Positions 1 through 64,000 of a DNA stretch of 64,000 nt are shown here, in pieces. The position numbers and the translations under genes were made by a program. The notes below the pieces were generated by a model. The model was not told where the DNA came from, did not search any database, and saw only the letters and a program-made list of their open reading frames with translations. Source of the stretch: Branchiostoma floridae (taxonomy: Eukaryota; Chordata; Leptocardii; Amphioxiformes; Branchiostomatidae); the NCBI RefSeq assembly GCF_000003815.2, contig NC_049990.1, positions 7,258,770-7,322,769 of the forward strand, given 5' to 3'. Every line of letters begins with the position of its first letter. The stretch's first letter is position 1.

Positions 1-50
1 GGAAAGATTATTGTATCAGAATCATGCGTTATTCGTTTCTAATTATTCAG

Positions 51-3000
51 TGAGCGGAATTGTGAAAGCTGGGAATCTACTCGCCATTATGGGAGCAAGG
101 TGAGGAACATTAGTCTTAGCGTTGACATGTACGAATGTTCAGAATCCATAGACTGTTCACATAGCGAGAGAGAGAGAGACCACACATCAGCAGAAGCGCA
201 CACATCCACAGAAACGTGCGCGCGCACACACACTCACTCGCACACGCACGCACAAACAAACACGCACATACTCAAACGCACACACACACACATAAACACA
301 CACGCACACATGCACACCAGACACACATTATGGTTTGTTACTACGTAGAAAGTATGATAACTATTATATTTGACTCAACGTTAACGACCCTTCATTTCTG
401 CCCTCCACGTGCAAGTGGTGCTGGGAAAACAACTCTGCTGAACACACTGACTCATCGGAACTGCAGTCAGTTTGACATAGAGGGCGCTGTCAAGGTATGA
501 TGGTCGAATATGTTTTACACTTTGAGTGTTCTCAATTCATCACATTGAATGGTTAACATTGACGAAAAGCGCATGATAAGACATTTTAGAAATGATTAAG
601 CACGGTAAGAAATTTACAAAGCTCTAAATACCACACGGAGGTACAATATCTTCCACTTATGTTTGGTATTGCAGGTAAACGGACAACCTTTTTCTCGAAA
701 CATCAGCAGCATGTCGGCTTACATTCAGCAGAACGATCTCTTCGTCGGAATCCTCACTGTCCGGGAGCACCTCATTTTCCAGGTATGAACAAACAAACAA
801 ACATACAACCAAACAAACAAATAAATAGATAAACAAGCGCGGTCACATAGGTCGTAAGAACTTCGTACGATCACTAACTTCGGGCAATTTGGAAGACAAT
901 CATGTACTTCTCCTGCAAAGTTCAACTGTCTTGGTACACAAAATGCTGTTTTAGATCCATGTCGGTCGTTGGTTCTGTCAAAGCCTGCTTAAAGATCCTA
1001 TGGCATCCAAATCGTGCGACGATCGCACGACGATTGTGACCATGCCCTAAGCGTGGAAAAAGGGCAGTGTAATCAAATCAACAGAAGTAGTACGCGGAGA
1101 AACTTGACGGAGAAGAGCAAGGGGCCAGTCACCGGCCTAAGCACCAACCTACATTGTAAGGCAGGCAGAAGTCACAGGAACTGTATTGCATTATACTCCG
1201 AGTGTTTCCTGTAATATAAAACTGCTTTGACGAGAACATTTTGTCATTTTGACGAGAAGATTTTTGTCGTCCCCTTTCCCCAGGCGTCCCTCCGTATGGA
1301 CAAGCACATTACAAGGGAGAACCGGATGGAGCTTGTGGATGAAGTCATCAACGAGGTATATATGTGTGTTCTTTAGGTTGTAACGTGACTAAATTAACCT
1401 TTCATTTGACACGTATGGACTAGTCTGTGTAACGCAAACTCCGCTACAAATGGGTATCTTTTTAAAATCTATCATATCAGATGGGCCTTTCTAAGTGTGC
1501 CGACACCAGGATCGGAACGCCCGGAAGGACCACAGGGATCTCAGGAGGAGAGAGGAAGAGGCTGGCCTTTGCTTCTGAGGTGATGACAACGCTCTACATT
1601 TTCTATCTGTAGCAAAAAGATTTCAACTTGGGACTTATCTGATTAATGTAAATGCCCATTTCCTTGCCCCTTGAAAGAAGTTCGATTTTCGTTTCGACAC
1701 TCCTTCTGTTGCCTTTCCTGGGGGAGCTAATGATTGGATGAAATTGTACATCCTACATTGTGTGTTAAAGGTTCTCGATAGTTGTGAAAACAAAAACCTA
1801 TATTGTTGTCATTGTCGTCCATGGTAGCCGCCATGTTTAATTTTGACGCCATTTTGTTTCCGGTTGGATTTTGGCGTCAGTTCCGGATTAATGTTTACGC
1901 AATGCCTGCTGCATATTGTGTCCGACCTTTTAGCTTTTCTCATGAGAAGCAAATGGCGTAATTATGGTATTTTACTACGTTTCAGTTGCTGACCAACCCG
2001 TCGCTGATGTTTTGTGACGAGCCGACGTCAGGGCTGGACTCCTCCATGACCCATAACGTGGTGCGGTGTCTACAGCAGCTGGCGATCAAGGGCAGGACTG
2101 TCGTCTGCACCATCCACCAACCGCCATCGGAAGTCTTCACCATGTTCGACCAGTACGTTACTTCATAAATAAATACATGTAGATAAATTGATCGGTCAGT
2201 AACATTGTCATATAGCTAGGCTGTTAAAACCAGTCACTGGCCTCCATTCCTCATAGTTTCAAAGCAAGTACGTCATAACTATGAGTTAATAAATACCTAT
2301 GGTTCGCTTTGCTCACTCGATGGTTTATTCGATTGTGGCTTATAGCGCGCTATGTCACAGTGAGTCATAAACCCTTAACCAACTATTTGAAATTAAAGTT
2401 GAATTTTTCATGTCAACGCTCTACATGCATAACGAATTCTATAATGCCGAATTCAACTGTACACAAAATTCATAAGTTATTTCAACGTTTGTTTTTCACA
2501 TTTCATTCTTTCCTGGAATCACGCTGTGCCTGCAGGATCTTACTCCTTGCCGAGGGTCGTGTCGCTTACATGGGACCAACGTCAGGCGCCGTAAGCTTCT
2601 TCCAAAGGTACTTTTATATATTGATAACTGTTTCAAGTATGTTGGAGCAAACGCTATGCATTCCAGTCAGTCACAAGTGTACTGGAGAGGAGTTGTAAGT
2701 ATCGTGTGTATGTTATGATAAAAAAATGAAAAACTTCCTTCGAGTTTTGTCCGCCTTACAACATTTTCCTCCTTACAGATTGTCTCAAAACGTTTTAATG
2801 AGTTTCGGCTCCACCTTCATGAGGTATTATAGACAATGTTTGTTAGGCAACATACGTTTTTTTAGAAATGTGGCACGTAAATGCCTTGTGTGGAGTATAC
2901 ATGTTGCCTTGTGTAGAGTATGCATGTTGCCTCGTGTGAAGTATGCGTGTTAAAGAGTTTGTTTTCCAATTTTCAAGCGCTGGATACAGCTGCCCAACGA

Positions 3001-5061
3001 ACTATAACCCTGCTGACTTCTACATCTACACGTTGGCCATAGAACCTGGGAACGAAGGGGATTGTAAGGCAAAAGTCAAGGTACAACTTGAGTTGAAGGG
3101 GCCACCCACTTGTCTTGAGATTAATAAAAAAGAATACATAAATAAGATAAACTTTACACACTAAAGATTGAAAAATAAGCTTGTGTAAAACAATAGATTA
3201 GGATGTGGCATTGGTACATCTCTTTAAATCACTTTGAATTAATGTATTTGGCGGTATTATGGCATCTGATGGCATTATGAGAATTGTAATCTTTATAGAA
3301 AATGAAATTGGTAATAAATTTCAAATATTGTAAAAATGAAGCATATTTATCAAAAACTCTCTCCCTACCTCTAGGACATTTGTGACCGGTACGAACAGTC
3401 TGATCATTGCACTGCCATCAACAATCAGATCAACCATGCAGATGGGACTGCGGGGCTAGGCGTAAACGCTCATGTTTTAATTATCTTTCTCATAACTATT
3501 TTAGGTTACATAAAGTTAGCCAATTTAGGTTATGATCTGAATATTTGTCTGCACTATGATTTGTTGTAATCATTGTTCCTTCAGTTATACATTTTGCCTG
3601 TGAGACCTTTTGAATCTTAATCACCATTTCAAACCGCCCCCTACTTATGTGTGTTCCGTGATGCATCGTGAGCGATTTTCAGAAACAAGGATGTCATATC
3701 ACAATGTAATGTCAACATGGATAATTACATTGATATTGTCATTTCTTCTTTCTTTCTTTTCATATTTCATCCTTATCTCACGCTTAGCTGCTGGAGGATC
3801 GGTCTGGGGGATCACCGTAAGTTTCAAACCTTTTTTTTTTAGAATTTTTCATCAAACTGACTAGTTTTGACAGGTAAGCAAATATACCTCCATTTTTTTA
3901 AATCAGAATATACCTCCATCAAGATTACCATACAATTATTACCAGGGCCATTTTGAAACGTACTCCCGTGAGAACGCAGCGCAGCGTGAGCCTGCACGAA
4001 AACGAGGTCGGTGCTATTACGTAAGAGCAACGACTTACATATTGGTATCTTGTCCAATGCTGTAGGTACAAAGCATCGTGGTTCCAGCAGTTTGCGGTGA
4101 TGATGTGGCGATGTCATCTGACTACCGTCCGGGACCCCATGCTCTTCACTGGAAAATTAATGCAGGCACTTGTAAGGGTTTCATAACTTTCTTTTTAAGC
4201 ACTTAAGGTAGACATTTCTACACGCAGGCATGAGACTTGTTTAGTAACTGTTGAACAAAAATCAAGTTTAACATTGGAGATACACGAAACACTGGGTCAT
4301 TACTCTATGCACCAGATGTAAACGTTGTTTGCTAATGATAATGACAGTAACCCGTACGGTACATTCTTATCCTTATCAAGCTGTGGAGTACAGTAGTAGG
4401 TAAGTGATAGGATTTCTAATACGTGTCAAAGACATGGGTTCTAAAACTACCCTTATAACTACTAAGTTCGGCTTCTTCCCGTCCCATGGTAATGTAGACT
4501 AAAAAGTTTGAATGGTCAAAATGCATAATAAAAATGAATGTTTCATTTCCAGTTATAAACCTTGAGTGAGGAAACTTTCCTGTATTTTCACAGCCGTATA
4601 AGCTAACAACCCGTCTTTCAGATCGTTTCCCTGTTGGTAGGTCTGGTGTACCTGCAGACAAAGTACGACCAAGCGGGCATTCAAAACTTCAATGGCGTCC
4701 TTTTCCTCATGACGGTACAAAACTCCATGCCTAACATGATGGCAGTGGTGCAGGTGAGAACGATTCTAGCTAACCAACATGAAAGTTTATTAAGTTGGAA
4801 ATTACATTATGGAACACGAAAGCTTGGGCCTGACTAAAATTGGAATCAACAGAATTTTCGACTAACGTCATTGACCAATTATAGCTAACTTTAGCCAAGT
4901 TTTATGTTCATAACGTATATCATTCCAGACGTTCCCGCTTGAGGTGGGCATCTTCAAACGTGAACATGGCGACGGCATGTACAGGACAGATGTCTACTTC
5001 ATCTGCAAGGTTCTAGCTCAGGTAAAGTTCCGGTAGAGCACGGTCAAGTATCTGTGTGTGT

Positions 5062-5102
<41 letters not shown>

Positions 5103-7740
5103 TTGTTTGTTTGTTTGTTTGTTTGTGTGTGTACGTGTTTGTGTGTTGTGTTGTAATCTCCTCCCTCTGCCCCCTCCCCCAGATACCAGCCACGACCGTC
5201 GTCGCCTTCGTTTATACGACTATTACCTACTGGATGGTGGGTAAGTGCAACACATTTTTTCAGCATAAAAAAAGGTGTAACTTCAATCAGACAAAACAAT
5301 TCCCCTATTTATCCGTTATCCCTTGTGGTGCCTAGTGGCACATAGTGCAGCAACTTTCCTCGATGTTTCAGCAGCAGAATATATCTATAGAACAACTTCT
5401 ATAATAACAGGGTATATCTATAATAACAACTTTCCTTGATGTTAAAGTTTCAGTAGCAGGATATAGTACAGGCATAATAGTACCACCTTCCCATTCTTCT
5501 ATTACTTCTATATTGTTTTTGTTGTTTGCCTTGCAGGATTGTATCCTGGTTGGAAACAGTACCTGATCGCTGTTGCTACCATGATTCTCATAGCGAACGT
5601 CGCCATGTCTTTCGGTATGTGGATCACTCGCGGCTATAGCTAACAAACATAAAACATAGCGCGGCTATTGAATAAGCCAGTTCGCCGTTTGAAGTGTGCA
5701 CGTGCAGCACCATACTGTGGGTAATACGTCAAATTTGAAGGCCCCTGACACTATATAAGACTGACCAGGGACCTAATCAACTTTGACGTATAATCCAAAA
5801 TTCATATATCCAATTACAATGCGCGTTTTAAACGATAGACTCTGAGACTGGCTTATTGCGTTGTGTATGACGAACCTGTGAAATACCCAGTATTTTACCC
5901 AACTCATGAAACTATATATTCACACGCATGTACGATGTCTGTTTTCAGGTTTCATCGTCTCCACTTCCACGTCGAGTCTAGAGATGGCGGTATCTACGGC
6001 AAACCTCCCCCTCGTCCCTCTCGTCCTGTTCGGAGGTTTCTTCCTGAACACCCAGTAAGCCACAGCATCACCGTTTCCATGGAAATAACTACCCTCTTGT
6101 GTACATATGCCATTCTGATGTTTTTATCTTAGATCTTATACTTAGGTGTCATCCATCCGTCAATAATTATAAAACAGTCTGCCGTCTAACTGTTAGTTTA
6201 AAACATTCGGGCCCCGACCCTGCCCCAAAATAGTCCGGTAGCAGCAGGGTTTTCCGTGGGGTCATACAGGGGTCACACCAAAAGAAGTGCAACAACAACG
6301 AAAATATGACATTTTGCTTTTGGTCTGTCTGTCTGTCTGTGTATGTGTAAGTGTTTCCAGATATTTGCTTTCAGCATAACACTAGCATATAGGACCTCTG
6401 GAAGGATTGTAATGATATTTACTTTTAATACGGATAAGAGTTGGGAAGACGAAGATCTCGATTTTGGCTCCCCTGGTGTGTCATCTTGTTTAACCGAGGT
6501 TACCTCCCTTTGCATACAGGTCGGTTCCCGTGTATTTCATCTGGCTGGAGTACCTGTCCTGGTTCAAGTACTCGAACGAAGTCCTGACCGTTAACCAGTG
6601 GCGGGACGTTACAAACATAAGTAAGTTTGCTCGTTAATGAAGTTTTTGTTTAGGTGAAGTTTCTGTATTTGTATCTATTTGTTGTCAGTATATATCTAGG
6701 AGCATCTACAGAGGACAGCGGACTACGATCCCCGAGGTTTCGCTCAACTATGCGAAATTTTTGTACCATGCGTATGTAGAGATTTGTGTTGATAGATTTT
6801 TCAGGACTCCATGTAATCTGTATCTCTTGTATTTTGTCTGACCCTTTCCCTCCTCATAATCTCAATGAAAAGCGGCCTGAAGGCCGATTTGAGCTTCTCA
6901 TGAATGAATTAAGGTTCAAAGTTCAAACAAACATGTTTACTAAAGTAAACATTGTCTTTCCTAGCATGCCCTGTTTCTGACGGTGCTTGCGTTGGTACAG
7001 GAATGGAAGTCCTCCAAGCTTTGAAGTACAGTGAGGTTGGTTCAGTTTAACGCTTGTTTGTGGTTACGGTCCATCTGACTCGGATAAAAAAAATGCTTGC
7101 ATTCAACAGCTAGATAGATACGGTATCCGAGTATCTAGCTGTCGAATGCAAGCAATTGTACTATCATTCAAAGAGCAATACGTTACGGCTGCTTCCAAGT
7201 TTCTCTTGCTTGCATTGAATCTATTCGTCTGTGTTTGTAACAACAGGTGGCAGTGTGGTCTTTGGGCTACGGTTGTTGATCAGAATCGAAAGGATCTGGG
7301 TTCTGATCCATAGAATATCAGTGTTTGCCATATCGTTAAAGAACCCACCGCACTTATGGGTGGGGATCTAACCCGTTGTGAGAGGATCAAAACTATCAAT
7401 GTTGTAGAACCCATGCCAGCTTGTACAAAATTGCTGTGTTACATCTAGAGGCCGTTTACCGCAGCCTAGAGTCCAGCCTTGTTAACTTTGGTCCGCTCTC
7501 AACATGTACATTCGCTCTGTGGGGTAGCGGCCGTCGGGAGCGGAGCAGAGCTAACAAGGCTGGGCTCCAAGCTGGTTTACTGGTTATGCGGAGCAGAAAA
7601 AACACCACCACCACCAAACTGTTGCTTTATTCTAGGATAACGTCATAGTTGACATCTGCGCGATGCTGGGACTGATGGGGAGTTTCCTCCTGCTGGCGTT
7701 CGTCTTCCTCCTCATCCGGTCGTACAAGTCCGAGTCGTAA
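51..7740 (+). CDS. White-like ABCG half-transporter, 3' nineteen exons (5' partial)
   Basis: Half-size ABC transporter (one nucleotide-binding domain followed by a membrane domain), expected to dimerise and export or sequester small molecules using ATP. Exons: 51-99, 416-494, 675-782, 1284-1355, 1481-1579, 1986-2152, 2536-2607, 2978-3080, 3375-3461, 3788-3816, 4066-4171, 4622-4753, 4929-5021, 5183-5240, 5537-5614, 5949-6054, 6520-6620, 6965-7035, 7636-7740 (stop TAA); all phases join, giving 570 visible residues. Walker [10 protein letters not shown] is split over the first two exons. Other landmarks are the Q-loop region YIQQNDLF, signature [14 protein letters not shown], Walker [14 protein letters not shown]-loop TIHQP, then [11 protein letters not shown]. 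The C-terminal half has several hydrophobic spans, the segment [20 protein letters not shown] and a last helix before the stop. The signature, NPADFY and GGFFLN segments resemble Drosophila White more than ABCG1/4. The donor after 7035 (GTTGGT) is atypical. The start codon and about 100 N-terminal residues lie upstream. Substrate cannot be told from sequence. Confidence 0.93.
170..330. repeat. CA-rich microsatellite in ABCG intron
   Basis: Degenerate (CA)n/(CACG)n tract between the first two visible ABCG exons, preceded by a short GA run. Apparent open frames across it are low-complexity artefacts. Confidence 0.9.
5055..5130. repeat. GT microsatellite in ABCG intron
   Basis: (GT)n followed by (TTTG)n between the exons ending at 5021 and starting at 5183. 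It lies just upstream of the pyrimidine tract of the next acceptor. Confidence 0.9.
7082..7155. repeat. Short hairpin in ABCG intron
   Basis: Inverted repeat with TGCTTGCATTCAACAGCTAG on the left and its near-complement ending AATGCAAGCA on the right, separated by a few bases. The stem is about 25 bp; probably the remnant of a small foldback element. Confidence 0.6.
7236..7400 (+). repeat. tRNA-derived SINE-like remnant
   Basis: The segment has a degenerate Pol III A-box-like block (GTGGTCTTTGGGCTACGG), a B-box-like GGGTTCTGATCC about 45 bases on, and then a GTTAAAGAACCCACCGC block resembling the conserved body of metazoan tRNA-derived SINEs. It lies in the last ABCG intron. Confidence 0.5.
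7452..7583. mobile_element. Imperfect foldback element (MITE remnant)
   Basis: Left arm containing GTCCAGCCTTGTTAACTTTG and right arm containing CTAACAAGGCTGGGCTCC are imperfect reverse complements over about 45 bp around a short loop. It lies within 60 bp of the last ABCG exon. No clear target-site duplication was seen. Confidence 0.5.
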
Positions 7741-7789
7741 GGATCCCAGGACAACCAGTGCCTATTGTTATACACACACTATTGACATC

Positions 7790-8024
7790 TAGTCTCCAAG
7801 CAGACCCTACGGTGCCTTAAAAATAGTATCAAAGCTGGCAAGGGACTTAGTATAGCGGCACCAAACAGACCCTACGGTGCCTTAGAAATAGTATCAACGC
7901 TGGCAAGGGAGTTAGCCGGCCAAAGGGAGTCAAACGGGCACCGGAGTACTTGGTGCCGCTATACCAAGTCCCTTGCCAGCTTTGATACTATTTTTAAGGC
8001 ACCGTAGGGTCTGCTTGGAGACTA
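7790..8024. mobile_element. Long-TIR hairpin MITE with flanking 7-bp repeats
   Basis: Two arms of about 75 bp (7790-7865 and 7949-8024) are reverse complements with only about one mismatch; the ends read TAGTCTCCAAGCAGACCCTA. The element is flanked on both sides by TGACATC (7783-7789 and 8025-8031). A partial extra copy of the arm lies inside at 7861-7921. Near-identity of the arms suggests recent origin or conversion. It has no coding capacity. It sits just 3' of the ABCG stop codon, probably in the 3' UTR or intergenic DNA. Confidence 0.85.
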
Positions 8025-8031
8025 TGACATC

Positions 8032-9300
8032 GTCGTGAAAACGAGGGTTTTGTAATCAATTTCTGTGTGTATTTGGTGTGTCTGGGTGTGCGTCCGCAGT
8101 CATTTGAATATAAGGTAGCAGTGGTGTATCGGGATACTCGGGAATTGGAAGTACGGTATGGCTCGGATCCAGCAGTGATGTAGTTTGATTTAATTTAATT
8201 CAATGTAATTTATTGAGATTGCAAACAATGCGATACATAGCAAGCCCAGGCTGATTAGCTGATATTGGGTGCAAGTTGAGGGCCAGGAAGTGATTTCAAT
8301 CGGTTAGTTTTGTGGGTCAGCCTTAGCAGATCCATTGATATTGTAAGTGGGTTTCGATTCATCAAGTTTATTGTTCTCTCTTGAAATAGATCTTCAGATC
8401 ATTGTTGTGTGGCCTTATCGACACTTAAGATAAGTACTGGAATTGACTTCTAATCTTACTACAATAAATGTCAGAATAAGAACTACTTCATAGTATTAAA
8501 GAGGCAAGAAAGGTTGGCATAGTACTATTTTGTTTAACCTTATAGTACCTTGTTAAAGTCTGTATTTCTGAAGTTCGGCGCCAGTTAGTGGGTTCCTTGA
8601 TTGTTGCCAAGCAACAGCGTAGCCTTGTGGTCTAGTCACAAACTACAGCTAGGCCGCTGTTGAAGCAATATCCCTTCAAAACGCCAAACAGAAGCAGTGA
8701 GTACTTTGATCTTATAGCTGCATACAAAGCACCAATGCCTTATATAGAAAATTGCAAAAGTTGAAAGTTCCCAGGTTAGTCATAGTACATGTGCTGGCTA
8801 CAAGACACAATCAGCCATGTCAGCTTCAAATTTGAAAATAGCAATGGGGAGTTCCTCCATTTGTTTCATGATGACATCAAACAGTTTTCGCATGACCATT
8901 ACGTATTATGGTCATATCCTGCCCAACGGATACTGGACCCATGGACCCATTTAATGTTCTCCATATCAATCTAAAGAAATCTCAGTTTTTGCAAAATTGG
9001 TTTCATGTTTCAAGCAAGAAAAGTTAGGAACATATAATATCACTTATCAATCTAAAGAAATCTTCGTTCTTGCAAGATTCTTAACAACGTTCTCATGTTT
9101 CAAGCAACAAAAGATACTGAAACCCACGATTATTAGTAAACTCGCCCGGTTACTTCGTATTGACTTTTGTAGCCTTTACCGTTAGATAGGTTGAACTTCA
9201 ACATCATTGTAGTTTGTAGCTGACCGTACGAAAGTTATTTTTGTTGCGTCAATAAAGATTTTCTTCTCCATTTTGTCTTTTATTGCCTCCATGAAATGTC
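8032..9300. other. ABCG downstream / intergenic DNA
   Basis: AT-rich DNA without convincing coding potential. Possible polyadenylation signals AATAAA occur at 8463-8468 and 9251-9256, so part may be ABCG 3' UTR; neither can be confirmed from sequence alone. Confidence 0.4.
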
Positions 9301-9530
9301 ATGGAGGTTATATTTACCTTCGCCGAGAAGGTTATGTTTTGGGTAGCATGTGTCTGTATGTATGTTTGTAGAAGACCAGCATAACTCGAGAATGCCTGAA
9401 TGGATTCTATTGATATTTGGTATATATGTGGGTAGGTCTTGTTGAGACATGGAAACGATTAGATTTTGGGCCCCCTAGCGGCCTGTTAAGGAAATTTCCG
9501 AGTTCTGAATATGCTGCGGCTATGATTTTT
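9300..9530 (+). repeat. Dispersed repeat, 'CCTTCGCCGAGAAGGTTATG' family, copy 1
   Basis: Begins near ACCTTCGCCGAGAAGGTTAT and continues through CAGCATAACTCGAGAATGCC, TGATATTTGGTATATATGTG and GGGCCCCCTAGCGGC. Related copies lie at about 15598-15930 (+), 18530-18760 (-), 39180-39465 (-), 46265-46455 (+, partial) and 62415-62590 (-), which marks it as an interspersed repeat. Confidence 0.8.
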
Positions 9531-9679
9531 ACTTCTTACTTGAAGTATTTGAAAGTTATGTACATATGAACATCGTTGAACATTAATTATGCAAATGAGA
9601 TCCTCATTTGCATAAGTTATTGGAAAATGCAATAAAGGCAATAAATGCAGCGACGAAGATATCAAGTAAGCACGAATGA

Positions 9680-10330
9680 TGGCTAACGGGAAATTTGCAA
9701 AACATTTCAGAGTCAGATTGGATGTTTATTACGGCGTAGCTCACAGAACTGGATCCAATGTGTGTGAGGTATGTTCTGACGGAATTGAACTATATCGTAG
9801 TGAAGTACATCCAAACTACGACTTCGAGTACTATCAATTAACAGCGTCTTTTCAGCAACACCACGACGAAGACAACAACACTAAGTCTCGGCCCCTTAGT
9901 CTTGACTGTAATAGTGCTTCAAGGCAAGCGACTTCACAGGTATTCCGTGTGACCTAACGTGTGGTCTTTCGTGATGAGCTCTGACATTAAAAGGATTGCG
10001 TCACTTGCACAGCTGTGCAGTCAGCTGTGCTGTACAGGTGAGGCAAGCTTTCAATGTCAAAGCTCATCACGAAAGACCACACGTGAGGTAGCTTGTCTTC
10101 ATGCACTATTTTAGCCAAGTTGATGTTTTTGATAGCCACGTCGTGGTGTTGCTGAAAATAGGCTGTTATTTGATAGCACGTCGTAGTCGTAGTCTGAACG
10201 TACATGTAACGTTACTTCACTACGACATAGCTCTTGTTCAGTCAGAACGTACCTCGGGCTACTGCGATCACTTCGTGCCTCATCAGTTCTGTGAACTACA
10301 CGGTTCCTTTTGTTATACAGGTAACATTGC
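9680..10330. repeat. Large imperfect inverted repeat (about 650 bp)
   Basis: Matching blocks on opposite strands include the region around 9761-9808 against 10211-10255, TTTTCAGCAACACCACGACG near 9849 against about 10140-10165 on the minus strand, and the inner ACGTGTGGTCTTTCGTGATG at 9957 against 10062-10083. The arms also share short similar peptides in outward reading (for example FQQHHD). It may be a foldback element or two inverted copies of a decayed exon. I do not recognise the peptides. Confidence 0.7.
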
Positions 10331-10617
10331 CATAGGGCTATTAAGGAGGGGCCGTGTTCAACACACAAATGTGCCTGATAAAACAAATTAAAACCCAGAA
10401 CCTTTGAACAGCTTCTAAGTCAACAACCATAACCGTAAGACCACTTTGCTACGATTTTGCTACCAATGGCAACAGCTAAGCCCCCCTGTTTCGTTTGACT
10501 GCCGTTACAAATTTTCTGACGAAAAGAGTCACGTACTATTTATTAAGTTCACAGGTGCGCCCCTGAACCGGTTTGTCTACTCATTGTCCTTTATCAACTC
10601 CAGTCGTGGTCTATAAA

Positions 10618-13600
10618 ATGGCTACCGCAGTCTTTAGGTGGATAATTCAGTCCGTGCAGGACACTTTACAGATCTATGGGCTGAATTTGCAGTCTTTGCT
10701 GGTCTTCTGTACGGCGTTTGTCCTGGCATGTGCACTTCTGAAACGTTCCCCAAACCTGCCTCCTTACCCGGCAGGACGTGTGCCTGTTCTCGGGCACCTC
10801 CTCGCATTGGGCCGAGCGCCACACCTCAAGCTGACGGCGTGGAGGCGGCAGTACGGGGACGTCTTCACCGTCAGGATGGGAATGGAAGACGCGGTGGTTC
10901 TGAACGGCTACACTGCCGTCAAGGACGCGCTCGTGGACAGGTCCGAGCTGTTCGCATCCAGGCCGCCAAACTACCTGTTTGATTTGACAGTTGATTCCGG
11001 AAAAGGTAAAACATTTCATTTCCATTGCTTTGTTAGTTTTCTACATTGCCAAATTGGAAACATAGTTGTCATGGTAAGTGTTAGGAGACATCGATCAGTT
11101 TCTGTATCTATACATTTTCATGTACGAAAGGTGGTATCTCACTGCACTTGCGTCAAGCTTGCGTCACTGTGAGGTTCGTTCGCATGCGTACTGTTTTGTT
11201 ATTTTCTCCGATTTTTAAAAAAATTTAGATATTGCGTAATACGAAAAAATATGACTTAGAAGACGACAAACTACACAAAAAGTAAGAAAATTCGTTCTTT
11301 ATCTCTAAAATTCGTTGAGTATCGAACCCGGCAGTGACGCAAGCGTGACGCAAGTGCAGTGAGATGCCACCTGAAGGGTTGGGAGGAAGCATACCATTCT
11401 GTTCTCCATACCCCGCGGACAAAGGCTAAATCTTGCCGCGGAGGCGTATAACTACAGTCTTGTTACGCAATGGACCATTAAGGGGGCACACCCCAGTTTA
11501 TGTCGGGTTTCAATTGGAGACTGTACACCCCCAAGTCTAGCGACCATCTCTTCCAGGAAATTATCCTGCAGCATACTAATTCTATATGGGGGTAAAATGG
11601 CCAACTGACTTCTGATCCTTCAATTTCTCTAATTTAGAAAAATGAGAGGAAAAAATTCATTGGGCATTTTCGCATTGGATAAAACCATTAAAAAGATTTT
11701 TCCGGCAAACACGACTGATACTGTCAGAAAGAGAAAAATCTTGCGAGTAAAGAAAATTCTAGTAAACTACAGTTTTGTAATCATCCACGTCGCGCGGCAT
11801 TGCAACTACGCTTACACATCACCTCAGAGGTCAATCTAGGTCACAGGACATTCAAGGCGTAAGGATACCCGGAAATAACTTCGGGCAAAAACACAATTTG
11901 CACCCAAAACATATAATTTCCTACGCTTTTCAGCCACGTTAGCGTTTGATGTCATTTCCCAGTAAATAATCACAAATGTAAACTCACACATAGACCATCG
12001 GAAGCTTTTCATCACCTTTTTGTCGTACACCACACCTGAGGTGTGTACCGTTAATGATTTTAATAATATGTACTATATTTGATCTACATGCGATCGCAGG
12101 TAACATTATCAAATATAGTAACTGTTACATAGCATTTGATATGACAAAGATAATGTGGTAAAATGTGATAAATTGTCTGCTATACATGATTGTAAATATA
12201 TCATATGACATCTTTGTTCCTTAAGACATTGCTGCTGCACGTTGGGGGACCCAGTTTAAACAGAGAAAGAAGTTTGCACTCACCGCCTTAAAGAACCTGG
12301 GCATGAAGGTCGGAAATGGCAGCATTCAGGAGAGCATCCGCGAGGAAGCGAGCAATCTACGAAACAGGGTTAGTTACCTTTGAATAACTACTTCTTGGTT
12401 GATGTCTACGTCTACCACATGTGTCCCTTGTTGCCAAAATTCCAGGTCTTTCCAGGATGGTACCAAAACAAAAAATACGCATGACGGTTTATAAATAGAA
12501 AACTCATATACAGTTCCTGGAATTCTTACTCTTACTCTAACCCTAACACAGTACACATCATTAGGCCCGTTCCATGAGAGTGTCGCCAAAATTAGTTATG
12601 CAAGATTCTACGCTGAATAGACTCGTTATTTACTGATGAAGGAATTGTTTAGATTGCAGAATACGAGGGTGAGCCCTTTGACATCGCCCATGACGTCACC
12701 GTGACGGTTGCAAACGTCATCTGCTCCATGACGTTTGGAAAGCGCTACGACTACGAGGATGAAACGTTCCGCGAGCTGTCTGAAGCAATTTTCACAGTAA
12801 TGGCTGAAGTTGGAGCCGGACAGATCGTCAGCGTCTTTCCTTTGTTACGGTTTGTTCCTGTAGGTGAGTAGAGCTCTCATTACTGAGCATTTCCTAATTG
12901 TGATTTCTACCATGTGTACTGCAACGTTCTTCAGGTTCGAATGACCACAATTCACACGGACGCGTGACCATGGTTAGCCTTATGACGTGACGTCAGCAGT
13001 TGATCTGAAGTGCCGCATGTACTGTATATGGTCTCTTTTACACCTTTCAATGAAACTTTATTTGCAAGTTCTTTCCCGATGGCTAATTGCAAGTAACAAA
13101 AATGATAAACGATGGTAAACTGTGTACAGTAGTAGGCGACTAGTTCTAGTGATAAATTCAAATAAACAAAAAAAAAAAAGCAACAAAAATTGCTATTGGA
13201 TTTGACTCCTTTTTCGGAGACAGTAGAAGACGAATGATTCCACCTTTTCGATATGTGTGGGTTTACATGTATTCCCATCATGAAGTAACTGTTGAGTGTC
13301 CAGGACTTTGCCCTTGTCCAGAAGATTTTAGTATATGGTTCACTCGACTCTGAAGTATGGTTACAGTAGAGACTGACGACCATGGTGGACTTTTCTTTGT
13401 TGTATTGTATAACAAAAATACCTTATTATAAAGAAACTTTCCTTCGTTTCAAAGTGTTACAAAAATAGTACTTAGCCAACAATCTATGAATATTGCCATC
13501 CACAGCGAACCGAGCCAGCGTCAGTGTATCTCGACAAATCGCCAAGATCCAAAAAGTGCTGAAAGAAGAAATGGCCCGCCATCGAGAACACCTGGATCGC

Positions 13601-15494
13601 GAGAACCCGCGAGACTTCCTCGACTTCTGCCTGCTGGAGCTGGAACAGCAGAAAAAGAGTCTGACGGAGGAAAACGTGCTGTACATAGCTCAGAACCTCT
13701 TTCTCGGCGGTACAGACACAACCACCCACACACTGCTGTGGAGTCTACTCTACATGACTTTGAACTCCGAAGTACAAAACAAGGTACATTTAAAAAAAAC
13801 AGTTACCCTGCTGGTCTAACAAAGACCGTTGGAAACCGTAACCGGGGCACCAACTCCCTTCCACGGCAACCTCCCTTCCTCGGCAAACTCCTTTTCCCGG
13901 TACCCGGTATAAGAGAACCCAGCCAACGTTTAAAATTGCGAAACAGACCAAAATACAGCCCCGTTCGGAGACTGCGACGAAGGCTAGGTTTTAATCCTTC
14001 AAAGTTTACCACATTTTCGGTTCAGAATTTCATTTGCATACCATACTGACTGCAAAACATTATTCTGTGTGTTTCTTCTACAAACTTTAACAATGTTTCA
14101 AAGGAGATTGCTTTAACGGTTTTGAACAGTTAACACAATTCCGCTTTATTCCTTTAACAGGTACATGAGGAGCTTGATGCCGTTGTTGGTGAGAGTCTGC
14201 CCGCCCTGTCCCACCGTTCCCAGATGCCCTACGTGAATGCTTGCCTGATGGAGGTCATGAGAATCCGTTACGTCGGACCTCTTTCGGTTCCCCACGCCAC
14301 GACAGCGCCTGTAAAAGTGCAGGAATATGACATCCCTAAAGGGACCCAGGTATTGCTACTCATTATAAAATTACAAATGTTCTTAATGTAACGTTCCCAA
14401 ATACTCACTTCCGTTACAGTTGGCTACATGACTGTGGGCAAAAGTTCCATTTATATCTTATAAATGCTTGCAGCGTACACGTACGTATGTCTAATTTTGA
14501 TCCAGGTAATCGTGAATCTGCACTCCCTCCACGTGGACCCCGCCTACTGGCCTGATCCGGACCGGTTTGACCCCGACAGGTTTCTGGACGCGGAAGGAAA
14601 CTTCATCAACAAGCCTGAGTCCTTCATGCCTTTTTCAGCAGGTAAGTAGAGTTCCACAGACTCTATACCTTTGCCAAGCAATATCATTAGTAACATTGAA
14701 AATCAACCAAATTTGCATGATATTCTCACTCCTACAAAACTTTCATGTCACAAATACGAAATCATTTACAAATTAGGCTTTTGCAGCATTTGTTAATCAT
14801 AGATATGCAAAAAAGTGTAAGTTTCATTTGCCTCATTTGTTATGCAAACCAAGTTCCAGTTTGCATAATCCACATACCATTACATTAATTGGTCAAAAAC
14901 GTAGTGACCTATCGTCGTAAAGAATTATGAAAATTTAGTCATCCCTTTTCAATTTATCCTGTTTCAAAGCCTGTAATTGAAACACGCCAGCAGTTCCAAA
15001 GAAAAATGCTGGAGGCTACGGTCAAAGCTTACGTCACATCCGAACACAACAGCTATTTACTACCCAAAATCGTTACCATAGCTTATCCAAAATTAAAAAC
15101 ACAGCTTTCGAATGTTCAGCTGTGTAGTACACGGGAGAGCCACCAAGGGCCCAAAATCTAATTATTTATTTGATATAAGAAGATCTACCCACATACCAAA
15201 TTTCATGACAACCCGTCGTAGCTTATTGATATCGAGTGCCAGGCTTAGAGATGAGGCACTTCCCATTTTCTGTGCTTTTTTTTTTATTTCACCACTTGAC
15301 ATTTTTTATATCCAGGTCGACGCGTGTGCCTTGGTGAGCAGCTGGCCAGGATGGAGCTATTCCTGTTCTTCTCCACCCTGCTGCAGTCCTTCACTTTCAA
15401 ACCGATAGAGGGCGCTCCTCCTCCAAGTACCAAAGGCGTCTTTGGTCTGACCTTGACACCCCATCCGTTCCAGCTCTGCGCGATTCCGCGTTAG
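10618..15494 (+). CDS. Cytochrome P450, CYP2 clan (complete, 7 exons, 507 aa)
   Basis: Microsomal haem-thiolate monooxygenase. Exons: 10618-11005, 12226-12368, 12653-12863, 13506-13783, 14161-14349, 14506-14641, 15316-15494 (stop TAG). The start is the first ATG before an N-terminal hydrophobic anchor ([16 protein letters not shown]), followed by the proline-rich hinge [17 protein letters not shown]. Then come the C-helix [17 protein letters not shown]-helix oxygen-activation motif [15 protein letters not shown]-helix EVMR (ExxR), [11 protein letters not shown] and the haem loop FSAGRRVCLG with the axial Cys. The last two are split by the final intron inside FSAG. Length and motif order match CYP2-family enzymes that oxidise fatty acids, eicosanoids or xenobiotics; the exact subfamily and substrate cannot be assigned. 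TATAAAATG overlaps the start codon, so a TATA box there would be incompatible with using this ATG. All catalytic residues are present. Confidence 0.95.
11129..11372. mobile_element. MITE in first P450 intron
   Basis: Terminal inverted repeats of about 50 bp. The left end is AGGTGGTATCTCACTGCACT and the right end is the complement of AGGTGGCATCTCACTGCACT. The motif TTGCGTCA recurs in both arms. Flanked by GAA on each side, consistent with a 3-bp target-site duplication. No coding capacity. Confidence 0.8.
14690..15260. repeat. Repeat-derived DNA in last P450 intron
   Basis: AT-rich sequence with TTTGCATAAT/ATTATGCAAA-type palindromic words and a segment (ACATACCAAATTTCATGACA) like that in the 38.4-39.1 kb tandem array and the dispersed repeats. 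Probably remnants of the same families. Confidence 0.45.
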
Positions 15495-15597
15495 TTATCT
15501 TAGCCATAACGTCATGTTTGTGGATAGGGTTGGTGTGTTTCGATTCATCTGAGAAAATCATATGATAAACTCAAGAATACAATTGTGGATTGTGCTT

Positions 15598-15930
15598 ATA
15601 ATTACCTTCGCCATTGAAGAAGCTTAAGGTTACATTTTCGGCTGAAACATCATGTTGTGTCTCTGTATGTAGGTCAACAGCATATAACGAGAGTAGCTAT
15701 AGATGGACTTTCATTATATTTGGTATTTAGTAGCGGTTGCGGAAAGGAAGGTCGAGTTTGAAAATGGTTGGCGTAGCATTTTCCGTCGGCACTGCAGCGG
15801 GCCGAGTGTGTGTCCCTTTACATTATCTTGGTGGATAGGTAGGGGTGGGAAAATGAAGGCCAATGGGCCTCCTAGCGGCAAGTTACGGTACTGCAGCAGA
15901 GGTTCAAAGTTGGAGATAAATTGTTCCTCA
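15598..15930 (+). repeat. Dispersed repeat copy 2
   Basis: Same family as 9300-9530: starts ATTACCTTCGCC, then CAGCATATAACGAGAGTAGC, ATTATATTTGGTATTTAG and GGCCTCCTAGCGGCAAG followed by TACTGCAGCAGAGGTTC. Confidence 0.75.
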
Positions 15931-17799
15931 AGTGCCACGTTCATGATTTTTGAGTAGTGGAAACGTCTTTGGGTAGGTAGTAAGTACGATGTTCATAATG
16001 ATATACATGTTAGGCAAATGAGGACTTAATTTGCATAATTATTGTGGAAGTTTCGCAATTCTATTGTTTTCAATAACTGGACTTTGTTACACATGTAGAT
16101 TATGATAGATGGGACATAAGCAGATACCAAATATGCTAATGAAGAACTGATTTGCATTATATATGCAATAATTGCAAAACCGCTTAATGATTAATGATGG
16201 GTATTGTATACTTGTGACACGTGTATGTTAGTCAATGATGAACATTACCATGCATAAATCATGTAAGTGTGCCAGACATTTGTATAAAATTTACAAAAGG
16301 TCTAAATATTTCATTGAGGTATGAGGTGGCCGAACTCTAGTTTATAGTCTAATCTAAAATTCAATATCTACGTTAGGTTCATTGCTTGTAAACATATTTC
16401 AAACCATCTACTTATACCTCACAATAGAAAGAGACCTTTCCAGATATACGTAGCGTTTCTAATCCGTTTTACCCGATACTTTTCCCCACAAGTGTCTGTT
16501 ATAGGATCAGCTGTTCTTGAAGGAGCGACGAGAAATGTAGAAACAGCGCCCGCCGTGACGCGGTCTCCATAGTAACGAGGTAGGGGCGACGCCCTGGCAT
16601 GAGAAATACAAACATTTTTGGCCGCAGCGCGGCTTGGCTTTGTAACTTCACTTTTCACAGTCGTACCGTCCACTTGGCGGGGGTGAAGTGGAATTGAAAG
16701 TGTAGGGGGAGAGTCTGGAGACTAATGTTCGAGCAGATGTAAGGATCTGGATCATTCTTAGTTTTTACGCCTGTTTACATCGTTAAAATCACAATACTAG
16801 AAAAGAGAGCTAAATGTTGGAAAATAGGCGCAAAACACTGGATTTGGAGGATGCTGTTTTTTTTCTCGAAGAAGTTACCACCGTATTAACTGCTTGCCAT
16901 TTCTTATTACTCTTATTCCCAACGACAAGATTTGCGCCTTCCCTTTTACATTATGTGATTAATTCAATTCACAATAAATGACTTCAGAACTTCAGACTTC
17001 AAAACAATCTACGCTTTATTTAGTGATGACCATTGTCCCAAAACTAATTTTTTTCTACCCTTCCACTCCGAGGTCTTTCATTTGTAACCTGCACAGTCCG
17101 CGAAGGTTCGACGATTAAGTCTTTGTTTGATCTTATCTTGAAGCTTAAAGACAATCAGGCAGATTATCCTCAAGAATTCGGTTGGTGGGAAATCACTTCG
17201 TCTGCTTTCACAATGTACCGAAAGCAGTACCTTCTCTATCTTGAAGAGCTGTTTAATAAATGCGCAAGATCGAAATCTTTATTGTCAAACCCATGCCCGT
17301 CTCATGTCTATTGCAAGGGAGCACATCATACATGTATATGTATGATAGGTAAAACTAAAAGAAATTTCTATTCCAAGGATTTGTCTGATGATTCTTTGTA
17401 CATCATTGTTAATTTGACTTCTTCTTTGGATGGAGTCACTAATTAATAACCTTTTTTCCGTTAAAGAAAAAAGGTAGAACGTCTTCAACGTTCCCTGCGA
17501 GCCTTGGCAGTTAACGTTGACCAACGACAGCTAACGCAGTGTTCATTGCTCAAACGCTTTGCCTTTCATAGACACTAGACAGTCTTGTCGAATTTCTCCA
17601 TTAGGCATCTTGCTTCTTGAAGTTAAAGATTACGTAGTCCACGTTTCTTGAAGGAGTCGGCCTTGCAAACCGACACCAAAAGAACAGCAAGTATGTGTGT
17701 GAGAGTTGTTCGGTCACGGTACACATGCGGCAAATTGGATCTGTGTAAATCTCGTGTTCCGCGTCGCGACCCAACCATGGCGCGGCGGCAGGGCGTGCT

Positions 17800-17960
17800 G
17801 GAGTGTGTATGGTGGTCTATTGACCTCACAGCCTCTTCAGCCGGATTCGAACCCGCGTCCACCAATCCAGGCGTACTCCTGTAAGAGAACAAGAGACCCC
17901 GGGCGATGTATATCGTCGCCAACTGAGCAAATTGGCGGGCTAGTCTCTCAGGCGGTCGCG
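17800..17960 (-). repeat. tRNA-derived SINE or tRNA pseudogene
   Basis: On the minus strand there is an A-box-like TTTGCTCAGTTGGCGA (17915-17930) followed by a canonical B box GGGTTCGAATCC (17842-17853). The spacing is about 65 bases, longer than in a standard tRNA, and no acceptor stem can be formed, so a SINE or degenerate tRNA fits better than a functional tRNA. Confidence 0.55.
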
Positions 17961-18529
17961 CGGTGTTTATTCTACCGCGCGCTTTGATGTGGTGACTCGG
18001 CAAAAGGGGTTGCAAAGCGGCCTGCGCGCCTCGAGAGGCTTTAGTCCCGTCTTCAAAGGCTCGTCAAGGAGTCTTAAAACAGGTGGAAACAAACGCGCCG
18101 CCTCGTGAGAGGCCATCAGACGGAATTGCTAGAAAAACTGCTCGGACACTTACCACCAATTAGCACGCTCTCCACGGCACATCGACCGGGGGGCCCGGCC
18201 CTTCAGTAAATTAATTTTAATTACCATGGGCAAACATGGCGGGGGATGGGAGGGGGGTGGAGTGGGGGATCGATCGGGTAGCGGTGGGAAAGTAACGGGA
18301 CATGAAAGGGAGAAAGTGAAGCGCCGAAGATGCCGAAACCTTCTTGAGCGCCACTCGAGTGTCGGGGTTGGATTCTGTCCAAATGTTACCCTCGTTCTTA
18401 CCTCCTTTCCTAGTCCGGATGTCGCTTACTCACACAGCCTTCTCCTTTCTCAGAACAACTATCATGTATGACACATTTCTGAAGTGTGCCCCACTCCCAT
18501 TGAATGTTTGAAAATCAAGGCCATGGCAT

Positions 18530-18760
18530 ACCCAGGGCAAAAGATACAAAAGAACAACATTTCTGCTGCAAGCAAAGCCACCAGGAGGCCCCAAAGTGAC
18601 AATGCCCTTCGTCTTTCCAAGACCTACCCCCACACTAAATATCATCATAATCCATCCAGAGCTCATCAAGATATGCTTACCATGAATATGAGGAAACACG
18701 AACGCACACACACAGATACACCCACAACAGTACCTCCGTTTTCCCGTAAGTAAAAAGAGG
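18530..18760 (-). repeat. Dispersed repeat copy 3
   Basis: Minus-strand copy of the 9300-9530 family: on the plus strand CCACCAGGAGGCCCCAAAGT, AATATCATCATAATCCATCC and GCTCATCAAGATATGCTTAC appear in reverse order, ending in a CA-rich run. Confidence 0.7.
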
Positions 18761-19511
18761 GGACAATTCTCAAACCGTGAAATCGTATACAACGGAAATG
18801 TATATTATTAACAGAACAATTGTCAAAATTCCAAAATGGCTAAACTAACTAGAAATTGTAACAAAAGAAAAACGAATCACGATGTGTCCTCTTTAATTCC
18901 ACTATACTATTGCCCAAAATAAGACAACGATAGCATATACATGTACTGTGTTTTCGCAAACCTATGCAGAAGAGGATCAAATCAGCTGTTGAGGGCTAAC
19001 CCGCCGCTACTTACATCAAAGACTAAACAAGTAGGCAAATAGAGGAATTTGTGTTGGCAAAAGAGTTTGGAAAGTTTACCGATAGCTGGGACGTTTGTCT
19101 CCCTCCACACAATCCGGTTCTTACGGGGTCTAATGTAGCCGGGCGGACAGGTGGTCTGTTGTGCGCGCCGTCCGGATGTTTTCCCTCTCTGTGAGAAATC
19201 TTTTCTGTAAATTTCAGCTGAAAACACAGCGCTGCGTCATGGCTAGAACGTAACATGTCCTACCGTGGGCTCACTCGAGACCTGTTGGATGTCGACGTCT
19301 AGAAGGGGAAATATCTTAAAGTCGAAATTTGTATTTTAAAGTTGAAGTCATAATACCAAATCATGTACTATACGTACTACTACATGTAGCTGAATTCTTC
19401 TTAAAGTTTTGATTAATAACATTAGAGTTTCACCTTTCATTCATTGTACGTTTGACTGTAACTATTAAAAATAATTTCATTGAATATCTAAATTGAAGGG
19501 ATAAATCTATA

Positions 19512-19992
19512 GGTAACAGGTTGTTTCGCAACAATGCCAGTTCGCAACCGTCAGTTCGCAACAAGGCAAGTCTTTTCGCAACAAGGTATAGGTCTTTTCG
19601 CAACATTTTAATGTTATTCATCTTGATAGCCTAATAGTATTGGAAATCGTATTCCTAACATAATTGTACTCATTCCACGTAAAAATCTTACCGGGTGCAA
19701 AAGACAACCCCGGCGGCAGAGGAACATGCATATGGGGCCGCATGGACCTGACAGCCCGATGATTTTCATACGCCTGGTGGTACAGTTTCATACGAAGCGT
19801 GCACATGCAGGAGTATAATTGTGTTAAGAATACGATTTTTAATACTATTAGGCTATCAAGATTAATAACATTAAAATGTTGTAAAACGACTTGTACCTTG
19901 TTGCGAAAACACTTGTACCTTGTTGCGAAAAGACTTTCCTTGTTGCGAACTGACGATTGCGAACTGACATTGTTGCGAAACAACTTGTAACC
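19512..19992. mobile_element. Foldback transposon with TTCGCAACAAGG iterons and 8-bp TSD
   Basis: A 481-bp non-coding element with long terminal inverted repeats (about 165 bp each). Ends read GGTAACAGGTTGTTTCGCAA on the left and, read inward from the right, GGTTACAAGTTGTTTCGCAA. An exact 8-bp direct repeat AATCTATA flanks it (19504-19511 and 19993-20000). Each arm carries four or five spaced copies of the core TTCGCAAC(AAGG), resembling subterminal transposase-binding repeats. The 8-bp duplication fits the hAT superfamily (inference). The centre, about 19680-19830, is unrelated unique sequence. Confidence 0.9.
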
Positions 19993-19999
19993 AATCTAT

Positions 20000-22426
20000 A
20001 CTTAAACAAACCTTGATCATAAGAATTATTACCTGTTCCCACATGCACACATTTATCTTAAAGCTAGAAGTTGATCAGTTAGCCTAGTACAATGCATTTG
20101 TCTACAATGTAACATATGTACTGTTGTGTGTGTTGTTGTAACTTTCGGGAATATATTTCTTATACATGTATGTTTGATGAGTTAAACGATAGACAACCTG
20201 TATCGAGCCCTTTGAGGCGCGTGCAATAAAGAGTTTTTATTCATCCATAGTTCCCGAATTTTCGACACAAGTGGATCCTATGCGGGTAGCATGTGGTTGC
20301 CCGATCGGCCGCTAGGGCATGCTTACTAGGTGTGCGGAATAGCGATGTTTATCTGTCCAGTAATGTGTATTTAAAAGTCATGTACTGTGAGATGCGCAGT
20401 GTTGCCTCTGGGCTGCCAACAAACTTTTGAACGCTTTTTTAGAATAAACCAGTCTACGACTTTTTGTAGCATGCATAATGGTAAATCGCCGTGTTCTCTT
20501 TTATTAGAATACGTCTTCTATATAGTCTGTTTAGTTTGACTGTCGGAAAGGTATACAGGAGCTAGAAAAGGATGGAAACTACGCTGAATCTCACTCGCCG
20601 GGCCTTCAGTGAAAACTTTTAGTCGCCCCCCTCCCCACGATATCTGTTCCCAGATAGCTTGAGGTGTATTCCTTATGCAATTACACAAACCATCTATTTT
20701 AAACTCTATCTGCCTTTACACTTACAACTGTCTTAAGAAGCGAGAAGAAGTTCATTTTCATACTAGTATACTTTCGACTTTGTAGTTTTTGTTTCATATC
20801 ACATCCTTCCACAATTTGTACTCAGAATCACTAGGAACTGCATTCTGTTTACTTTGACCTGTACTTAGCTTGTTAGCAGACTATGAAACACCTTCTTGTC
20901 TGCTCCGTCCTGCCCGAACCATGCACCAAGGAAGATCTAGAAGCTCTGACCCCCAGAGGAAGGGAGTGTGTGGAGTACTGGAGCAGGAAAGTGTAGTGAT
21001 GACACGAAAGTAGAAGAAGAAGGGTGTTAGAGAGCATAAACGTACAATAAAGGTCATCCATTCATTCATGCCAAGATTTCCCTCTGTTAAAGTGCTGAGG
21101 CGAAAACGGGTGAATAAATGGCGCAATTAGATCAAAATTAGGATGTTTCCATCAGGAAGGCAGCGGTCACGACAAAACTGTGTAGAAAATGGCCGGCGTT
21201 TTATCTAAAGCAATTTTCCTTCGGCAATTTCCACAAAATTACAGGCGGAGTAAGAGGATAATCTAATTCACTCGGCGTGTTGGTTTTTAAGTACAATAGG
21301 AGGAACAGCAAGGTCCATAGTTAAGTAGTTATGCTGTGTTATGTTTTGCTTAGGAATAAAACTACCGTAAGAAAAATATAAAATATGATCTCCGATCGAA
21401 ACGCAATCCATCAAAAACGGCAAAACGTAAAAATAACTACGGTATCTCAAACCATATTTCTGGTATATTTGACCCAACTTCCTGTTAGTGTCCCCGACTT
21501 GCCTTACATTCAAATGTCAATCGCGTAACTGCGGACACACATGACTTCAAGCAAACAAACAAACCCCAACTGATTGCAAAGCCCGTGTTTTTATGGAGCT
21601 CGAGGCTAATAAAGATGGGTGTTGAAATCGTATGAAGACCGTGACATATAGAGACTGTTTTTAGTATCAGAAAGTTGACAACGCACAAAAGTCGGGCAAA
21701 ATATATATATACTAGTACATGTACTACGTATGACAGCAGAGTGAAAGAGACAATAAACGCACGGAAGAGGAAACATGAAAAACGAACCATGGATTGCAAT
21801 ATTAGACAGAATCTTTTTTACCACCTTTCCATTGAGGCGGTGAAGACTGAGCGGCCAAATATTTTGATTTATTTCAGCAGCTTAAAACTAATTTCATTGA
21901 TATGAAATATATTCTACAGATTTTGTGTCTTGTCTTTTAAATGATATCTTAGCATCGTGGATAGAATAATGTTCAATCATAAAGTCCAAGGTCCAATTTC
22001 TATCTTAACATGTCATGACTACAACTATTGATTACATTTTAACAAATGCTGCCACTAACATTTACATGTCTTTTCCCTCTTCATTAAAAAAAGTGTGTAC
22101 GAACTCACAGACTTATTGTAGTGTAAGGTGAAGTAACTTCACAATGAGAAGTCTCCATAGAAGAGCAAATAGTTCCCACCCCGTCAGTCTTCCCCCTCTT
22201 CACCGTAGGAAATTAAGAGCAGTGATTGGCTGATGGCCAATTGATATGCAAGCGGCCATTTAATCCAGTAAACCGGCGGCCTGTATGTGGCGGGACCCAG
22301 TTAAGGTTGGAGTGAAAGTTACCGTGGCAAGAACTGTCACACCACTGCTGGGGGGTCATCACAAACTTTCTTAAGAAGATAGTATACTGTTGTGAATGTA
22401 TAGGCGAGAGGAGATATCGCTCTAGT
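20000..22426. other. Intergenic interval, distal part and Arx upstream region
   Basis: No gene supported. Around 20200-20250 a stretch ending AATAAAGAGTTTTTATTCAT and, on the minus strand near 21040-21070, ATGAATGGATGACCTTTATT look like 3' ends of non-LTR retrotransposon copies. The rest is unremarkable AT-rich DNA. Confidence 0.35.
22200..22426 (+). promoter_or_regulatory. Arx proximal upstream region with CCAAT and octamer-like boxes
   Basis: Within 230 bp of the Arx start codon, 22222-22256 contains GATTGGC (inverted CCAAT), GGCCAATTG and ATATGCAAG in close succession. This is a plausible promoter-proximal arrangement for a developmental gene. No convincing TATA box or initiator was identified; function is inference. 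Confidence 0.35.
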
Positions 22427-25400
22427 ATGACTGCGTTAAAATCACCGTACAGCATCGAGGGAATCCTCGGGCGGACGAGCAACCCCTCCCGAGGGAGCGA
22501 CGGAAGAGGGTCGGTGATCGTAGCGGGACTTGGCCTGATCGGACCAGCTCCAGGGGCAAAGGAATCGCGCTCTATCCTCGTACAAAGTACGTACCAAACT
22601 CCTCTCTCTCTCAGCGCCAAACTGTGTCTGTACCAAAGTTTGCGTGGAACTGCAGTATGTGTGCATAGCTGTTCTCATCATTTTGCACGCAACGCCGACG
22701 TTAAATAGTGGTTTACGCTACTCGATGATCCGTTACGGTATCACGCCTGTCTTCTTTAGTTGCCACACTTCGCTCATCAGTGCTAAACGACCATCAGACA
22801 CGCTCTGCTACGCCACAGTCGTCTTAATTTGATTACTTGTCTTTAATAGATGTTTGTGTGGTTAATGAGTTAAGTAAATAACGCCTGTTGATTCGCGCCG
22901 CGGGAATATTGTATTCAACGCTTATTATAGGGCGACATTACACAGTTCGTTAACCGCTAGTATGCGAGCAACATTTTGGCTCTTTCCATGTTTCAGCGCT
23001 GCCTTTTAGATACAAGTGATTACGCCATGGTTTGGCTCCTCTACCCTGGTCTAACCCGACCCCACTTTCTGTGGCCGATCCGGTTGCATACTGCTCCGAT
23101 TGCTTTACAATTAGATTACAGCAAAAACTATATATGTAGTAACGCAGACTGTATAGTTTAATACGCATGCACGCCAAGTATGCGTCCCGCTCGCATTGCT
23201 CTTTCCGCCAGAGATGGTAGCCGGGACAGTCATTATCTCCCGCTGTAATGCTTTCTTGCACGACACAAACGAGTCCAAATTGCCCCCCTTTGTCGAAAAG
23301 CTCGGGTAATGCGGTAAAACTTTGCCCCATTTCCGACGATTTTCCCCCGCCGCTTTCTGGAGTGTTTAAGAGCGTGATAAGGGGACCCCGTCGTGATATG
23401 GATGAGATGGGCAACTATCTGACTATGTTCTGTATCACATCATTCTTCTTTACGTCTAAAAATCTAAAACTATTGTAGATATGTCCGACATTAAGGGGAA
23501 GAGGTACATGCTAGGTGATGATTTTTGGATGAGGATTCATGAAATGGAACATAACAAGGAAGCAGTGAAGATAAAATCCTGTAGAATAAGTAGGGAACCG
23601 GAGAATCCAGTTGTCAGGGGGCCTAATTTGGTCCCGTATTTTGATGGATGTGTCAATACCTTTGCCAGTTGTCAGATTCTTCAATTACATCCCGCACCAC
23701 CAGCGTCCCGTCATCATTTACCGACCCCGGGAGTTGAAAGGTGCCAATTACTGGGTCGTAAAAAACTAAATAGCGCCGCCGCGATCGCACTGCCCTACCC
23801 CGGGCCCCCGGAGAGAAACACCGAGCCCAAAAGGACTCCCTAAAACCCAAACTCAAACCTAAAACTCTGCCTGAATAAAGAGCAAATTGCATTAATTCAA
23901 AAGCAAACTTTCCCCGTGGCTCAATTCTCGCCTTTTCTTTGCAGAAAATTGCGGCGGGATGAATGCGGAGGTGGCGACGATCGGGAGAGCTGCAGGGCAC
24001 GAGGACAATAGCGGGGAGAGTGCCGCCCTGGATTTCTCCATTAAGAGAAAATCAGCAGAGGACAAGAAAGACTTAAAGCAAGACTTAAACAGAAACCATT
24101 TCTCGGAGAAAGACATCAAAAAGGAGGACATGCACGAGGGAGAGGACAGCGGGAGCGAGAGCGATTGTGGGCCGCTGGGGAGCGACCTGCCACCGTGCGG
24201 CAGTCCAACAAGCTCCGGTGCCGTCCACGAGGACAAACTGAACGATCTCTGTGACAGTATCAACGGACAAGTGAATTCTTTAGCTGGAATCGACTTGGAA
24301 AACGGCGGGAAAAGGAAACAGAGACGCTACCGAACAACTTTCACAAGCTACCAGCTGGAAGAACTAGAACGAGCATTTGCCAAGACCCACTACCCCGACG
24401 TTTTTACCAGGTGGGCTTTTCTTCATTTCTGCTCTTCTTTTGACCTCTTAATAGTAATCAATTTGCAAGTTTATGCCCGTAGGCTAATTTCAAGTACATG
24501 GTATAAACATAGGAGATATACAAGTGACAATAAACAGTGGTAAACATTATTGTGAAAAGAGGCTACTCGAATACTAGTGTTGGCTATTTCTAAACAGGTT
24601 GTGTTTGACTTCTTTTTAAATAGTTTTCTTTAATGAAGAACACCAGAATTGAAAATTATAACTTGCGTTCATACCTTATAAACCATGCTATCAGCATAAT
24701 TGTAACTTTAAGGTCATAAGGCCATGGTATGGATGTGAATATCATTTTGCAAATACCTTATTTTCTACCAAACAAGTTGCGCGGTTTTTAGGTTGCAACC
24801 GTATTGCAGTTTACAACAATAGGGGCACCACAAATGACAAATGCGAAAAAGAGAGCGGATATAGGCCATTGGTTTAATAGCGCTATAGCCAAATTATTAT
24901 TGTTATTTTAATTCACATTGAAGGCTAGTTTGTTTGTCCATTTGCGGGCCGGGTCGGCGTTCTTGACCGCAAGAATGCCCGGCAGGCTTTGAGGACAGTG
25001 ACAGCGGCTCCGGCCACGAGTGTCCCGTACGGACAGACGTGAGGGATAAGAAGGGACCGACAAGTCCATAAGACCTGAGTAGCTAATGACATCAGGGGAA
25101 GGGGAAGGGTGACACCCCGACACCGTAACTCCGACAGTTGACGGGACCGTCGCACTAAAATTAGCCGGGTCTGTATTTTCCCAGCTGCCGGGAGCGCGTC
25201 GGTTGCCCGGCTTTAATTTCACCCGCGTAAGATCTTCACTTTCCTGATATTAACTCGAGCAGACCAGAGGTCGGACCGAACGGACAGGAAAATTGACCTT
25301 TCCTAATGTGGGATTCTGTCAATGACATTAGATTATGGCGGAACATGGGTGGGCGGCCCGGCCCGGCTACCCGGAGAGACTGTTGTTCTAGACACGCTGC

Positions 25401-28400
25401 GGCTTCGTGGCAGGCCGCCCGTATATTTCATGGTCCAATATATATAGTCCATATTATTTAGTAGTACTTAGCCAGACTGCCATCCTAAGTTAGTTTACCG
25501 GGGCTCACATACTCTCTAAACAACCTGTTGTTAAGGTGGGTTCACATGTGCGTGTATGTTCAAGTCCGTGTGAGGGCCGTGTGGACTTCTTAGCATCTGC
25601 CAGGCTCCACAGGTTGCTGGAAAATAGCACAAATTGGACAAACATAGACGCATAACATGCCAAATGAGCTAGCTGACCGGAGAGTATGGTTTGCTAACTC
25701 CTCTGGTGTGTTATCTGGCTGTATTGGTCCAACTCAATTTTTCTAGCGACCTGTGGAGCCTGTAAGAGGCTAAGAATTCCATACGACTGGATGGCAGTGT
25801 CTAGATTATATATATCATAACGTCTATAACAACGTATCAAACCTAGACGGGGAAACGACATATAGCAATATGCTCAAAACATATCATAGTAGACAAAAAC
25901 GAAGAAACAGTCGACATAATTTCGGAATTTGTCCCAGTACTTAGATATTTTGAATCTTCAGTGTTGAAATGAGCCTGTGAAACACGCTGGAAAAAAAAGT
26001 TCCGATATCAAGATTAAAATTTCAAACCACTGATCTTTCTTTCAAACTTTTGATCAATTTCAAGCATTGTACAAACTTTTCCCCATGACATTTGTCTATT
26101 AGTGTTTATAGATTCATAGAATTTGTACTACTAACATAACAAGGTATTTCGAAGCACAATTTGCAGACTTTGATACTAAGAATGCCTTTGCACAGACTAC
26201 AGTTGTATGGTATTGGTCAGACTAGAACGCGCTGAAATATATCAAACGCGAGGTATCTTGATGATTGGCCAAATATACAAAGCATACTGTGCATTGTCAT
26301 ACCCCGGTTTCGTGTGTTTCAGTGAGATGATTGTCTATTTGGTAGCACATTTCGTTCAAGTGACAGACTGACACACATTTTGACGTTGTCGACGTTGACA
26401 AAAATGGCTCAACTTAACTATAATCGAATTCCTCTGTGATCGAAGTATTAGCAAAGTATATGTCAGTTCTGTGCCTGTAATTCCTCAGAAATAGTAACGC
26501 GAACGTAACGATAATGCCAGCAAACATACATACTAGACAAAGGACAAAGAAGTTAAAATGTTTTACCGTACGAAGTTTGTATTTTGTTCCTTCATAAAGC
26601 CTTTGCTTATGTTTGAGAATATAAATAGCAAAAGAAAAGAGATATTTTGAGACTTACGTTAATAAGATGGTGGCTACGGTACCTCACAGCCACGCCCTAT
26701 TTTAGACTCTAAACAAAACCTTAACAAAAATAAAATGACAAATCTCAAGAAACTGTTCACTAGCCAAAAACAAGACAATCATTTGGTCGCCAACATATAA
26801 GGAGTCTATAACCACTATGCCTATACAATCCATAGCCTGAGCGATGCCTGAAGAAGGAAGATTGTCAAACGAGGGTTAGCTTGTAGTTTTATATAACGTC
26901 CTTGCTTGTAATGAGTACAGTTTTGGAAATGATATGCGTAAAAGTAAAATGTATAGTCAAGAAATCAAACCACAAGACAAAAGTTGCCATGTATTCTTCT
27001 GCAAATGAAACAAGATGAGCTAATGTTGTCACGTCACTTTAACAGACCCATCCGCAAACTCCATAGAATAAAATGGTAATGTGTTATTACGTTCCCCTCT
27101 ACAGTACAATGAAGCAAATAGAAGTAAAGACTATGTACTATAATACATGAGTAGATCTGTGTGTAAACCTTTCGTTAAAACAGACAATTATGCTTACAAA
27201 AAAAGGCAAACAAATCGAACTAAGGCAGTGCTTGGATACTGTGGTTTTGGGCCTTATAGTTCTGTGTGCTTCACCCTCTTCAAACCCTGGTATCATGTTA
27301 TACGTATTCAAATTCGTATAGGTAAGAACTAAGTACTCTCTTTTTCAGTTTGATTTAGCGTATTGAAATCTTGCCAACAACCGTCTGTGAACACTTAGTT
27401 TGCAGTATATTTTACGGCGTGTATGGTGCAGGCTGTATTTCGATGCAGTAATCAGAAAGGGAATTTACTGGTGAAAACGTACAGACGTCATGAAAATACC
27501 CCACCCTTTGGACTGGTCGTGATGTCATCTTAATCCTCTACAAACCCCGGATAGGGTGTCTCCTGTATGGCGCAATCTTGCATAATTTTGTATTTTTTAA
27601 ACCAAACATGAAAAAATAGACGAGGACAAAATAGCACTGCACTCAAGTGATGTACCTTATATCAACACACAACACATCACATCAAATGACTAAATAAAAG
27701 CAAAACAGGCACTATAATGATACTATACGTATAAGTAGCGCCATTCTCCACTTCACAAGTTGTCAAATATAGACAGTATTACTGATACACTAGTTAAGAT
27801 TTACGATTTTGAAAGCTGGTTTGGATTACGTCTATACATGTATGTGTATCTGTAACACAAACGTGTGGGATCTGTCTCGCAGAGCTTGAAGGATGAGTCC
27901 TATAAAATGATCATAAGTTGAATTTGATATGTGCATCTTTGCCAGAGTCCGTATTTTACAAGCTGACAGAATAGATACATTAGTCGACTCACTCCGATCT
28001 ATGCGGTACAATTCTAAACGAACTTTTCGCCTTTTTTTTTCTAATTTGTCGGGAAGGGTATCGTATTCACCACGACCAAAAGCGATTAGATAAGATTTTT
28101 CAATAGCTTCTTTCCTTGTTGTAATCAGTGCGTTTCAAGTCTTTTGATTGACTTGGCCAAACAGTGTTTAGGTGAAGGCATGTTTCCCCAATCTATTGTA
28201 AATATTAACAAACTAGCTAGTTAAAACTTATGGACAGTTTATTTTGCGATACACCAGTCTCCATGCATCACATTGGACCCATGATCTTGTAACGAAGTAG
28301 TCAATACAACATTGATGCCTTCACTGTCAACCGTGTACAACTAAAGATGACGTCCCTGCCATTGACAAACACGAAATGTGAAAATTGAAAAGAGTTTACA

Positions 28401-31400
28401 TATCTATATCTACTCGACATAAAGAATTACAAACCCTGATGACACTACTTTAATCTTAAACTGACATTTATGCAAATATCGAATATCTTTATGCTTTGGT
28501 TGATATTAATATCTTTCTTCATTTGAACTTCGTGAAATCATATGTAAATATTTGTTCTATGCATCACGCTTTGACGTAACATGTGTTTTGAAGACAGCTG
28601 ATATCATATGACAGATAGATATGTAGAAATATGGGCATTTCTGTTCTATAAATACCAGGATACTAGGTGGGGTTCGTTCATGAGTATGTCATATCGTGAT
28701 ACCCGTTAACATTGTTCAGCCACATGCATGTTACGGTGAGTTGCTGTGGAGTTTGTCAACCACAAAATCAATAAACGTCTCTTCTTTAAGCGGTTGAAAT
28801 TTTCTTCTTTGTAATGGTGGACGAGGGAAATGCACAGGATATAAGCGAGCCGTGTGGGTGTGGCACTTTGAAGTACACAAAATCTGTTTTCATATACCAG
28901 CTTCTTAAATCTTGTTCATGCCACGCATGTTAAAAGTCAAACAAACAAAATGATTGTTGCCCAAACATCATTTTAGGATTTACAAAAAGTGAACTGATGT
29001 ATGAGTATCATAGCAGAATCGATATGGACACATGCATGCCCATGTCAACTTTTGCACATCATGTGTGTTGATTAATGACAACAAGTAAACACGTTTTTTA
29101 CTGTTTGCGGTCGAAACTCTTGTGGTTTCGTAGTGGGAAGGCTTCTCGAAAACCGCGAAACTAAAACCATGGCAAATACATGTAAGTCAAAGTTTACTGT
29201 ATTCAGGCCACGGTCATCTTTGTTAATCATAAATAACGGTGGCTGCGGGATCTGATCTGATCAAATCCTCGTAGTTATCATACAGAGTAATAGATACAAA
29301 AATTGTTTTCATTGCCATAGTGTCAATAGACGTGTTTCCCATGGGGCCAATGCTCACTTATGGCAATGAACTGTCTTCCGGGGAATCCCAACAAGCTAAT
29401 CAACTCTAAAGCCAACACTGAGCTCCCCTGGGCGCTGTTTTGTCTTGAAATAATTCCGTGGAACAACAACTTTAATCAGCCGAGTGACATGTCATGTGTT
29501 CATTACAATTGGACCACAATCGCGGTCATGGTGGCTACATGTATAGATATGGATCCATGGGTTGTGGACCAGTGATAATTAAAACCGACGGATATTGTTT
29601 TATTGGTGTAACATCTGTTATTGGTTGTAATGAATGAAAGAGCTAGGCTAATTGTGTATAACAATGACTATTTCTTAAGTCAATTGTTAATTGGCTCGAC
29701 GCCCTTGCTGTCGTTCGATGATGACCTCGCTCCTTTAAAAAGGTCGTTTATTTTCTATTGTGGAAAGAAAACTACTCTTCTCTTAGTTAACATCACAGAA
29801 CTCACACATGATAAATTGGTGGTTTCGTCTTCCACTGTCTCCAAGAAAAGAAGCCAAGCCTAACTAGTTAAGTTTTAGAGTTAGTATTTGAATCAGAATA
29901 GTCGTATGTGATATTACTGTTATTCTTCATTCACCGTCTTTCTGTTTCTCAACATCTAACTACATGTTGTTGCCTTATTACAGGGAGGAGTTAGCAATGA
30001 GAGTGGATCTAACCGAAGCTAGAGTACAGGTAGGTCCAACTAAGCCAACTCTACTTTTCTAAACAAGATATCAAAATACAAGGTTCTGCTGCAGGATCAT
30101 AGAAAGTCCATAGGATAGACACTATAATCTAAGTGCTTTATCTTTTGACACATTCTATCTATCTACCATTCCATAGGAGCTGATGCATCTAAATACTGTG
30201 AAATTTATTTCCGTTTCTTCCATTCACCACTTAAGTCTGTTCACTCCTTTTCTTTCATTATCTTGTCAACGTCAGTCATTCTTTTAATCTTTATTATTTT
30301 GAATATAAGGGTACATTTTACGTAAAGAGCATGCCATGTATGGCAAGGAAAACCAATGTAGCCAAAAGACAACAACACATTGTAAATTTAATATCTGATG
30401 ATCAGATATCAAATGATATTCACAATCGGATTTTTTTTCTTAAAACAAAATTGTTTTAAGTCTTTTTGGGGAAAGTTGAATTGAAGTTGAGAAATTTTTC
30501 GCACATAGTTCTCCCACGAACCCCCCTCCACCATCCCCACTCTATATGACACACACATCCCGGGTCATAATCACCATTGCCCGCTGCCAGCCGTCCAAAT
30601 TGCGCGCGAAAATTGTGTCCATTTACCCTGCCCCAATTATGCCCATTTCTGCCGAGAAGTAAAACGGGAAATGGCAATTCTCCGATAATGAACCAACTCT
30701 TAACGAAAATGGCTTCAACCCCGGGACCTCTTTCGACGGCAAAGATTGCCCCCGAATTTTCTCCCTGATTTGCCTCGGCTGGCGGGGAAATTTGCTTAGG
30801 GTAATTTGGCCTAATTCTCGGGCTATTTAAGCAATTATTGTCAACGTTTTGCGACGGGAGGATTTGATTGCAGATTGTGTCGCCGCGCGCAGCGCTTAAC
30901 TCGTCAAATTGCCTCCCCGCTATAGGAGAGATCTACCGCCGCTCTTCGGAAATCTCTGCGGCCCCGCTTTGTCTTCCCGAGCAATCCATACCCAACCCTC
31001 TAATCACGCAAAATTGAAAAGCGGGAAATTACAGAGAAGGCTCATTCAATTTTATTAGCATTCAACAGGATGCGTTACTCGAGTCGATGTAATTTCGAGA
31101 AAATTGGTCGAAATTGGCGGTTCTCGAAACACAATGTGCAAATCTAATAGTGCGATGGGAGCGGCGGGATTGTATGAGTGACAACCTGCTTATAGTAAAA
31201 CTGAAAGGTCCTGGCCCTTGTCAGACTCCTCAGGTCGTGTAGGAGAAGAAAATGCCCCCTTCCTGTAGCGTTTGCCACTTCACGAGTTGATAAAGTTGTC
31301 AAAAGTTGAAAAGAAGAAGCGATCTACAAGCTTGACGCGTGTACAATTTGGTGAATGTGTATTACTCAGTTAATGAAGACCGTCTGGTAGCGAGAGTAAA

Positions 31401-32792
31401 GACGTATAATCACCGTTCTTGAGCGACAGACAATCATCCCGACTTTAAAGGAGCCCTGTTGGATATGGCGTGTTACATGCCTCTTTATTCCCGTTAGTTA
31501 CGGGCCGATTGTTCAGGGAAATGCAGTTTATAACAAAGTGGCAGCTGTAGTATTCTCTATGTGTTCGTAAAAACCTTTAAAGGTTTTTACGTTGTTTTGA
31601 CGAAACTCTTGCGTTTATGAGCTATTTACAGAAAACATTTAGTCCAGACTGTTTTACGTCAATACAGTGAAAGTTCACTTAAGGGCAGATCCACATATTT
31701 GCTTCGTATCCAGATAGTTTTCATAAATCATATATTTTGTTTGATCCTATATATTACTGCAAAATGAGCGGTACAATATATTTGTGAACCTCTCCGACTA
31801 TTTCAAATGCCGAAAAAATCATCCCTAGGCAACTGAATTTTCTGTTCACAAAATAAAGACTTACTACAAGAGGAGGCAAAAGAATACGACATCCTCTCAA
31901 ATTCTTTTTTGACTGTCGTACTGTATGCAGTAGCCAGTAGTATGCAAATGTCCTACTGATCATGATTCCTAAACCCTTTTCCTACAGTCTTACACCCCCT
32001 TTCCAATAGGACGGCGCTTTCGTCGCGCTCTCTCTGCGCTCCTCAAATTTAAGAGATCGCTCAACGAATTGTTTAGAAAAACGAATCTCTTAATGCTTTG
32101 TGTGTTTTGTTGTCTTTTCAGTCACACTTTTGTATGATATGCCCAGTATGGATGTCGAAGGTAAAACACACCCGTTTTAGGTTGCAGTGAGAGCGCAGCG
32201 CGATCGCTGTCTAAACGAAATGGGCCTTATTTTAGTTATATAACAGTGTATATCAATATGAAATATTCTATTGCATATCTGTTGTAACATGGCCCGTATA
32301 TTGTTGTTACAGGTTTGGTTCCAGAACCGGCGAGCCAAATGGCGGAAGCGAGAAAAGGCCCAGGCCCAACAGCAAGCCCAAATGCAGCTCCACCACCCCG
32401 GGGGCCTCCCGGGGGTCCATCCCTACCTGGACATGGGCTGTGCTCCCCACCACCCTGGGGAACATCCCCCGGGGGTCCCCGGTCTAAGCTGCCCGCCGCT
32501 GTCCCCTCTCCCTCCCGCCCTCCACCCTGGATCGTTCCCCCTCCACCCTGCCCTCGGCGGTGGGCTGCTCAGAACGCCGCTGGGTCCGGCGGGGTTCTCG
32601 CCGTTTCTCCGCGGGGCCGCTCCCGTGTTCCGCCCAATGCTGCAGGTGGACGGCTTGCAGGCGCTGGCTGAGTCCGACCGCCGGGCATCCAGCATCGCCA
32701 CCCTCCGCCTCAAAGCCAAGGAGCACTCGGCACAGATCGAAGCGCTGGGACAACACGCTAAACCTGCCACACTGAAGGAGGTGTGCTCCTGA
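22427..32792 (+). CDS. Arx: Aristaless-related homeobox transcription factor (complete, 4 exons, 383 aa)
   Basis: Nuclear paired-like homeodomain factor; ARX orthologues act in forebrain, neuronal and endocrine development. Exons: 22427-22586, 23945-24410, 29984-30029, 32313-32792 (stop TGA); phases 1, 2 and 0 join exactly. Exon 1 gives the eh1/octapeptide-type repressor motif in [16 protein letters not shown], comparable to the N-terminal CIDSILGR of vertebrate ARX. Exon 2 has an acidic/serine stretch ([10 protein letters not shown]), then [19 protein letters not shown], which opens the homeodomain. The homeodomain spans about residues 179-238 with Q50 and N51 in VWFQNRR, and is interrupted at codon 31 and between 46 and 47; the second is the classic paired-class intron. 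Exon 4 has a His/Pro/Gly-rich region and the OAR domain [20 protein letters not shown], ending LKEVCS as in ARX. The polyalanine tracts of vertebrate ARX are absent. The ATG at 23959 is an alternative start but would lose the octapeptide. Confidence 0.95.
22860..23460 (+). promoter_or_regulatory. Candidate conserved non-coding block in Arx intron 1
   Basis: High-complexity, repeat-free sequence with clustered homeodomain words (ACAATTAGATTACAGC), TAATGCGG and GTAATGC. Open frames across it have no recognisable protein similarity. Enhancer function is inference. Confidence 0.3.
24411..29983. other. Arx intron 2 (5.6 kb)
   Basis: The large intron inside the homeobox holds no second gene that I can support. 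The first kilobase (24920-25400) is GC-richer and repeat-poor; the rest is AT-rich unique DNA. A long 5' half-intron is common in developmental homeobox loci and may hold cis-regulatory modules. Confidence 0.6.
24920..25400 (+). promoter_or_regulatory. Candidate regulatory block in Arx intron 2
   Basis: GC-rich, repeat-free sequence with homeodomain-type words such as CTAAAATTAGCC, GGCTTTAATTTC and GACATTAGATTATGG. Open frames here lack recognisable domains. Regulatory role is inferred from composition and position only. Confidence 0.28.
30030..32312. other. Arx intron 3 (2.3 kb)
   Basis: Splits the homeobox between codons 46 and 47. It contains the repeat-free block 30480-31160 described separately; the remainder (31160-32312) shows no gene, repeat family or RNA that I recognise. 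Confidence 0.6.
30480..31160 (+). promoter_or_regulatory. Candidate conserved enhancer in Arx intron 3
   Basis: About 680 bp of high-complexity, moderately GC-rich, repeat-free DNA between the last two homeobox exons. It carries many short homeodomain-type words: CGATAATGAACC, GGTAATTTGGCCTAATTC, GCAATTATTGTC, CTAATCACGC, GGAAATTACAG and TCTAATAGTG. The composition contrasts with the surrounding AT-rich intron. No coding potential. Confidence 0.35.
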
Positions 32793-32920
32793 GGACTACG
32801 GGCTACAGGGGCGGGCCAGTAGGCTGTGTAGGGATTTGAGGAGGGTTTTGTATAAGCCATGCAGGCTTCTCCCCTCCTCCTGCACTTTCTTGACTGTATT
32901 GTTATTGTTTTTTATGTGCG

Positions 32921-32955
32921 AAACAAACAAACAAACAAACAAACAAACAAACAAG
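32921..32955. repeat. (AAAC)n microsatellite
   Basis: About eight tandem AAAC units in the probable Arx 3' UTR. Confidence 0.95.
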
Positions 32956-33598
32956 GGATGGTCGATAGTCTCTATCAGACTTCTAAGGATGCGGAAAGAA
33001 TATGAAATATTGACGAAGATTTGCCATTGGCAGGCCATATACAGAGTTGTTAGCAGACCTGTTCATGTAACTCCACTCATCCTATTCGCATAGTCTTTAA
33101 TAGTCTACCCAGTAAACCATGCAGTTTGGTAGATATAAGTAGAAATGGTTTGGTAAAATACTCCATAGAAATTTCTGCTTCTCCCAGAGTATGCACAGTA
33201 TTTCGTCAAGGCGTAAAAGTATTTTTTTCCAACTCAGCTTGCAAATTCTCCTTATCCTGCATCTACTGAACTCCAACCTGCCCGCCCTATTAAGCCGACT
33301 TTGCTGCAATGTCTTAAGATTTTCATGTCTGTCCAAGTGTTGTGAATAGTAACCCTGACCGTGGGTCTGTTGCGTTGTTGTTTGACCCTGTTAAGTGTAG
33401 AAATGTATTGTGCAATCTTGTTGTGATCTGTGAATATCTAAAGCCAGTTACTTTTCTGTATACAGTGCCATGCAAGGAAGTGGTTTTTGAACTGACAATG
33501 ACATTTACATAATTGAGTGTCTTTTGAAAATTTACCCAACATTCACAGGTCTAAGGCGCCTGTTTGAAGTTAAAGTTGGGAATTGGGATACTCCCAGA

Positions 33599-34045
33599 TA
33601 GGGCTGGGTACCGGTACACTGTACCGGTACAAAACGGGTTTTTCTTATTGGACCGGTCCAGAAAAATCGGACCTGAAAAAATTTGGTGGACCGGATGTTG
33701 GACCTATTGGAAAATGAAAAGATTATATGATCAGGATTTCACACGTTTTCGGGCCTTACCGGTCAAAGGAAATATCAAGACCGAGTCTACCAAGTTTTAC
33801 AGTCAATCGTACAGAGGCAGTTAGCCTTGTAGGGTTTTAAAACGCCAGTGGGAGTCTAAAACTCCACAAAACTGATTTCTTTTATATAGCGAAATGGACC
33901 ATTGTTTCGAGTATCTGCATTCACAAGTTTTCACATACTGAATCAGGTCTGGGTTCAGGTCCGGACCTGGACCTGATCCTCTGGACCTGAACCGAACCTG
34001 GACCTGGACCTGGACCTGAATTTTCTGTACCGGTACCCAGCCCTG
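33599..34045. mobile_element. TIR element with GGGCTGGGTACCGGTACA ends
   Basis: The left terminus AGGGCTGGGTACCGGTACA (33600) is matched by the complement TGTACCGGTACCCAGCCCT at 34026-34044. Flanking octamers CTCCCAGA and CCCCCAGC agree at 6 of 8 positions, compatible with a decayed 8-bp duplication of hAT type. Near the right end lies a GGACCT/GGACCTGAACC minisatellite (33955-34018). The inner part has no intact transposase frame, so it is non-autonomous. Confidence 0.8.
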
Positions 34046-37000
34046 CCCCCAGCCTCCCTAGGCCGGCGTCACGTTTCCAAACCGGGGCCCGGCCGGTCAG
34101 CTTTCGAGAACAAAAAAAGTATGGTATAAAAGACACCAAACTACACAAGACATAAAGAGTCGTGGGCATTATGTCTGTATATTTTTACGTGTTCGTTTCT
34201 ATGGAAATGTGACGTTAGCCTAAGCAGGCTAACATACTAGTAGTCAACAGAGATACTGCTCTGACTGCCCAGGGTGCATTATGAAAACCGTTCTGAAATA
34301 CAGCTTCTCCAACATAGTACTAATAGACCTGCTGAAATACAGAAAGGGGCACAATTAGAGATAAAAGCAAATGCACGGTCTCCGGACTGACCGTAAATTG
34401 ACCCCGCAATTGGCCCAGGGTAGAGTTTCCATTTGTCAAATCGTCGTAAATATAACCACACTTCTGGGGGTTACAGAAAGACCAACAACATGGGTGCTGT
34501 TCTGGTAACAAACAAACGTACAGATAAACCACTGGTACACCCTTTGCTAGAGCTATTAGAGAGAAATCGACGCCTTTGTTTTAGATAATCATCGGTAACG
34601 TTTTTGTCTATATTTAGTTTGATGACAACGTCAGCGTTCGTCATACTAATATGGCATACGTTTAAAATTGTAAGTGTATATTGAGTCGTATGGAAATGAA
34701 TTATAAAAGTTCATATAGACGTAACGTTATGTATAGACCCGTCAACTGTGACATAATGTGTATTGTAAGTGAATGAGTTCTCATGAGTATCGGGCTTCCC
34801 ATGTAACTATATTTAAATGAATCCCTCGTGTAATTTATTACTTAAGAATGTCAATATCTCCAGGCATGGTGTTATGCTACACTCGACGTAAGTGGCGTTT
34901 ATGCTTGTACAAGTGGTGCGTATCAGTCAAGAAATTTTGTCCATTGTTGTATATTGTGGAAATTTATGGATGTCTTCGAAAATACAGTATCTATAGAACC
35001 CGTCTCTTGATGTCTAGAGTTTTAATTCTATGTGTAAATACAGCTGCGAGGTCTGTAAAAGATTTTTTATTCTCCACTTAGCTTCTTGGCTCTTTGTAAT
35101 GTTATATTTTATTGACCCACTCGTTTGTGATGTAAAGGGTCGTTCGTTTGAAGTAGAAATTCGATTAGATTTGGAGTTTGCCGAACGTATTTGCTCCTGT
35201 AGCGCAGAGTGTGTCCTTTGTCTGGCGGGAGCAGGGTATCCAGGCCCGGGGAGAGGCAGGCGACATGAATGCGTTCTCCGGGCATCTGCAAAAGCCTAAT
35301 CCAATTTGAGAAGGTGCAGCCAGTCAGCATCGGTAAAGAGCAGAAGGAAAACTGACCCCAATTTCTCATGCTGCTCTTATATTGTAGAACAATCAAGTAG
35401 AATAGCAGTACCAGGAAGTCCTCTTCGTTGAAAATCAGTAGGCCGTTCTTGCACGCAATAAAGCAATAACATACGTTCTACTACGAAAAAGAAATACGGA
35501 AAATATGTGGAGCAACGAGAGCTAGAGAAGAAGGCATGCATCAAATTTCATTTTTGATATTTGCATACGTTGACAAAAAAATCTGGAATATTTTATGCTT
35601 TTTAGTTGCGTTGTCTGGCACTTGTACATGCATATCTTGAATTCTTGACCAATATCAGTATGAGAATATTATGCAACATTCGTGTGGCGTTTTTGGACAA
35701 CAATTTCACAAACCTTGCAGCAAAATTATCCTGAAGTACCGGTGGAATTTTCCCGTCTTTTCCCCAAGGGCCTTCTTAAGGGTTAACATAAATAAGATGC
35801 TGGTATCTTGTTTCCTTGAAGGTTGGGCTCCTGAAGGACTGTAAATATTGTCAAGTTCCTATAGTATCAAGACGGCTCGTTTGGTCGACAGGGCACACCA
35901 GTTTCTGTCAGTGTCAGACGATTTTTTTACGTGCTCGAATGACGGATGGCGGCCATGTTTGCTCACGTGTGGGGGTCGCCATGTTGGATCCCGCCCGATT
36001 ACAAACCAATGAAAAGGAACTTTTGTTCGGCCTAAAGGGCCGCTTCGCGGGGACAACATGCCGACTGTGTCACCATGGTAACCGCAAGGTCAAATGTACA
36101 AACCATGTGGACTTGGTATTAGCACTGTCATAGCAAAGTTGCAACCAAACTAGTTTCTAAGTTCACTAGATTAGCTCCTTTTTGTCACAGGTTGGTCAGG
36201 TTAACGCATTAGTATCATTTGCTGATACACCGACATTGCACTTCAAACAATATCGACCGTGTGCGTTTCATTGAGTACGACCTATCAATAGACGAGGACA
36301 AAGAAGCACGGCCCCATATTGTACAAATTAAGGCACTTTCAATAACTAAACCGAAAAGCAATCCCTTTTACATTCTTAAAAGTGCATTTATTAATGTTTC
36401 GCGCCATTGTCTTCGTGATGACGGCATCTTTGCACAATTATCTCAAACTCAAAACTCAAGGTTTTTGTCTAATCAACGACACACTATTATGATGACAATT
36501 GGTTATCCAAAGACACCTATGCTCTGACATCTGTACTGTGCAACGTATCGATATCCGCAGCACAATTCCGATTGAAATAAACATGCATCCGATTACACTG
36601 CGCTAACACTAGCATATACCTAGCCTCTACCAGGCTGTGGTAAACTTACCGCTGCGCCGACCATGTCTTCAGTCCAGTAGGTTCCCCTTCAGTCTGTTCG
36701 TTTCCTAGGATTTGTTGAGTCCGGTTGGAATCCAACCTAGCTTGTCTGATTCATAGCTAAAACCCTTTGATCGAGCTTCCATCTGATAGAACGAAATATG
36801 TCTGAAAGCTAGAACCCCGAGCTTCTTGCTAGAAGCGTTCAGCCAAATGATCACATTCAAGGTTTTGTAGCCATATCACTACAAGCTTTATTATTAAGGC
36901 AAGCGTGTTACAGAAGTGTCGTATGAACAGTACTTATGATAGTATGTCGATTGGCTTGTTGCACGAAACGAAACGTACCCGCTACATCATCATCTTAGTG

Positions 37001-38084
37001 ATTATTCCAAATGCAGAAGTGAAGCAGTGGCCTACATCTAGTAAATGCATTCAGAGCATATGAGCCAAATTACTCAACTTATCCCCCCTCCCCACAACTA
37101 GAACTGTTCTTCATAAGGTATTTGCTGAGAAGTATTAAAGTGGAATATGAAGACAAACTATAGACTCCTGCGCTGACTGTTGTTCTAGCCAATTGTTATT
37201 TGCCCTCTTCCTGCTGAAAAAGTAGTAAAAGCGCAACTATTTTTTTTCTTTTTCTTGTACATAAGGATCGGAACAACTACTCTAAATGCTACCCTCCTAT
37301 ACATATGATGTATGATAAACATACATGTACAAAAAACTAAGTGTAAAACAAAGAAAACACATTTTACTTGAGTAACAATGAAGCTTTGAATGTACAATTC
37401 GTATGTTCATCTCTAATAACAAAGGAAAAAAAGAAAGTCAAATTCCTACTACTGCTACATGTACAAGTATCCTTGTAGGTGATGGAATCATGACAAAGCG
37501 AAGTCTAGCGTCATAGTAATTTGTTGTACTAGCGCCCTCTTGAGTGGCACAATACGAAGGTTACATATACAAGAGGGAATATTTATCAATACACTTCAAA
37601 AACTCATGGAAATAATTTATCCAAACCTTACACTCTTGGGATTGCTGTAAAATAGATTTCTACTGTGGTAGAATTTGTCTAATAATTGTCAATTTGTCAG
37701 ACTCAAAGGAGTTTGCCGACCAATGAGACTACGGATGGGTGGTAGCTGCAGAATATTTCACACCCGCTTGGTAGCGCTCCTGAACAATGCTCTTCCACAG
37801 GTACCATGATTGACTTAAACATATCGCACTAAACTCAGTGGGACGCAAGTAATCTATGTAAATCAAAGATTTTGTACCAGGTATCGTCTAACAATACCGA
37901 TTATTGGTATAGTGAAACATTCTTCGCCTGGATACCCTCATTCATGTCCACAATTACTTTTTCACTCACACACACTACTTTGGGGCGAGGATAATGGTAT
38001 AATACTAGTACTGTATGCGAGTAGCTTGCCACAAGGCTAGAGGAAAACTGTCTGCACTTTTGCAAAAATGTTGCTTTTCTAGTT

Positions 38085-41000
38085 TTAGATAAGGCATGCA
38101 GGGTTGTTGCAGTACTCCCAGCGGGTGCTAGGGTCCGTTGTGTAGCACCACAGGCCGAGCGCCCCATCCGGGTTGCGGCAGTAGTTCTCGGGCGGGTCAG
38201 AGTGATTATCAAACCACCACCAGTAGTAGGGATAAGCGTGTGGATAGTTGAGATCCCATCGCTGACAAGTCTTCCCACTTCTAGTGACGGAGAGATTCCC
38301 GCGGTAGTCAGATCCGTCACTCTTGTCTGGGCAGACTGGGCCATAAAAAACATTTTGTGATTATGCCAAAAAGCAGTTACTCAAGTTACTTAAGTCTTTA
38401 AATACATCTCTTACTCTCTTCCCTCTTTCTCAGTTACATATGTGACAACTTTGAAAGTACTATAAAGGAATGCAGTGGATTTATGAACTTTTCCTAATCA
38501 ATTATGCAAATTAGCTGTTAATTTGCATAATAAATATCACATTATATAAGTCTTCACTTAGGCTATTTACATACCAAAAATCATGACGATCCGTCAACAC
38601 GTTCATATTTTCTAATTAATTATACAAATGAGGTCGTCATTTGTACGATGAATATGTCTTAACATTTCTCTCTTTTTCAGCTACATATGTGACAAGTTTT
38701 AAAGTCCTATCATGGAATGAAGTGGATTTATAAAATGTCCTCATTAATTATGCAAATTAGCTGTTGCTTTGCATAATTGGTATCTCATTATGTAGGTCTT
38801 CACTTACGCTACCTACATACCAAAAAAACATGATAATCCGTCAACATCTTCATATTTTCTCATTAATTATTCAAATGAGGTCATCATTTGCATAATTTAT
38901 ATCTATTGACATTTCCCTCCTTCCCAGCTACATATGTGACAAGTTTCAAATTCCTATCATGGAATGCAGTGGATTTATAAACTTTCCTCATTGATTATGC
39001 AAATTAGCTGTTGATTTGCATAATTAGTATCCCATTATGTAAGTCAACACTCATTCTATCTACATACCAACAATCACGAAGATCCGTAAACACGTTGTAG
39101 AGTTATTCTCGTCCAAAGTTTGAAAGGAAACCGGCGCCTGCTGCAAAGCGGCGCCTGCTGCAAAGCCGCTAGGAGGCCCAAACTCACAGCACTTACTCTC
39201 TGCCCCAAGGGCTATCTACCACTCAAAAATCATGACCACAACATGTCCAGAACACGAGATATAAAAAAATGAGTTTCCGATGCAGTACCTTAGCAAGCCG
39301 CTAGGGGGCCCATTATCGAACTTGACCTTCGTTTTCCCGACCCCTACCCATCTACCAAATATCATCAGGATCCATCCAAGGCTTCTTGAGTTATGCTGTT
39401 GACACAGAGACACACAAACACGCCCAAAACATAACCTTAGCCATTCTGACGAAGGTAATAAAAGTACAAACTGTAAATAGTAACCTGTTTTATCCGCATT
39501 CTTCATGAGGCAAGAGGCGTGGTCACGTGATCCTTCATCTGAAGCAGGAAAATGAAAACCATAATGAAACTTAACATATATGAGAGTCTTTACATATATT
39601 AAGTGTTAATAAGATTTCGTAGACCATGAAAAGCAATTTGGAACCACACGGACATCAGTAGATGTCTCAAAATGTACTATCCAAGCAAAGATTAGGCTCC
39701 GGCTGTTTTTTTTTCACATTTTTTTTTCACTGGACTGCAACACGGAGGAACTTCAAGGAGAGGAGCTGGTACGGTGGACAAGAGGTGGGTATGCAGGTGA
39801 ATAAAAGTTGCAAATGGCTGAATTGCAGGTAAGTAAAAAGAAATTGTCGTGACCTACCCTGTGTCAGCTGACAGATGAATTTCAGAGTAGTGTCGCACCT
39901 CAGGTCATTCCACCCTCTGCCCCTAGCGGAAACGTAGTGCACGCAGTCTTCCCCGGCCCCGAAAGCGTCGTCTGGTTGGCCCGGTTGCCAGTTACCCCAA
40001 TCAGAAGTCGCGTTGTATGGCGTCCAGTCTACCCACATCCACTCACCCTCGCCCAATTCATCGCTCAGCCCGAACCAGAAATATTCGCCACTATCCACGG
40101 AGTTCTTCAGCTTCACCAGAAAGGTGTCGAGGTCTTGGTTCTTCGGCATGGCCAGGAGCCCCCCGTCATCTTCACACACATGTCTGGCCTGGCTGTACGT
40201 CTTGGCTTGGTTGTACGCCTTGAAGAAAGTTCCGTCGTATGAAGTGTAACCAGAAGGACAACCTGGGGAAATATGATCATCCATAAGTTAATGTATGTAG
40301 ATTTTGTTTTTGTTCAGCTAAGTTTTGCAAGTTTAGGTCTGGTTGTGGGCCTTGAAGCTTCCATTGTTATATTATATAACGTTATATGGAGTATAACCAG
40401 AAGGACAACCTATTGAAATGTCCCTAAAGGGTCGTTCTGACTTGGTGCGGAGTGTAGACAAAAGGACAACATGTTGAAATATGGTATTCCTTAAGTTAAA
40501 GGTTGGAAGTTTAACAAGAAGGACAACCTGGTGAGATAATGATAATCGTTTAGGTATATGTCGCAGGTTTGGCGTTTGCTTGTTCGCCTTGAATCATGGA
40601 TATCAAAAGCTATCAACCACCCAAACAATCTGAACAAAGCGTGTCCATGAAATAAAGATAGATTGAAAAAAAACTGCTTCGACATAATTTCTTAATCATT
40701 TTTGCAAATGTTGTCCTATTTTGCATAATCTACATTTCACCTACATACCTACCAAATTTGTTGTTCCTTTCTTAGCTTCACTATAGTTAACTTCAGTTAC
40801 CGAGTTATCTTGACGGTTGTTCACCAAATATGACCACCACTTTTCGCGGAGAAAGCGTTGACAAAAAAATGAAAACAGCGAGAAAACTATTATCTCTCTT
40901 GTCTAATTATCCTTCTTTTTTATTTTATCATACCCCAATTAAAAACGGGTAAACAGTACACAAAGTGGACGATATTAGGCTGTGCATGAAGTAGTAGCGC

Positions 41001-41642
41001 TACGTTAGGAATTGATAAGTTACTAGTAGGCAACAATACCTTTTTCTGTTTTACCTGGTTGATCAGTGGTTGTCTGCGGAGTGCGGAGATCAACCAGTGT
41101 TTGATCTCGATTAGGAGAGCCGGTAAACTGCAGCTGTGGCCTGCCTGCAAACGTGTAGGTTGTCGTTTCGTTGGAATCTGGACCTATAGGAGAAAGTACC
41201 ATTGAAAAATCTTCGAATTCAGACAAAGATGGTTGAATACGAACAATAGGTACGTGAAGACTTAACAACAACACTCACAATACGTGTTATCGTAGCCTGG
41301 GTTCCATCCGATTTCAACCGAGGCTTCTTACGTACACTCGCTGCCCTTTGCTTGTTTTTGCAACATCGAAACTCCTTTCCAGTCCTGTTTCTAGTATTCT
41401 AAACGGAGGAGATGAACCATTGGAAAATACAACACTACAAAAGAATTCCAAATGTTGCAAAAACAAGTAAAACACCGAAAATGAGAAGATACAACATACA
41501 CTTCGTCGAGACGGTGAATGTAAATAAAACAATAATAATGATAATTATGATCATTAACGGTGTACTTACAGTTTGAAGAGATACACCCCATGGCAAGCAT
41601 CATGCCGAAAATGACCAGCATTCTCTGTTTTGTGGCCCCCAT
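38085..41642 (-). CDS. Secreted C-type lectin plus kringle protein (complete, 4 exons, 285 aa)
   Basis: Exons on the minus strand: 41642-41570, 41183-41055, 40262-39858, 38335-38085 (stop TAA); every intron is phase 1, so each exon is a symmetrical module. Exon 1 encodes a signal peptide (MLVIFGMMLAMGCISS). Exon 2 encodes a Thr/Gln-rich linker (TPQTTTDQPG). Exon 3 is a whole C-type lectin domain: GLLAMPKNQDLDTFL, WFGLSD, WMWVDWTPYNATSDWGNW, the QPD motif in WQPGQPDDAF and GWNDLRC. QPD with WND predicts calcium-dependent galactose-type binding; NAT is an N-glycosylation site. Exon 4 is a complete kringle with six cysteines: DYRGNLSVTRSGKTCQRW, NYCRNPDG, LWCYTTDP, RWEYCNNPAC, then LI and stop. 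The lectin domain starts CPSGY but lacks the usual partner Cys, and another lone Cys follows the signal peptide, so inter-chain or unusual pairing is possible. Expected to be an extracellular carbohydrate-binding protein; biological role unknown. Confidence 0.92.
38431..39095 (-). repeat. 247-bp tandem repeat array in lectin-kringle intron
   Basis: About 2.7 units of a 247-bp monomer, with starts aligned at CAGTTACATATGTGAC (38431), CAGCTACATATGTGAC (38678) and the third at 38925. Each unit holds ATTATGCAAATTAGCTGTT and a TTTGCATAATT partner. The units are diverged by point changes and small indels. It separates the lectin and kringle exons. Confidence 0.85.
39180..39465 (-). repeat. Dispersed repeat copy 4
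   Basis: Minus-strand copy of the 9300-9530 family: GCAGTACCTTAGCAAGCCGC, TAGGGGGCCCATTATCGAAC, AATATCATCAGGATCCATCC, then CCCAAAACATAACCTTAGCC at the end. Confidence 0.8.
39678..39712. repeat. Solo arm of the CCAAGCAGAGGTTAGGCTCC element
   Basis: ATCCAAGCAAAGATTAGGCT followed by CCGGCTGTTTTTTTTT matches one arm of the foldback element at 60030-60200. No opposite arm is seen nearby, so it is a truncated copy. Confidence 0.55.
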
Positions 41643-42039
41643 TCCTCAGGACTAAAGGATGTAGATGCAACTGCAAAATGTGAACAGAGACAAACTTCTT
41701 TGTCTCGGTCGAATTTCAAAATGTGGTTTCCACACACCGAACTGAGGCTTTATTTCTCTGGATAGGAAATAAGTCTGCTGTCCAGAATCTATAAATTTGC
41801 ATACTGGCTTTGTCCGTACTGCACAAGATCCGACTGAAATGTAAATGAGAAAGTTATTAGCGGTCACAGAAGGTTAAGTATTAAGTTGAAGCGTTATGTG
41901 CTCCTTTGTAGAGTAGCAATCCAGTCGTGTGGAGCCTTGGGTGCCAGACCACGCATGCGCAGGACGGCTCCCAAGAAACGCCCGGCTCTTTTTCGACCCT
42001 GGACAACATCAAGCCTTTATCCCACATCAATAAAGGATT

Positions 42040-43320
42040 TTATTTTCAGCGAGGAGAACTGGATATTGGTACACTTCAAACAGTTTTAGTCAAATACTGC
42101 GACATAGAAATGCTCGTTTTCCCCTCAAATTGTCCTCAAAGGAAAATTTAGTTGATCTTGTAACAGCTTGTCTTCGTAAGTTGGAAAAACTGGCATCAAA
42201 AAGTAAAAAGAAATTGTGGAAGAGGCACAGATATCATATACAGTTATATGTTATAAGAGCCGGCGTAAACAATGAACCTTAGCCGGATCCTTAAATATGC
42301 TTGAAGATCACATGTGCAGTGGTGTGGAGGTTATGTTCCAGGAAAAGATCATTCATGGCTGTCCGTGTGTCCTTGGAGTGGCGGAGAGCATTTGTCTACA
42401 GTTTGAAGTAGAGGCCATGGCTTTTGACTATCTTATAAGTTAAGCCGGCAGATACGAGCGTATAGGTACAGTCCAAACAGTTATGGTCAAATACTAGTAG
42501 TGCGACATAGAAATTTTCGTTTTTTCCCTCAAATTTTCCTTAGCCGGGTCCTTTCATCTGCTTGAAATTCACATGTGAGATGGGGAGATTAAGATCGACG
42601 TTCCGAGAAAAGATTATTCATGTGACTGACAAGTCAGTCATCATGTGTGTCCTTGGAGTGGTGGAGGGTGTTTGTCTACCGTTTGAAATTAAGGTCGAGC
42701 CTTTGGACTGTCCTACAAGCTACTCATACTCGTTTTTTCCCCTAGAATTGTCCTCAAAAGAAAAATCAGTTGGCCTTGCAAAAGTTAGTCTTCGTATGTT
42801 TCAAAAACAGGCATTAAAAAGTAAAAAAGCAAAAAAGAAACTGGAAGAGAAAGTACTATGTGTTGTAAGATCAGTAGATCCTGTCACCTGCTTAAAGATC
42901 ACATGTGGAATGGGATCCATTTGCCGAGAAAAGATCGCTGTTCTGGGAAAAGATCATTCATCTGTGTCCTTGGGGCAGTGGAGGGTATTTGTCTACCATG
43001 TGAATTGAAGTAAGGCCGAGGCTTTGGACTGTCGCATAAGGCCTTATAAAAGTTATAAGTTAAGCCGGTAGATATAGGTGCAGTCCAAATAGTGTGACAT
43101 AGAAATACTCGTATTTCCCTCAAATTTTCCTCAGCCGGGTCCTTCATCTGCTAGAAGATCACATGTGGGATCGGATGGGGCTTGAGATCGACGCTCCGAG
43201 AAAAGATGACTCACGTGTGTCCTTGGAGTGATGGAGGGTGTTTGTCTACCGTTTGAAATTAAGGTCGAGCCTTTGGACTGTCTTACAAGCTAAGCCAGCA
43301 AAACCGAGCGGGAAAAAAAG
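42040..43320. repeat. Degenerate tandem array, unit about 250-340 bp
   Basis: Four recurrences of a block with AAGATCACATGTG, CGAGAAAAGAT, TGTGTCCTTGGAGTGGTGGA, GTTTGTCTACCGTTTGAA and CCTTTGGACTGTC, centred near 42360, 42640, 42950 and 43210, separated by CAGTCCAAACAGT...GACATAGAAAT segments. Spacing varies, so the array is old or rearranged. The open frame at 42562-43008 inside it has no recognisable domain and is probably chance. Confidence 0.75.
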
Positions 43321-43440
43321 AAAGAAAGGAGGCAAGCAAACGTGCACACGTATGTAAATGTATTTACTCAAACCCTATGTGACCATGGCTAAATCCCCAA
43401 AGACTGAAGGGATACAAATAGATGGATGGATGTACTGACC

Positions 43441-43901
43441 ACTCTCCAAGCAGAGGTTGATGGGGAAATCGTGACCCTTTCCTTGCCGTCTTCTTCTGTC
43501 AGCTATCCCCACTAACTGACAGAAAGTAGTCCTTTATATTCATCTGTTGTTAACTCCAATATTCTGTTAACAACCCAAAACTTCATCACTGCAACTAAGC
43601 GTTTTTAAAACACAGTTGTCCAGGCATTTGTTGTAATGTGTCCAATTATTTCATCATTGGGTGGGAAACTGGACTTGCCTTCATCTTTTCTTGTTATACT
43701 ATGTACAATGTATTATTTTCGGTCTGACGTGATTTTCCTTTGCTTTTGCAAGTCTTGTACTTGAGTACGCTACCTCTTTGTCATATTGTGTTATTGTTTA
43801 AATGTTTGAATAAAAAAAATTAAAAGAAAAAAATCACTGACAGAAAAAGACGGCAAGGAAAGGGTCACGATTTTCCCTATCAAACTTTGCTCAATGAGAG
43901 T
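43441..43901. mobile_element. Foldback element, ACTCTCCAAGCAGAGG ends
   Basis: The left arm ACTCTCCAAGCAGAGGTTGA then ATCGTGACCCTTTCCTTGCC is matched in reverse complement by 43838-43901. ACTGAC repeats at 43434-43439 and 43902-43907 flank it. The interior ends in a poly-A-like run after TTTGAATAAAAAAAATT, suggesting an inserted or captured retrotransposon tail. No coding region. Confidence 0.8.
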
Positions 43902-44539
43902 ACTGACAACTAGGTTATCTTATTCTGACATATATATATTGCGGTTTTATCTTATTCAACTTTTCATCTGTACAAAAACTTAAAAAATTTGGGGATTCAT
44001 AAGGTAACTTCAGATGATGAAGTCGACCCAGAAGGTTAATTAAAGATGATACATGTATAATTTGCGAAAAGGGCAAGAAAGAATGTGTTTTGTTCTTGTT
44101 TCTTTTAGGTGTACATTTTTTTTCAGTTAAACGCCTGGCAGTGCTAGTGCCGGTGACATAATTTCAAAAAGCACACATTTCCAGCAATATATTCTTGGAA
44201 AACCTGCAAAACACATTCAGAAAACGTCAGCAACTTCAAATACGTTTAAACCAAGTCCCTCTGCCACATCTGCTTGGAGCACTTTGGGTGGGGCTGATGA
44301 CGCAATCGTAAAGCGACATCTTGCGGTTGTGCTTATATCGGCACATATTCATGTACCAAGGACGTTATATATAAAATGTCCTTGCAAACAGTTACACAGA
44401 GCAATTTTTGCTGGGCAATCGTACATGGTTCAATGTATAACAACAACTATCAAGCAACAGCACTACACGCCTAATCTCTCCTATATACAGAGCCTCAAAA
44501 TATCGTCGATATTCAACAATATGCAGATGTAGCTGTCAC

Positions 44540-44820
44540 TTCCGCCTGAGTCAGTGTGACTTTCGCGGGAAAACTGTCCCGGCATGCATTGTGGCTCGTT
44601 GAGTCAGCAAGAACGTGCCATGAATGAAAGGGGAGTCCTGGTTGGTCCATTTTTTTTATGATTGTTTCTTCAACAGGGAAATACCAAATTCACACTAAAA
44701 AAACTGTATATATCTTAGGGTATGATATGCTAATATTAATTTGTCTATAGTTGATCAAAATGAGTTATCAAAAATTTTATCGACATCATTACAAATCAGG
44801 GTGGGTCAGAATTGACCAAT
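44540..44820 (+). promoter_or_regulatory. Putative importin alpha promoter with E2F site
   Basis: TTTCGCGGGAAA at 44561-44572 is a perfect consensus E2F/DP site. Nearby are TGAGTCAG at 44548 and TGAGTCAGCA at 44600 (AP-1/Maf-type), and GGCATGCATTGTGG. The cluster lies 330-390 bp upstream of the importin alpha start codon in repeat-free DNA. Promoter identity is inference. Confidence 0.5.
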
Positions 44821-44935
44821 GAGCGGGCTTGTTCTATTTCTCTCTCGGTGGTTTCCAGTGACGTCAAAGTTGGCCGGCATTTTGGATTTCTGGGCTGAGA
44901 GAAACGGAAGGATTTCCCTCAGATTTCCCCTAAAA

Positions 44936-54918
<9,983 letters not shown>

Positions 54919-55546
54919 GCTAAGAACAGAATCCTCTCCTCCAAGACATGCTCTGGCAAGTGTGATGATAACGAACCATCCTTTGGCCACTTTGAAATGA
55001 TAGTTATAACTGGTTATAACTTTCCAGGGTTTGAAACTAAGCAGACCATTGATCGTAAGCAGGGTGCTAATTAACTATTGCAGCCAGTTTTTTTTTTACT
55101 AAAAAGAACATTGAAATCCCATTCAGATTAGAGATTTTTTTGTGCAAGACCTAAAACAGATTTTTCTCATGGACAGAGAGTTACAGATACATGTAAGTGT
55201 CTGCAAGAGGTGATTCCTCTTCTCCTATACAATGTACATGAGACACTGGGCCCTGGCTTTGGTTGCTACAGTAAAACAGCTAAGTTGCCAGGCAATACAG
55301 TCAGTTTCAAGCCCTGGAACAGTGACTTAAGCTCGATAAAGAAGAGTAAGGAAATATTTCAAGCAACAGACTTTGTGTGCAGGTTACACAAGTTTGCATC
55401 AATGTTTGTGATAGAAAGAGAGAAAAAAAAGAAAAACTCCGGCAGAATTCTTTGTTCCTGGATACCACCTAGTTTCTTTGACGCATGTAAGATATGTCTA
55501 GTAGAATCATGGACCCAGGAGCAAAGAGACCTGTGTAGATAGGGTC

Positions 55547-55615
55547 TTAAAGGGTTTCTGGAAAGAAGAAACCAGTCATTAACACTGGACTGAGTCTTTC
55601 CAGAAAACCCCTATA
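55547..55615. repeat. Hairpin in importin 3' region
   Basis: AGGGTTTCTGGAAAGA pairs with TCTTTCCAGAAAACCCC, with an inner CCAGT/ACTGG stem. It might be an RNA structure in the UTR or a tiny foldback element. Confidence 0.55.
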
Positions 55616-57701
55616 GGCCCACTTACCTAAAAAACTCTTTGGAAAAAAAAGAACCAAAAAAATTAAGTCAAGCAAAATGGTGCAAAATGTATCGACTCAA
55701 ACAGTTGAAAAAAATATTTATAGCCAATTTGGACTTATTGTTGCCTGTGAATTGTAAATTCCTAAATTTATGAGAATGAAAATGCAAACAAGGTATGTTG
55801 CAGCAAAATGTAGTCGTGCTTCATCGCTAAACGGTTGAGAACAAAAAATGGTGTGACTTACTAGTGTGCTTTATACTCGTGCACAAAGGAGTAGGTTTGT
55901 GTTTTGTGCATAGCTTGGAGAATTCTTAGGCTTAAAGTAACTGTTATACAGACCATTGACAAATCATCGGGTTGGAGGGGTGATGATCATGATGTATTTA
56001 TTGTGGCATTTCCTTGGCCGCATCCGTCAGAAAAGAAATTTTTATCTATTTTTAAAAGTTTTTCTAAATTTGTAAGTGAGAATGTAGCTCGTAGGGAAAA
56101 AAAGTCAGTCAGTCCCCCCCATTCTTTAACCTGATGGTTTGTCAGAAGACACAGTGCTAGTCAGCTATTGTATGTAGGATGCCCAGCTGTATAGGATATT
56201 ATGATACTCCCTAGCATCTGTCTGATTAGCATATAGCAGCCTGGCTTTGCCTGGCGATCTGAGATATAGCTCCATGGCATTTTCAGGACAACGTCTGTAT
56301 GATAATCTCCACTCCAGTAATGTACACACACTCAAAACCAACAGAAACTTCTTTTGTTTAGTGAGGTAGAGCCAGCATTCAGTCTAACCAATTGGTCCAC
56401 ATTGGACAATCGAATGCCATTTGCTTCAGCAAAATGTCACAGTTTGGCTAGCAATGGGAAAAATGGTACGTTGTTTGTTGTCTTCATGTGAAAGGACAAC
56501 TCTTATGTTTTTGCTGCTTTTAAGATATTGTATGAAAACGGTATGTGGAAGTATGGGTAACTTTTTGGCAGTTTTGTATGCAAAAGAAAAAGTACTTCAA
56601 TGCTGGTGTTCTATATTCACATATGTGGTTACCATAGCATTTGTATACATTGTCATGGCAACCACAAATCATTTATATGGCAACCAACCATTCTGATCAG
56701 TGCAGTTAACATGATCTACAAACCTGTTTCATTTACTAGATACCGAGGTCACAAGTTTTATTTCACATAAGATAAAGCCATGTACATGTTAATCATATGA
56801 TAGAAACTTTGTATATACAGTACTATGAGCCAACCTCATTAAGCAAATAGCATCCAAATTCTATGTGTGTATCTGTACCTACCATTGAGATATGGTAGGG
56901 GTTTAGAGTTTCAAACTTTGGTGGATGGCAAGGCTCTATGATAAAGTAGAGAGAAATGCTGCCTAGCATGTATCGACTGTCATGTTTGGTAAAATTGACT
57001 TTCAAAAAAAGGCATTTTTGACTGTTGTTGACGATGCTACTGATTTGCTGGCAAAAGTGTGGAATTGTAGTGTTTGAAAATGAACATGTATTACCAAATT
57101 TGTACAACAAGAGACTCCATGCACATTGAAATGACTGGCTTTTGTGATGCCATGAACCACATAGCCAATGGCTGTTGAGGATTGGTGATTAGATCATAGG
57201 CTTCAGAATAATGGACAACATTGTGTGCTTCCAGTCAAGATCTGGTTGTACACACCATATGTTTACCAGACACAAAAATGTTTACTATAATCACAGTAGT
57301 CTTAATTTTCAGGACAAATATACGCTAGAGGAACACTTATTGTAAACAGAGCTAGAATTGGTCTGAACAGGAAACATACTAAGTTCTAAATAAGGATTCC
57401 TGATATTGGCACAGGGTGTTGATTAGAATGCATTTGTTGTAATCTAAGTTGAGCACATATTTATTGGTATGAATTCATATTACATTAATTTTACAAGTCG
57501 TAAAGTGAAAATGCACAATTCTCTGATCAGTTGCTGTATTCTCCAAAGCCACTCCATGGGTGCAGCTTGGTTCTATATGGAGTAAAATTAAGTTGAAATA
57601 TCTCACTTACAATTATGCTGAATGTTTTAAGCAGAATGATTTTGTTTCCCAAGGGCTAACTTACCAATTATCACATGTAACATTTGTTTTATGCTGACTC
57701 C

Positions 57702-57748
57702 TGATTGGTCAGTTTAGATAATTGACACATTTAAACTGGCCAATCACA
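57702..57748. repeat. Hairpin with paired CCAAT words
   Basis: TGATTGGTCAGTTTA and TAAACTGGCCAATCA form an inverted repeat around a 17-base loop; the arms contain ATTGG and CCAAT. Probably a small foldback remnant. Confidence 0.5.
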
Positions 57749-59354
57749 GCCTTTTGTGATTAGATGGTCCATATGTAACCCCTAATAGTAGGAAAGTCAA
57801 ATGTAACCCTACCAAAAGTGCTAGATGGTGCCCCTTATAGTTACTTTTAAGTTTATTACTACTAGTGAAGAATTGGTGTCTACATACTGCTGCATAGGCT
57901 GTTTTTGATCAAACCAATTTTTTTTCTTGGTTCTAACATTTTTTTTCAGCTTGAAAAGGAGTGTAATAGTAAGTTAAGAGTAAAGCATTTATGTTACTTA
58001 TATACATATCCTGTCGAGACTAATTGTTCTTATCATTTATACAAACTGTATAAATTTTGGGCTTGTTTCTCTTTTGCTTTGATCCAAGAGAAAGAATTGT
58101 ACTTACATGATACATATATGTGCCCATAAGCATTCAGCTCTGGAATGGAGGCAGCGATAAGTAGGTTTCTTTTTTTAGACACTGGAGCATACCTCAAGAA
58201 AAGGGGGGTATGCTTGTGTCGTAAAAATGTGATGTAAATTTCGTACGTTCTTGTTTTGTAGAGCGGGAATTCTCTTGCGGTATTGGCGTCCAAGACTCAA
58301 TTCGAACATGACATGCGAAAGATTCTATACCTTCCTCCCAGAGTTGGACAAACTCTCCGTATTGTATGAAGAATTTACTACAAGCAATATTTCATTGTAA
58401 CACTTAGTTTTTAGTTAGGTAAAGGTGTTATTAGTTTTGTATGTATGTTGATGGACGTCACTGGGCCATTTTAGCATTCAGGTGAACTTTTCAGACTCTT
58501 GAAAAGTAAAAAAAAAGGACATGTACACCTCAGTACAAGGTATCTTTGCAAGGTTTTGCTTGCACTCTTTGCCGTTTTGGCCTGTATTATAATATATATA
58601 TGTTTTAAGAAAATGTACATGTACAAGAGTCATCAGCAACTAAGTGTGCATATTTTTTATAATCATTTTTTTTTCAAAAGTGAAGTAAAATGTTCCAGTG
58701 ATGTTGTTATTATGGTGTTACAACTTGAGATGTATTGTTGCTCTTATAGCCTGACCCTCCCTGTTCTGATAATCAAATAGTCCAAATTCTGGCCTAAATA
58801 GTGCCTCAGAAATTGTAAAAAAAAAAAAAATAGTGGAACATACTATTACGTGGGGGAGGAGAGGGTTGGGTGACTGAAGCTTTGTAGCTTTAGATTTTGT
58901 ATTCACTAGCCTAATAACTCGTATGAAGTGGTAACTTCGATAAAACGACAAATTTCTCTGATTCATTAGAAACGTTATTTGGTCAAAAAATGCCAAAGAT
59001 CGCAAACAGCAGTTGAACTGTGTGTACAACGGGAACTGTCAGCCAAAATTTTATATAGGACCGTCACAAATCATTTACTACCAGTGTTTGTGAACCATAG
59101 AGCCGAAAACAAGTGTTGTATACATGCTGGTAGGATGTCCTTTACGATTTGTTCTATGCAAGTTACCATTTTTCTGTGTACATGTACATGGCCGTTCACG
59201 TCGGAGGCAGGTAATAACAGGAAATGGAGTTGGTGCCATCTCGGCATGGGGCCAGCTTCATTCTGCAAGTATCACAACTGTGTTGCGTCTTCTTTCATTG
59301 TCTTTTAATTTGTCTGCATGAGTGGTAAAACAAGGAAAAACGTGAAGGAGCAAA

Positions 59355-59480
59355 AATTAGTGGCAAGGTAGTTTTGCGGTTAGGGTAGTTGAACCCTTGC
59401 AGGCCCCAATGTTGGGCTCTTGAGAAAAGCACTTCAAATTTCCTCACTAGACTCAGGTGAAAATTAGTACCCAGCTTCTG
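59355..59480 (+). repeat. Degenerate tRNA-derived SINE
   Basis: TAGTTTTGCGGTTAGGGTAG resembles an A-box head. The downstream GGGCTCTTGAGAAAAGCACT, CCTCACTAGACTCAGGTG and GTACCCAGCTTC match the shared body of metazoan tRNA-derived SINEs. The B box is eroded. Confidence 0.55.
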
Positions 59481-60029
59481 TATAAAACATTCTTTGAGGA
59501 GGTCCTGGATATGTCAATGAAGGTTAGACATCCAGATAATAAGATTCACCTAAAAAGCAGTCACTCAAGCAACTGGTTAAGATACTGGAGGTCATGTGGG
59601 GAGACGCATCAATCTCAAAAAAAAATCACCCAGAGTATTGTACCATAGTTCAAACTGGATGACATCTTGCCAATCATTCTACAGTTGTGGCAAATCTCAC
59701 CATTATTAGTGAACTATTGATAAATACACAAGATGTACAATATTATAGACTTTATTTCCATGTAAGGAAAGTTTTAACAAACATTGATATTTAAGAAACA
59801 GCTGCCCCATTGTAGAGGTCAGAATACTCAAATTCAAACAACCAAAACACAAGGTTAGGTTTTAGGATACTTGACTTTCATAATATCTTATAAAATAAAT
59901 GTATCAAATAGTCCAATGTTCTCTCTTGGAGAAAAGCTTGACAACACACGCACATGCTCTTAATTTTAGATGCAACAACAATTTGGCAACTAATTTGGCT
60001 GTTAATCTTTCCCAGGGAAAAGGGTATTA

Positions 60030-60200
60030 CCCTTAAAGCAGAGGTTAGGCTCCGGGTGTATTTTTGGTCGTTTTTATCGGGCTTCCTATTTTGTATTGAA
60101 TCTTGCTGTGTCAAAACCTAACCGAGGTCAGTGCCAGCAAAATAGAAAGCCCGATAAACGTTTAAAAAAACAGCCGGAGCCTAACCTCTGCTTGGAGAGT
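60030..60200. mobile_element. Foldback MITE, AGCAGAGGTTAGGCTCCGG arms
   Basis: Left arm AAGCAGAGGTTAGGCTCCGG (from about 60036) and right arm CCGGAGCCTAACCTCTGCTT (60175-60194), then GGAGAG, are inverted repeats extending through TTTATCGGGCTTCCTATTTT and its complement (about 60 bp). The left tip lacks the CTCTCC present at the right. Confidence 0.8.
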
Positions 60201-60877
60201 AAAGGGTATGACTATACTATGAGCTCTTGATATGACACTTCATTGTTGTGCCTACATTTGCAGTATGGTACTACATACAACAAGCTAGTTAAAACTTTAC
60301 ATCTCTTATTTCAAAAACAACAAGTTCTGAATGCTTGTGAGTGCTTTGTACAATAAACAATCCATCGTGTGCATATACATAAACTCACAGCTGAGACAGC
60401 GATCTGGCAGAATGGTCAACTCTACCAGCTGAGGTGGCAAACAGCAGCAATCTCTACCCTTCCTTGTACAAGTATATAAATGTGCACATACATTAGAAAA
60501 TTTGTTACACGGTGCAATTGTACAACAATATCCATGCGGTGTACTCTGCTTGATAATAAAGCAACTGAGGTCTACAATGCACACTACTCTGTAAAAGTAA
60601 ATAAATAGTTGCTACACGGCCAGCAATTGTTGGCAGGTTAGCTTTAGTCTGGTCAGCCAATCAGATTCTCTCCTGCCTTGTGGAGGGAAAGTTACCAGCC
60701 AATCAAAAATTAGTTCTTGACTGTAAAAGATGATGTAATTGCCTAGTAACTTTTCCTGGCAGGAGGAGAATGGCTGTTTCAGTTGTCATCTCTGCACCTG
60801 TTGCAGGTGTCATATGTACAGGTGCTATCTGCACAGCTGTTGTAGGTGTCTTCCATGCAGCTGCTCTATGTGTCATA

Positions 60878-61089
60878 TACTGTAATTCCTGATTTTTTCA
60901 ATGTACTGTTATGTTCACGGTTTTCACGGTGACGACTGAAACGTGAACTTATCATTACTGATAACAAATAATTCACAGACTTTTTTTTACGTGCACTTGC
61001 CTTGACAGTGAACATTTAGTTCTGAGAACAAGTTAAATTTTCTCAGACCGTGAAAGTTTGGTACCGAGGAGACAAAGTGAATTACAGTA
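60878..61089. mobile_element. TA-flanked MITE with CTGTAATTC ends, copy B
   Basis: TIRs TACTGTAATTC and GAATTACAGTA bounded by TA, 212 bp; inverted relative of 51104-51314. Abuts the next foldback element. Confidence 0.85.
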
Positions 61090-61095
61090 TGCAGG

Positions 61096-61566
61096 TAATC
61101 TCCAAGCAGATCCTATGGTAGCATACGATGGTATCAAAAGCTGCCAGAGGTGTGAAGTCGGCCTAGGTGTGTGTTTGGCTACTGGAGCAAACACACACTT
61201 AGGCCGGCTTCACTCCTCTGGCAGCTTTTTATACCATCTTATGCTACCATAGGATCATCCTCCTACGCAGGGACATTCAACAGCCAAACTGCCCGTCTGG
61301 ATGTGCCCTGCTCTTTCAATCGCCACCCTTAGTTCCTGACCACCTTGCCTAAGAATATTAATTAGGTTACCCTTATACATGCAAGACAGCTTTTGAAAAC
61401 GGAAAGCTTATTCTCTGATTGGCTGACAGCTGGTTTGAGGCGGACGTCCACAGGAACCAAGGAACTAAGAGTGACGGTTGAAAGAGCAGGGCACATCCAG
61501 CCAGGCAGTTTGGCTGTTGGATGTCCCTGCGTAGGAGGAGGCCATAGGATTTGCTTGGAAATTAGA
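61096..61566. mobile_element. Foldback element with a second foldback nested inside
   Basis: The outer element starts TAATCTCCAAGCAGATCCTA and ends in the complement of TAATTTCCAAGCAAATCC; ATGCAGG flanks it at 61089-61095 and 61567-61573. Its left half folds on itself (GATGGTATCAAAAGCTGCCA against TGGCAGCTTTTTATACCATC). The inner element (about 61259-61541) has TIRs of about 70 bp, starting TCCTCCTACGCAGGGACATT, and is flanked by a duplicated CCATAGGAT. Confidence 0.85.
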
Positions 61567-61623
61567 ATGCAGGTGTTATCCGCACAGCTGTTTCAGCTGT
61601 CATCCTTGCACCTGTTGCTGGTG

Positions 61624-63891
61624 TCATCTGTGCAGCTGCTCCAGTCTCGTCAGCCTGCGCTGCCGTAGCGCCTCCAGGTCAGACAGGGGTGCGGATGGAG
61701 CGGGTCCCGCAAATGCTGTGTGGATGGGAGGGGCGCTGGGTTGCCTGCCCCCACCAGCACCTGGAACAGAGAGATAGAAAAAGGCTTCTATCTTAAAAGA
61801 TGTACATTTAGAAGATAGGTGTTAAACAACTAATGCATAATTTTCCATGCAAAACAGAGGAAAAACAGTACTGATTTTTTACTTCATTATGAACTGAATA
61901 CATTGGCAAAGTACACGGGTGAGCACTATCCTCTGGCTGCATAACAATCATGACAATATTGATTTCTAACTAAAAGTGTCCTGTGTATTACCGATTTTGA
62001 AAAATGCAGAATACAGGTGTTAAATGCCTACACGACAGGAAGATTTCATCCCACTATATATATAAGGAACGGTTATTTTGCAGCACATCCACATGGGCAA
62101 TGCTAACGTAAATGTTGCAGTTTCTACATGCATCATGATGTTAAAGTGCCCTGTGTGTCCTATGTACCTGTGTCCCTCACGCTCTCCTGAATGGCAGCCT
62201 GTGTGGCCTTCTGTTCATACTCCTGCAGACTCTGCTGCATCGCTACCTCCAGTTCTTCCTCCTCCGTTAGCCCCGCCCCTTCTTGAGCCCGATATCCAGT
62301 GGCACCTGCAAGACAGTGTTGTAAAAACATTCACCAGGTTGGTTTATCAATAGACCAATCCTGACTGTCCATCGCAAGTAGCTCAACCAAGCTGAGCTCA
62401 AGAACATAAGATATCAAAATTGTAGGTTCTGTTGCAGTTCCATAGAAAGCCGCTAGGAGGACCATTATCAAACTTGACCCTCGTTTCCCAACACATACCT
62501 CCCTACCATATATCATAAAGATTCACATACACTTCGCTAACCAACCACCACAGCACCCAAAACATAACCTTCTTGGCATAGTTACAATTTACTATACTTA
62601 ATACATGTAATCAAGCGGTCCCTATACAATGATGTTTCTTACCTGCATGGTAGGTGTAGGACTGTTGTCTGGTCGCTCGGGTGTGTCTGGGTTCTGCTGC
62701 TCCATAATCGTCATGGTAACGATGTCTGCTCCAACCTTGGGGGTGGAAGGTTCAAAAGTGAGAAGAATGCAGTTCTTAACATGACTAAACATCCGGAAGT
62801 ACATGTAGTCTCTGTATGTTATCTAGTTTCAGAGATTTATTTGTTTTTGAATATTGTTTACCTGGATTTGTAACCTTCCTAAACACAGATTTGTCAACTT
62901 TTTGATCACGAACCTAATGAAACCATTCATAGATTTTAACATTAGCATCTGGATCTATATCTAGAAGGACAACTTTGACATACCTCCAAATGGCAGGTCC
63001 ATGATGGCCTTGAGAGGCCCGCTGGTGTACAGCAGTCCCACCAGGATACCCGACAGGTGACCCATGAACGAGGCTCGGGGGATCAGGATCTGGGGATTCA
63101 AACAAACAAAAACTATCATTCTAACCCTTGTTCTCTTAGTATACATTGTACATTCTGCTAATTCAAATACTGTAAACAACCAGATAGTGTCATGTATGAA
63201 TATTTTTCACAGCTATGACTCTAACCTAGCCTGAGTATCAATTCTTCTGTAATGACTGCTGAATCAATACTTTGCTTCCTAACCATGGAGTTAGCAAACA
63301 AAAGTATTGAGATAGTGGTCAATACAGAGGATGGTACTCACTCAGGCTAGCTCTAACCACAATGTTAATTCTACAACCCTGTATAGAAGTACAAAAAAAC
63401 ATTTCAACCTAGGATTGATTTGTTCTAAAATCCTTATTTTCATAGACCTATTGTTTTAGCACGGACATGCCACACTGTTTGCAGGTATAACTGCCTTATG
63501 GCATAACACAACACCATTGCTGGGCAGAAGCTAGTTACAGTATACTTAAGTATTACACTGAATGACATGTTATACCTAACTATTGCACATCTAACTACAA
63601 GCACTGTATCTATTGAGGATGCTCCAGCAGTACGGTGGCAAAGAGTTCCATACTACCGTAGTTCTAGGGAAAAGTTAATTTTTGAACACCTCTGTCTTTC
63701 TGGTTGACATCTTGGTTGGTACTTGATGGTGTAACTATTTCTTAGATAAGAGAACATTGATAGCTGTACCTGTATGACAACCAGCTCCACCCAGCATGCA
63801 ATTCTGCGGGGAACAGGAAACCATCCCATGACATAGGTCATACCCGGAGGGAGGTAGTGTGTGGTCAGGACTTTCAGCGCAAATATCACAC
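61624..63891 (-). CDS. RHBDD1: RHBDD1/RHBDL4-like rhomboid protease, five 3' exons (5' partial)
   Basis: ER-membrane rhomboid serine protease; RHBDL4 cleaves ubiquitinated membrane substrates and recruits p97/VCP. Exons on the minus strand: 63891-63770, 63089-62984, 62735-62643, 62305-62168, 61760-61624 (stop TGA); all phases join. The first visible exon encodes VIFALKVLTTHYLPPG and VPRRIACWVELVVIQ. The next encodes SFMGHLSGILVGLLYTSGPL, whose GHLSG holds the catalytic His of the rhomboid core. The nucleophilic Ser exon lies beyond the window edge. The cytosolic tail has a ubiquitin-interacting motif (TEEEELEVAMQQSLQEYE) and ends with LEALRQRRLTRLEQLHR, matching the VCP-binding motif at the RHBDD1 C-terminus. 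Domain order agrees with RHBDD1. Confidence 0.94.
62415..62590 (-). repeat. Dispersed repeat copy 6 in RHBDD1 intron
   Basis: Minus-strand member of the 9300-9530 family: GTTCTGTTGCAGTTCCATAG, AAGCCGCTAGGAGGACCATT, ATATCATAAAGATTCAC and AAAACATAACCTTCTTGGC. Confidence 0.75.
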
Positions 63892-64000
63892 CTGAAGTAA
63901 CAATAGAAAATAAAGTTAGAAGATAAAATGTTTTACATGTAGTAGATCTACAAAATGTATAATAGTAGTAGCATGTAGTAGCATGCAAGCACACATCATA

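What the first reader, a model, noticed from the sequence alone, without database searches (positions are those of the whole stretch)
38085..41642. Secreted protein joining a galactose-type C-type lectin to a C-terminal kringle
The reading frame runs through four exons with a signal peptide, a Thr-rich linker, a complete lectin domain (QPD and WND calcium/sugar residues) and a six-cysteine kringle, all on phase-1 introns. This is typical exon shuffling. Kringles usually occur with proteases or growth-factor-like domains; I know of no vertebrate protein with just this pair. It could be a soluble pattern-recognition or coagulation-like factor peculiar to this lineage.
Basis: partly seen in the sequence, partly recalled or inferred. 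Interest (0 to 1): 0.7.

Follow-up and report, generated by a model that had tools for sequence, protein, structure and literature searches.

The report
Lancelet secreted lectin-kringle protein gene
This is very probably a real five-exon animal gene, apparently from a lancelet, for a secreted protein that joins a sugar-binding lectin domain to a kringle domain; the same two domains also lie side by side elsewhere in this genome, so it is a neat case of exon shuffling rather than a one-off.

Summary
On the minus strand, 41642-38085, exons on phase-1 introns encode a signal peptide, linker, C-type lectin domain (Pfam 3.1e-18; QPD, WND) and six-cysteine kringle (1.5e-21) with a stop. A partly decayed copy on another contig (L039) keeps the order lectin / mini-exon / kringle / stop; its mini-exon differs by an in-frame 3-nt gap, and dN/dS is about 0.4 over 192 codons. 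That argues for one gene, unlike a lectin-fn2 fusion in lancelets that ESTs refuted (PMC4967905, passages). The pairing is not unique: 8 of 20 kringle regions read (20 of 121 groups) hold lectin-domain matches, on the kringle's strand; shared transcripts are not shown.

Likely function (inferred): a secreted Ca-dependent lectin, galactose-type by motif, whose kringle docks a protein partner. There is no protease domain, and one acid of the kringle lysine-binding pair is missing (recalled criterion), so a coagulation role is unsupported. No transcript was available.

The parts
41570..41642 (-). Exon 1: start codon and hydrophobic signal peptide (MGATKQRMLVIFGMMLAMGCISSN), ends in phase 1 at a gtaagt donor
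   Evidence: donor in top 2.6% of GTs on the strand; hydrophobicity
41055..41183 (-). Exon 2: Thr-rich linker, phase 1-1; an alternative donor extends it to 41040
   Evidence: no relative of this exon was found in L039 or in L041-L049
39858..40262 (-). Exon 3: C-type lectin domain with QPD and WND, four core cysteines, one odd N-terminal cysteine (residue 69), phase 1-1
   Evidence: Pfam Lectin_C; 9 nearest paralogs in the same genome
39485..39538 (-).
   Evidence: splice scores and open frame; homologous 51-nt mini-exon in L039 2019-1969 with an in-frame 3-nt gap, local alignment score 29 against a maximum of 17 in 500 shuffles
38085..38335 (-). Last exon: kringle with six cysteines, stop two codons after the last cysteine
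   Evidence: Pfam Kringle; copy in L039 with the same C-terminal CLI-stop
36887..36892 (-). AATAAA, first poly(A)-type hexamer after the kringle stop
   Evidence: no AATAAA or ATTAAA on this strand between the lectin exon and the kringle exon (shuffled chance of none 0.077)

Best explanation
A single five-exon gene, in what is very probably a lancelet genome, makes a secreted protein of about 303 residues before signal cleavage: signal peptide, Thr-rich linker, C-type lectin domain, 18-residue cysteine-bearing hinge, kringle. Shown here: the open five-exon frame, the two domains, the phase-1 boundaries, and a second locus with the same lectin / mini-exon / kringle / stop order and a conserved mini-exon. 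Inferred: it is spliced as one transcript and secreted; calcium held at the QPD/E/WND site binds a terminal sugar, galactose or GalNAc type, on a microbe or a glycoprotein; the kringle, lacking one acid of the classical lysine-binding pair, is a protein-docking module that ties the lectin to a partner (matrix, receptor or protease), so the protein acts as a soluble lectin adaptor or opsonin, not an enzyme. The combination arose by exon shuffling through phase-1 introns, which is reported to be frequent in lancelets.
For: Frame, phases and splice sites; Pfam domains; PDB relatives, with plasminogen and HGF kringles and mannose-receptor, langerin and CLEC4F lectin domains among the top rows; copy L039 with the same order, pooled dS 0.54 and dN 0.22 over 192 aligned codons, pN/pS 0.55, 0.47 and 0.54 for kringle, lectin part and mini-exon; no poly(A) hexamer and no convincing signal-peptide first exon in the lectin-kringle intron; exon GC above intron GC; 8 of 20 kringle regions with lectin-domain matches on the same strand. 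1-1 exon shuffling in lancelets: PMC4284660, section 14 read. EPN mannose / QPD galactose rule: PMC5379193, start of abstract seen in a listing.
Against: No transcript was seen. The kringle acceptor is only in the top 5.4% of AGs and the mini-exon donor in the top 7.5% of GTs, by recalled matrices. Absence of a poly(A) hexamer is weak (P of none 0.077). The L039 copy lacks the 5' part of the lectin exon, has a frameshift in that exon, and no exon 1 or 2 was found there, so it is not an intact second gene. Its lectin has EPD and WDD, not QPD and WND. An odd cysteine is left in the lectin domain. Expression site, ligand and partner are unknown.
Confidence: 0.6

Rival explanations
1. Two neighbouring genes: a secreted lectin that ends after exon 3 or 3b, and a separate kringle gene, joined only on paper. 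This is what ESTs showed for a lectin-fn2 fusion predicted in two lancelet species.
For: Precedent PMC4967905 (passages seen). Kringle acceptor is moderate.
Against: The lectin / mini-exon / kringle / stop order is kept at a second, unlinked locus with pN/pS about 0.5. The kringle exon starts in phase 1 without a start codon of its own; of 21 ATG frames of at least 12 codons in the intron, the most hydrophobic (39577) has no phase-1 donor and the 39444 one has only 10 residues before its first one. No poly(A) hexamer lies between. The lectin exon ends at a strong donor (top 0.8% of GTs).
Confidence: 0.08
2. A single gene, but the lectin domain does not bind sugar; the protein is a structural or adhesion module of matrix or mucus in which both domains bind proteins.
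For: The nearest paralogs vary at the sugar tripeptide (EPN 4, QPD 2, EPD 2, QPN 1 of 9) and the L039 copy has EPD/WDD; the first disulfide of the long-form lectin fold is broken (9 of 9 nearest paralogs keep it).
Against: All five recalled calcium-site positions are filled: Q, D, E, N, D.
Confidence: 0.25
3. A relic or non-expressed shuffled gene.
For: The L039 copy is damaged; decayed partial copies of the lectin exon start lie in intron 2 of the window gene.
Against: The window copy is open across all five exons and the pair shows more synonymous than replacement change.
Confidence: 0.07

Closest known systems
Galactose-type C-type lectins (CLEC10A/MGL, ASGPR1, CLEC4F)
   Same: Lectin_C fold signature, calcium-site residues, QPD and WND; CLEC10A, ASGPR1 and CLEC4F chains are among the PDB sequence matches
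   Different: Those are type II membrane receptors (recalled); this one has a signal peptide and a C-terminal kringle, and lacks the second N-terminal cysteine of the long form
Macrophage mannose receptor family
   Same: Among the best PDB matches of the lectin domain; pairs lectin domains with fn2, a module held to be akin to kringles (recalled)
   Different: No fn2 domain and only one lectin domain here
Kringle proteins: plasminogen, HGF
   Same: Kringle closest among PDB chains to plasminogen and HGF kringles
   Different: No trypsin or other domain; DGA where plasminogen kringle 4 has the acidic pair DAD (alignment; role of the pair recalled)
Amphioxus adhesion GPCRs with Kringle or Lectin C-type domains
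   Same: Same animal group and same mobile domains (PMC2246102, passages)
   Different: Membrane receptors; the passages seen do not say that the two domains share one protein
Predicted lancelet lectin-fn2 fusion (018300_PFF0 / XP_002588697.1)
   Same: A lectin domain followed by a kringle-like module in lancelet gene models
   Different: ESTs split that one into two genes (PMC4967905, passages); here the linking exon is conserved at a second locus
Other kringle loci in this genome with lectin domains (L016, L019, L021, L024-L028)
   Same: Kringle and lectin exons on one strand within a 10-kb region; 7 of 7 lectin pieces sent to Pfam pass the cut-off
   Different: In the kringle exons where one search found a good donor just after the last cysteine, the kringle is an internal exon; in the window it is the last exon. 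Lectin domains are split over two exons on C14

Membership tests
C-type lectin domain superfamily | Lectin_C profile over the curated cut-off | tested here: met
   66.9 bits against 22.6
C-type lectin domain superfamily | Two core disulfides (four cysteines) | tested here: met
   Cys 97, 174, 190, 198; sequence only
Long-form C-type lectin domain | Extra N-terminal cysteine pair | tested here: not met
   First cysteine present, second replaced by Phe; 9 of 9 nearest paralogs have both
Galactose-type C-type lectin | QPD with the remaining calcium ligands E and ND | tested here: met
   QPD..GEDC..WND in the sequence; the list of ligands is recalled
Galactose-type C-type lectin | Calcium-dependent galactose binding | not testable with these tools
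   Needs protein
Kringle domain | Kringle profile over the cut-off, six cysteines | tested here: met
   76.9 bits against 34.3; six cysteines
Lysine-binding kringle | Acidic pair D-x-D/E after NP | tested here: not met
   DGA here; DAD in plasminogen kringle 4 (alignment). In fetched loci of this genome DGE 16, DGD 6, DGA 4 of 57 motif matches, overlapping loci counted more than once. Criterion recalled
Plasminogen/prothrombin-type protease | Trypsin domain | tested here: not met
   Only Lectin_C and Kringle in Pfam at E 0.001
Single gene rather than false fusion | Transcript spanning both domains | not testable with these tools
   No RNA data
Single gene rather than false fusion | Linking exon and order conserved at a second locus | tested here: met
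   L039; that copy is itself partly decayed
Phase 1-1 shuffled exons | Internal exons flanked by phase-1 introns | tested here: met
   Exons 2, 3 and 3b have lengths divisible by three and are open in phase 1-1

The most novel reading that the evidence does not exclude
The fusion rewired its disulfides. The lectin domain lost the second cysteine of the long-form N-terminal pair (kept in 9 of 9 nearest paralogs), leaving Cys69 odd, while the mini-exon between lectin and kringle brings a new cysteine (Cys212), conserved in the copy on another contig. As the two ends of the lectin fold lie close together (recalled), Cys69-Cys212 could form a new disulfide that fixes the angle between lectin and kringle, with Cys25 left free for a covalent dimer: a lectin-kringle unit made rigid by a shuffled 18-residue exon.
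Probability: 0.2. Interest if true: 0.45.

Novelty: new variant of a known kind. Interest (0 to 1): 0.3.

Why it matters
Claims of new domain combinations in lancelets have been disputed as gene-prediction errors (PMC4967905, passages). Here a linking mini-exon is conserved at two unlinked loci, which is an RNA-free argument for a real lectin-kringle protein and a test that could be applied to other disputed fusions. It also shows that lectin-kringle neighbourhoods recur in this genome, so the pair can be studied as a series. Beyond that it is an expected product of known lancelet exon shuffling.

Tried and rejected
Two-gene model: examined and judged unlikely. Structure prediction of the lectin exon and of the kringle exon from single sequences gave mean pLDDT 33.0 and 39.7; both models were discarded and no fold search was run. 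Rfam and tRNA scans of the window found nothing. Relatives of exons 1 and 2 and of the mini-exon were not found in L041-L049, and exons 1 and 2 not in L039. A genome search with the whole gene as DNA, and one with exon 2, were asked repeatedly and never answered, so allelic or further copies are untested. A first tblastn pass found lectin hits in 4 of the 20 kringle regions (L016, L019, L021, L028, the last with a stop inside); the iterated profile raised it to 8 of 20. The random-scatter estimate (P 4e-9 for 8 of 20; 0.0005 at five times the lectin density; 0.007 for 6 of 18 clusters at that density) ignores clustering of lectin genes and rests on 1097 first-look candidates, so it is only a rough guide. 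The 20 regions are the first 20 of 121 kringle groups in contig-name order (C1, C12, C13, C14), not a random sample, and the 121 groups come from the 150 best-scored of 528 candidates.

Literature: paper searches brought up no description of a lectin-kringle protein of this layout that I noticed in listings or passages; supplements and closed journals were not searchable, so this is no proof of absence from print.

Full report
What is there. The gene lies on the minus strand. Exon 1 (41642-41570) carries the start codon and a hydrophobic stretch and ends in phase 1. Exon 2 (41183-41055; an alternative donor extends it to 41040) is a Thr-rich linker, exon 3 (40262-39858) the lectin domain, and the last exon (38335-38085) the kringle and stop. 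Pfam reports two families only: Kringle 76.9 bits and Lectin_C 66.9 bits, both over their cut-offs. Exon GC is 0.48-0.56 and intron GC 0.36-0.38.

A fifth exon. In the lectin-kringle intron a 54-nt stretch, 39538-39485, has the best acceptor score of the gene and is open in phase 1-1. Only 3 such mini-exons occur in both strands of the window at its own score thresholds, 0.04 expected per intron of this length; the thresholds were set after the fact and the matrices are recalled. The independent evidence is a second locus.

The second locus. A search of the window's own genome (G000, 513 Mb, 431 contigs; window = C12:7258770-7322769) with the kringle gave as best non-self match C1:25834311-25834553, 66% identical (150 of 461 candidates scored). 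L039 around it holds, on one strand and in the same order, a lectin exon ending FICQLTQ, a 51-nt mini-exon at 2019-1969 and a kringle ending CLI-stop. The mini-exon pair aligns with an in-frame 3-nt gap; its local score is 29 against a maximum of 17 in 500 shuffles. Nei-Gojobori counts on 192 aligned codons give dS 0.54 and dN 0.22; pN/pS is 0.55 for the kringle, 0.47 for the lectin part and 0.54 for the mini-exon, without confidence limits. Against a simple reading: this copy lacks the 5' part of the lectin exon, carries a frameshift there, and shows no exon 1 or 2. It is partly decayed, but the order was there when the copies parted.

Two genes or one. Lancelet gene models are known to be error-prone, and a lectin-fn2 fusion predicted in two species was split by ESTs (PMC4967905, passages). 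Here the exon that links the two domains is conserved, the kringle exon begins in phase 1 without its own start, no poly(A) hexamer lies in the intron (weak: P 0.077), and none of 21 ATG frames of at least 12 codons in the intron makes a convincing signal-peptide exon. I put the two-gene model at 0.08.

How common is the pair. The own genome has at least 150 kringle exons over the Pfam cut-off, of 528 candidates with 150 scored. I read 20 ten-kilobase regions around kringle groups, the first 20 of 121 in contig-name order. With an iterated profile, 8 of 20 hold lectin-domain matches, all in these 8 on the kringle's strand: L016, L019, L021, L024-L028, of which L024-L026 are one neighbourhood. 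Pfam confirmed 7 of 7 lectin pieces sent to it, from L016, L019, L021, L027 and L028; L024-L026 were not sent. Splice phases in these loci are mostly, not always, compatible with phase-1 joins. Conversely, the nine nearest lectin paralogs (55-61% class; L041-L049) show no kringle in their 3.4-kb loci. So the domain pair recurs in this genome, in several layouts, while this gene's lectin comes from a branch whose nearest members have other partners or more distant ones.

Details that bear on function. Calcium-site residues read Q, D, E, N, D, the galactose-type pattern by the EPN/QPD rule (PMC5379193, start of abstract in a listing). The nine nearest paralogs read EPN 4, QPD 2, EPD 2, QPN 1, and the L039 copy EPD with WDD, so specificity shifts easily in this branch. 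The kringle has DGA where plasminogen kringle 4 has DAD, so classical lysine binding is not expected (criterion recalled). The protein has three cysteines outside the standard pairs: 25, 69 and 212. Cys69 is odd because its usual partner is Phe here and Cys in 9 of 9 nearest paralogs; Cys212 comes from the mini-exon and has its counterpart in L039.

Explanation. I favour a secreted lectin adaptor: the lectin binds terminal galactose-type sugar with calcium, the kringle docks a protein partner. Gene structure is well supported; everything about binding is inference. No protease domain, no transcript, no expression data.

Where it comes from. Neighbours in the window are cytochrome P450 exons (about 10.6-13.8 kb), a homeodomain gene with OAR motif (23.9-32.8 kb), which I take as ARX-like from memory, and an armadillo-repeat exon (52 kb) that looks like importin alpha. 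With the assembly size and the very large lectin and kringle sets, this points to a lancelet, probably Branchiostoma floridae; that name is inference, no call gave it.

Known and new. Frequent 1-1 exon shuffling in lancelets is in print (PMC4284660, section 14 read), and Kringle and Lectin C-type domains were reported in amphioxus adhesion GPCRs (PMC2246102, passages). Lancelet kringle proteases listed in PMC6337849 (passages) have SRCR, LDLRA, PAN and Trypsin, no lectin, in the rows seen. I noticed no report of this layout in nine paper searches. I rate it a new variant of a known kind, interest 0.3.

Noticed in passing
window 40380-40419, 40441-40480, 40498-40537 (minus strand): Three decayed partial copies of the acceptor and start of the lectin exon lie in intron 2 just upstream of it (73-83% identical over 40 nt), traces of local tandem duplication.
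   Followed up: partly
window 38419-39096: A repeat with a 247-nt period, rich in ATGCAAATTAGCTGTTGATTTGCATAAT-like inverted repeats, fills much of the mini-exon to kringle intron.
   Followed up: no
window 42091-43292: A family of diverged direct repeats upstream of exon 1.
   Followed up: no
window 23896-32789 (+): Homeodomain split over two exons plus OAR motif, ARX-like by memory.
   Followed up: partly
window 10567-13816 (+) and 51986-52297 (+): Cytochrome P450 exons, and an armadillo-repeat exon resembling importin alpha.
   Followed up: partly
L039 2946-2584 (minus): Copy of the lectin exon with its 5' part missing and a frameshift, next to a minisatellite-like tract; the kringle and mini-exon there are open.
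   Followed up: partly
L024-L028 (C14): Kringle exons with lectin domains split over two exons on the same strand, in neighbouring loci: a possible separate kringle-lectin family.
   Followed up: partly
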